Source of the DNA: Melioribacteraceae bacterium
GTDB taxonomy: Bacteria > Bacteroidota > Ignavibacteria > Ignavibacteriales > Melioribacteraceae
DNA length: 64,000 bases
Reading direction: 5' to 3'
NCBI GenBank assembly: GCA_015493615.1
Contig: WGCV01000041.1
Span: 62,001 to 126,000, forward strand
Below the pieces are notes generated by a model. It worked only from the letters and a program-made list of their open reading frames with translations. It made no database searches and was not told the DNA's origin. Shown here piece after piece: positions 1-64,000 of this stretch. The position numbers were made by a program, and so were the translations under genes. Within the stretch, counting starts at the first letter, position 1, and each line of letters opens with the position of its first letter.

Positions 1-1
1 T

Positions 2-1366
2 CAGGACGGTTTAAGCAGAACGATAAACGGAATTACCGCTTCAACCGGAGATGCCGCTATAGTTATTACGGATAATTCAACTTACGCCGGAGGAACAACA
101 ACTCTAAACTGTAATCTTGTTCCTAACGGTGAGATTAGTTTCCAATCGCTGACCGGAACAATCGAATATAATCCGAATGAGTTGGAGTTTATTGATTATA
201 CAACGCAGGAGCTTTTTGCCGACTGTGTATTCCATTTCAGCGAAACCAGTTCTGGGAGAATTACCTACAAAGCAATTTGTCCAGAAGATTCACCGATTAC
301 TTCAGAAGGTACGATGTTCAGTCTGACATTTAAAGTTAAAGAAGAGATGGCTCCGTTGGGAGGCGGAATTATCGCAGTATTCGCTCCAATGTTCACGGCG
401 GGAATTAATGATCCGTTAAATCACGAAGATCTCGGCGTAATAAACTGGACAAACGATGGTTCCGGAAACGCCGGTGAAGGCGACGCTAATTTGGACGATG
501 ATATTGATTTAACGGACTTTTTAGCGACTGTTGACCATTACACATACGGCGGAGATTTTACTCTGACCGGCAACGGGTTTACAAATGCGGATATTGACAG
601 CAACGATGTTGTGGACGCGTGCGACGCTTCTGAGCTTCTTTCATTCCTCACCAACGGATGTTTCCCCGGTGTCTTTGGCGGAAATCAGCCTGCCGGGGGA
701 TTTGTTCCCGCTGCGGTTAACGTTAATCCCGATAATAACGAGGCGACAATCACACTCAACACTTCCGACGCTGAAAATCTGAATAATATGACTATCACAT
801 TTAATTATGATACAACTCAAATAAATTACGAAGCGTTCTCGTCGATTCAAATCGGGAACGGCAATTATGTTCACGCTTCAAGCGTCGCTCCGGGAAAAGT
901 TGTGTTTACGTTCAATGCTCCTACGCAGCTCTCCGGAAATTTTGAGCTTGGCGATATTCTTGTTAATTACACTGATACAAAAGGAGACATTCAGATTCAC
1001 ACTACATATTCCTATGACGGGATCAATCAGATTGAAGGACCGGTAATAACCTTTAATCCTAACGGAGTTGAAGATGAAATTAAACCGACTGCATTTAAGT
1101 TGGAACAGAATTATCCTAACCCGTTTAATCCTTCAACCACGATTAAATTTGCAATTCCTCAAAAGGAATTTGTTTCCCTTAAAATTTACGACATACTGGG
1201 AAGAGAAGTGAAAACACTTTTATCCGAAGATAGAAATGTTGGAACATATTCAGTTAAATGGAACGGAGTTGATAATTCGGGAAACAGAATTTCCTCCGGC
1301 GTTTATTTCTACAGACTAAAAGCCGGCAACTTTACACAAGTTAAAAAAATGGTACTACTTAAGTAA
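2..1366 (+). CDS. T9SS cargo protein with cohesin-like and dockerin-like modules, 5' end missing
   Basis: The frame is open from base 2, so the gene begins outside the window; about 454 residues are visible. In order: a cohesin-like beta-sandwich (the 'NPNELEF' region), a dockerin type I-like pair of Asp-rich loops (GDANLDDDIDLTDF and ADIDSNDVVDACD), a second cohesin-like stretch, then a C-terminal type A T9SS sorting domain containing NYPNPFNPSTTI, 'LGREVKTL' and SGVYFYRL and ending KKMVLLK. The sorting domain predicts export across the outer membrane and surface attachment or release. The catalytic or binding part would be upstream and is not visible. A terminator follows directly, so this is the last gene of its unit. 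Confidence 0.85.
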   Translation, partial: QDGLSRTINGITASTGDAAIVITDNSTYAGGTTTLNCNLVPNGEISFQSLTGTIEYNPNELEFIDYTTQELFADCVFHFSETSSGRITYKAICPEDSPITSEGTMFSLTFKVKEEMAPLGGGIIAVFAPMFTAGINDPLNHEDLGVINWTNDGSGNAGEGDANLDDDIDLTDFLATVDHYTYGGDFTLTGNGFTNADIDSNDVVDACDASELLSFLTNGCFPGVFGGNQPAGGFVPAAVNVNPDNNEATITLNTSDAENLNNMTITFNYDTTQINYEAFSSIQIGNGNYVHASSVAPGKVVFTFNAPTQLSGNFELGDILVNYTDTKGDIQIHTTYSYDGINQIEGPVITFNPNGVEDEIKPTAFKLEQNYPNPFNPSTTIKFAIPQKEFVSLKIYDILGREVKTLLSEDRNVGTYSVKWNGVDNSGNRISSGVYFYRLKAGNFTQVKKMVLLK

Positions 1367-1391
1367 GACTAAGTAGCATTAGCCCCCAAAT

Positions 1392-1419
1392 AAAGGCGTA
1401 CGAAAGTGCGCCTTTTTTA
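1392..1419 (+). terminator. Rho-independent terminator after the T9SS cargo gene
   Basis: The arms aaaggcg (1392-1398) and cgccttt (1409-1415) form a stem that can extend two base pairs inward around a cgaaag loop, and are followed by a T tract. It lies 26 bases past the stop codon. Confidence 0.8.
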
Positions 1420-1563
1420 TTTTCCTATATTTAGGATAAAACGGCTTGCTAAAAGAATGATAAATACTTATTATTATTTAATAAATAAAGGGCTATTGAT
1501 TAAACGTTCATTTTTTTCGGAACTAATGAGACTGTCATTGAACAATATTATAAAGGTTGTAAA

Positions 1564-3411
1564 TTGAGATACTACGGAGCAAAGACAAAAATTTTACCAT
1601 TAATTGAAAGTGTTGTTAAATCAACTGGGGTTAATGGTATATCTAATTTTGTTGACCTTTTTGCAGGAACAACTTCCGTTGGAAGACATTTTAAAAAATT
1701 AGGCTATACCGTTTATTCAAATGATATATTAGAATTTTCCTATGCTTTGTCAAAAACTTATATTGAATTAAATGCACAGCCAAAATTTAACAAATTAAAG
1801 AAACATCTTAATATAATACGAGATGACAATCAACTTATTTTTGATTACTTGAATAATTTAGATAAGAATATTGAAGGATTTATTTATAAGAATTATTCAC
1901 CAAACGGGGGAAGACAATATTTCACAGATGAAAATGCTTTAAAAATAGATACCTTCCGTTATTTATTCGAAGAATGGAAAAAATTAAAATATGTAAATGA
2001 GTTAGAGTATTACTATTTAATTACTTCGCTATTAAGGGCAATTAATTTAGTAAGTAATGTATCAGGGACTTATGCGGCATATTTGAAAAAATGGGACAAA
2101 AGAGCGTTAAAACCGTTATTATTGGAGCAAGTTCCAATAATTGAAAGTACTACTAAAAACAAAGCCTTTAAAAAAGATGCAAATCAATTAATAAAAGAAA
2201 TAAAACCCGATTTATTATATCTTGACCCACCATATAATTCTAGGCAATATGCTTCAAACTATTTTCTTCTTGAATTAATTGCAGAAGGTTGGTTCGAAAA
2301 AGAACCTAAAATTTATGGGAAAACAGGAATGAGAGAATATGAACATCAAAAATCTAAATATAGTTCAAAAGTAAATGCTCTAAATGCTCTTGAAGATTTA
2401 ATTGTAAATGGAGCTAAATCTAAATATATTTTTTTAAGTTATAGTAATGAAGGAATTATTCCTCATCATTCACTGATTAAGGCGTTAGAACGTGTTGGAG
2501 AAGTTGAAGCGCACACTACAAATCACAAAAGATATAAAAGTATTAATCAAACTGTTGAAGATTCACAACTAACATTAGAATTTGTTTATAAAGTTAAACC
2601 GAAAAAAATAGTAAATAAAACAAATAACCTTTCCGGAAAAGAATGGTTACAAAATTCTTTTAGTATTTGGAGAGATTTAGGAAAAACAGAAGAGGAAAAA
2701 AAGTTAAGACATCCTGCGATTTTTACTATTAAATTAGTATCAAAACTTATTGATACTTTTTGTAAACCAACTGGCGGTTTATTGCTTGACCCTTTTGCAG
2801 GTTCTGGAACGGCTTTGATTGCAGGTTTATTAAAAGAAAAAGATGTTATTGGTTTTGATCTAAGCGAAAATTATAAGCATCTTTTCATAGAACGAGCAAG
2901 CAATTCATATAAGTTTAATCCTTATGGATTAGAAGAAAAATATATAGTAAAAGATTCCAGAAAATTGTCGGAAAATTTAGATGAAAATAGTGTGGATTTA
3001 TGTATAACTTCTCCTCCATATTGGGATATACTAAATAGAAAAAGAACAGCAGACAATAAAACTAATATAAATTATTCCAATCAAGACGATGATATTGGAA
3101 ACATTAAAGAATACAACGATTTCCTAAAAGCATTGAAAGATATATCCCAAGAAATATATAAAGTTTTAAAACCTAAAAGTTATTTTATTATGAATGTAAT
3201 GGATTTAAGAAAGAAAAGTAATTTCTATCCATTACATATGGATGTTTCTTTGCTTGCAAGAGAAATTGGTTTTAGTTTTGAAGATATTATAATTTGGGAT
3301 AGACAACCCGAATACAATAATATGAGACCATTAGGATATCCTTATAAATTTATTGTAAATAAGGTTCACGAGTATTTATTAATTTTTAGAAAACCGGAGA
3401 AAAAAACATAA
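1564..3411 (+). CDS. Two-domain DNA methyltransferase (D12-class adenine MTase fused to an SPPY-type MTase)
   Basis: The 615-residue protein carries two complete SAM-dependent DNA methyltransferase cores. The N-terminal core starts YYGAKTKIL and has motif I DLFAGTTSVG near residue 30 and motif IV DPPYNSRQY at 221, typical of D12-class N6-adenine enzymes. The C-terminal core has HPAIFTIKLV (motif X-like), DPFAGSG at 409 and SPPYWD at 483; SPPY is more usual in N4-cytosine enzymes. Two different cores in one chain suggest protection of both strands of an asymmetric site. Translation probably starts at TTG 1564, which gives the expected short lead before YYGAKTK; no in-frame ATG exists upstream. 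It is the first gene of an AT-rich four-gene set. Recognition site unknown. Confidence 0.88.
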   Translation: MRYYGAKTKILPLIESVVKSTGVNGISNFVDLFAGTTSVGRHFKKLGYTVYSNDILEFSYALSKTYIELNAQPKFNKLKKHLNIIRDDNQLIFDYLNNLDKNIEGFIYKNYSPNGGRQYFTDENALKIDTFRYLFEEWKKLKYVNELEYYYLITSLLRAINLVSNVSGTYAAYLKKWDKRALKPLLLEQVPIIESTTKNKAFKKDANQLIKEIKPDLLYLDPPYNSRQYASNYFLLELIAEGWFEKEPKIYGKTGMREYEHQKSKYSSKVNALNALEDLIVNGAKSKYIFLSYSNEGIIPHHSLIKALERVGEVEAHTTNHKRYKSINQTVEDSQLTLEFVYKVKPKKIVNKTNNLSGKEWLQNSFSIWRDLGKTEEEKKLRHPAIFTIKLVSKLIDTFCKPTGGLLLDPFAGSGTALIAGLLKEKDVIGFDLSENYKHLFIERASNSYKFNPYGLEEKYIVKDSRKLSENLDENSVDLCITSPPYWDILNRKRTADNKTNINYSNQDDDIGNIKEYNDFLKALKDISQEIYKVLKPKSYFIMNVMDLRKKSNFYPLHMDVSLLAREIGFSFEDIIIWDRQPEYNNMRPLGYPYKFIVNKVHEYLLIFRKPEKKT

Positions 3412-3782
3412 CAAATCAAGAATTTTTAAATTGTTTGAATTATTTAACATCTATACATTATAATGTATGGATAGAAGTTGAAATGCGTCATAAAGATAAA
3501 ATACGCTTTGATACTCAATACACTCAATATACAGGATTAAACGTTCCTACAAATACTTCAACTTATCCTTATTATGTCTGGTCACCAGATGCTGACCCAA
3601 ATTCAAAATGGGGAATTGAATTAAGGTTATATTATATATCAGATGAAAATACTCCACACGAATTATTAAATATCTCAAGTAATAATAATAGACACGGATA
3701 TGAGAATTTTGATAAAAGAATTAATAACAACGAATTTATTTGGAAACTTTTTCAAAATGGATTTAGATTAGGCCAAAATTAA
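3408..3782 (+). CDS. Small unknown protein of the restriction-modification-like operon
   Basis: About 124 residues with no family I recognise. It is polar and aromatic-rich (for example TQYTQYTGLNV and YPYYVWSPDADP), with no signal peptide or membrane segment. The start is uncertain. The frame is open back to an ATA codon at 3408 that overlaps the methyltransferase stop (ATAA) and lies 8 bases after GGAG (3396-3399), an ideal ribosome-site distance; the first conventional start is TTG at 3435 with only a weak site. The ATA reading gives a start of ITNQEFLNCLNY. The gene ends 2 bases before the next ATG. Its position between methyltransferase and nuclease genes suggests a specificity, control or nuclease-subunit role, but this is guesswork. 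Confidence 0.6.
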   Translation: MTNQEFLNCLNYLTSIHYNVWIEVEMRHKDKIRFDTQYTQYTGLNVPTNTSTYPYYVWSPDADPNSKWGIELRLYYISDENTPHELLNISSNNNRHGYENFDKRINNNEFIWKLFQNGFRLGQN

Positions 3783-3784
3783 TT

Positions 3785-4678
3785 ATGGAAAAGAACAAAA
3801 TATCAAATTTTTTAACTCCTGATATTTCATATTTATTGGGACTAATAACAGGAAGAGGAGAAATACAATATTCAGCCGAAATTAAAAAAATAGTCATAGA
3901 CTTTGAATATAAAGCGCTACAATCAAAGGCTATAACAAAAATTTTTGACCAGAAATTACATATTCAAACAAGCCTTGACAGTGTTGTTGTAAGACTTCAA
4001 AATATAGGAATTGATGTTAGGAAAGACGTATCTGATAACAAAATAACGCTTGTTTTAAAGTGGGAAAAAGAAGATATATCTTGGCTGTTTATTAAGTTTT
4101 TAATTAATGGAACACGGTTTAGTTATCACGATTTTTTAATTCCTGAACCAATTTTTGAAACATCAGATACAAATAAAAAAGAATTCTTACGAGGTTTATC
4201 TGATGTAACAGCTTATGTAAGAAACTCAAATAGGGACCAAAGAGGAAAACATCGAGTATATATTGAAATTTCAAATAAAAATTGGCTTTTACCACCTCAA
4301 ATTTGCCAATTATTACAAGGATTAGATGTTGCTGTTCAATATATTGGATATGGACATCCCAATATTAGAGACCCGAAAGCAAAATCAGCTTCAACATCTT
4401 GGGCAAAAGAACACCAAATTAAAATTTATGCAGAAGACTTTGAAAAAATAGGGTTTTATATTTCGCATAAAAATGAAGCACTTGAAGAATTATCAAACTA
4501 TAACAAAGAAAATTTTTCAAATAGACAAAAAATTTGTGACGGAACAACAAACCGAAAAGTAACAAAAATGCCTCATCCTCACGAAACACACGAAAAATTA
4601 CCGAATGTGTTGCAAGGGAAACATTTTAATGGATTTAAAGAAATTTGTAAAAATTTGGGTTGCTATAAACAGAAATAA
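3785..4678 (+). CDS. LAGLIDADG-fold protein (homing-endonuclease-like)
   Basis: A 297-residue protein with two LAGLIDADG-like helices, SYLLGLITGRGEI near residue 15 and EFLRGLSDVTAYV near 133, about 118 residues apart, as in two-domain monomeric LAGLIDADG proteins. Beta-strand-rich stretches follow each helix (KIVIDFEY and HRVYIEIS). The usual acidic residue of each motif is shifted or replaced (TGRGE and SDVTA), so activity may be altered or lost. The C-terminus has a His/Cys-containing tail (MPHPHETHEKLP and KEICKNLGC). It is not inside an intron or intein: it is a free-standing gene in tight order with a methyltransferase and a PD-(D/E)XK nuclease, which suggests a DNA-recognition or cleavage role in restriction. 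The family call is by motif only. Confidence 0.65.
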   Translation: MEKNKISNFLTPDISYLLGLITGRGEIQYSAEIKKIVIDFEYKALQSKAITKIFDQKLHIQTSLDSVVVRLQNIGIDVRKDVSDNKITLVLKWEKEDISWLFIKFLINGTRFSYHDFLIPEPIFETSDTNKKEFLRGLSDVTAYVRNSNRDQRGKHRVYIEISNKNWLLPPQICQLLQGLDVAVQYIGYGHPNIRDPKAKSASTSWAKEHQIKIYAEDFEKIGFYISHKNEALEELSNYNKENFSNRQKICDGTTNRKVTKMPHPHETHEKLPNVLQGKHFNGFKEICKNLGCYKQK

Positions 4679-4685
4679 TAATATT

Positions 4686-5168
4686 ATGTATAAATCAGAA
4701 ATAGAGATGTATCCCGATATTATTCAATGGTTAGATAAACGATTGAATGAAAAATATGCAAATAAAGCAAAAAGAATAATCGTATTAGATACCCACGATA
4801 GTGATTTATCAAATTTTATAATGAAACTTAATTACCAGAAATTTTTTCCAGAATTTACAACTTATAAAATTAGGCAAGATATTACAGGTTTTATTGAATA
4901 CGAAAATAAAATTGACTTGGTATTTGTTGAGTGTAAAAATACAAAACTAAATTTAATTAATTTGTCTCAATTAATAGGTTATTCTTGTATTGCATTGCCT
5001 ATATTTTCAATATTAATTGCTCCGCAAGGAATGGGGACAACATTATCAAAATTACTAAATTCATTTAACAGAAAAGATATTTTAGAGTTTAGACCAAATC
5101 GGAAAATTCAAGTGTTAAAATGGGATTATAACAAAAAAGATATTGATAGAATGAATAGCATAGTTTAA
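4686..5168 (+). CDS. PD-(D/E)XK-family nuclease, candidate restriction endonuclease
   Basis: A 160-residue protein from ATG 4686, chosen over an earlier in-frame ATG at 4605 that would lie inside the preceding gene. The motif series fits the PD-(D/E)XK fold: a helix with Glu (KSEIEMYPDIIQWL), DITGFI, then after about 17 residues FVECK (the ExK motif), followed by LSQLIGY, the Gln/Tyr motif seen in RecB-like nucleases. It closes the four-gene AT-rich operon that starts with a DNA methyltransferase, 7 bases after the LAGLIDADG-like gene, so it is the most likely cleaving subunit. Small size suggests it acts as a dimer or with its neighbours. It could instead be a solitary repair or Vsr-like nuclease. 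Confidence 0.7.
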   Translation: MYKSEIEMYPDIIQWLDKRLNEKYANKAKRIIVLDTHDSDLSNFIMKLNYQKFFPEFTTYKIRQDITGFIEYENKIDLVFVECKNTKLNLINLSQLIGYSCIALPIFSILIAPQGMGTTLSKLLNSFNRKDILEFRPNRKIQVLKWDYNKKDIDRMNSIV

Positions 5169-5233
5169 TCAATATAAAAAACATTTTGGTAAGTCGAACG
5201 AACCTATAAGCATACATTAAAGATAAAATTATA

Positions 5234-5269
5234 AAAAAAGCTTGATTAAAAAATTAACCAAGCTTTTTT
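5234..5269. terminator. Bidirectional terminator between the R-M-like island and tRNA-Gln
   Basis: Arms aaaaaagcttg (5234-5244) and caagctttttt (5259-5269) form an 11-bp perfect stem with an A run on one side and a T run on the other. It can end both the plus-strand island operon and the minus-strand tRNA transcript. Confidence 0.8.
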
Positions 5270-5270
5270 G

Positions 5271-5343
5271 CTGCCCTGCCAGGACTCGAACCTGGAGACT
5301 TCTGATCCAGAGTCAGACGTGTTGCCAATTACACCACAGGGCA
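5271..5343 (-). tRNA. tRNA-Gln (anticodon CTG)
   Basis: The reverse complement folds as a 73-base cloverleaf: acceptor TGCCCTG/CAGGGCA with discriminator G, D-arm with the loop TAATTGG, anticodon stem TCTGA/TCAGA around the loop CTCTGGA (anticodon CTG, reading CAG), and a T-arm with GGTTCGAGTCC. CCA is not encoded. Its 3' end faces the AT-rich island. Confidence 0.93.
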
Positions 5344-5544
5344 ATTTTTAAGAATCCAAATATATTGAAGCAGAATTGTAAAATCAACTAAAATAATCAA
5401 TCGGGAAAATATCTTTCTGAATTTTTTCGATGATGCTGAATTTAGAACATTTTTTATTGCGCTGCTTGAAAGTCCAAACTAAAATTTTTATTCTTGTAAA
5501 GGTATTTTACTTCCTTATTTTATTCACATAAAACGGCGCATCGA

Positions 5545-7836
5545 ATGAATAGACTGAAATTTTATCTCCCTATATTTATAACTGTCATATTTTTAATTTT
5601 TGGATGTAAAACCGAAATGAATCAATATCAAAAGGTGAATCTCGATAGAGCATGGAAATTCAAGACAGGCGATAATCTTAAATATTCCGCTCCCGATTTT
5701 AATGATTCGGACTGGGAAGAGATTAATGTTAACCAAACTTGGAATAAACAAGGTTATAAAAAATACGAGGGTTTTGCCTGGTACAGAATTCATGTTGTAA
5801 TTCCCGCTTCTCTTAAGAAAAATCCTTCTCCGAATGACAGTCTTATTTTTAATCTCGGGAAAATTGACGATTTCAATCAATTCTTTTTGAACGGGCAATT
5901 AGTCGGGGAAAATCTGAATAATACAACAGCTGATAAAAAAGTAACCGATGATTTTAAGAATCTCAAAGAATCTTATTGGGATGTTCCTCGAAGATATTCT
6001 TTATCGATTGACAATCCTTTAATCAAATGGGATAAGGAAAATGTAATTGCTGTAAGAGTTTTCGATTGGGGCGTTGCGGGAGGAATTTACTCAGGCGGAC
6101 TAAATATTACCACTCCGAAATTTAGCGACTATCTTAAAATCATTCCCGCAAAAGATGGAGCTGAAAATATCAGAAAAGTATCGTTGCAGAACATTTCTAA
6201 ATCTTATGAAATTAAAGGTGATTTTACGATTGAAGTTCTTAACAATATTTCTGACAGAAAATCATACGAGCGTAAATTTCATGTGAAAATGAATCCGGGC
6301 GAATCTAAATCCTTTTCATTCCGTTTTGAAAAACCGCACCAATCGACAACTATTAAATACATGTTTGATTTTGACGGAGAGAATTATTCTTCAACTCTTT
6401 CGGAAGGCGTCAAGTATATATTAACTCCGCCGGAAAAAGAAGCTCCTCAAATTAACGGAGCGCTTATTTACGGAGAACGCCCCGGGAAACCTTTGCTTTA
6501 CAAAATTGCAGCTTCGGGAAAACGTCCGATGAAGTTTTTTGCCGAAGGTTTGCCTAAAGGATTAGCGCTTGATCCTGAAAAAGGAATTATCTCCGGTAGA
6601 GTTGAAAGAAAAGGGAATTATAATGTTTTATTAAAAGCTGAAAACGATTCCGGCTTTGACAGTAAAACTTTGGAAATTGTGATCGGAGATAAACTCCTTC
6701 TGACTCCTCCGATGGGCTGGAACAGTTGGAATTGCTGGGGACTGAGCGTGTCGCAGCAGAAAGTTTATGACGCGGCGAAGTCTTTTGTTGAGAGCGGTTT
6801 GGCAAATCACGGTTGGACTTACATTAATGTTGACGACGGATGGTCAATATTCGGAAAATCAAAAGAGCGAAAGAGAAAACCAAACGGAGAAATAAGGACA
6901 AATGAGAAATTCCCCGATATGAAAAAACTCGGCAAAGATATTCACGCTCTCGGATTAAAATTTGGGATTTATTCTTCGCCGGGACCACTTACATGCGGTA
7001 AATATACCGCAAGTTACAAGCATGAGTTTCAGGATGCGAAAACTTTTGCCAAGTGGGGAATCGATTATCTTAAATATGACTTATGCACTTACCGGAAATT
7101 AATGAAAGATGTTCATTCCGTAAAGGAGTTAGTTCCACCCTATAAGCTGATGCATAAAGCATTGACGAACAATCTCAACCGCGATATTGCCTATTCAATA
7201 TGCGAATACGGATTAGGAAAAGTTTGGGAATGGGGCGAAAAAGTCGGAGGACAACTTTGGCGGACAACCGGAGATATTTGGGATGACTGGGACAGAATGT
7301 ACGAAATTGGTTTCGGTAATGTTGAAGCGGCTGAATTTTCGGGACCGGGGCATTGGAACGATCCCGATATGCTGATTGTCGGCTGGGTAGGTTGGGGACC
7401 GAATTTGCACGAAACTCGATTAACTCCCGATGAACAATACACACATGTCAGTTTGTGGGCGCTTCGCTCGGCTCCGCTTCTGCTGGGGAATGATTTAACA
7501 AAGCTTGATGAATTTACTCTTAATTTGATTACAAATGATGAAGTAATTGCGATTGATCAGGATAAGCTGGGGCATGAAGCGACTCCCGTTATTAAAAAGG
7601 ATAGTATTGAAGTTTGGATGAAAAATCTTTCAGACGGCAACAAGGCAGTCGGAATTTTTAATGTGTCCGCCGAAAACAGAAATTTCACACTGCCTCTTGC
7701 CGATCTCGGATTTAAGGATTCCGTATTAATTAGAGACGTTTGGAGAGAAAAAAATATTGGTAAATTTGAGAGAAACTATAAAACCGGAATAGCTTCACAC
7801 GGAGTTCAACTAATTAAAATTTTTACCGGGAAATAA
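5545..7836 (+). CDS. GH27 alpha-galactosidase, lipoprotein
   Basis: A 763-residue secreted lipoprotein; the signal peptide ends FLIFGC with Cys21 as the lipidation site. Residues about 30-220 form a jelly-roll carbohydrate-binding/beta-galactosidase-type domain (VNLDRAWKFKTGD and DDFNQFFLNGQLVGE). A putative-Ig (He_PIG) module lies near 300-385 (LPKGLALDPEKGIISGRV). The catalytic barrel starts TPPMGWNSWNCWG near 385. Expected GH27 residues are present: nucleophile D512 in YLKYDLC and acid/base D577 in WRTTGDIWDDW, plus WNDPDM. It should release terminal alpha-galactose (or alpha-GalNAc) from oligosaccharides in the periplasm or at the outer membrane. Galactokinase follows 4 bases later, supporting galactose release. 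Confidence 0.9.
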   Translation: MNRLKFYLPIFITVIFLIFGCKTEMNQYQKVNLDRAWKFKTGDNLKYSAPDFNDSDWEEINVNQTWNKQGYKKYEGFAWYRIHVVIPASLKKNPSPNDSLIFNLGKIDDFNQFFLNGQLVGENLNNTTADKKVTDDFKNLKESYWDVPRRYSLSIDNPLIKWDKENVIAVRVFDWGVAGGIYSGGLNITTPKFSDYLKIIPAKDGAENIRKVSLQNISKSYEIKGDFTIEVLNNISDRKSYERKFHVKMNPGESKSFSFRFEKPHQSTTIKYMFDFDGENYSSTLSEGVKYILTPPEKEAPQINGALIYGERPGKPLLYKIAASGKRPMKFFAEGLPKGLALDPEKGIISGRVERKGNYNVLLKAENDSGFDSKTLEIVIGDKLLLTPPMGWNSWNCWGLSVSQQKVYDAAKSFVESGLANHGWTYINVDDGWSIFGKSKERKRKPNGEIRTNEKFPDMKKLGKDIHALGLKFGIYSSPGPLTCGKYTASYKHEFQDAKTFAKWGIDYLKYDLCTYRKLMKDVHSVKELVPPYKLMHKALTNNLNRDIAYSICEYGLGKVWEWGEKVGGQLWRTTGDIWDDWDRMYEIGFGNVEAAEFSGPGHWNDPDMLIVGWVGWGPNLHETRLTPDEQYTHVSLWALRSAPLLLGNDLTKLDEFTLNLITNDEVIAIDQDKLGHEATPVIKKDSIEVWMKNLSDGNKAVGIFNVSAENRNFTLPLADLGFKDSVLIRDVWREKNIGKFERNYKTGIASHGVQLIKIFTGK

Positions 7837-7840
7837 TTTT

Positions 7841-9103
7841 ATGCTAATCAGTGAATATAAACTTGCTCAGTTGTACGGTAATGATAAGAAAGTTATTAAA
7901 GAAGAAGCGCGGCGATATTTAAGTTTGTATTCGCTTTTTGTTAATCGTTTCGGGGAAAAGAAAAGTTTCACTTTTTTCAGTTCTCCCGGACGGATTGAAC
8001 TGAGCGGGAATCACACGGATCACAATAACGGGCTGGCGCTATCCGCTGCCGTAAATCTCGATACGATAGCGGCGGTAAGTAAATCGGACGCCGGTGTGAT
8101 TAAAATTGTTTCGGAAGGTTTTCCGGAACCTTTTGTTGTTAACTTGAATCATCTTGAATTTAACGAAGAGGAACAAGGCACATCAACAGCTTTAATTAAA
8201 GGAATCGCTTCCGGTTTTGTTAAGGCGGGCTACTCAATCGGCGGTTTTATTGCCGTAGTTTCAAGCAATGTGGCGCTCGGTTCTGGATTAAGTTCCTCAG
8301 CTTCTTTTGAAGTTCTCATTGCTTTGATATTTAACAGACTGTTCAATAATGGAAAAGTAGATGAAATGGAAATTGCTAAAATTTGTAGGTTTGCCGAGAA
8401 TCAATTTTTTGGTAAGCCGTGCGGTTTACTGGATCAATTGGCAATTGTTTACGGCGGAATAAATGCGATTGATTTTAAAGATACGCGAAATCCTGAAGTT
8501 ACTTCTTTAGATTTCGAATTTGATTCTACCGAATATGCTTTGGCTATTGTTAAAACGGGCAGAAGTCACGAGGACTTAACCGATGAATATGCCGCTATCC
8601 CGAACGAGATGAAAGCTGTTGCGGGATTTTTCGGGAAAGAGACGTGCCGTGAAATTTCCGAGGATATGTTATTAAACAATATTAAAAATTTAAGAAGGAA
8701 AGTTTCGGACAGAGCAATTCTGCGGGCATTTCATTTCCTTGATGAAAACAAAAGGGTAAGAACTCAAGTTAAGGCGTTGAAAGAGGGGAATGTTGAGCGG
8801 TTTCTTGCTAATGTTAAAGCTTCGGGCAATTCATCCGTAAAATTATTGCAGAACATATTTAATCCTAAAAATCCTTCACGACAGGAATTAAATTTAGCTC
8901 TTACATTGACAGAAAGATTTCTTGCAGGCAGAGGCGTTTGCAGAGTTCACGGCGGGGGATTCGGCGGCGCAATCCTTGTAATTCTGCAGAAAGAGATAAT
9001 TAATGAATTTAGAATGTTTATTGAGGAAATCTTCGGTAAAGATTCTTTTGTTAGGGTAAAGATAAGGAAGCATGGCGTTTTTTCTTTCGATATTAAATCT
9101 TAG
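7841..9103 (+). CDS. galK: Galactokinase (GHMP kinase), GNHTDH variant
   Basis: A 420-residue GHMP kinase. Motif 1 is PGRIELSGNHTDHNNG (about residues 48-63) where canonical galactokinases have GEHTDY; motif 2 is GSGLSSSASFEVL near 147; motif 3 is HGGGFGGAI near 370. The catalytic-Asp segment is CGLLDQLA. The product would be galactose-1-phosphate, made in the cytoplasm from the galactose freed by the alpha-galactosidase encoded 4 bases upstream. The Glu-to-Asn change in motif 1 recurs in a divergent galactokinase branch, so sugar specificity may differ (for example a galactosamine-type sugar). No galT or galE is in the window. Confidence 0.85.
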   Translation: MLISEYKLAQLYGNDKKVIKEEARRYLSLYSLFVNRFGEKKSFTFFSSPGRIELSGNHTDHNNGLALSAAVNLDTIAAVSKSDAGVIKIVSEGFPEPFVVNLNHLEFNEEEQGTSTALIKGIASGFVKAGYSIGGFIAVVSSNVALGSGLSSSASFEVLIALIFNRLFNNGKVDEMEIAKICRFAENQFFGKPCGLLDQLAIVYGGINAIDFKDTRNPEVTSLDFEFDSTEYALAIVKTGRSHEDLTDEYAAIPNEMKAVAGFFGKETCREISEDMLLNNIKNLRRKVSDRAILRAFHFLDENKRVRTQVKALKEGNVERFLANVKASGNSSVKLLQNIFNPKNPSRQELNLALTLTERFLAGRGVCRVHGGGFGGAILVILQKEIINEFRMFIEEIFGKDSFVRVKIRKHGVFSFDIKS

Positions 9104-9462
9104 CTTCATGGCTTCTATTAACCTAAAATTGTCATTTGGCTGAAATAATATAGTGTTATGCTTGTTTTTCGCAGATTGCAAGCAATCTACGCTACAAAAA
9201 ACAGTATATTTTTCGGATTTTTTAGAGCGAAAAATTTTTCTAATGAAAATTCGGGGTTAATTTTTCTCCTTTAGAAACTTTTGCAGAAACCATAATTGCC
9301 ATATTGAGTTCGCCAAGCTTGTCCCAACTGCTTTTTGTTGGGGGCGGGATCAGAATTACAGATTACCACAAAGGCTTCTTTTATTTAATCCAACTCCTTC
9401 TTTGTAATAGAATACTATTTTAAGTATTTTTATAAGTTATTAAAAAAATATTGGGGAAGAAT
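9104..9462. other. Intergenic gap with hairpins and a degenerate repeat
   Basis: No gene seen. It holds a short hairpin (agattgc/gcaatct near 9174) and a 9280-9380 stretch that resembles a decayed copy of the hairpin repeat at 15911 (ttgcag...ccatattgag...gggatcagaatta...aaaggctt). The last 40 bases are AT-rich and carry the ribosome site for the next gene. Confidence 0.5.
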
Positions 9463-9699
9463 ATGAAAATCGATTGGGAAAAGTATATTGACAGAAATGT
9501 GAATGTAACAATGTATGAAAATTACGGCGTTGTTTTCAGTCCTAAAAAAGACGATCCGCCCATTTCCGAAATTGTTTTTAAAGCCGGTAAATTAGTTGAA
9601 TCCTTTGACGAGGGATTGATGTTAGAAACAATCAGAGATAACAAAATAGTAAATGTTTTTATTCCTCATTCTTCAATTAAATGTGTGGAAATATTCTAA
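9463..9699 (+). CDS. Small conserved protein of unknown function
   Basis: A 78-residue acidic soluble protein starting MKIDWEKYIDRNVNV. ATG 9463 is preferred over TTG 9451 because the purine-rich site ggggaag (9453-9459) overlaps the latter and is correctly spaced for the former. It has alternating beta-type segments (NVTMYENYGVVFSP, EIVFKAGKLVESFDEGLMLE, NVFIPHSSIKCVEIF) resembling a small SH3-like barrel. It sits 3 bases before the Gfo/Idh gene, so the two are probably cotranscribed. No function can be assigned. Confidence 0.75.
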   Translation: MKIDWEKYIDRNVNVTMYENYGVVFSPKKDDPPISEIVFKAGKLVESFDEGLMLETIRDNKIVNVFIPHSSIKCVEIF

Positions 9700-9702
9700 A
9701 GT

Positions 9703-10707
9703 ATGAAAAAATTAAAAGTTGGAATTATTGGAACCGGCTATCTTGGAAAACTTCATTCCAAATTACTCGTTAATGCCGAAAATGCCGAGTTTATCGGAGT
9801 TTACGATTTAAATCATGAGGAGGCGCTTAAAGTCGCTGAAATTAACGGGGTTACCGCTTTCGAGGATAAATCGGAGTTGATAAATAAAGCCGACGCTATG
9901 ATTGTCGTAACGCCTACGCCTACGCATTACGAGATCGCAAGAGAAATTTTACTTACCGGAAAACATGTTTTTATTGAAAAGCCGATAACCGATAATATTG
10001 CACATGCAAGGGAACTGGTTGATATAGCCGCCGGGAAGAATCTTAAAATTCAGGTGGGACATATTGAACGGTTTAATCCCGCTTTGCTTGCTTTGGAAAA
10101 GTACAATCTTGCTCCTCTCTTTATTCAAACAGACAGACTTGCGCAATTTAACTTGCGCGGGAGCGATGTCGCTGTTGTGCTCGATTTAATGATTCACGAC
10201 ATCGACATAATTTTAAGTCTGATTAAGAGTAAAGTAAGCTCTATTAACGCCAGCGGTGTGCCGGTAGTTTCCGATAACATTGACATAGCAAACGCGCGCA
10301 TTGAGTTTGAGAACGGAGCAGTTGCAAATGTTACCGCAAGCAGAATTTCACAGAAGAAAATGCGCAAGATGAGAATGTTTCAGAAGGATGCGTATTTGTC
10401 CCTTGATTTTACTTCCGGGGAAGCCGAAGTTTACCGTCTCCTTAATCCCATTGAGGAAAAGCCCGCTAATTATTTCCCTCTTGGCGAGATGGGAATTGCC
10501 GATAAAAAACGCCTGGTGATTTTTGAAAAACCTGAAATCAGAAAAGTTAATGCAATGCAGTATGAGCAGCAGCTTTTTATCGATTCTGTTCTTAATGATT
10601 TACGACCTGTTGTTAACGGGGAAGATGGTTTGCGCGCGCTCCGAATTGCCGATATGATAATTAAGAAAATCTATGAAAATAAATTGATAAATGAACTGAC
10701 GACTTAG
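9703..10707 (+). CDS. Gfo/Idh/MocA-family NAD(P)-dependent sugar oxidoreductase
   Basis: A 334-residue protein with an N-terminal Rossmann fold (GIIGTGYLGKLHSKLL) and the family EKP motif in FIEKPIT near residue 92; the C-terminal sheet domain contains MIHDIDIILS. These enzymes oxidise or dehydrate sugar derivatives, often nucleotide sugars. The sequence style (VGHIERFNPALLAL) recalls the branch near lipid A genes, where GnnA oxidises UDP-GlcNAc at C3; an lptD-type gene 1.7 kb downstream makes an envelope role plausible. Substrate not provable from sequence. Confidence 0.82.
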   Translation: MKKLKVGIIGTGYLGKLHSKLLVNAENAEFIGVYDLNHEEALKVAEINGVTAFEDKSELINKADAMIVVTPTPTHYEIAREILLTGKHVFIEKPITDNIAHARELVDIAAGKNLKIQVGHIERFNPALLALEKYNLAPLFIQTDRLAQFNLRGSDVAVVLDLMIHDIDIILSLIKSKVSSINASGVPVVSDNIDIANARIEFENGAVANVTASRISQKKMRKMRMFQKDAYLSLDFTSGEAEVYRLLNPIEEKPANYFPLGEMGIADKKRLVIFEKPEIRKVNAMQYEQQLFIDSVLNDLRPVVNGEDGLRALRIADMIIKKIYENKLINELTT

Positions 10708-10818
10708 TTCGGTTTTTATCTTTGTATAATCTGATTTCGGGATTCGGAATAAAAATTTTTCAGTAAGTAATGAAGTCTTAGTTCAAACATTAGTCTGAAA
10801 TTTTCACAAAGGAAAGGA

Positions 10819-11421
10819 ATGAAAAAAAGAATAGTTTTAGTCTTTGCGCTGATTGCGATTACCTTCGCAGGCTGCAGTTTTGTTAAGACCGCTGTTAATC
10901 TCACTCGGTTGCAGTTTAGGTTGGGAAAAGTTTCAAATTTTAGTCTAATGGGAATTAACATTTCCAACAAATCGAAGCTTTCCGATTTGGGAACTATGGA
11001 CGTTCTTCAACTCGGTTCCGCTGTCGCCCGGGGAATATTGCCTGTCTCGTTTATACTGAATGTACAAGCTAAAAACCCCAATTCCAAAGGAGGATATGAA
11101 GCAACCGATATCTATATAAAGTCATTTCCTTGGAAGCTCTATATCAACAATAAGGAAACCGCTTATGGTGATATTAACACTCCTTTCAAAGTGCCTGGCA
11201 CAGGCGGCTACGCTGTGATTCCCTTGAGAATAGAATTTAATCTTCTTCGTTTCTTTAAGGATAATTCTTTGAACGATTTGGCTAATCTTGTTTTTTCAAT
11301 CGGAGGAAAAAGGGGAAACACTTCAAACTTAAAATTAGTGGCAAAACCTGTACTCGGAACGCCTTTCGGAAATATCTCTTACCCTGAACCTATAACAATT
11401 GTGAATAAAACTTTTAAGTGA
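10819..11421 (+). CDS. LEA14-like (LEA type 2) lipoprotein
   Basis: A 200-residue lipoprotein with signal peptide ending ITFAGC (Cys19 lipidated). The body has the water-stress/LEA type 2 beta-sandwich pattern: VSNFSLMGINISNKSKL, then LPVSFILNVQAKNPNSKGG, then KVPGTGGYAVIPLRIEFN. The family is implicated in envelope or desiccation stress but has no defined reaction. The ribosome site ggaaagg precedes the ATG. It lies between a Gfo/Idh gene and a ROK kinase 6 bases away, so it is probably cotranscribed with the latter. Confidence 0.78.
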   Translation: MKKRIVLVFALIAITFAGCSFVKTAVNLTRLQFRLGKVSNFSLMGINISNKSKLSDLGTMDVLQLGSAVARGILPVSFILNVQAKNPNSKGGYEATDIYIKSFPWKLYINNKETAYGDINTPFKVPGTGGYAVIPLRIEFNLLRFFKDNSLNDLANLVFSIGGKRGNTSNLKLVAKPVLGTPFGNISYPEPITIVNKTFK

Positions 11422-11427
11422 GGAATA

Positions 11428-12372
11428 ATGAAAAGTATTGGAATTGATTTGGGTGGAACAAATATTAAAGCCGGACTTGTAGATAAGTCGGGCAAAATTC
11501 TTTTCAAAACTTCTGTGCCGACAGAATCCGAACTCGGTTACAAACATGTAATCGAACAGATAATAAAAGCGACAACTATTGTGATTGAAAAAGATGATGA
11601 TGTAGTCGGTATCGGTATCGGCGCGCCGGGAATTGTTTCAGCAGAGGAAGGGACAGTTAAATCTCCGCCTAATATTCCCGGTTGGAAAAAGGTTAATCTC
11701 GGGAAAATTCTTTCGGATAAATTCGGCAAAAAAGTATTTGTTGAAAACGACGCTAATGCAGCGGCAATCGGGGAATATATATTTGGAGCGGGCAAAACTA
11801 CAAAGAGTTTTATTATGGTAACTTTGGGAACCGGAGTAGGCGGCGGTATAATCTATGACGGTAAACTTTTTCGCGGCGAAACCGGAGGAGCGGGGGAAAT
11901 CGGTCATGTTACAATTAACTACAAAGGACGAAAATGTAACTGCGGCTCTTACGGGTGCATTGAAACTTATGTGGGAAATCAGAGAATTGTAGAAAAAGTT
12001 AAACGGGAAATTAAGTCAAATCCGGATTCAAAAGTTGTTGAGTTAGCGGGAGAAAAATTGGAAACCCTTTCGCCGAAGACATTATATGACGCCGCAAAAC
12101 TGGGGGACGAGTACGCAATTAAAGCGATTGAAGATATTGCGGTAATGCTCGGAGCCGCTTTTGCATCGACGGTAAATTTACTCGACATTTCAACTATAAT
12201 CCTCGGCGGCGGAGTCTCGGGCTTCGGCAACTTCCTTTTAACGCCTCTGAAAAAGAATCTTAAGGAGAGAGTTCTTGCGCCGAACAGACCGCGCGTAAAA
12301 ATTAAATTGTCAAAATTAAAGAATGATGCCGGCATCAAAGGCGCTTCCTCGCTGGCGTTTTATCATTCTTGA
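11428..12372 (+). CDS. ROK-family sugar kinase (glucokinase-like)
   Basis: A 314-residue ROK kinase. The ATP-binding motif IGIDLGGTNIKAGLV opens the protein; GIGAPGIV and ENDANAAAIGEY carry the catalytic Asp; TLGTGVGGGIIYDG is the phosphate motif; GAGEIGHVTI then CNCGSYGCIE (from residue 170) supplies the His and Cys ligands of the ROK structural zinc. The length is normal. It most likely phosphorylates glucose at O6, although ROK kinases also use N-acetylglucosamine, mannose or other hexoses. It is the only sugar-6-kinase candidate in the window, so it could also serve the galactosamine pathway encoded at 40-45 kb. Confidence 0.85.
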   Translation: MKSIGIDLGGTNIKAGLVDKSGKILFKTSVPTESELGYKHVIEQIIKATTIVIEKDDDVVGIGIGAPGIVSAEEGTVKSPPNIPGWKKVNLGKILSDKFGKKVFVENDANAAAIGEYIFGAGKTTKSFIMVTLGTGVGGGIIYDGKLFRGETGGAGEIGHVTINYKGRKCNCGSYGCIETYVGNQRIVEKVKREIKSNPDSKVVELAGEKLETLSPKTLYDAAKLGDEYAIKAIEDIAVMLGAAFASTVNLLDISTIILGGGVSGFGNFLLTPLKKNLKERVLAPNRPRVKIKLSKLKNDAGIKGASSLAFYHS

Positions 12373-12408
12373 ACTTAAAAAATTGTCCGTTAAGTAATTA
12401 TTCTTAAG

Positions 12409-14994
12409 ATGAAAAAGTCTTTATTCAAAATATTGTTTTTAATTTTACTTCTCCGGACAAGTTTCGTTTTCGGATTTATATTTCCTCAGGATTCAACTTC
12501 GCTTGCCGATTCGACGGTAGTTCCCGATTCGTTGTTAGAGTCCGATTCGACAGCCGCAGATTCCGCGAATAATAAAAGTCAGTTGAAAGCCGTAGTTTAC
12601 GCTTCCGCGCAAGACTCGTTAATATTCGATGTGAAATCGAAGAAGATGTTTCTTTTTAATAAAGGCGATATTAAATATGATAAAACCGAGCTTACGGCTG
12701 CGTTTGTTGAACTTGATTTTATCTCAAGCGAGCTGAAAGCAAAAGGAATTGAAAAAACGGATTCCCTCGGTAAAAATGTTTTTGAAGATTTACCCCATTT
12801 AAGCGACAACGGAGAAACATATTCCGGAAAAGAATTAACTTATAATTTTAAAACCAAACAGGGTACAATTACTCTTGCGGAAAATCAGCAGGGCGATAAG
12901 ATATTCAGAGGAGAAAAAGTTAGGAAAGTTACAGACAAGATATTTTTTGTTCAGGACGGAATTTTCACTACTTGCAAGGGAAATCCTCCGGTTACATATT
13001 TTACCGCAAAGGAAATGAAAATTATTCAAAAAGATAAAATTATAGCGAAGTGGATTTTTATGTGGATTGGCGGCGTTCCTTTGCCGATTCCCGTTCCTTT
13101 TGCAGTATTTCCGCTCGACAGAGGACGGCATTCAGGATTGATTTTGCCGAGTTACGGACAGGACGCTCTGCGCGGATTTTACATGCGGGGATTAGGATAC
13201 TACTGGGCAATCAATGATTATATGGATTTATCAGCCGTCGGTGATTACTATTTTAAGGGTGGCTGGGGTGCGCGTTCCCGTTTTCGGTATAAAAAAAGAT
13301 ACTCATTTAACGGCGAGGCGAATTTCGGCTATTCCTATATAGGGATTGGAAACAAAGGAGAACCGAACTACACGAGGAGAACCGATTGGAACTTAAGCTG
13401 GAGGCATTCACAATCCTTTACGCCGACTGCAAAGTTAAATGTAAACTTGAAGTATTACACTTCCGATTATCTTGCAAATAATTCGGTTAACTACGACAAA
13501 CTTTATCAGCAGAATGTTATTTCCAACGCGACTTTTTCCAAACGGTGGGACAGCGGAATAAGTTTAAATATGAATTACTACAGAAGTCAGAATTTGAAGA
13601 CCGGAGACATACAGGAAAAGCTGCCCGACTTATCATTAAACCTGCCGATTATTTATCCGTTCAGAAGTTCTTTTACTTCGCCGGCTAAGATGAAGTGGTA
13701 TGAAAAAATCGGACTGAAATATAACGGCGCTTTCAGAAATCAGCATAATCGTACCTCCTTAAGCGATTTATGGAAGCTTGGGATTCAGCATAATCTCACA
13801 CTCAATTCATCTGCAAAAATCGGTTATTTTAATATTTCGCCTTCGCTGAATTACCGTGAAAAATGGTATAATCATCACACTAAAATTTTTGATTTTGTTC
13901 ATCCCGTCACGGATGCAAACGGCGTCACAAGCTATGCTGACAGTATCGTTACGAGCAGAGTAAAATCCTATGATTTTGTTCGTACGTTTAATCTTTCATT
14001 TTCAGCTTCAACTAAACTTTACGGAATGGCGAATATTAACGCATTGGGAATTGAAGCTTTCCGTCACACGGTGATTCCTTCCGTTTCATATTCTTATCAG
14101 CCCGATTTCTCGTCTGATAAATTTTCATATTATGATTCCTACGAAAAGGCGAACGGTACGGTTGTCCGGTACGATAAATATTCGAACGAGATTTTCGGCG
14201 GAGTAAGTGGGAGCGAAAGGCAGAACGCCCGCTTCAGCGTCAACAATATTTACGAAATTAAAACCTTGAAAGACCCGACCGACACAACTTCGAGGCAGAG
14301 AAAAATCAAGCTTTTAACCTGGTCTGTAAGTTCGCAATATAATTTCAGCGCGGACAGCTTAAATCTTTCCGATATGAATTTGCGCTACAGAACAAGCATC
14401 GGTGATTATCTTTCGTTTAACGGCGGTACGTCGTTCACATTCTACGATTTTGACGGCGGAAGAAAAATTAATCGTTTTCTATTATCTGAAAATAAAGGAT
14501 TGATGAGATTAACCGGAACGTCAATCAGTATTAATTCCAGAATTTCGGGCGATAAAATAAAATCGCTTACTAATTCTACAGCTGAGAAAGATTCACTGAA
14601 AGAAAAATTGAGGATGCAAAGAAACAAAAACAGTCAATTCGATGTTGACGAAACCGACACCTCCATTCCGTGGAGTTTGGATTTCACTTACAACTACAGA
14701 TTTTCCAAACCTACGCCGCTTCCGGGAATTGTAAGTTCGTCGGTCGCCGCAAGTTTGAGTTTCAATCTGACTAAGGGCTGGAAATTTACCTTCCGATCAA
14801 ATTATGATTTTATCCGCGAAGAAGTTTCCGCTCCGGTTTTTACCGTTTACCGGGATATGGGCTGTTGGGAAATGATGTTCACTTGGCATCCTGTTGGTAT
14901 TTACCGTGGTTTCAGATTTAATATTCATTTGAAAGCGCCGGAACTGCGTGATATCAAACTTGAGAAGAGTAAAAATATTTTTTCGGGCAGATGA
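12409..14994 (+). CDS. lptD: LptD/OstA-like outer-membrane LPS-assembly protein
   Basis: An 861-residue protein with a signal peptide, a Ser/Asp-rich linker, an OstA/LptA-like N-terminal beta-jellyroll (near residues 60-210) and a large C-terminal beta-barrel rich in alternating aromatic strands. The stretch WIGGVPLPIPVPFAVFP, followed by RGRHSGLILPSYG, is the conserved linker/barrel entry of Bacteroidota LptD. In the cell it would insert lipopolysaccharide into the outer leaflet with LptE. It starts 36 bases after the ROK gene and overlaps the NYN gene (ATGA). Confidence 0.85.
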   Translation: MKKSLFKILFLILLLRTSFVFGFIFPQDSTSLADSTVVPDSLLESDSTAADSANNKSQLKAVVYASAQDSLIFDVKSKKMFLFNKGDIKYDKTELTAAFVELDFISSELKAKGIEKTDSLGKNVFEDLPHLSDNGETYSGKELTYNFKTKQGTITLAENQQGDKIFRGEKVRKVTDKIFFVQDGIFTTCKGNPPVTYFTAKEMKIIQKDKIIAKWIFMWIGGVPLPIPVPFAVFPLDRGRHSGLILPSYGQDALRGFYMRGLGYYWAINDYMDLSAVGDYYFKGGWGARSRFRYKKRYSFNGEANFGYSYIGIGNKGEPNYTRRTDWNLSWRHSQSFTPTAKLNVNLKYYTSDYLANNSVNYDKLYQQNVISNATFSKRWDSGISLNMNYYRSQNLKTGDIQEKLPDLSLNLPIIYPFRSSFTSPAKMKWYEKIGLKYNGAFRNQHNRTSLSDLWKLGIQHNLTLNSSAKIGYFNISPSLNYREKWYNHHTKIFDFVHPVTDANGVTSYADSIVTSRVKSYDFVRTFNLSFSASTKLYGMANINALGIEAFRHTVIPSVSYSYQPDFSSDKFSYYDSYEKANGTVVRYDKYSNEIFGGVSGSERQNARFSVNNIYEIKTLKDPTDTTSRQRKIKLLTWSVSSQYNFSADSLNLSDMNLRYRTSIGDYLSFNGGTSFTFYDFDGGRKINRFLLSENKGLMRLTGTSISINSRISGDKIKSLTNSTAEKDSLKEKLRMQRNKNSQFDVDETDTSIPWSLDFTYNYRFSKPTPLPGIVSSSVAASLSFNLTKGWKFTFRSNYDFIREEVSAPVFTVYRDMGCWEMMFTWHPVGIYRGFRFNIHLKAPELRDIKLEKSKNIFSGR

Positions 14995-15449
14995 TGATTA
15001 CATATTTGATTGATGGAAATAATCTTATGTGGAAAATGCCGGAATTAAAAAAGCTGGCAAAAGAAAATTCACCGGAAAGCAGAGAGAAACTGATTTTCAA
15101 ATTGGACAGATTTTTTGCCGGCAAAAAATTTAAGATAATTCTCTTTTTTGACGGCGCTCCTAATGAAATTGTACGAAGCAATAAAATGAGAATTAAGTTT
15201 TCTTACGCTGAGCCTGCCGATGTTTTGATTAGGGAAGAGATGGACAGACTTAAAACAAAGCATACGGGAGTTGTCGTTTCTTCGGATGCGTGGATAAGAG
15301 ATTATGCAAAAGTTAACGGCTGCAAAGCGCTCAGAAGCGAGGAGTTTGTACATGAACTTGAGAAAGCATCCCAAACCGATGAAGAAGAAGCCAGGATAAA
15401 GGGAATTGACGACAGTGAAATTTTATCTTTGTTCGGTGAGGAAAAATAA
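14991..15449 (+). CDS. NYN/PIN-fold RNase-like protein (YacP/Rae1-like)
   Basis: A 152-residue protein starting MMITYLIDGNNLMW, the first Asp of the NYN/PIN nuclease core (D8). Further acidic positions are in LFFDGAP, then VVVSSDAWIRDYA. This matches the YacP-type family of small endoribonucleases, which cleave mRNA, in Bacillus in a ribosome-associated way. It overlaps the lptD stop by 4 bases, so translation is probably coupled. ATG 14994 is an alternative start one codon downstream. Confidence 0.8.
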   Translation: MMITYLIDGNNLMWKMPELKKLAKENSPESREKLIFKLDRFFAGKKFKIILFFDGAPNEIVRSNKMRIKFSYAEPADVLIREEMDRLKTKHTGVVVSSDAWIRDYAKVNGCKALRSEEFVHELEKASQTDEEEARIKGIDDSEILSLFGEEK

Positions 15450-16527
15450 CGGGTGAGAACAGGAAAATTTTTTTCGTATCTTCATATAATTTTAATATCT
15501 CTTCATGTTTTTTTTACATACTCTCTCGTTAGTTTTCTTTACGCCTGACCTTGACAAGCCGGAACTAAAAAGAATAATCTCTGAAAGCCCTACCAACAAA
15601 GGTACTTAGAATATTTTGAAAAATATTTCGCCAAAAATAACAAGAAACTATACTAAAAATTCACTAAGAATGTAAACCATAGATAAGATAATACTGCATG
15701 CTCGAATTTGATAAAACAGAAAAGAGTGTTTCCGTTAATTCAACTGCTTCGCAGTTGGTATTTCTTCTTTCTTTCATTACCCCCGAATTAAATTCGGGGC
15801 TATTGTGAATTTAACTGCTTCGCAGTTAGTTTGTTCAAATATTGATTTTCTGGCTTTTAGCTTATGCAAGGTTCGGGAGAAACTGAATTAAACTGCTTTA
15901 CATTTTGTTAGAAGGCTTTGCAAAACCTAATTTATATGTTATTCTGATCCTCCGCCTTGGCGGATTGGCGGACTCAATATAACAATTTTAGGTTATGCAA
16001 AGGTTCCTGTTAGTTAAAATATAAATTTTCAGGCTTAGGATTTATTAAACCATGAGATTTAACAATTCAACATTTCTTTTCAAAAGCGCGAAGCGCTTAA
16101 ATTTATAATAACTATGGGTGAAACCCATAGAGAAGGTATATCACAAAACCACAAGAACTGCGAAAGCAGTTCAATTTATTTTTTATTTGACAAATATAGA
16201 ACGCTTTCCATAAGATGGTCATATGTTTTACGCTCAGGTTTTGGCGGGAGAATCTCAGTGCTGGTTTAGATTATCTTATATTTTCGCCGTACCAAACTCA
16301 AAATGATAATTATAGATTCCGTAAAGGTTTCTGTTAATAATTTAGCTCAAAATCCCTTTAATTTTTAAGTCAAAATCCTTATTTTATAATTATAAAAATA
16401 TGAAAATATCCGATTTAGGCTCTTTTCTTATTGATTATTAAAAACTTCTCTAATCCCTATAAATAAAGGGGTAGAGCTTGTAACGAAAATAATAGTTCTA
16501 ACAACTTGATTATTTTGGAGAAAAACT
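15450..16527. other. 1.1-kb intergenic region rich in short palindromes
   Basis: No supported gene. It holds many small hairpins built on aactgcttcgcagtt (near 15741 and 15812), cccccgaattaaattcgggg (near 15780), gcgcgaagcgctt (near 16086) and ctatgggtgaaacccatag (near 16112), plus the ~97-base hairpin repeat at 15911-16007. The final ~150 bases are AT-rich and should contain the promoter of the oxidoreductase operon; I could not fix a promoter with confidence. Confidence 0.6.
15911..16007. repeat. Hairpin repeat family 1, copy A
   Basis: An imperfect inverted repeat: the arm gaaggctttgcaaaacctaa at the left matches ttaggttatgcaaaggttcc at the right, with a central ccgccttggcggattggcgg palindrome. 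It is nearly identical to the reverse complement of copy B at 21284-21381; a shorter relative is at 46556. Confidence 0.8.
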
Positions 16528-18798
16528 ATGTTAGAAATCAGAGGACATGCAAGAGGCGGACAAGGAATGGTAACCGCATTCGAAATTCTTGCAAAAATTT
16601 TCAGTAAGCTTGGAGATTACCATGTGCAGTCGTTTCCCGCTTTCGGCGTTGAAAGGACAGGCGCTCCGATCCAAGCTTTTTTAAGAGTTGCAAAAGGTGA
16701 AATTTATAATCGAAGCAATGTTTATAATCCCCACTTAATTGTAGTATTTGACGAATCTTTACTTGAGCAGGTGCCCGTATTTGACGGACTTCGCGAAAGC
16801 GGGTCAGTGCTCTTAAACACTGAGCGATCATTGGAAAATTTCAAGGATAAAGCGGAAAGTGTTTTTACCGTTCCGGCAACTAAGATTTCTCTTGAAAAAG
16901 GTTTGGGAAGTAAATCCCTCCCTATTGTAAATGCCGCAATGATTGGCGCAATTATAAAATTAATCGACGCCGATATTGATATTGCCAAAGCGGTTGTTGC
17001 GGCAAACGTTCCCGTTAAGCCTGAAGCAAACGCTGAAGCATCCGAAATTGCCTATAACAGCATCATTGGTTTAGGGGAATCGGAGTTGAAATTGCATGAG
17101 TTTTTGAACACTACTAAGATTGAAGAAAATCCGGTTGATGAAGATTTTTTGAAGTCAGTCGGCGAACCGGAGATTGATAAATTCTCCGAGCCGTATTGGT
17201 CGCAGCCGATGTCTTTGAATAAAACCGGCAATTGGCGGGTTTTAACTCCGGAATATACAACTAAGTTAGCTCCATGTTCCTCTAACTGTCCGGCAGGGAC
17301 TGACGTAAGAGAGTTCATCAAACTTTCGGGAGAAGGAAAATTTGAGGATGCCGTTGAAATTATTTACAAACACAATCCTTTCCCTGCAGTCTGCGGAAGA
17401 GTTTGCCCGCACTTCTGCGAGCAGGCTTGTAACCGTAACGAGTTGGACGACGGAGTTAACATCGGAGCCGTAGAAAGATTTCTTGGGGACAGATTCAGAA
17501 ATACTTTGCCTGAAAAAACTCCGATTCGGTACGAAGAGAAAATCGGCGTTATCGGCGGAGGTCCCGCGGGACTTACAGCGGCATTGCAGTTAAGGAGAAG
17601 AGGTTACGATGTTACTGTTTTTGAAGCGGCTCCTCAAGCCGGCGGAATGATGCGTACGGGAATTCCAAAATTCAGATTGCCCGATGTTGTCCTTGATGAA
17701 GAGATTGAAAGAATCAGGCGCGAAGGAGTTAAAATCGTAACAGATAAGAAAATGAAAATTTCAGATTTGGAAGATGAATTCGCGGCGGCGATTGTAGCTG
17801 TCGGTTCGCATATCGGAAGCAAGATGCATGTCGAGAATGAAGATCAAATTATTGACGGAATTGATTTTCTTTATGACTTTAAATTAAAGGGCGATAAATA
17901 CGGAATTGAAAAAGGTGACGAGATTGCAATCATCGGCGGCGGCAACACGGCAATTGACGTTGCGCGAACCGCTTTGCGTCTCGGAGCCGTTCCTACAATT
18001 TACTACAGAAGGACTTCCAACGAGATGCCCGCAATCGCTCACGAAGTTGATGAGGCAATCGCAGAAGGTGTTAAGATTGAATTCTTAACTGCGCCCGTCG
18101 GAGTTACGGGCAGTGATAAAAACTTTACAGTAACAATGACGAAAATGGAACTCGGCGAGCCTGATGAATCGGGAAGAAGAAGACCGATGCCCGTTCAAGG
18201 TTCGGAATATGAAATTAAAGCGAATAAAGTAATCGCCGCAATTGGGCAACGATTTGATGAATTTGTTTTCGACGGGAATAAAGTTGAACCCGCGCAAGGA
18301 AAAATGAATCTTGATTCAAAAATTCCGGTTTTCTGCGCCGGCGATATGGCTTGGGGCGGAACGGTTACCGAAGCAATCGGAAGCGGCAACAAAGTTTCCG
18401 ACGAAGTACATGCTTATTTCCGTTCGCTCCCTTACAGTCACGAGGAAAATCATCCCAATGTAGTAATGCCTGTTGATATTAATTTTACTTACTACATGCC
18501 CACGCCGAGAATCAACAACATTGTAAAATATGACATCGACCTTTATGATAATTTCGATGAAGTTGTCGAAGGATTAAAAGAGGAAGAAATCGTTAAAGAA
18601 ACTTCCCGCTGTATGCACTGCGGTGAATGCTTCAGCTGCGGCAACTGCTATAATTATTGTCCCGATGCCGCAATACACATCGATGATGGCGGGCGCTTGC
18701 GCATTGATTATGACTATTGTAAAGGATGCGGAATCTGCGTTCAGGAATGCCCATGTTCTGCAATGACATTTAATCTGAAAGAGGTGGTTTATGAATAA
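16528..18798 (+). CDS. 2-oxoacid:ferredoxin oxidoreductase gamma subunit fused to a GltD-like flavoprotein and 2[4Fe-4S] ferredoxin
   Basis: A 756-residue fusion. Residues 1-185 are the PorG-type gamma domain (RGHARGGQGMVTAFEIL and FGVERTGAP). Residues about 245-330 have the Cys-rich Fer4_20 domain (CSSNCPAGTD, CGRVCPHFCEQAC). From 340 comes a GltD/NfnB-like flavoprotein with FAD motif GVIGGGPAGL and NAD(P) motif AIIGGGNTAIDVA near 467. From 694 there is a PorD-like double-cluster ferredoxin (CMHCGECFSCGNCYNYCP; CKGCGICVQECPC). With the alpha and beta subunits that follow it should oxidise pyruvate or another 2-oxoacid to acyl-CoA plus CO2, and the flavoprotein part would pass electrons between ferredoxin and NAD(P)H. 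It overlaps the alpha gene by 8 bases. A strong ribosome site (ttggag) precedes ATG 16528. Confidence 0.88.
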   Translation: MLEIRGHARGGQGMVTAFEILAKIFSKLGDYHVQSFPAFGVERTGAPIQAFLRVAKGEIYNRSNVYNPHLIVVFDESLLEQVPVFDGLRESGSVLLNTERSLENFKDKAESVFTVPATKISLEKGLGSKSLPIVNAAMIGAIIKLIDADIDIAKAVVAANVPVKPEANAEASEIAYNSIIGLGESELKLHEFLNTTKIEENPVDEDFLKSVGEPEIDKFSEPYWSQPMSLNKTGNWRVLTPEYTTKLAPCSSNCPAGTDVREFIKLSGEGKFEDAVEIIYKHNPFPAVCGRVCPHFCEQACNRNELDDGVNIGAVERFLGDRFRNTLPEKTPIRYEEKIGVIGGGPAGLTAALQLRRRGYDVTVFEAAPQAGGMMRTGIPKFRLPDVVLDEEIERIRREGVKIVTDKKMKISDLEDEFAAAIVAVGSHIGSKMHVENEDQIIDGIDFLYDFKLKGDKYGIEKGDEIAIIGGGNTAIDVARTALRLGAVPTIYYRRTSNEMPAIAHEVDEAIAEGVKIEFLTAPVGVTGSDKNFTVTMTKMELGEPDESGRRRPMPVQGSEYEIKANKVIAAIGQRFDEFVFDGNKVEPAQGKMNLDSKIPVFCAGDMAWGGTVTEAIGSGNKVSDEVHAYFRSLPYSHEENHPNVVMPVDINFTYYMPTPRINNIVKYDIDLYDNFDEVVEGLKEEEIVKETSRCMHCGECFSCGNCYNYCPDAAIHIDDGGRLRIDYDYCKGCGICVQECPCSAMTFNLKEVVYE

Positions 18799-19993
18799 TA
18801 TAAAAGAAATCACAAAAGAAGTGAAAGAAACTGCAGATAGATTCCCTCGTCATGAAGAGAGAATTTTAAAAGGTAATTATGCGGCTTCGGAAGCGGCAAA
18901 GCTTTGCAGAGTCGGATTTATTCCCGCTTATCCCATTACTCCTCAAACGACTATTGTGGAAGATCTTTCCGACAAAGTAGGTAAAGGGGAGCTGGATGCG
19001 GAATATGTAAATATGGATAGCGAGCATTCCGTATTTGCGGCGGCTATGGGAGCTGCTTTAACGGGAGAAAGAGTTTTTACCGCTACTGCCGGTCAGGGAC
19101 TTTTTTACGCGCACGAAGTTCTTCATGCAATTGCGCATTACAGACTTCCAATGGTTGTCTGCAATGTGGGAAGACCTTCCATTCCATGGAATATTTGGTC
19201 TGATCAAACCGATTCTCTTGCTCAGCGCGATACAGGTTGGGTTCAGTTTTACGGAGAAAGCTCGCAGGAAGTTCTTGACAGCGTAATTCAGGCGTATATT
19301 ATTGCAGAACGACTTGAACTACCGGTATTTGTTGTGCTTGATGCGTTTTATCAAAGTCATACAAGCGAAAATGTATGGGTGCCCGAACAATCTTTGGTCG
19401 ATGAATTTTTACCCCCTAAAGACAGGAGAAATTACGAGATTGATGTTGAACACCCCAAGGCGGTTGGCGGATTGGTTCAGCCGGAACATTACGGTAAATT
19501 TAATTTCAAGTATTGGGAAGCGCTTCAAAAGGTTGAAGATTTAACTAATGAAATCGGGAAGGAATTCGGGGAACATTTCGGTCGTGAATATCAAGCCGTT
19601 GAGGCTGTTAATATCGGTCCGGAAACCAAGACTGTTCTCGTTACAATTTCTAGTATTACGACAACCGCTAGGGGAGTAATACGAAATCATTCCGATGTCG
19701 GATTGTTGAAACTCCGTCTGTTCCATCCTTTCCCTAAAAAATCGGTACTTAAAGCGGTTGAATCATTAAGCGACGATGTTGCTTTTGTAGCAGTGGAAAG
19801 AAACTTTATGGGAGATAAATCGGGAGCGATTAAGCAGGAGTTAGAGCGCGCTTTCTACGGCGAGCGGACAAATCCTATTTACGATGTTTATACCGGACAC
19901 GGCGGAAAGGATGTGCCGCCGAGAACAATCGAAAAAATAATTTACAGAATAAAAAACAATCCTAAAGAATTTACCTGGATTGATATAGAGTAA
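18791..19993 (+). CDS. porA: 2-oxoacid:ferredoxin oxidoreductase alpha subunit
   Basis: A 400-residue alpha subunit. LKGNYAASEAAKLCRVGF and AYPITPQTTIVEDLS form the conserved domain I; MDSEHSVFAAAMGAALTG, then FTATAGQGLFYAHEVLH and SIPWNIWSDQTDSL follow as expected of the pyrimidine-binding half. The C-terminal half has the transketolase-C-like domain (KTVLVTISSITTTARGV). It acts as a complex with the products of the flanking genes in the cytoplasm. The substrate (pyruvate versus branched-chain 2-oxoacid) cannot be separated from sequence alone. Confidence 0.9.
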   Translation: MNNIKEITKEVKETADRFPRHEERILKGNYAASEAAKLCRVGFIPAYPITPQTTIVEDLSDKVGKGELDAEYVNMDSEHSVFAAAMGAALTGERVFTATAGQGLFYAHEVLHAIAHYRLPMVVCNVGRPSIPWNIWSDQTDSLAQRDTGWVQFYGESSQEVLDSVIQAYIIAERLELPVFVVLDAFYQSHTSENVWVPEQSLVDEFLPPKDRRNYEIDVEHPKAVGGLVQPEHYGKFNFKYWEALQKVEDLTNEIGKEFGEHFGREYQAVEAVNIGPETKTVLVTISSITTTARGVIRNHSDVGLLKLRLFHPFPKKSVLKAVESLSDDVAFVAVERNFMGDKSGAIKQELERAFYGERTNPIYDVYTGHGGKDVPPRTIEKIIYRIKNNPKEFTWIDIE

Positions 19994-20012
19994 AACAAGA
20001 TTGGAGAAAATT

Positions 20013-20936
20013 ATGCAACCAGCAATGGATTTTTTAATAAAAGAAGAAAAAGTTTTTTCCGGCGGATTAAGCTGTCGCGGGTGCGGTTGGTCGTTATTGG
20101 TACGACATCTTTCCAGCATACTGGGGGAGAATACGGTTTATGTTGTTCCCGCATCTTGTTTCTCGATTATCGCCGGACCTTATCCGCTTAATGAATTGCG
20201 CGGCAGCGTTGTTCACACAATCTTTGCAGCGGCGCCTGCTACTGCAACGGGTATTCGTCATGCGCTTGACAGACAAGGGAAGAAGGATGCAAATGTCGTT
20301 ATTCTTGCCGGAGACGGAGGAACATTCGACATCGGATTTCAGTCTATGTCTGGAGCGGCTTCGCGCGGAGAAAACCTGATTTATATCGTTAACAACAACG
20401 GCGCTTACATGAACACCGGAATCCAGACAAGCACGGCAACTCCGTACGGCGCTGTTACAACGACAAATCCGCAGTCTAATTACAAGAAAACATGGCCTAA
20501 AGATTTAATGGGAATAGTCGGAGCGCATAACATCCCGTATGCGGCTACGGCGTCTCTCGCGTTTATGCAGGACTATCGACGGAAAATTCAAAGAGCAAAG
20601 GAAATGGAAGGTTTCAGATTGCTTATGATTGACGGACCGTGCCCTCCGGGACATAAAGTCGATCCGTCGCAGTCAATCGCGGTTTCACGCTTAGCTGTCG
20701 AAACTAAAATGTTCCCTCTCTTTGAAATTGAGCGCCAGCAATACACTGTAAATTACATTCCCGAAAAATTTGTCCCTGTTGAAGAGTGTATGAGACCGCA
20801 GGGAAGATTCAGGCATCTTTTTAAGCCTGAGAATAAACAAATTTTGCAAGACGTTCAAAAACATACTGATAAATATTGGGAACGTTTACTTGCAATGGAA
20901 AAGTTAACTCACGAATTGAATATATTTGAAGATTAA
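20013..20936 (+). CDS. porB: 2-oxoacid:ferredoxin oxidoreductase beta subunit (TPP-binding)
   Basis: A 307-residue beta subunit from ATG 20013; the TTG at 20001 is rejected because ggagaaaa (20004-20011) is the ribosome site. It has the N-terminal cluster-type Cys motif SCRGCGW, then PASCFSIIAGP, and the thiamine-diphosphate Mg motif GDGGTFDIG followed by NNNGAYMNTG. It completes a three-gene operon (gamma/flavoprotein/ferredoxin, alpha, beta) and is followed by a strong terminator. Confidence 0.92.
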   Translation: MQPAMDFLIKEEKVFSGGLSCRGCGWSLLVRHLSSILGENTVYVVPASCFSIIAGPYPLNELRGSVVHTIFAAAPATATGIRHALDRQGKKDANVVILAGDGGTFDIGFQSMSGAASRGENLIYIVNNNGAYMNTGIQTSTATPYGAVTTTNPQSNYKKTWPKDLMGIVGAHNIPYAATASLAFMQDYRRKIQRAKEMEGFRLLMIDGPCPPGHKVDPSQSIAVSRLAVETKMFPLFEIERQQYTVNYIPEKFVPVEECMRPQGRFRHLFKPENKQILQDVQKHTDKYWERLLAMEKLTHELNIFED

Positions 20937-20960
20937 TCGGAAATTGTAAAAACTATTTAC

Positions 20961-20994
20961 TGCAAAGCCGGAGTTTATCCGGCTTTGCAATTTT
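20961..20994 (+). terminator. Rho-independent terminator of the oxidoreductase operon
   Basis: A 12-bp perfect stem, tgcaaagccgga (20961-20972) with tccggctttgca (20978-20989), loop gttta, then a T-rich tail; 24 bases past the beta-subunit stop. Confidence 0.9.
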
Positions 20995-21465
20995 GTCAGC
21001 AATTCAGCGTTAAAAATAAGTATTAGAGAAATAAGAACTTAGAAGTACATGGGGAAATATTTTTCGGGATAACTTTTTACAAAATGTATTATTTCAAATC
21101 AAAAGTTCTTTTACCAAAAAATTTAACTCTGAATAGCTGAATCCCAAGGATTCAAATATTGATAATAGAATGTATCAATATTTATATACGACCCCAACGG
21201 GATCGAATAAACTTAATGTAAACGAAATTCTATAGAGATATAATTCCTTCGGGATTAAGAAAAAACTAAGCTTTGAATTACTGGAGACCTTTGCATAACC
21301 TAAATTTGTCATATTGAGTCCGCCAATCCGCCTTGGCGGAGGATCAGAATGACATATAAATTAGGTTCTGCAAAGCCTTCTACTGAATTTTGTTCACTAT
21401 TGGTAAAACAAAATTTGTTGTAATTAATTTCAGTTTTTATTTAAATTTATTTTTTGCGCAATTAC
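20995..21465. other. Intergenic region between convergent operons, repeats only
   Basis: No gene seen. It contains a stretch with accccaacgggatcg and ttccttcgggatt half-palindromes near 21190-21260, then hairpin repeat copy B. It separates the converging plus-strand oxidoreductase operon and minus-strand glycan genes. Confidence 0.6.
21284..21381. repeat. Hairpin repeat family 1, copy B (inverted relative to copy A)
   Basis: Outer arms gagacctttgcataacctaa and ttaggttctgcaaagccttc pair imperfectly around the palindromic core ccgccaatccgccttggcgg. Read on the minus strand it matches copy A (15911-16007) at nearly every base. Confidence 0.8.
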
Positions 21466-23523
21466 CTATTTCTTTTTTATCGCCTCTATAAGAAGATACT
21501 TCTTAAAATCTAATTTAATTTTATGCTCGCCTTTCTTTAAATCTTTGAGCTTTTTATTATTTACATAATCGTAAAGAGTGTAACCGCTGTTTTTATCTAA
21601 TCCTCTTAATTCAACTTTTCCTGAAAAATTCTTGGAATAAAAAGCGTAAAACAAATTGCCGTTTTTCTTTATTACGTGAGTTTCAGGTTTATCAAAGCCG
21701 ATGTCGTAAAGTTCTCCTAAATATTCTCCTTTCGGGAGCTGATATTTGTTGTAAATGTTAATCCACTTTTTCCATTCTTTTTCTTTGGCTTTTGTAAGAC
21801 TGACATCGCCGCTTTCGTTGTTAAGATAAACTCCGACGGGCCAAGTGAATTTTGTCCCGATAATTCCTCCGACGCCGATAGTTGATGCAAAGTCGTCCTT
21901 GTTGTCGCTTAACTCGACGTGGTCGCCGTAATAAGGCGCGTCGGGGCTTATAAGCGCTTTAAAAGTCTTTCCCTTTAAACGAATCTGCCACGATGAAACC
22001 GGATCGGAAGCCACTACTTGATTAAGATAGGGAAGCATATAAAAATTGTATCCCGTTCCGCACGGACAAACTTCGATTACCGCATTCGGATTTATTTTTT
22101 CGGCTTCGTCATATATTGTACGGAAAAAATTCGGCATCGCTTCGGTTGATTCTTCCGGTCTTTTATGATGATGCAATTTGTTGTAGCAAGGGGGAGCGCC
22201 GTTTAAGTGTTGTCCGTCTATCTTTAATCCGTCAAACTTCCAATCTTGAAGAAATTTACGGACTAATTTTTTTGTATATTCAAGCGTTTCTCCGTAAGCG
22301 GGGCAAAGATAGTAACTGTCCCACCAAGTGATATCCTCCGGCTTTTGGTCTTTATTCAGCAAAAGCATTTCCGGATGTTTTTTTATTAAATCGGTTCCGG
22401 GGTCAACTGCAAGAGGCGCCCACCAGAGTTTGGCTTTCAATCCTTGTTTATGAATCTTTTCAACAAACTTTTTCATGTCTTTTTCGCCGTGAGGGAATTT
22501 TTTGGGATTTAAATACCAGTCTCCCTCGGCTGTTTGCCAACCGTCGTCAAGTACAACCCATTTATATCCGAGCTTTTTTACTTCCGGCAAAGTTCCGAGA
22601 ACTTTATTCACCGTAAATCCGCGTTCATATCCCCAAGCGCACCAAATCGGTTCGTATGCGTCTTCAGGCGGCTTGTTAAAGCGAAATCCGCGGCGCTCCC
22701 GCATAAACTTGCCGAACATTTTCAGAGTGTGAAAATAATCCTTTTTATGCGTCGAGATAAAAGTCGTAAAAGTTGATAATGATTTCTGATGTTCGAGCGG
22801 GATTTTCTTTTCGTATTCAATTTTCACTTCCGTTCCGCCCAGCTTAGAATTGCGAACCACAGGCAGCGAAACCAGTTTAGGAACTTTCTCAACGTGACCG
22901 ATTGCGAAGCCGAAATCCTTATTCCAAATATCAACAATGGGAACTCCGCCGCCGTAATCCGTTGCGTTCATTCCCATATAGTTCTTCCGGTTAAATCCGT
23001 TTTTAACTTGCAAAACCCAATCGGGGCGGTCTTCGTAAGTCGCTCCCTGATAAGACCAGATTATTTCCGACGAGTCTTTCTGCGGAATTATGTAATCGTT
23101 ATTTACCCATTTATCTATGGTAATCTTTTTCTTTGAGAGATTCGTATAAGTTACTTTTGTAAAAATAAAATCGGGAAAATCATCATAGAGCGTTACGGTA
23201 AGAGTTTTAAGAATATTATTTTTGCTTTTTCCGGTGATTGTCCAAATTCGTTTTCCTTCTTTGACATTTCCCTCTTTTGGGGATATTAGCGAAAAGTCTG
23301 TGATTTTTCCACTGTCAGCGATAATATACTCGGACGGGGTAAATGAGTTTGTTATTTTTTTGTCGGGCGAATAATCGGAAAAGATTTGAGTGTAAAGTTT
23401 GTTGTTGATTTTAAGGTGTAAACTGCCCGATGTTATTGTTATTTCATTCTTCCGGTTGGAACACGACGAAAGAACAAGAGCTAAAACGAATAAGAATAAA
23501 TTGGCATATTTTATTTTTTTCAT
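21466..23523 (-). CDS. GH36-type alpha-galactosidase, lipoprotein
   Basis: A 685-residue lipoprotein; the signal peptide ends VLSSC (Cys21). The N-terminal beta-sandwich precedes a clan GH-D barrel: EPIWCAWGYERGF, WVVLDDGWQTAEGDWYLNP, KLWWAPL, then FDGLKIDGQHLNG containing the likely nucleophile Asp near residue 436 and VVASDPVSSW with the likely acid/base Asp near 506. The arrangement fits GH36-type alpha-galactosidases or alpha-N-acetylgalactosaminidases acting in the periplasm or on the outer membrane. It is the last gene of the minus-strand glycan run, 154 bases after the deacetylase-like gene. The exact substrate is not set by the sequence. Confidence 0.85.
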   Translation of the reverse strand: MKKIKYANLFLFVLALVLSSCSNRKNEITITSGSLHLKINNKLYTQIFSDYSPDKKITNSFTPSEYIIADSGKITDFSLISPKEGNVKEGKRIWTITGKSKNNILKTLTVTLYDDFPDFIFTKVTYTNLSKKKITIDKWVNNDYIIPQKDSSEIIWSYQGATYEDRPDWVLQVKNGFNRKNYMGMNATDYGGGVPIVDIWNKDFGFAIGHVEKVPKLVSLPVVRNSKLGGTEVKIEYEKKIPLEHQKSLSTFTTFISTHKKDYFHTLKMFGKFMRERRGFRFNKPPEDAYEPIWCAWGYERGFTVNKVLGTLPEVKKLGYKWVVLDDGWQTAEGDWYLNPKKFPHGEKDMKKFVEKIHKQGLKAKLWWAPLAVDPGTDLIKKHPEMLLLNKDQKPEDITWWDSYYLCPAYGETLEYTKKLVRKFLQDWKFDGLKIDGQHLNGAPPCYNKLHHHKRPEESTEAMPNFFRTIYDEAEKINPNAVIEVCPCGTGYNFYMLPYLNQVVASDPVSSWQIRLKGKTFKALISPDAPYYGDHVELSDNKDDFASTIGVGGIIGTKFTWPVGVYLNNESGDVSLTKAKEKEWKKWINIYNKYQLPKGEYLGELYDIGFDKPETHVIKKNGNLFYAFYSKNFSGKVELRGLDKNSGYTLYDYVNNKKLKDLKKGEHKIKLDFKKYLLIEAIKKK

Positions 23524-23677
23524 TGTAGGTAATTTCCTTTTACGTTGTAGTTTTATCTGTTACAGAATAGGGCAAACACTGATTTTACTGATATTTGCGG
23601 ATTTTTTATCCCGTTGTTCAACAATCCGATTATTAATTTGGTAAAATAACTTTTTAAATATTTTCCCGGATAATTTT

Positions 23678-25132
23678 TTATCTGTAAATTTTTATTTTTC
23701 CAGTTTCTCCCTGAAAATCATTTGCCGAAAGCGTAACAAAAAGCGAATGTGATTCTGCGTCAAAACGTTTTTTGACAACTCGGATATTTTTGTTCAACGA
23801 ACTAATCTTTTTAAAATTCTTTGTCTTAATTTCAATTTCCTGCGTTCCGTATGTTCTCAATTCAATTATAAGATTCTTGTTCTCTTTTTCGATTGAGTAA
23901 ATATTGCTTGTTCCGTTGTTAATAACAATATCATCCGGAATTTGCGTCCCGATTTTAATTTTAAGGGAATATTTTTTCTTCTCCAATTTCGGAATAAATA
24001 AAAAGCCGAAACCGGAATTTTCATAATACGACGGGATTTGTTTGCCGTCTATTTCAGCGTATGAAATATGTTCATTCTTTTCAAGTTTTGTTTTAAGCGT
24101 TAACAATCCGAGCAGCGAGTTTTCGTAAACTTCGTCCGGCATTTTCCGGTTGTCAATTACTATTTCTCCCGATTTTTTACGAGTTACTTTTGTGTATTTT
24201 TTGTACAGCCATTGAGAGTAGAATTGTTCCGTGTTTTTTGTGTAGTAATGCGTTGAGCTTGCCTGTATTTTCTTGAAGAAGTTAATCCATTTACGATTAA
24301 GCTTCTCTTGTAAAAAATCGTCCGTGGCAAGCCAATTGCTCCAATGAGTTTCGATTACGTTTGTCTTAAATTCTTTCAGCGGACGTTCCGGCAGCTTACC
24401 GACCATGTACCAATCGTTCCCGTAATTATAGCGGTTGAGAACAAGAACGCCGTGGTCTATTCCGCCGCCAAACTCAATCGGTGGATTTAATTCTTCAACT
24501 TTCTCAAACCAGGTGTTTGCGAATTTAATTCCGTATTGTTTCAGTACGCTTGTCGTGCTGTAATCTCCAGCGGGATTCCAATACAAAGCCCACCCGCAGG
24601 GGACAAAGCTTTCAGGAAACGAATGACCGTTTTTTTTATCCAAACCGTACTGCGATAAAATCTTCTTGTAACCTTCAACGTGTTCGTGCAAATCAGATTC
24701 GCGCCACGGCTTGTCGTTTTCCATATCATACCATTCGGCGCGAGTGCGTTTTCCGTTTTCCCAATGCTCATGACCGATTCCATGCAGACCGAATTCGAGA
24801 TGAGCGGAGTTTTCACGGACATAGTTCATTATCTTAATTTGCTCGGGAGAGATGTTCGCGGAATTATCCCATTTTTTTCCTGCTTGCGTTGCTGTAGGAT
24901 AATCCGTTAATATATTTAATCTGTCCATTTCCGCTAGGACAAATAAACCTTGGAATCTTATCCCCAGTTCTTTCCCTACTTCAACAAAAGGATGGTAATC
25001 GGAAGTTTCCATTTTTCTTTTAAATCCGATTCTCCACGGACCTCCGCTTTCGGCAAGGGAACCGCCGTTCATCCAACCTAAATCGTCGATTGCCGTCATG
25101 AACGGCTCCGGGAATATTACTCTGTTCAACAT
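23678..25132 (-). CDS. Polysaccharide-deacetylase-fold (NodB-like) protein, unknown substrate
   Basis: A 484-residue protein without a signal peptide. The N-terminal ~300 residues look like a NodB/DUF2334-type barrel: AIDDLGWMNGGS gives the Asp-Asp metal/base motif and EFGLHGIGHEHW a His-x3-His-type motif, followed by WALYWNPAGDYSTTSVLKQYGI. The C-terminal ~150 residues are beta-rich. Such folds remove acetyl groups from amino sugars or act as metal-dependent hydrolases. It lies between a T9SS paralog (18 bases upstream) and the GH36 gene, in a locus whose catabolic arm has AgaS but no recognised amino-sugar deacetylase. Assignment is by motif and context only. AGGAAA precedes the ATG. Confidence 0.6.
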   Translation of the reverse strand: MLNRVIFPEPFMTAIDDLGWMNGGSLAESGGPWRIGFKRKMETSDYHPFVEVGKELGIRFQGLFVLAEMDRLNILTDYPTATQAGKKWDNSANISPEQIKIMNYVRENSAHLEFGLHGIGHEHWENGKRTRAEWYDMENDKPWRESDLHEHVEGYKKILSQYGLDKKNGHSFPESFVPCGWALYWNPAGDYSTTSVLKQYGIKFANTWFEKVEELNPPIEFGGGIDHGVLVLNRYNYGNDWYMVGKLPERPLKEFKTNVIETHWSNWLATDDFLQEKLNRKWINFFKKIQASSTHYYTKNTEQFYSQWLYKKYTKVTRKKSGEIVIDNRKMPDEVYENSLLGLLTLKTKLEKNEHISYAEIDGKQIPSYYENSGFGFLFIPKLEKKKYSLKIKIGTQIPDDIVINNGTSNIYSIEKENKNLIIELRTYGTQEIEIKTKNFKKISSLNKNIRVVKKRFDAESHSLFVTLSANDFQGETGKIKIYR

Positions 25133-25150
25133 TTTAATTTCCTGATAAAA

Positions 25151-27277
25151 TTATAGCACAATAAAGATTTTTCCGGTTTTAACTCCTACATCGGAATATA
25201 TATAATAAAAATAAACTCCGGATGAAATCAGCTGATTGTATTTATTATGTAAATCCCAAATCGCAATACTCGGAGCCAGCGAGTTGCCGGAATCGTGATG
25301 AATTGTTTTAACTAATTCTCCGGCAGAGTTAAATATTTTAATAGTTGCTTTTAGAGGCATATTTACAAATTGCACTTTGTGTTCGTTTTGTCCCTGTTCC
25401 CAAAGCGCGGCGGCTTTGTACGGGTTCGGAACAACGCGAACGTCATTAAGATTTTTCTCGGCAACGGGAGCGTGCGCGACAACTTCGACCGTATTGTTAA
25501 CATCCTGCGGATTATTACTGAAGCTGTTTTCCAACGGACCGATAATTCCGTTTCCCGAATCGTATGCGGCGACATAGTAACGGTACTTAATTCCGTTTAG
25601 CACATTATTATCAGTAAATATATTAACTGTGTCGCCCGGAGAGAAAAGTTTATAATCATCGCCGGGTTGAACGACTACTCGTTGCTGCGACCAGTCATCG
25701 TCCCCGAGATAATACCATGCATAGCGGGGAAGAGTTTTATAATAACCGGTAATTCCGTCCGCCAAATCAAATTGTTTTAATGGAATGTAATGAGTTCCTC
25801 CGTCGAAATCTTTAAAAGTATCGTCGCCCCACGTAACTCCGCCGTCCGACGAACGATAGATTTTGTAACCTTCAAACTGCGGATCGTGTTCGCTGTTATT
25901 GCTCCATATCAGTTTAACTTTTCCGTTTTCGGGAACCGCTTCTAATTTCGGAGCCGGAGGAGCGTCAACCACTTCCCAGTTATTTTGATATAAAGTGATA
26001 GCGCGTTTTGCGTTTTCTTTCAAGTTCTTTTCGCTTGTCCCGAAAACGGCTGCAAAAATCAGCGTATCCGCTTCGCCCGGATTCAACGTAAAAGGAGCCG
26101 AACCGAGCGTCTGCAAACCGTCTGCTCCGAGTCCTAAGTAGTAGCCTGGTCCGCCGTTATCGGCGTCGGGAACGCCGTCGCCGTCAAAGTCGTCGTCAAT
26201 TCCATCACCGTTGCTGTCCTGCGGATCGTTTTCGTTAACTACATTGTAATCGAAATACCAGTCTGAACGCGCGCCGTTTCCGGCGGGAGTAGTAGCCTGC
26301 ATCCAAAAATGGAATGCGTCGTAAGTTGCCACTTTATGGTCGCCGCCCGGCATTCTTAAAGCGACAACTCCGGCATAAGGAATTTGGTCTGGAGGAATAG
26401 TTCCTCCGAACGGACTCTCTTCATATCCGTCGTCATCGGTTCCGTAAGCCACCTGTAAAGCGGGATCGTAATAATGGCGGTCTGCGTCATAGCCGATTCC
26501 GGGATAAAACTCGGGAATGAAACTGAAATCCGCATGAATCGCCGCCCGCATGTCGTGTATCGGAGCGCTGCCGACATTCCTGATTACATAAGCCCAAACA
26601 ATAAAATTTTCGTAAAGCGTTCCTTTCCACGCCATTCCGTGAATTATCATCTGCGTTTTTAGAAAGTTTGGGTAAACCCGTCCTGTCGCGGTCAACTGAT
26701 CGGTTCCACCCCAAGCCTCGACTACGGAAAAACTTTCCTGATCGGCAAGCTGTTTTCCGTTTTCACCAAATCCGGGCCAGCCGGTTGCGGAATCCCTTAA
26801 AACGGGATCGTTTAGAAGAGGATAAGTCGCGGGCCATGAAGTTGGCCATGTAGATGTATCCGTGCTCATGCAAGCTTTGTTTCCGTTAACGAATTCCGGA
26901 TAAGGGAAAAAGTGTTCCTCGTCCCAATATGCGGCGGGTCCCTCGTCCATTGTGGCATCGCAGAATGCGTCATAATTATCAGCCGGATTAGGCCAGCCGC
27001 CTACGGCTCCCGAATCCTGGTCAATAGGCGCTCCGACCGCGACTCCTACGCACGTTCCCCAGCTGTAACCGCTTCCGGCGGGGTATTCAAAAGCGGGCGG
27101 TCGCGCAAGGGATGAATTTTGTTCGTTCCCGTCGCAGAGTTCTCCGGTATTGTTAAATTGAGTTCTAACTTTATTAATATCAAAAATATTCCATCTCTGA
27201 TTAACCATCGGATTTAATATCTGAGCCGATATATTTCCGAAAAGAAAAATCAAAATAACTAAAAATGTTTTTTTCAT
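25151..27277 (-). CDS. Large exported surface protein, paralog 2 (FnIII and T9SS-like C-terminus)
   Basis: A 708-residue exported protein (signal MKKTFLVILIFLFGNISAQ). It begins NPMVNQRWNIFDINKVRTQF, shares most of its length with the 28346-30529 protein, and has an Asp-rich thrombospondin type 3-like calcium loop (SNGDGIDDDFDGDGVPD), a fibronectin type III domain (PPAPKLEAVPENGKVKLIW) and a FlgD-like/T9SS-like C-terminal domain ending GVKTGKIFIVL. The middle part is a large unknown domain. Proteins of this build recur next to TonB receptors and PorV-like proteins in Ignavibacteria, suggesting a surface-exposed binding partner of the receptor. Ligand unknown. It is 9 bases downstream of the PorV-like gene. 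Confidence 0.72.
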   Translation of the reverse strand: MKKTFLVILIFLFGNISAQILNPMVNQRWNIFDINKVRTQFNNTGELCDGNEQNSSLARPPAFEYPAGSGYSWGTCVGVAVGAPIDQDSGAVGGWPNPADNYDAFCDATMDEGPAAYWDEEHFFPYPEFVNGNKACMSTDTSTWPTSWPATYPLLNDPVLRDSATGWPGFGENGKQLADQESFSVVEAWGGTDQLTATGRVYPNFLKTQMIIHGMAWKGTLYENFIVWAYVIRNVGSAPIHDMRAAIHADFSFIPEFYPGIGYDADRHYYDPALQVAYGTDDDGYEESPFGGTIPPDQIPYAGVVALRMPGGDHKVATYDAFHFWMQATTPAGNGARSDWYFDYNVVNENDPQDSNGDGIDDDFDGDGVPDADNGGPGYYLGLGADGLQTLGSAPFTLNPGEADTLIFAAVFGTSEKNLKENAKRAITLYQNNWEVVDAPPAPKLEAVPENGKVKLIWSNNSEHDPQFEGYKIYRSSDGGVTWGDDTFKDFDGGTHYIPLKQFDLADGITGYYKTLPRYAWYYLGDDDWSQQRVVVQPGDDYKLFSPGDTVNIFTDNNVLNGIKYRYYVAAYDSGNGIIGPLENSFSNNPQDVNNTVEVVAHAPVAEKNLNDVRVVPNPYKAAALWEQGQNEHKVQFVNMPLKATIKIFNSAGELVKTIHHDSGNSLAPSIAIWDLHNKYNQLISSGVYFYYIYSDVGVKTGKIFIVL

Positions 27278-27286
27278 CGTCGGCGC

Positions 27287-28330
27287 CTATAAATCTATTC
27301 TGATTGAAAATTGATTGAGATTGCCAAATACTCCGTATTTTAAGAATAAGTAGTCCAGCGTGATTTTATAATCGGTAAAGTTGGAAAAATCAAGTCCGCC
27401 TCCAATTGTATAAGAAACTTCGTCATAATTAAATTTGTATCCGGCACGGAGATATAGTGTTTTTTCGAATCCGAGCTCTCCGCCGAGGTTGTAGCGAACA
27501 TCGTAATCTCTGCTGTCCAATATATCAAACGCCGTAAGTAGCGTCCAAGTTTGGTTATTAATAAAGTAGTTTGAAACGCCGAATCTGAAAAGAAGGGGAA
27601 TTTCCCAATCTGCCGTTAAAAGTTCTCCCGGAATTTGTTTTCCCGTGGGACTTCCCGGTATAACGTAAGTAATATCCAAATCTCTTCCGGTAAATTTCAT
27701 TTTGCTCCCGAAGTTAGCCAACGACGCGGCGAGACGAAGATTATTGTTGAAGAAGGAAGTCAGGAAAACCGCTCCCACGTCAAATCCGAAAGCTTCCGCG
27801 TGAGCGTTTGCGATATCTTCGCGAATATATTTTACTTTTACTCCGAACGAAAATCTGTCTGTCATTTGTCTCGAATATCCCAAGCCGATGCAGAAATCGC
27901 TCGCGGAAAAGAATCTGCCGGTTCCGTCCTGGTCATAAACCGTAGTTTCTTCAATAGTTCCGTAATCAAGATATTGCAAATCGGCTCCGATAGTTCCCGC
28001 TTCTCCTAAGTTTAACGCTCCGGCAATGTAGGAATTTCTTGTCCCAACAAGCCAGTTCATTGTGGAAAAACTTAAGGAGACATCTTTATTTATTCTCGAT
28101 AAAGCTCCCACGTTCCAGAACATTGCCGCCGGTCCGTCAACTGTGGCGATTGCCGCGTCTCCCATTGCCATTACTCGCGCGTCAACTCCGATTTTAAGGA
28201 AGTTTGCCGCCGAAGTCCCCGAATAATCAACGTTTTGCGCCGATAAATTATCCGCGGCGGCGATAAGCGTTAACATCGAAGCGGTTATCATAATTAATAT
28301 TTTTCTACTTTTGAATAAATTGCCTTTCAT
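27287..28330 (-). CDS. PorV/PorQ-family outer-membrane protein
   Basis: A 347-residue protein with a signal peptide (ends NLSAQ) and a FadL-like/PorV barrel. The typical N-terminal segment is ANFLKIGVDARVMAMGDAAIATVDGPAAMFWN, followed by repeated amphipathic strands ending FSIRIDL. PorV is the outer-membrane shuttle of the T9SS that carries cargo from the translocon to the attachment complex. Here it is placed 15 bases after one large exported paralog and 9 bases before the other, downstream of a TonB receptor, so it is likely dedicated to exporting or anchoring those two proteins rather than being the general-purpose PorV. Confidence 0.82.
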   Translation of the reverse strand: MKGNLFKSRKILIMITASMLTLIAAADNLSAQNVDYSGTSAANFLKIGVDARVMAMGDAAIATVDGPAAMFWNVGALSRINKDVSLSFSTMNWLVGTRNSYIAGALNLGEAGTIGADLQYLDYGTIEETTVYDQDGTGRFFSASDFCIGLGYSRQMTDRFSFGVKVKYIREDIANAHAEAFGFDVGAVFLTSFFNNNLRLAASLANFGSKMKFTGRDLDITYVIPGSPTGKQIPGELLTADWEIPLLFRFGVSNYFINNQTWTLLTAFDILDSRDYDVRYNLGGELGFEKTLYLRAGYKFNYDEVSYTIGGGLDFSNFTDYKITLDYLFLKYGVFGNLNQFSIRIDL

Positions 28331-28345
28331 TACTAACTCCTGACA

Positions 28346-30529
28346 TTAGAGTATTACAAAAATTTTACCTGTCTTAATTCCGACCGGAGAATTTATATAA
28401 TAAAAATAAACTCCGGGCGCTACCAATTGGTTATATCTGTTTTTTAAATTCCATTTCTCAATGCTTGAAGATGAGTTATGGCGCAAAGTTTTAATATGCT
28501 CGCCGTTGCTGTTGAATATCGATATATCGGCTTTTACCGGCAATCCGGTAAACTGAATTGTGTGTTCGCTAAAAGACGTTTCCCAGATTGCGTTTAATTT
28601 GTACGGATTCGGGACGACTTTAACGTTTTGCAGTCCGGATTCGGCAGGCGGCAGTTCGGGACGCACCGCGACGGTATTATTTAATTCCGCGGGATTGGGC
28701 GCGGGACTATTTTCCAACGGTCCTATTATTCCGTTCCCCGAATCGTAAGCGGCAACGTAATACCGGTAGTTAATTCCGTTAAGAACCGTTCTGTCAATAT
28801 AAACATTAACAGAATCGCCGTTATCGAAAGAATTTATTTTTCCGTTGATATGAAGACCTTTGAGAGTGTCATTTTCGACGACGGTGCGAATTTGAGTCCA
28901 ATTATCATCGCCGAGATAGAACCAAGCAAATTCCGGCAGCGTTTGATAATAATCTTTAACGCCATCTTCCAAATCGTACTGGGCAAGGGGAACGTAGTGA
29001 ACGCCGCCGTCGAAATCGGTGAAACTTTCGCTTCCCCAAGTTTGTCCGTTATCTTCCGAACGGTAAATCTTGTAACCTTCAAACTGTTCGTCGGCTTCGC
29101 TGTTTGTACTCCAGACAAGAGTTACGTTTCTGTCCCCAATGAACGCTTCAACTTTCGGGGCGGGCGGGGCGTCAACGATTTCCCAGTTGTTCCGGTAAAG
29201 AGTAATAGCATTTTTTGCGTTTTTCTTTATATCTTTCTCGCTGTTTCCGAAAACGGTCGCGAAAATTAAAGTGTCGGTTTCGCCGGGAGCCAAATCGAAA
29301 GGATTTGAGCCGATTATCTGCAATCCGTCCGCTCCTTGTCCAACGTAATAGCCGGGACCGCCGTTCTGAGTGTCAGGAATTCCGTCTCCGTCAAAATCAT
29401 CGTCAATCCCGTCTCCGTCGCTGTCCTGCGGATCGTTTAAGTTAAGCAGATTCCATTTGTAATACATCTCCGGTTCTCCGCCGCTTCCGGAAGGGGAAGT
29501 CTGTCCCTGCCAAAAGTGAGCGGCGTCATAAGTTTTAATTTTGTGATCGCCTCCCGGCATCCTTAAAGCGACAACTCCCGCCCAAGCGATTTTATCAGGA
29601 GATAACGCTCCGCCTCCGACAGGATCTTCTTCGTAACCGTCGTCGTCGCTTCCGTAGGCAAGCTGTAGTGATTGATCGAAATAGTGTCTGTCGGCGTCGT
29701 AGCCAACCCCGGGAATAAATGCAGGCAAAAACCCGAAATCAAGATGAACTCCCATTCTCATTTGATTAATCGGTTTTCTGTTCGGATTGCGGATAATATA
29801 AACCCAGACAATAAAATCATCGTAAAGGGTTCCTTTCCACGCCATTCCTCTCATCATCATTTGAGTGCGCAGCCATCTCGTTTTGGAATTTCCGCTTCCA
29901 AGCTGGTCGGTTCCGCCCCAGCCGAATGTTAAGCTCATCATTTCCTGATCGGCAAGCTGTTTCCCGTTTTTACCGAATCCGGGCCAGCCGGTTGCGCTAT
30001 CTTTAAGAATCGGAATATCCGGAAGGGAATTGTTTTGAATAATATCTCCGTTTATTCCATCTGCCGGTATGTAATTCGGCCATTTATCCGGCCAAGTTGA
30101 GGGCCACGAAGCGGGGTCTGTGCTAACCGAAGCGGAAACCGGATTAACGAATTCAGGATAAGGCGCAAAATGTTCTTCGTTCCAAAAGTCAGCCGGACCT
30201 TCATCCATTGCTCCATCGAGATAAGGGAGATTTTCCGGATTTACTCCGCCTACAACGGAACTGTCCTGATCGGCAGGCGCTCCCACTACAACAGCGACGC
30301 AGGTTCCCCAGTTCAGTCCGCTTCCCTGCGGATACTCAAAAGAGGGAATTCTTGCAAGCGAGTAGTTCTGATTATTGCCGTCGTTTAACATCCCAACATT
30401 GTCGAAAGTGGTCGCCACTTTATTAATGTTCATTACATTCCACCTCTTAAACGCCATTGGGTTATTCTGCGGCAGAATTTCGGTAAATGCAAGCAGCGCG
30501 ATAATTATTACGGGGAAAATCTTATTCAT
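28346..30529 (-). CDS. Large exported surface protein, paralog 1 (FnIII and T9SS-like C-terminus)
   Basis: A 727-residue exported protein (signal ends EILPQ). It shares its architecture and long identical stretches with the 25151-27277 protein (GTCVAVVVGAPADQDS, AMDEGPADFWNEEHFAPYPEF, DADRHYFDQSLQLAYGSDDD, DSDGDGIDDDFDGDGIPD). An FnIII domain (PPAPKVEAFIGDRNVTLVW) and a FlgD-like C-terminus ending GIKTGKIFVIL follow. The calcium-type Asp loop suggests a metal-stabilised extracellular protein. It starts 4 bases after the TonB receptor gene. It may be the functional counterpart of a SusD-like lid or surface binder, but no SusD fold is visible. Confidence 0.72.
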   Translation of the reverse strand: MNKIFPVIIIALLAFTEILPQNNPMAFKRWNVMNINKVATTFDNVGMLNDGNNQNYSLARIPSFEYPQGSGLNWGTCVAVVVGAPADQDSSVVGGVNPENLPYLDGAMDEGPADFWNEEHFAPYPEFVNPVSASVSTDPASWPSTWPDKWPNYIPADGINGDIIQNNSLPDIPILKDSATGWPGFGKNGKQLADQEMMSLTFGWGGTDQLGSGNSKTRWLRTQMMMRGMAWKGTLYDDFIVWVYIIRNPNRKPINQMRMGVHLDFGFLPAFIPGVGYDADRHYFDQSLQLAYGSDDDGYEEDPVGGGALSPDKIAWAGVVALRMPGGDHKIKTYDAAHFWQGQTSPSGSGGEPEMYYKWNLLNLNDPQDSDGDGIDDDFDGDGIPDTQNGGPGYYVGQGADGLQIIGSNPFDLAPGETDTLIFATVFGNSEKDIKKNAKNAITLYRNNWEIVDAPPAPKVEAFIGDRNVTLVWSTNSEADEQFEGYKIYRSEDNGQTWGSESFTDFDGGVHYVPLAQYDLEDGVKDYYQTLPEFAWFYLGDDNWTQIRTVVENDTLKGLHINGKINSFDNGDSVNVYIDRTVLNGINYRYYVAAYDSGNGIIGPLENSPAPNPAELNNTVAVRPELPPAESGLQNVKVVPNPYKLNAIWETSFSEHTIQFTGLPVKADISIFNSNGEHIKTLRHNSSSSIEKWNLKNRYNQLVAPGVYFYYINSPVGIKTGKIFVIL

Positions 30530-30533
30530 TTTT

Positions 30534-33077
30534 TCAATTCCATATTTTTATTCCGAATTGAATTGTTCTTCCCGGTCCGTACATCGAGGGATTATTTGTG
30601 TAATCGTGCGATGTCGCCGGATTTGCATCGTCGCCGGGTATTCCGGAATCGGAATAAACCCACCAAACATTTTTGTCGTTGGTAGCGTTCAATACCTGAA
30701 TAAAAAACTGTTCCTTGGTACCGAGCAAATTAAAGTTTTTAAAGAGGTTAATATTTAACTGATGAACCCATGGACTTCTTTCGGCGTTCGGAGCAAAAGC
30801 CGAGCGGGTATAAGGGAATCCCGATGAGTAGCTCCCGTAAATCGAAAATCCGTATCCGCTTTTGGTTTGATAATAGACGTTTGCTCTGAACGAATGGGGC
30901 TGATCCCAGTTGGCGGGGAATGTTCTTGATTCGTCCGTCGCCATTTGGAACAGTACGGAGGAGCTTACCAGCGTTTGCGTAAAGGTGTAATTAAAGAAAG
31001 CGGAGAAGTTATTGGAAAAATGTTTCTTCAGCGATATCTCAAAACCTTTTACGGTTGAATAATCGATATTCCCCATCATCTGAAAACGTTTTCCTTCGGA
31101 AGTTTCATTCATCACAACGCCGATTAAATCGCGCGTCTTACGATAGAATGCGGTAACGTCAAGCGACACTCTGTCGCTTACGAGCGCCTGAATTCCGAAT
31201 TCGTAATTGGTGGTTTTCTCGGTTTTTATTTCGGTATCGGCTATCGGAGTGTTCTCCAACTGCGGATTGGGTCTGTATTCGCCTGCGGACGCCAAGTAAT
31301 AAGTTCCTTCGTAAACTTTAAAGAAATTCGGGTACTGATAAAATTGTCCGTAACCGAAACGGATTGCAATTTTATCGGCAATCGGGAAACTGATTCCAAA
31401 ACGCGGCGTAACGTAATATTCTTTTTTTGATTGAGTCAGCTTTGCCGATAAATTTGTTAAGTCGGATAAATTAAGCAAAACTTTTCTGTTGGGATTGATA
31501 TAATCAAAGCGCGCGCCGAGATTTATAATCATTCCCATATCGTCGAATTCCATCTTCTCGTTTACATACAAACCGCCATGCTGCGGTCTGTAATCATACT
31601 TTTCGAGCACCGCGCCGCCGTCCGGATTTTTTCTTTCGAGATAAGTATGATACTGCTCAAAAGTTCCTCCGACGGAAAGATTGTGAATTTTATTTATCTG
31701 CCAAACATAGTCGGCTTTTCCTTCGTATCTGTCGAACTTTGTTTCAAACCAAACCCAGTCTTCGCCGGTAACCGAGAACTCCGCGGTTCCCGTCTGCGGT
31801 AAAATGCTGTAGTAAGAAGGGTCGTCGTAAACTCTGGAAATAAAATTGCGGCTGTATTTAGCCACCGAAACATTCAAAAAACTTTTCGGATTAAATACAT
31901 AGTTGGCTTTTCCGTAAATTAACTGACTGTTCAATCTTACGCGCGGCGTTCCGTAAGGATTATATTTGAAATAATGATTGTAAACGCCTCTGTTTGATTT
32001 GGAGTAAAAACCTCCGAGTGTAAGATGCAGACTCGTAACCGGATTCCAGATTATTCGTCCTTCGCTGAACTGTGTGTCGAGAAACTGCATCGGAACTTTA
32101 ATCGGCACGCCGCTTTTATCTCTGCCTTCGCTGTTTACGTATTCGGGATAAATGTAGCCGTAAATATATCCGTCCGTGCTGTAAACTCTGTGCGAAAAAA
32201 TTACGCCGAGCTTTTTATAGAAGGGGAGCGCGGAATTGAAATAAACCTCGCCGCTGTATGTATTGTTGGAAGCGTTTTGTAAAACGTTGTCGGTAAAACC
32301 TTTGAGCGCGAATTTCGGAACGGGGGAAAGCTGACTGTGAGGAGTAATGCTTACAACGCCCGACATCGCTTCGCCGTATTTCGGTCCGAAAGTTCCCGAA
32401 TGCGTTTCCAACGAACTTATCCCGAGTTCGCTTATTTGGTCGATGTAAAATCCGCCCCAGAGCTGATCGTTAACGGTAATTCCATCGTAAAGGAAAAGCG
32501 TTTCATTTTCCCTGCCTCCGCGGAAGTGTAATCCGTCGGAAGGAACCGTTGCAAACTGCCCGAACGCCGGAAGCTCGCTTACCGGTTGTGTTCTAATATT
32601 TTTGACGATTCCGGCTTCCTGAGTAAGCAAATCTTCAATAGTAGATTTAGGCAGACGCGCAATTTCTTCGGATGTTCTTGCCTGAACCTTACTCGTTAAG
32701 TCTTTCTGCACCGGTGGGTTTTTATATTCCACAACCGTTACTTCCTGCATATTCACGCTTCCCATTGAAATCTTAAAATTTAATTTGGTCGTTAATCCCG
32801 AAACGACTTTAACGTCTTTTTGTTCTACGGTTTGATATCCGACCATTTTGGCAAGCACATTGTAAGAACCGGGCGGAACGTTTAATATGATGTAAGAACC
32901 GTTAATATCAGTCGCGGAACCGATTGTAGTTCCTTTTAGAATTATATTAACGCCGGGCAAAGGTTCTCCGGTTTTTTTATCGGTTACTTTTCCCGCTATT
33001 TTTCCGGCGCTTTGCGCGGCAGCCTGGCCTGCTGCGATAAAAAGCATAATCAAAAAATAAAATATTTTCTTTTTCAT
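30534..33077 (-). CDS. TonB-dependent outer-membrane receptor with CarboxypepD_reg domain
   Basis: An 847-residue protein: signal peptide; CarboxypepD_reg-like domain at about 24-105 (GKVTDKKTGEPLPGVNIIL, YNVLAKMVGYQTVEQ); plug domain (LPKSTIEDLLTQEAGIV; LHFRGGRENETLFLYDGITV); then a 22-strand-type barrel ending TIQFGIKIWN. It would import a bulky ligand across the outer membrane with energy from TonB. It is shorter than classical SusC proteins and no susD gene is beside it; instead a PorV-like gene and two exported paralogs follow. Most likely ligand by context: galactose- or galactosamine-containing oligosaccharides. Confidence 0.88.
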   Translation of the reverse strand: MKKKIFYFLIMLFIAAGQAAAQSAGKIAGKVTDKKTGEPLPGVNIILKGTTIGSATDINGSYIILNVPPGSYNVLAKMVGYQTVEQKDVKVVSGLTTKLNFKISMGSVNMQEVTVVEYKNPPVQKDLTSKVQARTSEEIARLPKSTIEDLLTQEAGIVKNIRTQPVSELPAFGQFATVPSDGLHFRGGRENETLFLYDGITVNDQLWGGFYIDQISELGISSLETHSGTFGPKYGEAMSGVVSITPHSQLSPVPKFALKGFTDNVLQNASNNTYSGEVYFNSALPFYKKLGVIFSHRVYSTDGYIYGYIYPEYVNSEGRDKSGVPIKVPMQFLDTQFSEGRIIWNPVTSLHLTLGGFYSKSNRGVYNHYFKYNPYGTPRVRLNSQLIYGKANYVFNPKSFLNVSVAKYSRNFISRVYDDPSYYSILPQTGTAEFSVTGEDWVWFETKFDRYEGKADYVWQINKIHNLSVGGTFEQYHTYLERKNPDGGAVLEKYDYRPQHGGLYVNEKMEFDDMGMIINLGARFDYINPNRKVLLNLSDLTNLSAKLTQSKKEYYVTPRFGISFPIADKIAIRFGYGQFYQYPNFFKVYEGTYYLASAGEYRPNPQLENTPIADTEIKTEKTTNYEFGIQALVSDRVSLDVTAFYRKTRDLIGVVMNETSEGKRFQMMGNIDYSTVKGFEISLKKHFSNNFSAFFNYTFTQTLVSSSVLFQMATDESRTFPANWDQPHSFRANVYYQTKSGYGFSIYGSYSSGFPYTRSAFAPNAERSPWVHQLNINLFKNFNLLGTKEQFFIQVLNATNDKNVWWVYSDSGIPGDDANPATSHDYTNNPSMYGPGRTIQFGIKIWN

Positions 33078-33110
33078 TCTTAAACCTACTATAACTGTAT
33101 AGCTTAATAT

Positions 33111-34508
33111 TTATTTTGCATAATTGTTTTTACTAACGGCGATGTATTTAAGACTTCCGTTTATTTTTGTCTTGCTGATTTCCCGCATAGTCTTGGTTTC
33201 GATTATATGCAGCGACGAATCGCCCGGAGTTACGGCGTAAAGCAGTTCGCCGGAGTTTGTAATTCCGAGTTTATCTATTTCCTGTCCGAAAGTGAAAACA
33301 TTTTCGATACTCTGCGTTGAAACGTTTATCTTCAAAATTCCGCCGTCCGTGTCGGAGCCGGAATATTTGTAGTAAGATGAATAATAATAATCGCCCTTGA
33401 TTGTTCCGTCTCCAGCGTAAGGATAGCCGGTCTCAATCGGACTTTCGGGAGAATTTGTCTGCGTATTGAAAACGGCAATTTTATCGGTTCTTTTCTGCGG
33501 AATAAAAAGATATTTGCCATCTTCGGATACTTCAATATCGATTCCCTTATTGTCGGTCAGAAGCGTATCTATAATATAATTATCGTTAAAGTCCTGAGCG
33601 TTAACAACCTCAACATCCTTATTTGTGCTCGATATAAAATATAACTTATCCGTGAGTGAAGAATAAGCTACATCGAGCGGCTTAAAATTATTTGTAAACG
33701 AATAAGTTGTCTCGGTTTCGTAAGTATCCGTATTTATTACCGAAAATGATTTTGCCGATTTATTTGTTACATACGCTTTGTCCGGACTGAACCCGACATT
33801 TGTAGGACCTAAACCGACTTGCACAACCTTTGCAACCTCAAAACTCTGCGGATCGATTAACGAGATCGTTCCGTCCGTTGTCTTCAGATTAACCATCCAG
33901 AGATAATTTCCTTTCGGCGAAAACTCAAGAGCCGCCGTTTGGTAATCCTCCGCAGTCGCGTTTACGTAAAGACTATCGATATATTGATTTAATTTTCCGG
34001 AACGGTAAAGGACTTGCTTTTCCACTTTATCCCTTACAAAAACATAGGGGAAGCCGCCGTCCGAATAATCTCCTTCGGTAAAAAACCAAAACTTTTGAGG
34101 AACGTCTTCGTCGTTTGGGGAAATCATTGAATTACCGTGTGCATCTCGCACTCCTCCGTGTACCGAAACGGTATAAACTTCGGCTCTGTTGTAAGAACTT
34201 CCCGGCGTGAAAATAACAACGGTATCGCTTTCGGGAGCGTATGAGAAACTGCCGTTAATTTTCCCGCTTATACTTTCCACATTAACATTTGCAGGGAAAG
34301 TCGATAAATCCATTTTCTCATTAAAAAACATCTTGACGGGCTGATTAACCGGAACAACAAGATTTGAAATACCGAGAGTGTCAAACTTAACGAATTTCGG
34401 GCGAGTATTTTCCACCGGCTCGGTAGGCATTCTATCCGGAATACAACTTTGAAAAAATGCCATTCCAATAAGAAGCGTTAAAACAATTCTAAATATTTTA
34501 TTTTGCAT
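33111..34508 (-). CDS. YncE-like beta-propeller lipoprotein with Ig-like domain
   Basis: A 465-residue lipoprotein (FFQSC, Cys22). Residues about 35-135 form a Big_5/SbsA Ig-like domain (FDTLGISNLVVPVNQPVKMF; TVSVHGGVRDAHGNSM). The rest is a seven-blade YncE/YVTN-type propeller with repeats such as ISLIDPQSFEVAKVVQVG, FSVINTDTYETETTYSF and LHIIETKTMREISK. Such proteins bind glycans or partners at the surface or in the periplasm; enzymatic activity is not indicated. It lies directly after a terminator-like hairpin, 33 bases before the TonB receptor gene. Confidence 0.78.
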   Translation of the reverse strand: MQNKIFRIVLTLLIGMAFFQSCIPDRMPTEPVENTRPKFVKFDTLGISNLVVPVNQPVKMFFNEKMDLSTFPANVNVESISGKINGSFSYAPESDTVVIFTPGSSYNRAEVYTVSVHGGVRDAHGNSMISPNDEDVPQKFWFFTEGDYSDGGFPYVFVRDKVEKQVLYRSGKLNQYIDSLYVNATAEDYQTAALEFSPKGNYLWMVNLKTTDGTISLIDPQSFEVAKVVQVGLGPTNVGFSPDKAYVTNKSAKSFSVINTDTYETETTYSFTNNFKPLDVAYSSLTDKLYFISSTNKDVEVVNAQDFNDNYIIDTLLTDNKGIDIEVSEDGKYLFIPQKRTDKIAVFNTQTNSPESPIETGYPYAGDGTIKGDYYYSSYYKYSGSDTDGGILKINVSTQSIENVFTFGQEIDKLGITNSGELLYAVTPGDSSLHIIETKTMREISKTKINGSLKYIAVSKNNYAK

Positions 34509-34529
34509 TTTTCTACCACTTTAAATGAT

Positions 34530-34560
34530 AAAAAAACGCGGTCGTCAAATGACAACCGCG
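34530..34560 (-). terminator. Terminator-like hairpin inside the minus-strand glycan gene run
   Basis: On the minus strand, cgcggttgtc (34560-34551), loop attt, gacgaccgcg (34546-34537) forms a 10-bp stem with one mismatch, followed by seven T (34536-34530). Only 21 bases then separate it from the ATG of the YncE-like gene, too little for a promoter, so it may attenuate rather than fully separate the upstream and downstream genes. Confidence 0.8.
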
Positions 34561-34570
34561 CTTAAATAAT

Positions 34571-36268
34571 CTACTTGAGCAACATCATTTTTTTAGTTAC
34601 GGAATAATTGTTTGTAGAGATTCTGTAAAGATAAACGCCGCTTGTTACTGAATTTCCGGCGCTGTCTTTGCCATCCCAGCGGACTTTATTTGTTCCGGCT
34701 GCGAGAGCTTTATTGTTTATTAATGTGGCAACTTTTTGTCCCAGCATATTATAAACATCGACTGTGATATTTTGTGTATGCGAAAGTTGGAAAGAAATAA
34801 TAGTAGATGGATTGAACGGGTTCGGATAATTCTGAACCAAACCGAATCCTTTAACAGTCGAATAATCGGGCGCGCTATCTTCAACGCCGGTAATTAATGC
34901 ATGGTCGGCAATTTTCTTAACTGAATTACCGGAGATGAAATTATAATCAAGAGCATAATAAACCGGCGGGTCATCATCGCTCCAGCCTTCAACGGCGGTG
35001 TTGGGCCAATATTCTTCGTTGTCCCAGTTCTCATCTCCCACAACATATACCCAAGGCATAATATCAGTGCCTGCATTAATTGCTGTTCTCGGAACTGCAA
35101 CTTCAACAATGTTATCATCGTCGTTGACGGCAAATGTTGCGTAAGCGTCCGGAACCTCGACAAAGTTTTCGTTAGCCCCGTTCCAATCGCCGGCATAATA
35201 GTAAATCGGAATTTGGGTTAAATTGCTGTCGGGATTTAACGCAGTGCTTAAATCAACCATATAGTCAACGGTTAACGGCCAGAATCCGCCGTATCCTAAG
35301 CCTGTTGTATCTCCCCAATTAATATTGAAGAAAATCTGAAAAGCGGGAGGATTGGAATAATTTGTGTACATTCCTCCGAAAGTTGCGCTCGGGTCAATAT
35401 CAATTCTGATGTAAAAATTGTTCGAATCGCTTGTAGTGTAAATATCTTTTAAGTCGAATTCCGGTCCGGTCGGCATATCGCCCAATTCCTCGGCTATCTC
35501 TCCCTGATCTGCAGGAGGAATGTTTGCCCAATCAAGCATATCGCCGTCGATTTGAATGCGGTTGTCGATTTGGTCGCCCTGCGCCTGAACAACAGCGTTT
35601 TGATCGAGATACCAGAAATCATAACGCAGCATATATGCGCCGCCTTCCGTCGGAAGCTGGTCTGCGCCGTCAGCCCACTGGTAGTTTCCCACTGAGTAAA
35701 CCCAAGGTCTGAACTCAGGACCGAAGTTTACGAGGTCGCGAGGGATTGCAAATTCCATTGCATTTCCATCGTCGTTAATCGCCATTGGAATATTTGCGAG
35801 AAATTCAAATTCGCCTTCCGCCCAAGTCGGAATTCTTCCGCCGTTGTATTTGTACAGCACTCCGTATTTTACTGTAGAATCGGGGTTAAGAGTAAGAGCA
35901 AGATCGATGGAGTAATTGTAAGCGTTGTTCCACCAGCCCCAGTCGAATCCTGACGTGTCGCCGATTTCGGTATCAAAATCAAACTCAAAAACGGGAGGAT
36001 TGTCGAAGTTATAGAAATTGTTAAAACTGGCGTCGTCCGCAATGTCGATTCTTACATACACATACGCGGAATCGTGTGTGATGTAAAGATGTTTCAAATC
36101 AAAATCGTGATAATCGGAGTTGGTAACATCTCCGACCGGTTCGGCCACTTGGTCTCTGTCCAATGGAGCGATATTTGCCCAATCGAGCATATCGCCGTCA
36201 ATCTGTATCTGTGCGAAAGATACAGAGTAAGCAATAAGGACAGCAATTAATGTAAGCATTTTTTTCAT
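34571..36268 (-). CDS. T9SS cargo with two CBM9-like domains
   Basis: A 565-residue protein: signal peptide (ends YSVSFAQ), then two tandem CBM9/DOMON-like beta-sandwiches of about 220 residues each, both beginning IQIDGDMLDWANI (near residues 22 and 242), then a type A sorting domain (VQNYPNPFNPSTIIS ... KKMMLLK). CBM9-like domains bind sugar ends or act as extracellular recognition modules. The duplication implies avidity or two ligands. It lies 15 bases downstream of the DUF4832 gene and just before the internal terminator. Confidence 0.82.
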   Translation of the reverse strand: MKKMLTLIAVLIAYSVSFAQIQIDGDMLDWANIAPLDRDQVAEPVGDVTNSDYHDFDLKHLYITHDSAYVYVRIDIADDASFNNFYNFDNPPVFEFDFDTEIGDTSGFDWGWWNNAYNYSIDLALTLNPDSTVKYGVLYKYNGGRIPTWAEGEFEFLANIPMAINDDGNAMEFAIPRDLVNFGPEFRPWVYSVGNYQWADGADQLPTEGGAYMLRYDFWYLDQNAVVQAQGDQIDNRIQIDGDMLDWANIPPADQGEIAEELGDMPTGPEFDLKDIYTTSDSNNFYIRIDIDPSATFGGMYTNYSNPPAFQIFFNINWGDTTGLGYGGFWPLTVDYMVDLSTALNPDSNLTQIPIYYYAGDWNGANENFVEVPDAYATFAVNDDDNIVEVAVPRTAINAGTDIMPWVYVVGDENWDNEEYWPNTAVEGWSDDDPPVYYALDYNFISGNSVKKIADHALITGVEDSAPDYSTVKGFGLVQNYPNPFNPSTIISFQLSHTQNITVDVYNMLGQKVATLINNKALAAGTNKVRWDGKDSAGNSVTSGVYLYRISTNNYSVTKKMMLLK

Positions 36269-36283
36269 TGTTGAACTCCTTTT

Positions 36284-38518
36284 TTATTTGAGGTAAACTA
36301 ATTTCGAGGAATAAATTTGCTTTGGCGTAACCGCTATGAAAAAGTAGATTCCGCTATTAACTGTTTTGTTAAAATTATTTATTCCGTTCCATATTATTTC
36401 TTTTCCGTTAAGATTATCGGTTGAGAAAGTTTTAACCAATTCTCCGAGACAGTTATAAATTTTTATTGATTCTATCTTACTTGATATACTTGATAAATTA
36501 ATATGAACCGTACTGTTAAACGGGTTGGGGGAAGCGGTAATCCGAGGATGATTGGCGCTCGCTTTGATAAAAGAATCATTTACGCCGGTCAGCGCAATAG
36601 TATATTCAAACGAATTCGACTGATAGGAATTCGGAGCGTAATCATCGGGATAAGAATCGTTGTTATCATTAACATTAAAGACTAAGCCGATTGTTTGGTT
36701 CGGTTCAACGCCAATCTGCGAGAAAGGCGCTGCTATTTCAACTCGTTTGTTATCTGACGAATAAGCGGAAACAACGCTGCCGATGTAATTCCAGCCCCAT
36801 TCGCCGTTATTTCCCGCATAGCTGTAAAGTATATCATTCTCTATCATAAAATCGAATCCTCCGAAACTATCTCCCGAATGGAATCCTGTAGCGCCGGAGT
36901 TATCCGTATCAAAGAAAACATGGTAGAAATATGAGCCGCCGAAACTTCCCGATAAAGAATAACTGATAAAAAGCTCTCCATCCGAATTCGCAGCCCACAT
37001 ATCAAGCAAATCGGTATTTGCATTTAACGCGTCGCCGGAGTTTTCGGCGTTCGCTCCAATGTCCAATTGTTGAACGCCGTTCCAATCGGAAAAATCGCCA
37101 TCGATAATAATCTCGCCGCCTCCGGGCGGGGGAGTAATGCCTCCGGAAAAGGAGACGAAATAATTTGAGCCGGAGTAATCTTCACCCGCGGCGTTGTTGT
37201 TAATTGTTACCGAAGCAAGCAAATCGTTGTAGCCTGTTGAGTCTTCCCAAACATTTTCGTTTGCCAAGCGGATTGCGTAATCTTTTCTGTCGTGCAATGA
37301 TTTTGCCGTATCGGGAAGGAAGAGGAACGCTTCGTAGTTTCCTTCGGGCATATCGGATGGAATTCCTCCGGTTATCTGAACGGAAGTCGAATCTCCGGAG
37401 AACCAGAAACGAGGATCGATTGCAGTTGTCAGTCTGTACTTTGCGTTAGTCGAGTTGTTGCGTAAAATTATTTCGCATCCTCTCGGATTAAAGGTATTTC
37501 CGAAGCCGACATTTTTAACATTGAAATTCAAAGTAAAAATCCCGTTGGGTTTTATCGAATCCGAAATCTCGGCGTGTTGAAGTACAAATCTGTAACCGAG
37601 CCGTTTTTTAATTTCAGGCATACATCCGCCGTCAATCCATTCTTGTAAAACATCTTCGTTATAATCGCTGTTGACTGTCGTCCAATGCATTCGATTTAAA
37701 TCTATTAGAGCGTTTGAGCAAACGCTGTACTGGCTCGGCTGGCATGTTTCTCCGCTCTGGGGCAGAAACCTATTATCGGCGTTAAGATAATCCTTGTCGC
37801 CTTCGATGTCGTTCCAGAGGTAAGTTCCCATATCGGTTTCATCGGCAAGGAAACAGTCGTTGTGCGCGCCGGTTCGCGAACGAAAAGAGCCGCTGTACGC
37901 CGAATCAATATCAAGAGGTTCGTTGTAATTAAAAATCAAACGTTTGTAGTTAGGCGTTCTTACAACAACATCTATCTGCGGCGGAAGAGCGTTAAGCAAT
38001 GCAAATAAAACTGTTCGTCTGTCCGCCGTGTTATTTAATCCGTGACTTGAATAATACCACTCGCCCCAAGCTCCGATAAATCCGGCGTCCACAAACGCGA
38101 TTACATCGGCGTTTGCCCGAAGTACAGGTTCCAACTGACTGATATGCAACAGTACAGTATCCAAAGCTGCGTCTGTTCCGTTTTGCTGATCCGTATAAAA
38201 AAATCGTGGAATTACTTTAACTCCGCCTTCTCTCGCGACGTTAAGATCCGATTGAATTTGATTCAGATAATCTTGCGAAATCGGCGAAGTTGTAAATTGA
38301 TGCAGATTATAAATTTTGTGAATCAGCGTCATTCCCTGAGCTTTAATGCTGTTTACGAATGAGGGACTTATATTGCCGTATTTATCGGCATAAAATCCTC
38401 TTACTGGATTCGTAAAATTTGCTTCGCTTTCGGTATATGTTATTGTTGTTAAATTTTGAGCGTTCGTGTTAATCGTCCAAAGTAAAATAACAAAAAATAT
38501 AAGTAGTTTTTGCAGCAT
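36284..38518 (-). CDS. T9SS cargo, DUF4874/DUF4832 plus CBM9-like domain
   Basis: A 744-residue protein: signal peptide; DUF4874-type barrel (FTNPVRGFYADKYGN; VIAFVDAGFIGAWGEWYYS); DUF4832-type beta domain (QHAEISDSIKPNGIFTLNF); a CBM9-like sandwich near 470-655 opening IIIDGDFSDWNGV; and a T9SS sorting domain (ITASPNPFNSTVHINLS ... KLVYLK). The DUF4874/DUF4832 pair resembles a glycoside-hydrolase barrel with its accessory sandwich; the two Glu in GEWYYS and in the first barrel half could be catalytic, but no activity is established. Its place among glycan genes supports a carbohydrate-active role. Confidence 0.8.
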   Translation of the reverse strand: MLQKLLIFFVILLWTINTNAQNLTTITYTESEANFTNPVRGFYADKYGNISPSFVNSIKAQGMTLIHKIYNLHQFTTSPISQDYLNQIQSDLNVAREGGVKVIPRFFYTDQQNGTDAALDTVLLHISQLEPVLRANADVIAFVDAGFIGAWGEWYYSSHGLNNTADRRTVLFALLNALPPQIDVVVRTPNYKRLIFNYNEPLDIDSAYSGSFRSRTGAHNDCFLADETDMGTYLWNDIEGDKDYLNADNRFLPQSGETCQPSQYSVCSNALIDLNRMHWTTVNSDYNEDVLQEWIDGGCMPEIKKRLGYRFVLQHAEISDSIKPNGIFTLNFNVKNVGFGNTFNPRGCEIILRNNSTNAKYRLTTAIDPRFWFSGDSTSVQITGGIPSDMPEGNYEAFLFLPDTAKSLHDRKDYAIRLANENVWEDSTGYNDLLASVTINNNAAGEDYSGSNYFVSFSGGITPPPGGGEIIIDGDFSDWNGVQQLDIGANAENSGDALNANTDLLDMWAANSDGELFISYSLSGSFGGSYFYHVFFDTDNSGATGFHSGDSFGGFDFMIENDILYSYAGNNGEWGWNYIGSVVSAYSSDNKRVEIAAPFSQIGVEPNQTIGLVFNVNDNNDSYPDDYAPNSYQSNSFEYTIALTGVNDSFIKASANHPRITASPNPFNSTVHINLSSISSKIESIKIYNCLGELVKTFSTDNLNGKEIIWNGINNFNKTVNSGIYFFIAVTPKQIYSSKLVYLK

Positions 38519-38529
38519 AAAAATTCCTA

Positions 38530-40341
38530 TTATTTGATAAATATAATTTTATCCGTGAGCATGTTTTTGCCCAATTGCAGTACTGCGAAATAAATTCCGT
38601 TGGAAACATAATTCCCGTTGGAATCCCTGCCGTCCCACAAAAAAGAATAATCCCTTTTATTAACTTTTCCCGAAAACAGTTTATTGATTACCTTTCCGTT
38701 AATTGTGTAAATTTTAAGATTCATCGGTTCTCCTTCAATCTCACTGTTCCCGACAAATTTAATGGTTGTTCCCATTTTGTTATCGGCATGTTTACCGTTA
38801 AGAAAAAACGGGTTTGGGAATGCCGGTAACAACTTAAAATCCGAAGGTAAGTTTAACGATTCGCCGACTCCGTTCGGCAATGAATATTCGTACGCTCCGA
38901 TGTCGATTACGCCATTGTAAATTCTGTCGTTGCCCATAAAATCATGCGAGCCGACAATCAGCGAATCCAGGTTTTCACCCGCATCTATAGCGGGGGAACC
39001 GGATAAAATTTTCGGCTGATAATTTGCAAATGCGTCATTGTCGAAAAGGGGATTAGTGTAAATTGAATTTGCATCCATCCCGGAGTTTGATGTGTAATCT
39101 GAAAAGTTTGAATAATAACTTCCATGCCATATCCATTCAGGAGAACCGTCGGAGTAATAAAGATTATGCTCGAACGTAAAGTTGTCGCCGGTTGGATTGT
39201 CAAATTCAATCAAGGATGAATTATCTCCCGAATAAATAATGTTATTCTTAAAAACATTTCCGCTGCAGTAATAACCTATGTTAATTTCGGCGCCCCAATC
39301 AAAATCGGAAATTCTGTTGTGATAAAGAGTATTGTTCACAATAGTGCAGTTTGTAGTTTTTCCTCTCTGCGAATCGTAGCCGCCGATTGATATTCCGAGA
39401 GCATGATTGTTAATGATGAAATTGTTCCGCGCCGTAATTCCGCTTGTGGCTCTCCCCGAATGTTCGCTTGCAAATTCAAAACCGATGTTGCAGTTGTAAG
39501 CGAGGTTTCCGTCAAAGATAATATCTTTTCCTCCGTCAACATAAAATCCGTCCGCCGAACCTTCGCCTCCGTATGCGGGATTTGTCCGGCTGTCAATATT
39601 ATATGCAATGTTGCCGGTAACCTTCCCGTTTCTTGCCTGATCAAATTGATCATCGGGACAAGTCCCTTCAAAGCCGATGAAATCAAACGCTATATTGTCG
39701 TTATCATGAACTACATTGTTTTTGACTAGAAAATACTCCACATTTCCATTGAGAACTAACGATTCACTCCACGCCAAAGTGCAATTGTAGATTTCATTTC
39801 CGGCAATCAGCAAATCATTCATCGACTGAGAAGGACTTGTTCCGTAAAATGCGAGTCCGTGTGCGCCCGCATCCGGATTATTATGCTGTATATTGTGAAT
39901 GGCATTGTTGATAATTTTTATGTGACTTGAATTTCCGCGCACCCAGATTCCGGCGGGGAAAATATTGCCGTTTGAAGTAATCAGATTCCGAATCTCGAAT
40001 CCTTCGACCGTTATGTAACTTTTATTAATAATTTTGATCAATCCCGCTATATAATCGGAGCCGAAATTGTAATTGCTTCCGTCAATCACGGGACGCTCGC
40101 CCGGATAAGCTTTAAGCGTAATATATCCATCCGTTTCATTGCCGCTTCTGATGAAATGTACGGCTTCAAAATACGGAGTTGATTTTTCTTTAACCAAGAT
40201 AGTGTCGCCTGCAACGGCAACATTCACCGCATCTTGAATTTGCGTAAAGTCTCCGCCGCTTTCCGAAACGATATAAACTTTCGGATAAACGGAAGTTATT
40301 AAGAATAAAAACGATATTAATATTCTTGTCGAGTTTTTCAT
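38530..40341 (-). CDS. T9SS cargo with right-handed beta-helix (pectate-lyase/CE8-like fold)
   Basis: A 603-residue protein: signal peptide, then a parallel beta-helix from the VSESGGDFTQIQDAVNVA opening, typical of polysaccharide lyase or right-handed-helix proteins, with repeated rungs such as NNVVHDNDNIAFDF and NNTLYHNRISDFDWG. C-terminal sorting domain (PAFPNPFFLNGKHADNK ... DKIIFIK). It probably binds or cleaves an acidic or galactose-type polysaccharide at the surface; catalytic residues cannot be named. Its ATG overlaps the stop of the aldolase gene by 4 bases, tying the extracellular and intracellular parts of the locus. Confidence 0.82.
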   Translation of the reverse strand: MKNSTRILISFLFLITSVYPKVYIVSESGGDFTQIQDAVNVAVAGDTILVKEKSTPYFEAVHFIRSGNETDGYITLKAYPGERPVIDGSNYNFGSDYIAGLIKIINKSYITVEGFEIRNLITSNGNIFPAGIWVRGNSSHIKIINNAIHNIQHNNPDAGAHGLAFYGTSPSQSMNDLLIAGNEIYNCTLAWSESLVLNGNVEYFLVKNNVVHDNDNIAFDFIGFEGTCPDDQFDQARNGKVTGNIAYNIDSRTNPAYGGEGSADGFYVDGGKDIIFDGNLAYNCNIGFEFASEHSGRATSGITARNNFIINNHALGISIGGYDSQRGKTTNCTIVNNTLYHNRISDFDWGAEINIGYYCSGNVFKNNIIYSGDNSSLIEFDNPTGDNFTFEHNLYYSDGSPEWIWHGSYYSNFSDYTSNSGMDANSIYTNPLFDNDAFANYQPKILSGSPAIDAGENLDSLIVGSHDFMGNDRIYNGVIDIGAYEYSLPNGVGESLNLPSDFKLLPAFPNPFFLNGKHADNKMGTTIKFVGNSEIEGEPMNLKIYTINGKVINKLFSGKVNKRDYSFLWDGRDSNGNYVSNGIYFAVLQLGKNMLTDKIIFIK

Positions 40342-41165
40342 CTTTCAAGCAAATCCAATTTATGTTCGGCTATTCCACAAACATTCTCGATTGCTTCGGG
40401 AAAAATTTTCCTAATGTCAATTTCATCCGAATTACAAATGCCTTTTTTAAGCGAGGTCATAAAAGCGTCCTTAAATTCGGTTGCAACGTTAATCTTGTTT
40501 ATTCCCGAGTTTATCGCTTCAATCAAATCGTTGTCCGGCAGTCCTGAAGAACCGTGAAGCACAAGAACCGTGTTGGGGATTATCTCGCGGATTTTACGCA
40601 GCAACTCAAAATCGAGCTTTGGCGTCTCTTTATAAAAACCATGCGCTGTGCCAATTGCGATTGCCAGAGCGTCAACGCCGGTTTCCGAAACGAATCTTTT
40701 GGCTTCCTCCGGATTTGTAAATCCTTTTCCCGGCTCTTGAGTTTCTCCTAACTTCGCTACATATCCCAACTCGGCTTCAACCGGAACGTTTTTCCAGGAA
40801 GCAAGAGCAACGGCTTCCTTCGTAAGATTTATATTATCTTCAACGTCAAGCTCGCTGCCGTCGATCATTATCGAATCGAAGCCGTTTTCCAACGCTGTCT
40901 CAACAGTCTCAAGTTTTTTTGCATGATCAAGATGAAGCCAAACATTAACGTTAAATTCTTCCGCCGCGGATTTTGCTAACGGGCCTATTACTTTCGCTCC
41001 CATATATTCCAATGAAGAAGGGGAAACTTGTAATATAATGGAACGCTTCTTAGAAGCGGCGGCTTTCAGCAATCCTTGCAACGTTTCCAAATTATAGAAG
41101 TTCATAGCGAAAAGAGTTTCATTCTTCCTCGCCATCGTTTTATATATTTCTTTTAACGACTTCAT
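40338..41165 (-). CDS. gatY: Class II tagatose-1,6-bisphosphate aldolase, catalytic subunit
   Basis: A 275-residue class II fructose/tagatose-bisphosphate aldolase. Zinc-binding and active-site segments are WLHLDHAKKLE, AIGTAHGFYKE and LVLHGSSGLPD; phosphate-binding is KINVATEFKDAF. It splits tagatose-1,6-bisphosphate into dihydroxyacetone phosphate and glyceraldehyde-3-phosphate. The GatZ/KbaZ partner, AgaS and a PfkB kinase nearby favour the tagatose (GatY/KbaY) role over generic FBP aldolase. It overlaps the beta-helix gene by 4 bases and lies 5 bases from the PfkB gene. Confidence 0.87.
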   Translation of the reverse strand: MKSLKEIYKTMARKNETLFAMNFYNLETLQGLLKAAASKKRSIILQVSPSSLEYMGAKVIGPLAKSAAEEFNVNVWLHLDHAKKLETVETALENGFDSIMIDGSELDVEDNINLTKEAVALASWKNVPVEAELGYVAKLGETQEPGKGFTNPEEAKRFVSETGVDALAIAIGTAHGFYKETPKLDFELLRKIREIIPNTVLVLHGSSGLPDNDLIEAINSGINKINVATEFKDAFMTSLKKGICNSDEIDIRKIFPEAIENVCGIAEHKLDLLER

Positions 41166-41170
41166 CCCGA

Positions 41171-42118
41171 TTAAATTTTCATCCCGAATTTTTCCATTGC
41201 GATTTTTTTCATTTTCTCGTAGTCGGAGAAAGCTCCCGTTCCGCCGGCGGCAGTAGTGTTAAGCGCGCCGCATAGATTTCCGAATCGCTGGCATTCGATG
41301 GCAGACTCGCCTTTGACAAATTTTGAAATAAATCCCGCGTCAAAACTGTCGCCCGCGCCGATTGCATCGGCAACATCTTCATTAAGAAAAGCGGGCTGTA
41401 TGGAAATATTTCCGTTTCGCAATAAAGCCGAACCTTTGCTGCCCATTTTTACAACAATAAGATTTGCAAAGGGAGCGAGAAGTTTTAACGCTTTTTCAAC
41501 GTCCGGTTCTTTTGTTAAATGTGTAATCTCGGTTTCGTTGGGAAGAAAAACATCGATAAAAGGAAGCAGCTTTCTTAAATCGATATCCCATTTCTCGTTC
41601 GGATCCCATTGAGGATCAAGCGAAGTCGTCAATCCGGCTTTCTTTGCCTTAACCAGTAAGTCCAAAATATTCTCTTTTATTTTCGGCTGAAGAAAAATTG
41701 AGGAAACATGGAGGTGTTTTGCGGACGACAATCGCTCGGAAGTAATGTCGTCAATAGTTAGCTCTTCCATTGCGCCGGGATGTGTAACCATGGCGCGGTC
41801 TTCGTCGTAATTGAGAACTATTGTCGCTCCCGTTTTACTCTTTTCGTCGGAGATTATAAAATCCGTATTCACATTTTTCTTTTTGAGAGAATCAAGCACT
41901 AAATCTCCGAATGAATCTTTCCCGATTTTTCCAACGAAACTTACTTTTGCGCCGAGAGAGGAAATGTTGCTCGCAAATATTGCTGAGGAACTGCCGAGCG
42001 TCAGCGTCATTTCTTGCGCTAATTTTTCTTTTCCCATCTCGGGGAAAGAATCAATTTTATTTAATATTAAATCAACATTTAATTCGCCTACTACGAGGAC
42101 GTCAAAATTTTTATCCAT
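41171..42118 (-). CDS. PfkB-family sugar kinase, probable tagatose-6-phosphate kinase
   Basis: A 315-residue ribokinase-fold enzyme. GELNVDLILNKIDSFP and LGSSSAIFASNISSLG form the sugar-binding lid; DAIGAGDSFDAGFISK is PfkB signature 2 with the catalytic Asp. ATG 42118 is chosen over the upstream TTG 42124. In this operon the missing step between tagatose-6-phosphate (from AgaS) and the bisphosphate aldolase is exactly a PfkB-type kinase, so tagatose-6-phosphate kinase is the best reading; generic PfkB members also use fructose or nucleosides. It overlaps the EamA stop. Confidence 0.8.
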   Translation of the reverse strand: MDKNFDVLVVGELNVDLILNKIDSFPEMGKEKLAQEMTLTLGSSSAIFASNISSLGAKVSFVGKIGKDSFGDLVLDSLKKKNVNTDFIISDEKSKTGATIVLNYDEDRAMVTHPGAMEELTIDDITSERLSSAKHLHVSSIFLQPKIKENILDLLVKAKKAGLTTSLDPQWDPNEKWDIDLRKLLPFIDVFLPNETEITHLTKEPDVEKALKLLAPFANLIVVKMGSKGSALLRNGNISIQPAFLNEDVADAIGAGDSFDAGFISKFVKGESAIECQRFGNLCGALNTTAAGGTGAFSDYEKMKKIAMEKFGMKI

Positions 42119-43031
42119 TTTCAATTCCGTTATTTACTGTTTCGGTTTCTTCGCTTCCGTCTTCTCCTTCAACAGCAAGAAGATAGACTGAGAATACTGC
42201 AAGGATTATTCCTGTAACTATGATTGGATGTGGTATAACGCTGTATATAAAAAGGGAAAGGATTACGGTAATTATCGGCGCAACCGCGTTTACGAGAGGG
42301 CTTACAATAATAGCCTTTCCGTAGCGAAAAGCGAAAACCAAAGTCAATGCGCCGATAGCGTTCAGCAGTTGAATTCCCGCGGTTAGAGCCGGACCGTCCC
42401 AGCCCCAATTAATCGGCTGAGAAAAATCCGTCATTATTACCGCGAAAGGAATTAAAATAATTCCCGTAATCGTCATATAAAAAAATATGCTTTCGCCTTT
42501 CATAGATTTATTTGCAAATTTCATAATGAATGCCTGAAATCCCCAAGCAAGAAAAACGAGCAAGGCAAGAATAATCCACATAACGCCGCTGGAGTTTCCG
42601 TCGTTGCCCGGCTGATATGATAAAAGAGGAATGGCAATCAGCGCCGTAATAATTCCGATCCAGCCGCGTTTGGAAGCTCTCTCTTTAAGAATAATAATTG
42701 AAAGCAGAATCGTAATTACCGGAGATAGGGAAATGAAAGGGAAGACCAAATATGCGGGACCGGTTCTGAGCGCCTGGAAAAGAATTAACTGTCCGCCCGC
42801 GCCGGTAAATCCGATTAACGAACCGAGCAAAACGGAGCGCTTGTCAAACTCAATTTTCCAGTTGATTTTTTTTAGCACCACATACGCGGGAATCAGCATT
42901 GTTAAAGCCCAAACGGAATACCCGAGCGTTGCCGGAAATCCTGCTTTTTCGGGGATCTCAATAAGCGCGCCCCAAATTCCCCAGAAAATTGTAGTTGTAA
43001 GCGCAAATATTAGCCAAGGTTTATTTTTCAT
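42111..43031 (-). CDS. EamA/DMT-superfamily permease
   Basis: A 306-residue polytopic inner-membrane protein with about ten hydrophobic helices in two EamA repeats (WGIWGALIEIPEKAGFP opening; LIGFTGAGGQLILFQAL; second half opening WIILALLVFLAWGFQAF). DMT permeases export or import small metabolites, including sugars such as glucose or GlcNAc in some families. Embedded between gatZ and the PfkB kinase with 4- and 8-base overlaps, it is likely the inner-membrane carrier for the sugar degraded here. Direction and substrate are not shown by the sequence. Confidence 0.8.
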   Translation of the reverse strand: MKNKPWLIFALTTTIFWGIWGALIEIPEKAGFPATLGYSVWALTMLIPAYVVLKKINWKIEFDKRSVLLGSLIGFTGAGGQLILFQALRTGPAYLVFPFISLSPVITILLSIIILKERASKRGWIGIITALIAIPLLSYQPGNDGNSSGVMWIILALLVFLAWGFQAFIMKFANKSMKGESIFFYMTITGIILIPFAVIMTDFSQPINWGWDGPALTAGIQLLNAIGALTLVFAFRYGKAIIVSPLVNAVAPIITVILSLFIYSVIPHPIIVTGIILAVFSVYLLAVEGEDGSEETETVNNGIENG

Positions 43032-44317
43032 TTTCCACCGGTTGCATATTGGTAAACTTTTAATACATCTTCTATTTTACTGTAAATAATTTTTTCGATA
43101 TTGTTATCGATCTTTCCGTTGCGAATCTCGCCGTATTGATTTGGAAGAAATTGCGATATCAAAGTTAATGGAATTTCAGTTTTACTCAAATTTGATATTA
43201 GTTTCACTACCGACTCGGAAACTTTTTGATTTGTCCAATAATATCTGATTCTGTCGCTGTAGCTGTATATTCTGGAAATCTTTTTCATTGATTCGTCGCC
43301 GTGATAATGTTTAATCCAATGTTCGGGATTATCCGTCATTATCTCATCAATAGTTTCACGAAGATGAGAATGGGAATTCGAAGGAATTAATTCTTGCTCA
43401 ATTAACTCTAGAGCGAAAAGAGCTTCCCGCAAGGCAAAAGTAAGCCAAGGTCCTACTTTTAATATTGCGAAATTATCCTTTGTCATTTCCTTTAAACTTT
43501 CGGCTCGTTGGTAATCGGTAGAATGCGCCTCGAATGCGATGCTGTCAAAACGGGAAATAGTCTCAACCAGTCTCGCCGCTTTTTTTCTGTCATAATCAAA
43601 AACTTGCGCGTCTGAAAATTCCACTCCCGGCTGCACTACAACCGCCGCAACGCGTTCCCACGCGGCTTCAAGTCCTCTTTCGTAAAATTTCTTTTTAGTA
43701 ATATTTATGGTTTCTTCAAGTTCTTCGGGGGGAGTTATTCTAATGTCGTCTTCAGTTTCTTTTGCTCCGCCCGGGATGGGAACATCAGTGCCGATTACAT
43801 AAACCGGTTTGGTGTTTGTCTCAAAAGCCGTACGTTCGGCTGTCTCGCATAAACGCGCCGCTCTTGACGCGACTGTTTCCGCTTTCAACAAGCCGTTGGA
43901 ATTGGCGCTCTCGCCGCCAAGCGGCATACTCGCGTCGAGATGAATTTTAGTGAATCCCGCTTCAATATAATCCTTTATTTGAACTTCCGCTTTACTCATT
44001 GCCGAATTTTCATCTTCATTTTGCCACCTGTTGGGCCCGAGATGATCGCCTCCGAGAATTAATCTATCATGAGGGAAATTAAATTCTTTTGCTATCCGGT
44101 TAACGTAGTTTGCGAAATCTTTCGGAGTAAGTCCGGTATATCCTCCGTATTGATCAACTTGATTTGAAGTCGCTTCAATTAAGAGCGCGGAATTGTTTTT
44201 CTTTGCAAAATTAACCGAAGCTTTTAAAACAAATTCGTTAGCAGAACATACGGAAAAAATTCCGGTTTCTTTTCCCGATTTGTTTTTGGTTACAATATCT
44301 TGAATTACATTCTTCAT
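43028..44317 (-). CDS. gatZ: Tagatose-bisphosphate aldolase non-catalytic subunit (GatZ/KbaZ)
   Basis: A 429-residue protein from ATG 44317 (MKNVIQDIV), chosen over an ATG nine codons upstream because family members start at this helix and it leaves a 4-base gap after agaS. Conserved GatZ/KbaZ segments: GIFSVCSANEFVLKA, LLIEATSNQVDQYGGYTG, LILGGDHLGPNRWQNE, IHLDASMPLGGE and GTDVPIPGGA. GatZ/KbaZ stabilises and activates GatY/KbaY. Pairing with gatY in the same operon, but with two genes between, is good support for a complete tagatose-6-phosphate pathway. Confidence 0.9.
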   Translation of the reverse strand: MKNVIQDIVTKNKSGKETGIFSVCSANEFVLKASVNFAKKNNSALLIEATSNQVDQYGGYTGLTPKDFANYVNRIAKEFNFPHDRLILGGDHLGPNRWQNEDENSAMSKAEVQIKDYIEAGFTKIHLDASMPLGGESANSNGLLKAETVASRAARLCETAERTAFETNTKPVYVIGTDVPIPGGAKETEDDIRITPPEELEETINITKKKFYERGLEAAWERVAAVVVQPGVEFSDAQVFDYDRKKAARLVETISRFDSIAFEAHSTDYQRAESLKEMTKDNFAILKVGPWLTFALREALFALELIEQELIPSNSHSHLRETIDEIMTDNPEHWIKHYHGDESMKKISRIYSYSDRIRYYWTNQKVSESVVKLISNLSKTEIPLTLISQFLPNQYGEIRNGKIDNNIEKIIYSKIEDVLKVYQYATGGK

Positions 44318-44321
44318 CTGA

Positions 44322-45506
44322 TTATTCGGCGACTTTATATTCATAAAGATTAACGCCTTCTACTACTCTTGAAATCATTCCGTTCTCCGAGGGCTGGTCG
44401 GGTTGAAGTCCGAAATTAAGCGACTTAAAAAATCCTATAATTTGAGCCGGAAGCACGGAAACGGGAAGCAAAAATTCTTCCGATATTCTTCTTCCGGTTT
44501 CATTTAAAATAACTTTTATCTCCGCGTCAACATCTTCAATATCGTCTTCCATAACCGCTATTTTCAGAGCCGCGTTTTTTCCGGTTTCTATAGAGTTAGT
44601 TAAATCTTTCTCGTATTTTTGAGAATACTCCCGATTGGAAAAGAGGAATGAAATTAAAGTCTTGTCGTTCATAACGGCTTTCGGTCCGTGCCGGAAACCC
44701 ATAAACGAATCGTATTTGCAGATTACTTTTCCGTTTGTAAGTTCCTGAAGTTTTAAGTGCGATTCCCTTGCCGCGCCGCCGAAAGGTCCCGAGCCGAGAA
44801 ATACGGCGCGGTCAAATTCAACTTTTGCAACGTGTGAAAGCTGAGTTAAATATTTATTTAAAACCGTATTTCCGTATCTGTACAATTTATTAACTTCAAA
44901 TTCCAAATCGATTTTTTCATCGAAAAGATGTGAAATTAAAATTCCGGTTAAAAGCATTGAGGTGAAACTTCCCGTCATCGCCAAACTTTTGTCGTTTGAT
45001 TCTTCCGGCAGCAGAAAAAGGAAATTGTTCTCCGAATCGGAAATCATTTTTGCCAAGTTGCCTTCTTCGTTGCAGGTAATTACAAGATGAAAAATGTTGT
45101 TTACAATTTTATTTGCAAGTTGCACGGCTTTTATGCTTTCGGGACTGTTACCCGAACGAGCAAATGAAACAAGCAAGGTAGGAATTTCGCTTCTGAAGTA
45201 ATATTCCGGATGTGTTACAATATCTGTAGTCGGAATCGGTTTTGAGGTAATCTTCATGTTTTTTTCAAAAACGGGAGCTAACGCATCGCCGATAAATGCT
45301 GAAGTTCCGGCTCCGGTAAAAATTACTTCCAAGTTTTCTATGTTTTTAATTTTGGAAAAGAATTGTTCCAAATCGGTTTTTAATGATTTGAACAAGTCGA
45401 AGGTTTTTATCCATAAAATTGGCTGTCCGGAAATTTCCCTCGCTGTGTTTAGTCCGCCGAGTTTATCTAATTCCGAAGCAGTTATACTTAAAAAGGACTC
45501 ATTCAT
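44322..45506 (-). CDS. agaS: SIS-domain galactosamine-6-phosphate deaminase/isomerase (AgaS-like)
   Basis: A 394-residue double-SIS protein from ATG 45506; an upstream in-frame ATG (45542) would add a basic tail lacking a ribosome site, whereas AGG precedes 45506. It has VIFTGAGTSAFIGDALAP and LVSFARSGNSPES, the phosphosugar-binding SIS loops, and KVICKYDSFMGFRHGPKAV in the second SIS. AgaS converts galactosamine-6-phosphate to tagatose-6-phosphate with release of ammonia. First gene of the minus-strand catabolic run, divergent from an AgaR-type regulator. Confidence 0.85.
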   Translation of the reverse strand: MNESFLSITASELDKLGGLNTAREISGQPILWIKTFDLFKSLKTDLEQFFSKIKNIENLEVIFTGAGTSAFIGDALAPVFEKNMKITSKPIPTTDIVTHPEYYFRSEIPTLLVSFARSGNSPESIKAVQLANKIVNNIFHLVITCNEEGNLAKMISDSENNFLFLLPEESNDKSLAMTGSFTSMLLTGILISHLFDEKIDLEFEVNKLYRYGNTVLNKYLTQLSHVAKVEFDRAVFLGSGPFGGAARESHLKLQELTNGKVICKYDSFMGFRHGPKAVMNDKTLISFLFSNREYSQKYEKDLTNSIETGKNAALKIAVMEDDIEDVDAEIKVILNETGRRISEEFLLPVSVLPAQIIGFFKSLNFGLQPDQPSENGMISRVVEGVNLYEYKVAE

Positions 45507-45723
45507 TTTAGGCCTAAGTTTTCTTTTTATTTTCTTTCGCAAAGTAAGTAATTTTTATTTTCTTGTCAAGAACCTTTTAAAACCTTTTTTATTTATTTAA
45601 AATACAAAGGAAAAATAAGCTATTATTTAAATATCGCTTCAATTTATCTTAATTAATTGACTTTATGGTTTCGAAAACTTATTTTTGATTTAATTATTAA
45701 TTAAAAAAGAAATCGGAATTAAA
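45507..45723. promoter_or_regulatory. Divergent agaS/agaR control region with repeated CCTTTT motifs
   Basis: A 217-base AT-rich gap between divergent genes. AACCTTTT occurs at 45571 and again at 45581, exactly one helical turn apart, with CTTTC at 45534 and the inverted form AAAGG at 45606. DeoR/AgaR-family regulators bind short CTTTC/CTTTT-type repeats, so this is a reasonable operator. The palindrome ttaggcctaa (45508-45517) overlaps the agaS leader. Confidence 0.45.
45541..45569 (-). promoter_or_regulatory. Possible agaS promoter
   Basis: On the minus strand TTGACA (45569-45564) and TACTTT (45546-45541) are 17 bases apart; TACTTTG also resembles the Bacteroidota -7 element. The AACCTTTT repeats lie just upstream of the -35. 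Confidence 0.35.
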
Positions 45724-46518
45724 ATGGATAAAACTCAAATCGAGAATTCTCCTTCCGACATAACTTTCGGGCGAAGGGCGAGAATCTTGGAATTACTTGA
45801 AGAAAAAGGTCAAGTTCGAATTCCGGAAATGAGCAATTTATTTAACGTAAGCGAAGTTACAATCCGAAACGATTTGGAACAGTTAGAGCAGAAAAACCTT
45901 CTGATTAGAACTCGCGGCGGAGCGCTAAAAATTCAGCGCGTCGGAATTGATTATAATCTTAATCTAAAAAGTAAAAAGAAACGAACCGAGAAGGAAAAGA
46001 TTGGAGTTAAAGCGGCAGAGTTGATTAACGAAGGCGAAACGATTATTCTTGATTCCGGAACCACAACTTTTGAAGTGGCAAAAAATCTTGGAAAGTTCAA
46101 CGACTTAACCGTAATTACCAATGCGCTTAATATCGCAGGGGCTTTAATTGATTTTTCTAATATAAAAGTAATCGTCCCCGGCGGTACGCTCCGAAGAAAT
46201 TCGCTTTCGCTTATCGGAGCGATTGCAGAGCAGTCCATTCAAGATTATTATTGCGACAAAGTGTTTCTCGGCGTTGACGGAATTGACGCCGCGCACGGAA
46301 TTTCGACTCCGAACGCCGAAGAAGCCCATCTTAATAAATTAATGATTAAAAATTCAAAAGAGGTGATTGTAGTAACCGATTCTTCCAAGTTTTCAAAGCG
46401 GAGTTTTGTTTTGATCTCCGGCATAGAAGATGTAGATACCATTATCACAGATAACGGAATTCCCGACGAAGAGTATAAAAAGTTAATTACAATGGGAAAG
46501 AATGTAATTATAGTGTAA
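45724..46518 (+). CDS. agaR: DeoR-family transcriptional regulator (AgaR-like)
   Basis: A 264-residue DeoR-family protein. The N-terminal helix-turn-helix spans about residues 16-70 (ILELLEEKGQVRIPEMSNLF; VSEVTIRNDLEQLEQKNLL; RTRGGAL); the C-terminal phosphosugar-sensing domain has ILDSGTTTFEVAKNL and VFLGVDGIDAAHGISTPN. Divergent placement next to agaS implies it represses the aga/gat operon and is released by a phosphorylated amino sugar or ketose. The symbol is by context; the family is certain. Confidence 0.85.
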   Translation: MDKTQIENSPSDITFGRRARILELLEEKGQVRIPEMSNLFNVSEVTIRNDLEQLEQKNLLIRTRGGALKIQRVGIDYNLNLKSKKKRTEKEKIGVKAAELINEGETIILDSGTTTFEVAKNLGKFNDLTVITNALNIAGALIDFSNIKVIVPGGTLRRNSLSLIGAIAEQSIQDYYCDKVFLGVDGIDAAHGISTPNAEEAHLNKLMIKNSKEVIVVTDSSKFSKRSFVLISGIEDVDTIITDNGIPDEEYKKLITMGKNVIIV

Positions 46519-46555
46519 AATTCTCATATAGCGATAAACCGCAAGTTAATTATGA

Positions 46556-46622
46556 GAAGGCTTTGCATAACCTAATTTATTTGTCATTTTGATCCCGCCT
46601 TGGCGGGAGAAGAATCTCAAAA
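46556..46622. repeat. Hairpin repeat family 1, partial copy C
   Basis: gaaggctttgcataacctaa then ttgtcattttgatcccgcc matches the left half of copy A; the right half is replaced by an aagaatctcaaaacc-type stretch. It lies 40 bases downstream of agaR. Confidence 0.65.
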
Positions 46623-46773
46623 CCGGTAATAATACAGGATTAGAGATATTTTTGACGGAAAATATTTCAAACAAATCTGTCGAGAAGTGGAGTTTGACAG
46701 TAGAAAGAATTGATGTTATCGAGAAAATAATATAGTGTACTTAATCATTTAATAAATTTTTACGGAGTGTTTT

Positions 46774-49494
46774 ATGACAAGGTTTTCCGGAATTTTAGTC
46801 TATTTGCTTTTTCTTGTTTTTATACTTCAAACCGGAGTTGTTTCAGCCGAAGCAAAAAACGACGATTTGACTATCAAAAATCAAAATATAAATTTTACGG
46901 TCAGGGTGGAAAATTTCCAAGTTACGGAAGAAAGTCTATCCACGCTAAAGAGCTGGGCTGTAAAAAATGACTCCGCGCCTTCACAATTTTCTTTTGACGG
47001 GAATTTCCGGCTTGATATTTTCTGGACTTACTGGAACGCTCCGGGCAAAGTCAACAACTCCGATTTGCAGTTATATTTAACTAAAGATGATTTCAAAATT
47101 ACAGATTACAACATTACGACAGCCGGCGACGGCTCGCAAAAAATAATTATCGATGAAGAAAGTCCGAAGTACAATTTTACTCTTAAAGTTGAATATCTTT
47201 TAGAAAAAAACGCCTTTTTTGTCGAGAAGAAAATAACGGTTTTCGATTCCGAATACGAAACTCACTTTTTACAAAAAATTCACACGCTTAACTCCACAGT
47301 AAAAAGGATAAAATCCGTTATAAAAAAAGGAGGTTACGGACAGCCGGCTGCGTTTGCGACTGAAAACGGCGGCGGTTTTGCCGGTGTGGAGTATCCTACC
47401 GCGACCACGGAAATCGACGCAGAGGGAAACAAAATTTCATCGGTGGAAACTATCGCTAAAAAAATAACTTCCGCCGGAGTTTCCGGCAGCCGAACCGTTA
47501 TCGGAATAACTCCCAAGCCGAACGTTAAATTCTGGTTTATGAAATATTTGGATTTTGTTCGGGTTGCAAAATTAAAACCTTACACCTTATATAACAGCTG
47601 GTACGATTTGCGTTCGGTGGAATATCCGAATGTTCCTCCTAAATATTGGATGAATGAAAAGAATGTTTTTAGAATTATTAATGAAATAAAATCCAATTTT
47701 GTCGAGAAACACGGAATAGGGATTGACGCGTTTGTGCTTGACGACGGCTGGGATATTTACAAAAGCGATTGGAAGCTCCGCAGAAAGCAATTCCCGCACG
47801 GAATGCTCCCTGTCTCGGAAAAACTGAAGGAAATTAATTCTACCCTCGGATTGTGGTTTGGTCCTACCGGGGGATATTCTTTTCGGCTTAAAAGAATTAA
47901 TTGGATGAAAGCACACGGCTACGAGGTTGTAGGAAGTCACGGAGAATGGCAGCCGATGATGTGCATCGCCGGGAAAAATTACAAAAAACTTTTTAAGAAG
48001 CGGGTAACGGATTTTGTGAAAAACGCCAAAGTCGGGTATTACAAATGGGACGGAATCCAATTTTCCTGCAGCGAGCCTGATCACGGGCATCCGGTAGGGG
48101 AATATTCGCGGAGAGCGGTAATGGAAAGCGTGGCTGATATCTGCAATTCGGTGCGCAAGCTTAATCCGGATATTTTCTTAAATATAACTTCCGGAACTTG
48201 GCTTAGTCCCTGGTGGATAAAGTACGCCAACACAATCTGGATGCAGGGCGGCGATTACGGATATTCGGATGTTCCGTCAATCAGTAGCAGAGACAGAGCG
48301 ATTACTTACCGCGATATTACTCTCTACAACGATTTTACAAAATACGATTTGTGGTTCCCGATTTCAAACCTGATGACGCATGGAATAATAAAAGGGGAAT
48401 TGCAGAAACTCGGGGGCGAAAGCGAACCGATTGACAAATTTACGGATAATGCCGTTTTATATTTTGCGCGTGGCGTTGCAATGTACGAGCTTTATATTTC
48501 TCCCGATATTCTTTCGGATAACGAATGGAACTCGCTTGCACAATCGTTAAAGTGGGGCAAAACCAATTTTGATATTTTGATGAATACGGAAATGATTGGC
48601 GGCGACCCGAGCAAAAGCGAACCGTACGGTTTTGCTCATTTCAAAGGCGAAAACGCGCTGGTTGCAGTTAGAAATCCCAAAATGGGGAATGATAAAATTT
48701 CATTCGTTTTGTCTTCCGATTTCGGGATGAACGAAAAAGCGGAAAATCTCGTAATGGAAGAAATTTACCCGCGAAATATTATCTCGGATAAATTATATAA
48801 ATGCGGAGATAAAGTTTCCGTACTGCTCGACGGATTTGAAACGGCGATTTTCAGTTTTCATGCGATTGATAAAACGGGTAAGCCTGTAATTTCCGGCGTC
48901 GATTTTATCCCGCAGAATGATGGCTCGTTTAATGCGGTTCTGGCGGGAGGAAAAATTATAAGTTTTCCGAATGGAAAAATCGGTAAAGTAAAATGTTCAG
49001 GGAAGAATTTAACGATTCCGGAGTTGATCGAAAAAATCAAAACGGTTAAAACAACCGTTAATTCTTCCGCATCTGTAAAAAAAGTTTCTTCAAAAGAATT
49101 TAATATTTTCCCAAAATTAAACGGAGAAACCGAGTACGGCGAAATTGCAATCCTTTTTACGCCGGATAGCGTAGATATGGGCAAGGCGGCTTTACCGGAA
49201 ATTTCAGTTTTAACGGACGGGAAGAAAGCGGAATCAAAAGAAGAATCTGAAAAAGGGAAGTGGAAATGGACCGTAGCAGAAATTGATAAGAATGTTAAAT
49301 CATTGAATGTTTCTCTTTCGGGCGTAAAAGGTTTATCGGGCGAAGTTACTGTTTATCTGATTTCGTATGAAAAGCCGGACGGAGTGAAAATTAAGATATT
49401 AGAGCCAAATGGCAACAGTAAAATCTATCCGCCTCGTCCATTGCCAAACGGTTTGATAAAAAAAGAACAATTTATAAAACGGATAAAAATATAA
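46774..49494 (+). CDS. Exported clan GH-D glycoside hydrolase (GH36-related)
   Basis: A 906-residue exported protein (signal peptide ends VVSAEA). After an N-terminal beta-sandwich comes a barrel with YTLYNSWYDLRSVEYP, FVLDDGWDIYKSDW, LWFGPTGGYS, then GYYKWDGIQFSCSEPDHG containing the probable nucleophile D426 and ANTIWMQGGDYGYSDVPS with probable acid/base D494. The order fits clan GH-D, but the sequence is distant from the GH36 lipoprotein at 21466, so alpha-galactosidase versus alpha-N-acetylgalactosaminidase versus a larger-substrate enzyme is open. The C-terminal ~200 residues are beta-rich and not typical. Its own plus-strand unit lies beside agaR; no T9SS domain. Confidence 0.75.
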   Translation: MTRFSGILVYLLFLVFILQTGVVSAEAKNDDLTIKNQNINFTVRVENFQVTEESLSTLKSWAVKNDSAPSQFSFDGNFRLDIFWTYWNAPGKVNNSDLQLYLTKDDFKITDYNITTAGDGSQKIIIDEESPKYNFTLKVEYLLEKNAFFVEKKITVFDSEYETHFLQKIHTLNSTVKRIKSVIKKGGYGQPAAFATENGGGFAGVEYPTATTEIDAEGNKISSVETIAKKITSAGVSGSRTVIGITPKPNVKFWFMKYLDFVRVAKLKPYTLYNSWYDLRSVEYPNVPPKYWMNEKNVFRIINEIKSNFVEKHGIGIDAFVLDDGWDIYKSDWKLRRKQFPHGMLPVSEKLKEINSTLGLWFGPTGGYSFRLKRINWMKAHGYEVVGSHGEWQPMMCIAGKNYKKLFKKRVTDFVKNAKVGYYKWDGIQFSCSEPDHGHPVGEYSRRAVMESVADICNSVRKLNPDIFLNITSGTWLSPWWIKYANTIWMQGGDYGYSDVPSISSRDRAITYRDITLYNDFTKYDLWFPISNLMTHGIIKGELQKLGGESEPIDKFTDNAVLYFARGVAMYELYISPDILSDNEWNSLAQSLKWGKTNFDILMNTEMIGGDPSKSEPYGFAHFKGENALVAVRNPKMGNDKISFVLSSDFGMNEKAENLVMEEIYPRNIISDKLYKCGDKVSVLLDGFETAIFSFHAIDKTGKPVISGVDFIPQNDGSFNAVLAGGKIISFPNGKIGKVKCSGKNLTIPELIEKIKTVKTTVNSSASVKKVSSKEFNIFPKLNGETEYGEIAILFTPDSVDMGKAALPEISVLTDGKKAESKEESEKGKWKWTVAEIDKNVKSLNVSLSGVKGLSGEVTVYLISYEKPDGVKIKILEPNGNSKIYPPRPLPNGLIKKEQFIKRIKI

Positions 49495-49984
49495 GATTAA
49501 CTGTTGCTTTATTTTCTTGTTACAATGAATAAGTTGAACAGGTAGTTGGTTAAAAACATAGTAAGTGACAAAGTTGTTTTTAGTGAAAATCCTACCCCGT
49601 CAATCTCGTTCCTCGATTGACACCCCTTCCACGGGAAGGGGAATTCGTCGAGGCAAATACAATTCCCCTCTCGTGAGAGGGGTGGATTCCGACGAAGTGA
49701 AACGAAGTCGGAAGACGGGGTGTGGATAGATGCACAACAAAAATCAAACTGTTCTATAAAATAATTTTTTGAATACTTAAAACAAATTGGTTTTCGAAAT
49801 TCAGAAATAGATCAACCTTCGAGGTTATCTGATTTATTTAGAGATTCGCTATTAATAAAACAATAAACGAATTCTCAATATTTGCTGAATATTAATAACC
49901 TCGAAGGTTTATGAAAAACATTTTGAGTTTAGTATAACAACAGATAAAAAATATTAATATTGTTAAATAATTTCAGGTGATTTA
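49495..49984. other. Intergenic region with repeats and a MITE-like element
   Basis: No gene seen. It contains palindrome-rich stretches (ccttccacgggaagg near 49625, ctctcgtgagag near 49670, and agtgaaacgaagtcggaa near 49697), then the 96-base element with terminal inverted repeats at 49814-49909. The last 70 bases are AT-rich and probably hold the symporter promoter and its weak ribosome site (caggtgatt). Confidence 0.55.
49814..49909. repeat. MITE-like element, copy 1
   Basis: Exact 13-base terminal inverted repeats: aaccttcgaggtt (49814-49826) and aacctcgaaggtt (49897-49909). The internal AT-rich sequence is recognisably the reverse complement of the copy at 59172-59270. Too short to encode a protein. 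Confidence 0.8.
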
Positions 49985-51463
49985 ATGAATCTCAGTACTG
50001 TTGACATAATAATTATTGTTGCCTACATACTTCTCGTATTTCTTTCCGGAACATTTGTTAAGAAGTATATCAAGGACATCGAAAACTTTCTCGTTGCCGG
50101 GCGTTCAATGGGATTTTATCTCGGAATCATTTCATTGATGTGTACCGAAATCGGGATGATAACCTATATCTACTATGCGGAACTTGGCTTCAAAGCGGGA
50201 TTTGCCGCGCTCGTCGTAGCTTTTCCGCCCGTTCTGGCATATCTGCTCCTCGGAAGAACGGGATTTGTAATCAAGCCGCTTCTCGAGATGAAAATTTCGA
50301 CAATACCGGAATTTTTCTCGCGCAAATACAGTCACGGCGTGCGATTTTATATCGGCGTAATTATGGCTGTGGGAGGAATTCTGAACTTTGGCGTTTTCCC
50401 CGGAGTTGAAGCGAACTTTATCAATATTGTAACAGGAATTCCACACAACTACATTCTCGTTACAATGGTTGTGATGCTCACGATAGTTCTTCTTTACACG
50501 CTTGTCGGGGGAATGGTTTCGGTTATTGTAACGAATTACGTTCAGTATGCGCTTCTGAGTTTCGGAATGATTTTTATTACGGTTTACGGCGTTTATGATA
50601 TCGGCTGGAGCAATATTGTTAATGCAGTTTCGACAAACTTGGGAGAAAAAGGGATGAATCCGTTTTTCCCGAACGCATGGGACAGTCAATTCGGAATAGG
50701 ATTTTTTATCTGGCAATTTTTACTTTGGGTTGCTATTCTTGTCGGCTGGCAGGCGATTTCAATGAGACTTTTTTCATCGAAAAACACAAAAACTGGGCAG
50801 AGGATTTATTCCTGGTCGGCGCTGATGTTTTTGTCGCGGGCGATTCTTCCCGTCTTTTGGGGAATAATGGCGTTGGCAGTTTTGGGAAGCGATGTTAATT
50901 CTTTGGACGCGCTTCCTTACTTCGTGCTTAAAGTTGTTCCGTCCGGAATTCTCGGATTAATCTTTGCCGCGCTTCTTGCAGCTTCCATGTCAACTTACGC
51001 AAGTTATTTGCTTTCTTGGAGTTCCGTTGTTTCGCAGGATATTATCGGGGCGATATACAAAAAATTTGTCGGAAAGGAAGCGACATCCAAAAAACAGCTC
51101 TTGATTAGCAGAATCACGATGGCGGGAGTAATGATTTTTATTATCTGGTGGTCGCTTTTCCACGATATGAAAGGTTATCTCTATTTTTATCTGAATATGA
51201 CCGCGATGCTATTTATCCCGGGCGTTTTGGCAAGCGTTGTGCTCGGACTTTATTGGAAAAAAGCTTCAACTTGGGGAGCTTATACGGCGATTACGCTTGG
51301 AGCTATATTACCGCTTCTTTATTTAATCTGGCCGCTGCAAGTTAAAGAATATGCTTCGGAAATCGGTTGGGGCGGATTTATCGTTGCCTTTGTCGGAATG
51401 GCGGTTGGCTCTTATCTTGAATTTTTTATTTCTCCGAAAAAGAGGAAGGAGGTAGTACAATGA
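49985..51463 (+). CDS. Sodium/solute symporter-family transporter (SSS)
   Basis: A 492-residue inner-membrane protein with about 13 hydrophobic helices. The family signature is visible as NFLVAGRSMGFYLG and TEIGMITYIYYAE near the start, and AALLAASMSTYASYLLSWSSVVSQDI in the later core. SSS transporters use the sodium gradient to import sugars, carboxylates or amino acids. The substrate is not set by sequence; its place beside the glycan locus suggests a monosaccharide or uronate. It overlaps a tiny membrane-protein gene by 4 bases. Confidence 0.88.
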   Translation: MNLSTVDIIIIVAYILLVFLSGTFVKKYIKDIENFLVAGRSMGFYLGIISLMCTEIGMITYIYYAELGFKAGFAALVVAFPPVLAYLLLGRTGFVIKPLLEMKISTIPEFFSRKYSHGVRFYIGVIMAVGGILNFGVFPGVEANFINIVTGIPHNYILVTMVVMLTIVLLYTLVGGMVSVIVTNYVQYALLSFGMIFITVYGVYDIGWSNIVNAVSTNLGEKGMNPFFPNAWDSQFGIGFFIWQFLLWVAILVGWQAISMRLFSSKNTKTGQRIYSWSALMFLSRAILPVFWGIMALAVLGSDVNSLDALPYFVLKVVPSGILGLIFAALLAASMSTYASYLLSWSSVVSQDIIGAIYKKFVGKEATSKKQLLISRITMAGVMIFIIWWSLFHDMKGYLYFYLNMTAMLFIPGVLASVVLGLYWKKASTWGAYTAITLGAILPLLYLIWPLQVKEYASEIGWGGFIVAFVGMAVGSYLEFFISPKKRKEVVQ

Positions 51464-51603
51464 AAGGTTGGGAAATTTTTTGGCTTGCGACAATTATTTT
51501 TTCAGTTTTATCCTTTGCGTATATGTCTGTACTGGCTTTGATTAAAGGCGTTGCCGAAATGAAAGAAATGTTCAGAAAGTTTGATAAAGAGATTGAGAAA
51601 TAG
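51460..51603 (+). CDS. 47-residue single-span membrane protein, probable symporter partner
   Basis: This small gene starts at ATG 51460 overlapping the symporter stop (ATGA), after a strong site (aggaagg). It encodes MKGWEIFWLATIIFSVLSFA and continues through one membrane helix (about residues 6-28) to a charged tail (MKEMFRKFDKEIEK). SSS transporters sometimes have short partner subunits of this design. Function is unproven; coding status rests on overlap, ribosome site and clean hydrophobic/charged layout. Confidence 0.72.
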   Translation: MKGWEIFWLATIIFSVLSFAYMSVLALIKGVAEMKEMFRKFDKEIEK

Positions 51604-52166
51604 TTCTTGCTTCTATTTTACTTTTTGCAGTCATTGCAAGCGAACATAGTGAGCGCGGCAATCTCACTAGGATTCAACCTTATCAACTAAAACGCTTTTC
51701 CCAACACATAAAACTTGAAGGCGGCGTTTTGGTAGAGCGGATTGCTTAGCGAAGCTGGCAATCTGCTTTCGTTTTTTTACATAACCACTCGCAGATTGAC
51801 CTTTCCCCGCAAAAATGCGGAGGCGCTAATTTAGGCGGACGAGACGACGCTAAAAAACGAGCGAACATAGTGAGTGCATCAATCTCACCGGTATTCAACC
51901 TTGGCAGTTAAACCGGTTTTGAATATTTAGCAATAGCGTGTTTTTCGATGAGATTACTTCGTCGCTCCGCTCCTCGTAATGATAATGAAATCTAAATAAC
52001 AAGCTGTCCGTCTCGGCGGACGGATTGCGAATGGAAATGACGGAGCCGTTCGCTTTTACTGATAACTGTTTACTGTCTGCTGTAACCTAATAAATTAATT
52101 TTCAATTACAATTCACATCAACTTTTTCTAATTTTGAATAAAACAAAATAATTTTTAAGGTGAATT
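51604..52166. other. Intergenic region with dispersed repeats
   Basis: No gene seen. It contains the direct repeat 51631-51821, a second partial copy of its front part near 51867-51930 (gcgaacatagtgag...caatctcac...attcaacctt), and a gagattacttcgtcgctccg/ctcctcgtaatga hairpin near 51950-51980. The last ~80 bases are AT-rich with an aaggtgaatt ribosome site for the next gene. Confidence 0.6.
51631..51821 (+). repeat. Direct repeat family 2, copy 1 (upstream of the flavin oxidoreductase gene)
   Basis: Starts tcattgcaag and contains ttttcccaacacataaaact, tggtagagcggattgcttag and ataaccactcgcagattgac. Near-identical over its last ~130 bases to 54182-54311; together they bracket the gene at 52167. 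Confidence 0.85.
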
Positions 52167-54023
52167 ATGTTTGAACTTAGAAATCAATTTTTATTAGCCC
52201 CTTTGAAATTAGGGTACGGTGATTCTACCGGAACAATTAATGAACGCCATTTAAACTTTTATAATCTTCGCAGTAAAGAGATTGGAGCCGTTACTCCCGA
52301 ACCTCTTTATCTTGATAAGGGCTTGAGAGAACTTCCGTCTCAAATCGGAATAGACGACGATGAAAAACTTACAGGATTGAAAACGCTGACCGAATTGCTC
52401 CACCAAAACGGAGCAAAAGCTATAGCGCATCTTAATCATCCCGGACGGCTGGCAAACCCTAAAATACCCGGGAATTATTTTGTATCCTCAACCGACAAAC
52501 CTTGCCCGAACGGCGGCGCGGCTCCCGTTAAAATGAATCGGAAAATGATGAACGAAGTTATTGAAATGTTTGTCGATAGAGCCAAAAGAGCTGTAACGGC
52601 GGGGTTTGACATTATTGAACTGCAATCAGGACACGGTTATCTCCTTGCTCAGTTTATTTCTCCCGATGTAAACGACAGAGAAGATGAGTACGGGGGAAGT
52701 TTTGAAAATAGGATTAAGTTTCCGTTGGAAGTAATAGAAGCGGTTCGGGACGCGATTGATATCCCGATTATTGTCAGAATCAGCGGAGACGAAATAATTC
52801 CGTCAGGTTTTCATATCGATGAAATGTTGAAATTTTCCAAAATTTTAGAGCAGAAAGGAATTGACGCAATACATGTTTCCGCCGGTTCGGCTTGCACTAC
52901 TCCGCCCTGGTTTTTTCAGCACATGTTTATCCCCAAAGGGAAGACTTGGGAGTCTGCGGGAAAGATTAAAAAAGCCGTTAAAATTCCCGTTATCTTTGTG
53001 GGGCGGATTCACTCCGAAGCGGATATAGACTTCCTGAACTCGAACTACAATGCCGATTTTATTGCGCTTGGAAGAGCAATGGTAGCCGACCATAATTTTC
53101 TAGCAAAGTATTTCAACAAAATCGACGGAAATATTCGTCCTTGCCTTGCTTGTTCCGAAGGATGCCTCGGAGGCGTCAAAGGAGGAAAAGGACTCGGATG
53201 CGTAGTAAATCCAACTGTAAATACCGGACTTCCCGAGATTGAAGTTTCGGGCGAACAAAAACATTTTGCCGTAGTCGGCGGCGGACTTGCGGGGATGCAG
53301 TCAGCTTTGGCGTTGAGCGAAAAAGGTTATAAAGTTGATTTGTTCGAGAAAAATGAATTGGGCGGGCAGTTTAACCTGGCTTTCCTTCCTCCTAATAAAA
53401 GCAGCTTGGAAGAGCTTGTAACTTATTTTAAGAATGAGATTGACGAACGTTCCGTGAACCTAATCAATCACGAAGCGCTGGAGGACGATTTTGCCGATTC
53501 CGGTTACGACGGCATTATTATGGCTACGGGAGCCGTCCCTTCTGTTCCTCCGATAAAAGGATTAACCAAATTTTATTGGACAGAATTCCTCGATGATGAT
53601 TTTCTTCCTCACGATAAAAAGGTACTGGTTATCGGCGGTGGGTTAATCGGCTTGGAGGTGGCTTCCAAACTTGTTGACGCCGGTAATGAAGTAGTGATTG
53701 TTGAAATGCTTTCTGAAATTGCGCGAGGGATGGAGATGATTGAAAAAGCCCTTACGGTAAAAAAACTGAAAACAAAGTCCGCTCAAATTTTCACAAATTA
53801 TCGCGTTACGGAGGTTGATGGAACCGAGGCGCTAATTGAAAGCGAAACGGGACAAAAAAGAATTTACGACGTGGATGAAATTGTTGTCGCCACAGGAATG
53901 CAAAGTTATCTTCCCTTTGATTATACGGGCGATATTCCGCTTTATTTTGTCGGCGATGCAAAACAAGTCGGAAAAGCGCAGGAAGCAATTCATGATGCGT
54001 ATGAATTAGCGCTTAAATTATAA
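52167..54023 (+). CDS. Old-yellow-enzyme/2,4-dienoyl-CoA-reductase-like FMN/FAD/4Fe-4S oxidoreductase
   Basis: A 618-residue protein with the full two-part build of 2,4-dienoyl-CoA reductase (FadH-like) flavoproteins. The N-terminal FMN barrel carries HLNHPGRLANP, then IELQSGHGYLLAQFISPDVN and YGGSFENR; an iron-sulfur motif CLACSEGC with further Cys (GLGCVVNP) starts near residue 325; then FAD motif VVGGGLAGMQSALAL near 368 and a second dinucleotide motif LVIGGGLIGLEVASKL near 485. It would reduce activated C=C bonds using NAD(P)H. Physiological substrate unknown. It stands alone, bracketed by the family 2 direct repeats, which could mean past mobility. Confidence 0.85.
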   Translation: MFELRNQFLLAPLKLGYGDSTGTINERHLNFYNLRSKEIGAVTPEPLYLDKGLRELPSQIGIDDDEKLTGLKTLTELLHQNGAKAIAHLNHPGRLANPKIPGNYFVSSTDKPCPNGGAAPVKMNRKMMNEVIEMFVDRAKRAVTAGFDIIELQSGHGYLLAQFISPDVNDREDEYGGSFENRIKFPLEVIEAVRDAIDIPIIVRISGDEIIPSGFHIDEMLKFSKILEQKGIDAIHVSAGSACTTPPWFFQHMFIPKGKTWESAGKIKKAVKIPVIFVGRIHSEADIDFLNSNYNADFIALGRAMVADHNFLAKYFNKIDGNIRPCLACSEGCLGGVKGGKGLGCVVNPTVNTGLPEIEVSGEQKHFAVVGGGLAGMQSALALSEKGYKVDLFEKNELGGQFNLAFLPPNKSSLEELVTYFKNEIDERSVNLINHEALEDDFADSGYDGIIMATGAVPSVPPIKGLTKFYWTEFLDDDFLPHDKKVLVIGGGLIGLEVASKLVDAGNEVVIVEMLSEIARGMEMIEKALTVKKLKTKSAQIFTNYRVTEVDGTEALIESETGQKRIYDVDEIVVATGMQSYLPFDYTGDIPLYFVGDAKQVGKAQEAIHDAYELALKL

Positions 54024-54110
54024 ATTCAACTGTTTTTTGTTGAGAAGAAGACGATAAAATTAATAAAAACATGCGTCCACCGTGGCGGATTGTGCCCAAA
54101 AATACTAGTG

Positions 54111-54311
54111 TCATTGCGAGACAATCCGCGTGAGTGGATTGGCATGGCAATCTCCTAAATGTTCAACCTCCATAGTTAAACCGCTTTTCCCAACACATAA
54201 AACTTGAAAGCGGCATTTTGGTAGAGCGGATTGCTTAGCGAAGCGGGCAATCTGCTTTTGTTTTTTACATAACCACTCGCAGATTGACCGTCACCCGCAA
54301 TAATACGGAGG
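54111..54311 (+). repeat. Direct repeat family 2, copy 2 (downstream of the flavin oxidoreductase gene)
   Basis: Starts tcattgcgag; from 54182 it matches 51692-51821 almost base for base (cgcttttcccaacacataaa through agcggattgcttagcgaagc to accactcgcagattgacc). Same orientation as copy 1. Confidence 0.85.
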
Positions 54312-54828
54312 GACTAATCTCTGCCATAGACGGACTGCTCTACAAAAAATCATATTTCAAGATAATCAACGCAAGTCCCGATTTATCGGCGGCGCAGCAA
54401 TATAATACTTCTGGTAGGTGCAGAATCTTAGTAACAAACAACATAACGCCAATCGTAAGCTTCCGTAGGAGCGATACAAAACAAATACAATGGGATGTTG
54501 CATACGGCATATAAGTGTCACTCCTACGGAGCTAAAACATAATAGCACTCTTCTTTTTTACAAAGGTAACACTCCTACGGAGTTGCTTGTTTTTTCTTCG
54601 TGTACATACGTTAAACTGTTGCTGAACATTCGGCAACAGTTTGTTTCCTAGTGAGATTGCCACGTCGCTTCGCTCCTCGCAATGACGAGACGGTGTAAGA
54701 AGCAAGTTGTCCGGCTCGGGCGGAACCAATAACTCAAAAATTTAATTAAAATACCTTCTCCCGTGGCGGACTTAACATGACAATTTTTGGATGTCCAAAA
54801 GTCTTTTTAAATTATTCTTATTTTAAAC

Positions 54829-54857
54829 TTGACAAAAAGTCTTTTAATAATTATATT
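54829..54857 (+). promoter_or_regulatory. perR promoter
   Basis: TTGACA (54829-54834), 17-base spacer, TATATT (54852-54857), 37 bases before the perR start. The inverted repeat ttatta-aa-taataa (54871-54884), between promoter and gene, is a candidate operator for autoregulation. Confidence 0.6.
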
Positions 54858-54894
54858 TAATTAATAAAAATTATTAAATAATAAAAAATAGTAA

Positions 54895-55344
54895 ATGCTA
54901 ACTGTTAAAGATAAAATAGACAAATTTATTGAAAAGTGTAAAGAAGTCGGTATTAGCGCAACTTCTCAACGGATAATTATTTATAAAGCAATAATGGATG
55001 ATAAATCTCATCCAAGTCCGGAGGAGCTTTACGCTAAAATTAAAGATGAAAATCCTACAATTTCATTGGCGACTGTTTATAAAACTTTGGAAACTTTCAG
55101 TGAATATGGTTTTATAAAAAAAGTAACTCCTCTTCACGTTAAAGTTAGATACGAACCGAATATCGAGCGACATCATCACATGGTTTGCGTAAAGTGCGGG
55201 AAAATTTACGACGTTAAATCCGATGAACTAAACTATATTGAGCTATCCGACAAAATTTTAGGCAAAAATATTTTGCTAGATTATTCGATTCAGTTTAATA
55301 TAATTTGTGAAGAGTGTCAGTTAAAAGAGAAAAATAAAAACTAA
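54895..55344 (+). CDS. perR: Fur-family peroxide regulator (PerR-like)
   Basis: A 149-residue Fur-family protein. The N-terminal winged helix includes SATSQRIIIYKAI and PTISLATVYKTLE. The metal region RYEPNIERHHHMVCVKCGKIYD contains His93-95 and Asp106, the position that is Asp in peroxide sensors and Glu in iron sensors; the other PerR Asp is Glu87 here. Structural zinc Cys pairs are C98/C101 and C138/C141. Metal-catalysed oxidation would release it from DNA. It lies 18 bases before a peroxiredoxin gene with its own strong ribosome site, a common self-regulated pair. Confidence 0.85.
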   Translation: MLTVKDKIDKFIEKCKEVGISATSQRIIIYKAIMDDKSHPSPEELYAKIKDENPTISLATVYKTLETFSEYGFIKKVTPLHVKVRYEPNIERHHHMVCVKCGKIYDVKSDELNYIELSDKILGKNILLDYSIQFNIICEECQLKEKNKN

Positions 55345-55362
55345 AAAAAAGGAGATCTTAAA

Positions 55363-56007
55363 ATGGAAGAACAAAATGTAGTATCATTGCCGCATATTAA
55401 CGAACCGGCGCCTTACTTTGAGGCAAACACAACCCACGGCGTAAAAAAATTAGATGATTACAAAGGGAAGTGGCTTGTGCTTTTTTCACATCCGGCTGAT
55501 TTTACTCCGGTATGTACAACAGAGTTTATTGCTTTCTCAAAAAAGTTTGAAGACTTTCAAGCAATAAATACGGACGTTCTCGGACTTAGTATTGACAGCT
55601 TGTTTTCACATATCGCATGGGTTAAGAGCATTAAAGAGAATTTCGGAATCGACGTTCCGTTCCCGATTATTGACGATATCAGCATGAAAGTAGCCAAAGC
55701 GTATGGAATGATTCATCCTAACGCAGCCGATACTCAAGCCGTTCGCGCGGTATTTATTATCGACGACAAAGGCATTTTACGCGCGATGATTTACTATCCG
55801 TTATCCAACGGAAGAAGCATTGACGAAGTTTACAGAATCGTTAAAGCTCTTCAAACTTCAGACAAATACGGCGTTGCAACTCCCGAAGCTTGGGAACCGG
55901 GCGACAAAGTAATCGTTCCTCCTCCGACAACTCAGCAGGATGCAGATAAGAGGAAAGATGAAGGTTACGAATATGTAGATTGGTATTTCAGCAAAAAAGA
56001 AGTTTAA
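55363..56007 (+). CDS. 1-Cys peroxiredoxin (Prx6/AhpC-type)
   Basis: A 214-residue peroxiredoxin. FSHPADFTPVCTTEF carries the peroxidatic Cys51; it is the only Cys in the protein, so there is no resolving Cys and it must be a 1-Cys enzyme of the Prx6 group, reduced by an external thiol. The long C-terminal extension (GDKVIVPPPTTQQDADK...) is typical of Prx6. It detoxifies hydrogen peroxide or alkyl peroxides in the cytoplasm. A ggag site precedes the ATG; a terminator follows. Confidence 0.9.
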   Translation: MEEQNVVSLPHINEPAPYFEANTTHGVKKLDDYKGKWLVLFSHPADFTPVCTTEFIAFSKKFEDFQAINTDVLGLSIDSLFSHIAWVKSIKENFGIDVPFPIIDDISMKVAKAYGMIHPNAADTQAVRAVFIIDDKGILRAMIYYPLSNGRSIDEVYRIVKALQTSDKYGVATPEAWEPGDKVIVPPPTTQQDADKRKDEGYEYVDWYFSKKEV

Positions 56008-56033
56008 CCCTCTCATACATCGACTTGCTTAAG

Positions 56034-56068
56034 AGCTGCCTTAATTTTATTATGAGGCAGCTTTTTTT
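56034..56068 (+). terminator. Rho-independent terminator after the peroxiredoxin gene
   Basis: agctgcct (56034-56041) pairs with aggcagct (56055-56062) and is followed by a run of T. Confidence 0.85.
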
Positions 56069-56098
56069 ATCTTTAAACTTCAAATTTACAGGTTTACC

Positions 56099-56956
56099 AT
56101 GATTGAAAAATCTTACGATTTTATTAATGTAACTTTTGACAGAATAGAAAAATTCTGGGAAAGCGAAAAGTTTCGTACTTTTGTCGCTTTTACCCTTTTT
56201 GCCGTTTTTGTCGTAGTCGCTTTGATAACTCAATTAAAAATAAGCGGATTTATTTCCGCCGGTTTCCTGAGTTTTATTCCGTCAAGCCATTTATATTCAA
56301 TAAGATTAACTTTCTCGATGCTTCTTGCCTACGAAATTTTGAGCATGGTTTTCAGCTTGAAAAATTCAGTCTCAAACTCAATCGGTAAACAGATCGAAAT
56401 ACTTTCGCTTGTAATTCTTCGTCACGGTTTTAAGGATTTGGTATATTTTGACGAACCACTTTCGATGCTGAGTAACATTAAGCCGATGACTGTTTTTTTA
56501 TCCGACGTCTTCGGCGGATTGATAATCCTGATAATACTCGGCTACTATTACAGAATGCAAATTCATCTTCCCATTACTGCGAGCGAGGATGAAAAATATT
56601 CTTTTATCACGGTAAAAAAAGGGCTTGCGCTTGTTATTCTGCTTTATGCAATAGTTGTAGGCGTTTTAACAATTGCCGGATTTTATCCCGGTTCGCACTA
56701 TCACGCTTTTTTTGAATCGTTTTTCACATTTCTGATTTTCACCGATATTCTTCTCGTTTTTCTGTCGCTGAGATATTCTTCGAGCTACTACATTCTTTTC
56801 CGCAACTCCGGATTTGCGCTGACAACAGTGATTATCAGAATAGCGATAACCGCCCCCGACTATTACAGAGTTGTTTTGGCAATAACGGCTGCGATTTTCG
56901 CGTTGAGTTTAAGCTGGGGCTACATTAATTTTCAGAAAAAAGCGGGTATAATTTAA
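56099..56956 (+). CDS. Conserved polytopic membrane protein, unknown function
   Basis: A 285-residue inner-membrane protein with about seven hydrophobic helices (for example FVAFTLFAVFVVVALITQL, TVFLSDVFGGLIILIILGYY and ALVILLYAIVVGVLTIAGFY). The first ~25 residues are soluble (MIEKSYDFINVTFDRIEKFW). No transporter or enzyme signature is recognised. It is followed 13 bases later by a methyltransferase gene, with which it is probably cotranscribed. Confidence 0.7.
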   Translation: MIEKSYDFINVTFDRIEKFWESEKFRTFVAFTLFAVFVVVALITQLKISGFISAGFLSFIPSSHLYSIRLTFSMLLAYEILSMVFSLKNSVSNSIGKQIEILSLVILRHGFKDLVYFDEPLSMLSNIKPMTVFLSDVFGGLIILIILGYYYRMQIHLPITASEDEKYSFITVKKGLALVILLYAIVVGVLTIAGFYPGSHYHAFFESFFTFLIFTDILLVFLSLRYSSSYYILFRNSGFALTTVIIRIAITAPDYYRVVLAITAAIFALSLSWGYINFQKKAGII

Positions 56957-56969
56957 TTAAGGAATAAAA

Positions 56970-57680
56970 ATGAATGAACATAAGTTGTTAATACCGGGCG
57001 GAGGAACGCCTTTGAAATTGTTAACCAAAACGCTTACGGATGCGCCCGGCAAAATTCTTGTTGTCGGGGGAATGTCGGAGCTGATTGCAAAGCGTCTTCA
57101 AGTCAAATATAAAGTAAACGTCGAACTGATTGTAGAGGATTTTGAGTCTTTGCTCAATGCCAATTTAATTCTTGACTATGAGGAAAACATCATTGTAAAA
57201 ATGATGGATTTTGAAAGAACAGATTATGAAAATGATTCTTTCGATTTGATTTTTGCGCAGGGAACGGTTTCGGGCGGCAACAGAAAAAAAATCATAAAAG
57301 AGATGAAACGAATACTGAAACCGGGTGGAATTTTTGCAGTTACCGAAATTGTCAGCGCCCACGAAACGTTGCCTCCGGTAATGAAAGACTTGCTGGAAGC
57401 CGCGGGCATCTCTCCGCTTAACGAACCGGACGCAGAGAAATATTACCAGGAAAGAAATTTTACGATTCTTGCAAGCAAAGATTTACCCGACGCTCTTCCC
57501 GAATATTATAAATCCGTTCAATATGTTTTTGAAGGGAAAGAGGAAGAACTTACCGAATCGGAGAAGAGCTACTACAAAAAGATAATCCACAGAATAAGCC
57601 ACGAAGGGAATGTCTTCCTTAAATATGGCGGAAGCAAATATATTTCACTGAAAACTATGATTTTGAAATTGGCGGAGTGA
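56970..57680 (+). CDS. Class I SAM-dependent methyltransferase
   Basis: A 236-residue protein with a class I SAM fold: KILVVGGMSELIAKRL (motif I), NDSFDLIFAQGTVSGG and MKRILKPGGIFAVTEIV (post-motif strands). This resembles Methyltransf_11/25 enzymes acting on small molecules or quinone-type substrates; the acceptor is unknown. The stop overlaps the start of rlmD by one base (TGATG), so the two are translationally linked. Confidence 0.8.
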   Translation: MNEHKLLIPGGGTPLKLLTKTLTDAPGKILVVGGMSELIAKRLQVKYKVNVELIVEDFESLLNANLILDYEENIIVKMMDFERTDYENDSFDLIFAQGTVSGGNRKKIIKEMKRILKPGGIFAVTEIVSAHETLPPVMKDLLEAAGISPLNEPDAEKYYQERNFTILASKDLPDALPEYYKSVQYVFEGKEEELTESEKSYYKKIIHRISHEGNVFLKYGGSKYISLKTMILKLAE

Positions 57681-59104
57681 TGAAAAAAGGGACAAAGTTA
57701 GAACTAAAGATTGAGGATTACGCGTTTGAAGGAAAAGGACTTGCGCGGATTGACCAGGAAGGAACAGACAAGAAATTTGTGGTTTTTGTACAGGGCGCAT
57801 ATCCCGGAGATAAAGTAAATGCCCAAATAAGAAAGAAAAAAAAGAGTTACGCCGAAGCAAAATTAATCGAAGTTCTCAAACCTTCAGAGTATAGAGTCGA
57901 AGCGAAATGCGGTTATTTCGGTACTTGCGGCGGTTGCAAAGCTCAAGATTTGGATTACGGAGTTCAAGTGCAATATAAAGAAAAGCAAGTCCGCGATATT
58001 TTTGAACGAATGGGCGGACTTGACGGTTTTGAGTTTTTCCCGATTGTGCCTTCGGAGAAGATATATTTTTACCGGAATAAGATGGAGTTTTCCTTCGCCG
58101 ACAGAAGGTGGATTACTGAAGAGGAAGTAGCTTCAGGAGAAGAAATTCCCGACAGAGATTTTGCGCTCGGACTTCATATCCCGAGAATCTACGATAAAGT
58201 TCTCGATATAAAGGAGTGCTTTCTCCAATCTGAAATCAGCAATGACATATTGAATTTTACTCGGGACTTTTTCAAAAGTAGAGACGTGAAAATTTATTCC
58301 ACAAAAACTCATGAAGGATATTTGAGAAATCTTGTAATTAAAACTGCTCATCACACCGGCGAGCTTATGGTAAATCTTGTTACGGCTTCTGAAGATACTG
58401 ATTTGATTAGCCAATACGGCGCAGAGTTAAAGAAAAATTTTCCTCAAATTACTACTTTTATTAATAACATTAATCTTCGCAAAGCGCAGGTAGCGGTAGG
58501 GGATTATGAGAATGTAATTTTCGGTCCCGGTTTTATCTATGATTATATCGGGAAAAAGAAATACAGAGTAAGCGCGAATTCCTTTTTCCAGACGAACACT
58601 TTGCAGGCGGAAAAACTTTACGACATAGCCGTGGAATTCGGGGAGTTTCATCCCGATGATATCGTTTATGATTTATATTCCGGCGCGGGAACAATAGCTA
58701 TTTACCTTTCCGACAAAGTCAAAGAAGTTTACGCGGTTGAAGCCGTTGAGGCTGCAGTGGCGGACGCAAAAATCAACATGGAATTAAACAATGTTCACAA
58801 CATGCAGTTTATTAAAGCCGATTTGAATAAATCGTTTTATCCGATTGCGGAAAAGCATAGCTTCCCGAAGCCTGACGTTATTGTCGCCGATCCTCCGAGA
58901 AGCGGAATGAATCCGAAAACCGTTGCCGATATAATTAAACTCGGTCCCGACAGAATTGTTTATGTAAGCTGTAATCCGACGACTCAGATTCGCGACATTA
59001 AAGAATTTATTGAAAACGGTTACGAACTGCTGAAAGTCCGTCCCGTTGATATGTTTCCACATACTTACCATATCGAGAATGTTGCGCTGCTGAAAAAGCG
59101 ATGA
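57680..59104 (+). CDS. rlmD: 23S rRNA (uracil-C5)-methyltransferase, RlmD/RumA-like
   Basis: A 474-residue protein of the TrmA/RumA group. N-terminal TRAM domain (LELKIEDYAFEGKGLARI); 4Fe-4S cluster Cys at 77, 83 and 86 (KCGYFGTCGGC) with a fourth in KECFLQS; SAM domain DLYSGAGTIAIYL; VADPPRSGMNP; catalytic Cys in YVSCNPTTQ. It methylates a uridine in 23S rRNA (U1939 in E. coli numbering if RlmD). ATG 57680 is used; a GTG one codon earlier lies inside the ribosome site. Confidence 0.87.
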   Translation: MKKGTKLELKIEDYAFEGKGLARIDQEGTDKKFVVFVQGAYPGDKVNAQIRKKKKSYAEAKLIEVLKPSEYRVEAKCGYFGTCGGCKAQDLDYGVQVQYKEKQVRDIFERMGGLDGFEFFPIVPSEKIYFYRNKMEFSFADRRWITEEEVASGEEIPDRDFALGLHIPRIYDKVLDIKECFLQSEISNDILNFTRDFFKSRDVKIYSTKTHEGYLRNLVIKTAHHTGELMVNLVTASEDTDLISQYGAELKKNFPQITTFINNINLRKAQVAVGDYENVIFGPGFIYDYIGKKKYRVSANSFFQTNTLQAEKLYDIAVEFGEFHPDDIVYDLYSGAGTIAIYLSDKVKEVYAVEAVEAAVADAKINMELNNVHNMQFIKADLNKSFYPIAEKHSFPKPDVIVADPPRSGMNPKTVADIIKLGPDRIVYVSCNPTTQIRDIKEFIENGYELLKVRPVDMFPHTYHIENVALLKKR

Positions 59105-59171
59105 GGAGATTAATTGAATTGTGCTTTTTTTTTATAATTCGGTATATATTAAAACCAGAATGTTTTTAAAA

Positions 59172-59270
59172 AACCTTCGAGGTTTTTAATATTCTACAAA
59201 TATTGAAAAATCGTTCATTTAGTTTTATATCCAACTGATTTCTAATTAATTCAGACAAACCTCGAAGGTT
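59172..59270. repeat. MITE-like element, copy 2
   Basis: The same 13-base terminal inverted repeats as 49814-49909: aaccttcgaggtt (59172-59184) and aacctcgaaggtt (59258-59270). Read on the opposite strand, its interior resembles copy 1 (ttaatattc...caaatattga). Confidence 0.8.
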
Positions 59271-59342
59271 TATCAGTCCTGGTTGGACAAGCAAATGAGC
59301 GGTTGTAACAAAATCTTTGTTCTAAAAGATTAGGATAAGAAA

Positions 59343-60164
59343 ATGGATAATAAAACCGTACTGATTACCGGAACGTCTTCCGGTATAGGACATGAACTCG
59401 CTAAGCAGTTTGCCGAGTTGGGATTTAGAGTAATTGCGACATCTCGAAATTTGGAAACAATTGAGGCGCTCACTTCGGATTTTATCCATCCGTTTAAGCT
59501 TGACATTACAAATGACGATGATATTGAAAATCTCACTGATTTTTTGAAGTCGGAAAAGATTAAAATAGATATCCTTATTAATAACGCCGGATACGGCCTA
59601 ATGGGTCCCGCGGCTGAAACTTCCACCGAAAAATATAAGGAGGTTTTTGAGACTAATTTTTTCGGACAAATTAAAGTTACACAAGCGGCGCTTCCGTTTA
59701 TCCCTAAAAACAAAGAGAGCAGAATAGTTAATATTGGCAGTATTTCGGGAGTTTTAACAACGCCGTTTGCATCTCCTTATTGCTCATCTAAAGCCGCGTT
59801 TAATTCATTTTCAGACGCTCTCAGAATGGAGTTAAGACCGTTTAAGATTAAAGTTGTTTCGGTTCAGCCCGGAGCGATAAAATCCCGTTTCGGGAAAAAT
59901 GCAGCGAGGGAAACAACCGATGCCCTAAAGACGACCTCGATGTATAAGGACTACGAAGAAATAATTGCAAGGAGGGCGGAAGCGTCTCAGGAAAGGGCTA
60001 CCGATGTTGAAGTTTTTGTGAAAAAATTAATCAAAGCGATTTTAAGAAATAAGCCCCCCGCGCTTTTCAGAGCAGGTAAACTTTCCTTTATTGCGTCATT
60101 CCTTAAAAAGTGCCTGCCGGAAAAATTACTTGATAAAATATTAACTAAGGTTTTTGGGTTTTGA
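59343..60164 (+). CDS. Short-chain dehydrogenase/reductase
   Basis: A 273-residue classical SDR: cofactor motif TGTSSGIG (residues 9-16), LINNAGYG, catalytic Ser in NIGSISG, and YCSSK (YxxxK) in the active site. It reduces or oxidises an alcohol/carbonyl with NAD(P). The first Rossmann loop (ATSRNLE) has an Arg that favours NADP. The substrate is unknown. Monocistronic, after the MITE copy. Confidence 0.85.
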   Translation: MDNKTVLITGTSSGIGHELAKQFAELGFRVIATSRNLETIEALTSDFIHPFKLDITNDDDIENLTDFLKSEKIKIDILINNAGYGLMGPAAETSTEKYKEVFETNFFGQIKVTQAALPFIPKNKESRIVNIGSISGVLTTPFASPYCSSKAAFNSFSDALRMELRPFKIKVVSVQPGAIKSRFGKNAARETTDALKTTSMYKDYEEIIARRAEASQERATDVEVFVKKLIKAILRNKPPALFRAGKLSFIASFLKKCLPEKLLDKILTKVFGF

Positions 60165-60347
60165 TTTCTTCTACATGTATTGAAATCGCATGGTTATTGT
60201 AATTGCCACTCAAAGATTGTTTTCGGATATTTGTTTTTGCTTGCTCGGACTATTTTTGTTGAGCATTTTCCCTACATTTTTTTGTTAGGAGCTTTCATGA
60301 ATTTACCCCATAATTGTCATTTGAGGATGAATTTCTAATGACCGCCA

Positions 60348-60419
60348 TTAGGAGTATAGACGGACTGAGTTCTCCTTAAATTTACGAATGTAAACTCTTC
60401 GTGATTGACCTTTTCCCAT
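60348..60419 (-). pseudogene. Truncated IS3 orfA-like transposase start
   Basis: From ATG 60419 after ggagg the frame reads MGKGQSRRVYIRKFKENSVR then LYS and a stop: 23 residues. The basic YxRKFKxxxVRLY pattern is the beginning of the helix-turn-helix of IS3-family OrfA; the rest is lost. Confidence 0.5.
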
Positions 60420-60488
60420 TTTTCCTCCAGTTTTATAATTACTAATATACTGGCTTTTCTGATTGTTCACCAAATTGGGGGCAGGTCA
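60348..60488 (-). mobile_element. Left-end relic of an IS3-family insertion sequence
   Basis: On the minus strand the end tgacctgcccccaatttggt (from 60488) is of the TGACCTGCCCC type common in IS3-family terminal repeats, followed by an AT-rich leader, an ideal ribosome site (ggagg) and the start of an orfA-like frame. No second end or orfB remains in the window. Confidence 0.55.
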
Positions 60489-60790
60489 GTGGCTGTTTTG
60501 GAAGTTTTTGATTTCGCATTGTTTACTGCGAGGTTTTCTTCCTTGTGTGATAAGTATGTGTTTCATGGCGTTTCCCTTGTTGTTTTTCCTTGAGGCAAAA
60601 ATATTGAAAAGTTTTTGTTTTTCAAAAATGTTTTGAGGGAAATGTGGAAAGCGCTGATTTTTTCACATTTTGCTTATTTGGTAGGCAAAGCCCCTACCCC
60701 GTATTCGCTTGCGAGAATCCACTCCGCCGTGGCGGATTCCGTAGGAAGGGGAATTTCGGATCTCTGCAATTATAAATAATTGGAATTGTT

Positions 60791-62152
60791 CTAAATGGTA
60801 ATCTCCTCAAGCTCATAACGGGAAATTGTATCTTCTCCGGCAAACTCAGTCAGCTCGTCAATAAAGGAATTCACATCGCCGACTATAACAACCTGCTGCG
60901 AATCGGGCAATATGTTGGTTTGAGCCGAGCGGAGAATTTCATCTTTCGTAACGGCTTCCAATTCCTCAATGTAAGTTTTATAAAAATCTTTACGCAGATC
61001 AAAAACTACTAAGTTTGTATTGTTAGTGGCAATTTTGGAATAGGAGGCAAACTGCAAAGGGAAAAGTTTGCGCGCGTATGATTTTGAAAAAGCAATTTCT
61101 TCATCCGAAATCTCTTGCCGTATTAAATCAAACTCTTTATAAAACTCTTTAACCGCAAGAATCGTATTTGCCGAATCGACGGCTGTTGAAGCGTTGAAAG
61201 AACCGAACTCTTTAGTGTACTTGAAGAAAGTGGAAACGCCGTATGTGATTCCTTTTTCCTCCCTTAAATTGTGATTAAGACGACTGGAGAATTGACCGCC
61301 GAGAATTGAGTTAGCTAATTTTTTACCGAAAAAATCGGGGGAATGTCGCCCGGTGGAAAGATTGGCTATCCTGATTTCGCTCTGCGCCGCTCCCGGCTTA
61401 TTTACAAGATGAAAATGCCTTTTACGGTTTTGCAGAGAAGCTTTAAAAGGAACGCTTTTGTAATCGGCGTTAAATTCAGTAAAGTGTTTGTTCATTGCCG
61501 CGGAGAACTCTTCCTCCGTGAGATTTCCAACGGCAACCACGCTTAAATTCTTTGATGAAAAATATTTTTCGAAATGGTTTTTAATGTCGGATAAAGAGAT
61601 GTTTTTCAGTGTCTCCGAAGCTCCGAGATTAAGATATGCAAAAGGAGTTCCCTTGAAAAGATTCTTCGTTAGGAAATAATCCGCAATAAATGCGGGAGAA
61701 TCTTTCAGCCTCTTAACTTCGTCTAATATCCTGTTTTTTTCGCGAATAAAATCCTCTTCTGTAAAATTTGGTTTTTGTAAAATCCACGATAAAATTTCAA
61801 GCGATTTTTCGAGATTCTTCTTCAGCGTCATCATTGTGAAAAAAGTATTTTCCGGCTCAACAGAGATACTGAAAAGCGTTCCGAGAGCTTCAAGTTTATT
61901 ATCGATTTCCAGCGAAGAAAATCCGTTTGCGCCTTCATCTATAGTTACGGCAAGAAGATTAGTAAGTCCTTGTTTATTAGCCGGATCCGACGCGCTGCCC
62001 GTATTGACGATAACATTTATTTGAACAATCGGCAGAGAGTTTTTCTCGGTGTAGAATACCGGAACGCCGTTTTTTAGTTTAGTCTCGGTAAATCCGGGCG
62101 GGGAATAGTTGATTTCATTTTTCGGGACCGGCGGTTTTGTTCTATCTATCAT
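60791..62152 (-). CDS. M16-family peptidase-like protein, inactive-subunit type
   Basis: A 453-residue M16 protein. The zinc motif is missing: the position of HxxEH reads NLLAV in QGLTNLLAVTIDEGANG. The C-terminal Arg/Tyr substrate motif survives (REEKGITYGVSTF). In paired M16 systems the zinc-less subunit closes the chamber and helps bind substrate, while its partner cuts. It overlaps the active partner's stop by 4 bases. Confidence 0.87.
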   Translation of the reverse strand: MIDRTKPPVPKNEINYSPPGFTETKLKNGVPVFYTEKNSLPIVQINVIVNTGSASDPANKQGLTNLLAVTIDEGANGFSSLEIDNKLEALGTLFSISVEPENTFFTMMTLKKNLEKSLEILSWILQKPNFTEEDFIREKNRILDEVKRLKDSPAFIADYFLTKNLFKGTPFAYLNLGASETLKNISLSDIKNHFEKYFSSKNLSVVAVGNLTEEEFSAAMNKHFTEFNADYKSVPFKASLQNRKRHFHLVNKPGAAQSEIRIANLSTGRHSPDFFGKKLANSILGGQFSSRLNHNLREEKGITYGVSTFFKYTKEFGSFNASTAVDSANTILAVKEFYKEFDLIRQEISDEEIAFSKSYARKLFPLQFASYSKIATNNTNLVVFDLRKDFYKTYIEELEAVTKDEILRSAQTNILPDSQQVVIVGDVNSFIDELTEFAGEDTISRYELEEITI

Positions 62153-63429
62153 AACTTGTTTTCACTATTTTTAGGAACGATTCTTAATTCAACAAAAGGT
62201 TTGCTTAAATATTTTGCGGTTGCGTCTTTAATATCGTCGATTTCGAGAACGTTGTATCTGTTCAAATCAAATCTGAAAGAATTAGGTTCTCCGAGAGTCA
62301 TATTGTAGTTGTTAAGCTGATCGGCAAGCGAGGAAATATTCTGGAGAGAATAAATGTAATCGGAAATAATTGTATTTTTTGATTTTTCCAATTCAAACGG
62401 GGTAATTCCTTCTCTGATGATTTTATCAATTTCGGAAAGAATGATCTCTTTCAGTGTGTCCAAACTTACGTTCGGACGGGCAGTTGCAGAAATTACAAAA
62501 ACGCCTTCTTTCTGAATCGAATATTGAAACGCATAAGCGTCAAGCGCAAGATGATTTTCAAAAATCAGCTTTTTATAAAGGCGGGTGTTCTTTGAACCGC
62601 TTAACGCGTTGGCAAGAAAATCAAGTTTGGCGTCGTTTTCATCGTAAAGCTTATCGCTTTTCCACATCAAATAGATGCGGGGAAGCTGTACGTTATCCTC
62701 GTGTACAATCAGCTTATTTTCCGGGAGTTCACTTTGAGGCACAATTATTTCAGGCTTTCCGTTAAAGGAAGGAATTTCCTCAAAGTATTTTTTCACTAAT
62801 TCAAGAGATTTCCCGTATTCAATATCTCCGGCTATTACGATGCTGGCGTTATCGGGAGAATAATATCGCTTAAAAAAGTTTCGTACGTCGTCAAGGGAAT
62901 AGCTTTCGATATCTTCCATCCAGCCGATTGTGGGCCAGTGATAAGGATGGTTTTCCGGAAAAAGATTTGAGAAAAGAATTTCCCACGCTCTGCCGTAAGG
63001 CTGGTTGTCGTAACGCTGACGCCGTTCGTTCATCACAACTTCGCGCTGATTTTCCAGTTTGGCTTCATCAAGCGTATCGAGAAGAAATCCCATTCTGTCG
63101 GACTCAAGCCAAAGCGCAAGCTCTAAAGAATTTGAGGGAAGAGTTTCGTAGTAGTTTGTTCTGTCAAAGCTTGTCGAACCGTTAAGCGTTCCTCCCGCTT
63201 CCTGAATATACTTGAAATGCATTTCTTTCGGGACATTCTTGGATCCCTGAAACATCATATGTTCAAAAAGATGCGCCAGACCGGTTTTACCCTTAACTTC
63301 ATTGGCGGAACCGACGCGGTACCAAATGTTGACGCTTAAAATCGGAAGGGAATTATCTTGGTGCAGAATAACTTCGAGTCCGTTTTTTAACTTATGCTTT
63401 TCGTATTTAATGTCTAAAACTTTATCCAT
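62149..63429 (-). CDS. M16-family zinc peptidase, active subunit
   Basis: A 426-residue M16 peptidase with the inverted zinc motif HLFEH at residues 53-57 (GLAHLFEHMMFQGS) and the downstream acidic helix (LENQREVVMNERRQRYDN) that supplies the third ligand. No signal peptide, so cytoplasmic. Forms the likely heterodimer with the following gene; substrates would be short peptides. Confidence 0.9.
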   Translation of the reverse strand: MDKVLDIKYEKHKLKNGLEVILHQDNSLPILSVNIWYRVGSANEVKGKTGLAHLFEHMMFQGSKNVPKEMHFKYIQEAGGTLNGSTSFDRTNYYETLPSNSLELALWLESDRMGFLLDTLDEAKLENQREVVMNERRQRYDNQPYGRAWEILFSNLFPENHPYHWPTIGWMEDIESYSLDDVRNFFKRYYSPDNASIVIAGDIEYGKSLELVKKYFEEIPSFNGKPEIIVPQSELPENKLIVHEDNVQLPRIYLMWKSDKLYDENDAKLDFLANALSGSKNTRLYKKLIFENHLALDAYAFQYSIQKEGVFVISATARPNVSLDTLKEIILSEIDKIIREGITPFELEKSKNTIISDYIYSLQNISSLADQLNNYNMTLGEPNSFRFDLNRYNVLEIDDIKDATAKYLSKPFVELRIVPKNSENKL

Positions 63430-63511
63430 ACTTCCACTTTTTTGTAATTAATAAAAATACAAAAATTATTCCTAAAATATCTGAGAAGATGAGTCGGTTT
63501 TACGACGTAAA

Positions 63512-64000
63512 TTAAACTAATGATGAAATTATTGACGCCGCGGCAATGACCGCGGTCTCGGATCGGAGGCGGTAATCGTTAAGTTTAAATAAATACTTCG
63601 GTTTAAGCAGGCTAATTTCTTCTTCGCTCAGTCCTCCTTCCGGACCGATAAGAACGGAAATATTATCTCCAAAATTTATTTTTCCTCTTGCGTCAATAAG
63701 TTTGTCCGTCCCATTTTGATCAAAGAAAATAAGGTTGCTGATTTCCGATTTCATTAGGTTTTCGCAAAATGAAATTTCGGGAAGAAACGCGCGGAGAGAC
63801 TGTTTTATAGCGGCAACGGCAACTTTCTCCCACTTTGCCTGATTAAATCCTTTGGCTATTGTTCGCGAGCTGTTGTAAATCCTTATTTTTGTGAATCCCA
63901 ATTCAATTAACTTTTCGACCGCAAACCGCATCCTTTCTTTATTGTGAAGGTTAGGAATATAAAAGGAAATATTCCCTAATTTGTCGGAATATTTTATTGT
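63512..64000 (-). CDS. rsmE: 16S rRNA (uracil1498-N3)-methyltransferase, RsmE, truncated by the window edge
   Basis: The C-terminal ~162 residues of an RsmE SPOUT methyltransferase. The frame is open to base 64000 (LHNKERMRFAVEKLIELG), so the ATG at 63931 is internal. Diagnostic segments are IKQSLRAFLPEI, VLIGPEGGLSEEEISLLK and LRSETAVIAAASII, the SAM-binding knot. The N-terminal PUA-like domain lies outside the window. Confidence 0.9.
   Translation of the reverse strand, partial: TIKYSDKLGNISFYIPNLHNKERMRFAVEKLIELGFTKIRIYNSSRTIAKGFNQAKWEKVAVAAIKQSLRAFLPEISFCENLMKSEISNLIFFDQNGTDKLIDARGKINFGDNISVLIGPEGGLSEEEISLLKPKYLFKLNDYRLRSETAVIAAASIISSLV

Follow-up and report, generated by a model that had tools for sequence, protein, structure and literature searches.

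A gene module of TonB receptor, T9SS-tail proteins and PorV-family barrel in Melioribacteraceae and related bacteria: a candidate outer-membrane glycan importer without SusD

The SusC/SusD pair counts as the hallmark of glycan uptake in Bacteroidota and related phyla and is the usual sign by which a polysaccharide locus is identified. The partner of the receptor, SusD, is a helical protein. The SusC/SusD systems of Bacteroidota combine a TonB receptor bearing a CarboxypepD_reg domain with a tightly linked surface partner, and glycan enzymes and a regulator are encoded nearby.

Pairing of an outer-membrane barrel with the tail of a particular T9SS cargo is known from other contexts. Type B tails in Flavobacterium and Porphyromonas depend on cognate PorP/SprF barrels, which are usually encoded by neighbouring genes and which also anchor the cargo (PMC12618676, PMC9143113). 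The structure of SprA with PorV and a tail is a further precedent (PMC10994853). In the PorQ-PorZ and PorV-PorU pairs of the attachment complex, a PorV/PorQ-family barrel keeps the uncleaved tail of one protein, and a review of the T9SS proposes that PorV-like barrels shield certain tails from cleavage (PMC10202324).

The open literature that we searched (subscription papers and preprints were outside its scope) held no description, as a system, of the module presented here. The genome paper on Caldithrix mentions TonB receptors for cobalamin and thiamine only (PMC5317091), and that on Melioribacter roseus notes a single SusCDE operon together with Por sorting tails (PMC3534657). The closest arrangement is the alginate locus of Rhodothermus marinus, in which tonB, hypA (2181 nt, with a T9SS tail), hypB (PorV/PorQ family) and hypC (1398 nt) lie beside alginate lyases and hypA-C were left hypothetical (PMC9530828).

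A SusD-less gene module and its neighbourhood

We analysed a stretch of 64,000 nucleotides of a Melioribacteraceae genome (the window). Four intact ORFs on the minus strand encode, in this order, a TonB receptor, an exported protein of 727 residues (parA), a PorV-family barrel and a 708-residue paralog of parA (parB), separated by gaps of 4, 15 and 9 bases (Table 1). A first-pass annotation of the same DNA had reported this order and spacing, and the ORFs lie exactly so. It had drawn the borders of the unit around these four genes. They do form the core, but the conserved block is larger and takes in the propeller lipoprotein upstream and g484 and the GH36 gene (21466-25132) downstream. Upstream of the receptor, three exported proteins are encoded whose T9SS-type tails are canonical in two and weak in one. 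Beyond the DeoR-family regulator, the plus strand carries a second, distant melibiase-like protein (46774-49494) and a sodium:solute symporter (49985-51463), relatives of both of which occur in some related loci.

Table 1. Features of the module and the genes around it (positions in the window)
Feature	Position	Strand	Remarks
GH36 lipoprotein	21466..23523	-	Full-length relative of the Flavonifractor plautii alpha-galactosaminidase FpGalNase (E 2e-80)
g484	23678..25132	-	No family match; AIDDLG and HGIGH motifs; putative NodB-like deacetylase from these motifs
parB, 708-aa paralog of parA	25151..27277	-	Domain order as in parA
PorV/PorQ-family outer-membrane barrel, 347 aa	27287..28330	-	NF033709; specialised paralog, not the general PorV
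parA, exported protein, 727 aa	28346..30529	-	Signal peptide I; beta-supersandwich ~22-453; FnIII ~455-620; T9SS-type tail ~630-727
TonB-dependent receptor, 847 aa	30534..33077	-	N-terminal CarboxypepD_reg, plug, barrel; PF00593 84 bits; PF13715 76 bits; TIGR04056 81.6 bits (cut-off 368); not SusC by the SusC model
Lipoprotein, lipobox FFQSC, Ig-like and YncE-like beta-propeller	33111..34508	-	Conserved part of module loci, placed before the receptor or after PorV
Exported protein, two IDGDMLDWANI repeats	34571..36268	-	Canonical type A T9SS tail; conserved upstream of the module
DUF4874/DUF4832 exported protein	36284..38518	-	T9SS tail; part of the conserved locus
Exported protein, 603 aa, choice-of-anchor Q domain	38530..40341	-	Weak T9SS-type tail; in the locus of the nearest relatives
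Class II aldolase, PfkB kinase, EamA transporter, GatZ/KbaZ, AgaS-family SIS isomerase	40338..45542	-	Catabolic genes, same strand run
DeoR-family regulator	45724..46518	+	Divergent

The receptor resembles those of the SusC/SusD systems in its N-terminal CarboxypepD_reg domain, a feature of SusCD-type receptors, and in its neighbourhood of glycan enzymes and a regulator. It differs in scoring far under the cut-off of the SusC model, which places it outside SusC/RagA. No SusD/RagB partner was detected among the ten proteins scanned around the locus, in agreement with the earlier reading of the unit as SusD-less, and the sole PF07980 (SusD) match of the genome, on contig C42, adjoins its own, different receptor. 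The predicted surface partner in the module is also of another kind, being a beta-supersandwich protein with a T9SS tail and without a lipobox, and a PorV-family gene belongs to the unit. Since the beta-supersandwich is unrelated to the helical fold of SusD, the module would be an analogue of SusCD and not a variant of it, and any function that SusD and the paralogs share would be shared by analogy.

Recurrence of the module in related genomes

The first-pass annotation had suggested a distinct SusD-less module and had named recurring linkage as its test. This linkage does recur, and strongly. In a scan of bacterial and archaeal genomes, the window-type module was found in 18 loci or fragments from Ignavibacteriota, Calditrichota and their relatives. 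A broader trio of receptor, exported T9SS-tail protein and PorV-family barrel occurs repeatedly in this genome and many times in relatives. Contigs of Melioribacteraceae and Calditrichota that are long enough show the propeller protein, receptor, parA, PorV and parB, followed usually by (g484 and) GH36. Three loci at a greater distance (L019, L021 and L022) encode a single exported protein, which comes last, after receptor, PorV and propeller. A genome of the same genus carries receptor, exported protein, PorV, propeller, exported protein, g484 and GH36, mostly at 38-60% identity to the window; its PfkB and aldolase genes adjoin the module, so that linkage to the galactosamine genes is conserved too. 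The full paralog family was found in 4 of 395 genomes in a search of the phylum (E 1e-30), which makes the window subtype rare, though the general trio is common. Two of the copies lie in records titled Deltaproteobacteria (L017) and Caldisericaceae (L012), which are probably misassigned bins; the PorV of the former is nearly identical to that of a member of the Calditrichaceae (L016).

The genome under study encodes 9 TonB barrels, 14 PorV-family matches and 1 SusD. Four of the nine receptors belong to a trio (in the window and on contigs C44, C49 and C60), and a fifth forms the one SusCD pair. Other PorV-family genes, on C3, C10, C29 and C43, lie outside trios; not every member of the family is thus tied to a receptor. 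Two PorV-family genes of this genome (L031:6391-9001 and L033:2-6652) adjoin canonical-T9SS-tail proteins with no receptor beside them, and other dedicated PorV pairs may exist.

The linkage of receptor and barrel was directional. Among the matches listed for 19 genomes of the family, at least 25 PorV-family genes had a receptor upstream on the same strand within 8 kb, against 2 downstream and none on the opposite strand. Nine genomes reached through the loci, one of them shared with the former set, gave 65 cases upstream (about 2.5 expected), none downstream and 1 on the opposite strand among the matches listed. Neither set of genomes is a random draw of all phyla. Every pair that was fetched holds an exported module-tail protein, which lies between receptor and PorV in all but one. 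Among 20 of the best seemingly unpaired PorV-family matches, 19 adjoin a receptor and the 20th stands at a contig end; a tail protein is visible in 18, and the other two were seen without their upstream side. Seven of the 20 represent a second arrangement, in which the exported protein lies upstream and the receptor directly before PorV. In several genera (L069, L075, L076, L079 and L081) the second arrangement comprises a supersandwich-type exported protein, a canonical-tail protein, a ~510-aa protein, the receptor, PorV and a ~360-aa protein ending in NNRILRFILSTDID.

Profiles of the window-type and general-type exported proteins match over their full length (hhalign probability 100, E 1.4e-75), and the window-type profile matches the exported protein of the second arrangement over the C-terminal two thirds (E 1.3e-24). 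By these profile matches, the exported proteins of the trios are one family. Most modules have one exported protein per PorV, and the two paralogs of the window are a local elaboration. In the paralog tree the parB group is supported, the parA group is weak (0.35), and the proteins of L016, L017 and L018 are placed apart, a topology that fits one duplication or two.

The trio also appears outside the family. A genome of another family in the same phylum (L086) has a receptor, a parA homolog (about 30% identity), PorV and a lipoprotein. The alginate locus of R. marinus (PMC9530828) has a candidate trio, alike in gene order, and the lengths of hypA, hypB and hypC are close to those of parA, PorV and the propeller protein; the locus differs in its substrate and in having one exported protein instead of two. 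Together, the R. marinus order and the L086 locus suggest that the trio serves glycan loci beyond Melioribacteraceae.

The exported paralogs and their PorV-family barrel

parA and parB are 63% identical end to end. Domain scans gave no family match for either except weak T9SS-type tails (Por_Secre_tail/CHU_C), and an HMM search of the PDB with the paralogs found no match by sequence. FnIII-like and Asp-rich (DSDGDGIDDDFDGDGIPD) segments are present, as the first-pass annotation had noted along with the T9SS-like C-terminus. An AlphaFold2 model of parA, built from 26 sequences, had a mean pLDDT of 76, with values below 50 at residues 497-533 and elsewhere. Residues 22-453 of this model form a beta-supersandwich that matches the N-terminal domains of GH94 and GH116 enzymes (VIA Z about 17-18, rmsd about 3.5-4 over ~255-280 residues) and also those of GH65.

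This fold raises the question of whether the paralogs are enzymes, perhaps degenerate, related to the GH94/GH116 phosphorylases and glucosidases, in which case the module would degrade glycans at the surface more than import them. The resemblance to GH94, GH116 and GH65 is confined to the predicted N-terminal beta-supersandwich. The (alpha/alpha)6 barrel that carries catalysis in those enzymes is absent from the parA model, which past residue 453 consists of beta structure, FnIII and the tail, with no helical domain; the paralogs differ from GH94/GH116 enzymes in lacking this barrel and in being fused to FnIII and a T9SS tail. We regard an enzymatic role as highly improbable, and a non-catalytic, glycan-binding supersandwich is the reading that we carry forward.

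The genome encodes SprA (943 bits), PorU (845 bits) and a canonical PorV, and a T9SS is therefore present. Against the type A tail model TIGR04183 (cut-off 23), the parA protein scored 22.9 (27.1 when the genome was searched), and parB 19.6-20.1. NCBIfam matches of the locus proteins included neither a type B tail nor the PorP/SprF family. A profile of the module tails built without this genome scored its five module proteins at 75-150 bits; no canonical tail in the fetched loci exceeded 30. Over the whole genome, a profile that included those five proteins themselves scored them at 113-158 bits and the next protein at 36. All five of the strong module-tail proteins of this genome adjoin a PorV-family gene. 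About 97 tails of the genome exceed the TIGR04183 cut-off, far more than its 14 PorV-family genes.

The barrel of the module passes the PorV/PorQ family model NF033709 (205.8 bits, cut-off 90) and falls below the canonical PorV model NF033710 (92.2 bits, cut-off 250), on which the PorU-linked PorV of the same genome reaches 244.6 bits. In the PorV-family tree the clade of the window is well supported (100/99); long branches leave the module barrels unsettled against the other members, and we claim no single origin for them. The first-pass annotation had proposed a dedicated local PorV, and what the data bear out of this is a specialised paralog, distinct from the general PorV and paired with one tail subclass. 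The simplest reading is that the module PorV would be a dedicated partner for a type A-like tail subclass. Since the tails of parA and parB, at 22.9 and 19.6, come close to the type A cut-off of 23, the canonical PorV might serve them instead.

PorV is itself one of the FadL-like barrels, and the module PorV proteins weakly match the FadL/TodX and UPF0164 models as well. With a general PorV encoded elsewhere in the genome and available to the paralogs, the local barrel might be no T9SS shuttle but a FadL-like channel through which part of the substrate diffuses. Its best score is as a member of the PorV/PorQ family, its only solved relative found by sequence is the PorV of F. johnsoniae, and its gene stands beside that of a T9SS-tail protein in nearly all modules seen. 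The channel reading is quite unlikely in our view, and we continue with a shuttle.

For such a shuttle, the type B substrates and their PorP/SprF partners (SprB-SprF and PG1035-PorP) are a precedent for how it may work, in that cargo with a special tail is encoded beside its own 14-strand-barrel partner (PMC12618676, PMC9143113). The module departs from this precedent in three respects: its barrel belongs to the PorV/PorQ family, the tail falls into a divergent type A-like subclass, and the unit includes a TonB receptor. PorQ-PorZ and PorV-PorU are alike in the family of the barrel; the module partner differs from theirs in being a predicted supersandwich protein tied to a nutrient receptor, and not a sortase or PorZ.

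Predicted substrate and function

AgaS, GatZ, PfkB and aldolase are steps from galactosamine 6-phosphate through the tagatose pathway (Aga/Gat), and FpGalNase serves to convert blood from type A to type O. The alignment of the GH36 protein with FpGalNase covers nearly the full length. Nine active-site residues of that enzyme have been named (PMC11762096); eight are kept (W317, D346, D347, W387, K461, D463, C513 and D532) and Y464 is not, in an alignment read by eye in which D463 needs a gap moved by hand. The combination of an FpGalNase-like GH36 with AgaS, GatZ, PfkB and aldolase points to a glycan with alpha-linked galactosamine or GalNAc as the predicted substrate of the module.

g484, which had no Pfam or NCBIfam match, has a DD motif (AIDDLG) and an HxxxH motif (HGIGH), and its fold prediction failed (pLDDT 46.6 from 4 sequences). 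The motifs suggest a NodB-like deacetylase, an activity that would fit the removal of acetyl groups from GalNAc. Its relative in the same genus (L088:14688-16217) has a signal peptide; the copy in the window has none. The DUF4874/DUF4832 protein is kept in the galactosamine loci of the module type and may be an enzyme for such glycans that has so far escaped notice. The occurrence of FpGalNase-like GH36 proteins in an environmental Melioribacteraceae genome and its relatives also marks them as possible new galactosaminidases.

Taken together, the block probably encodes an outer-membrane glycan importer akin to SusCD, in which the T9SS exports the surface partner and a PorV-like shuttle of the module's own retains it. 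The first-pass annotation had proposed that surface-anchored paralogs, exported by a local PorV, replace the SusD lid; the gene order and recurrence described above support this proposal in its anatomy, and its functional part stands as a prediction. The TonB receptor would be the importer of the glycan. parA and parB would be exported by Sec and then pass through SprA to the cell surface, where the local PorV-family barrel would capture the tail class that they share, as a dedicated shuttle and probably a lasting anchor, in the way that PorP/SprF serves type B tails. Kept at the surface beside the receptor and in complex with it, each paralog would bind glycan through its non-catalytic supersandwich, over or beside the receptor, as a lid like SusD in SusCD, and TonB would drive import. 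The lipoprotein GH36 would trim the substrate, and AgaS and the tagatose enzymes would catabolise it.

Polysaccharide loci often encode exported glycan binders that do not act as lids. The paralogs may accordingly be ordinary T9SS adhesins or glycan binders of the SusE/SusF type, co-regulated with a receptor that works alone and engaged in no complex, and the PorV paralog may just add export capacity. Operon membership by itself explains such co-regulation, and other exported proteins with canonical tails are encoded in the same gene run. Two observations speak against this: the trio persists in widely differing loci whose flanking genes change, and the tail subclass has a PorV-family neighbour in every one of its five cases in this genome. 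We therefore consider independent binders rather unlikely, and an importer with a T9SS-exported lid remains the reading that we prefer.

The recurrence of the trio raises, tentatively, a wider prospect. The modules may form a distinct class of TonB-dependent importers, whose lid, a beta-supersandwich protein, is exported by the T9SS and kept in place by a dedicated PorV-family shuttle, and such importers may be a main replacement for SusCD in Ignavibacteriota, Calditrichota and perhaps Rhodothermota; we put this forward with somewhat less than even confidence. If the module does the job of a SusCD pair, a large number of uptake loci in Ignavibacteriota and Calditrichota have so far gone unrecognised, the functions of the T9SS extend to the assembly of importers, and PorV paralogs can be expected to pair with specific cargo. 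The cultivated Rhodothermus marinus, with its alginate locus, makes the question directly testable.
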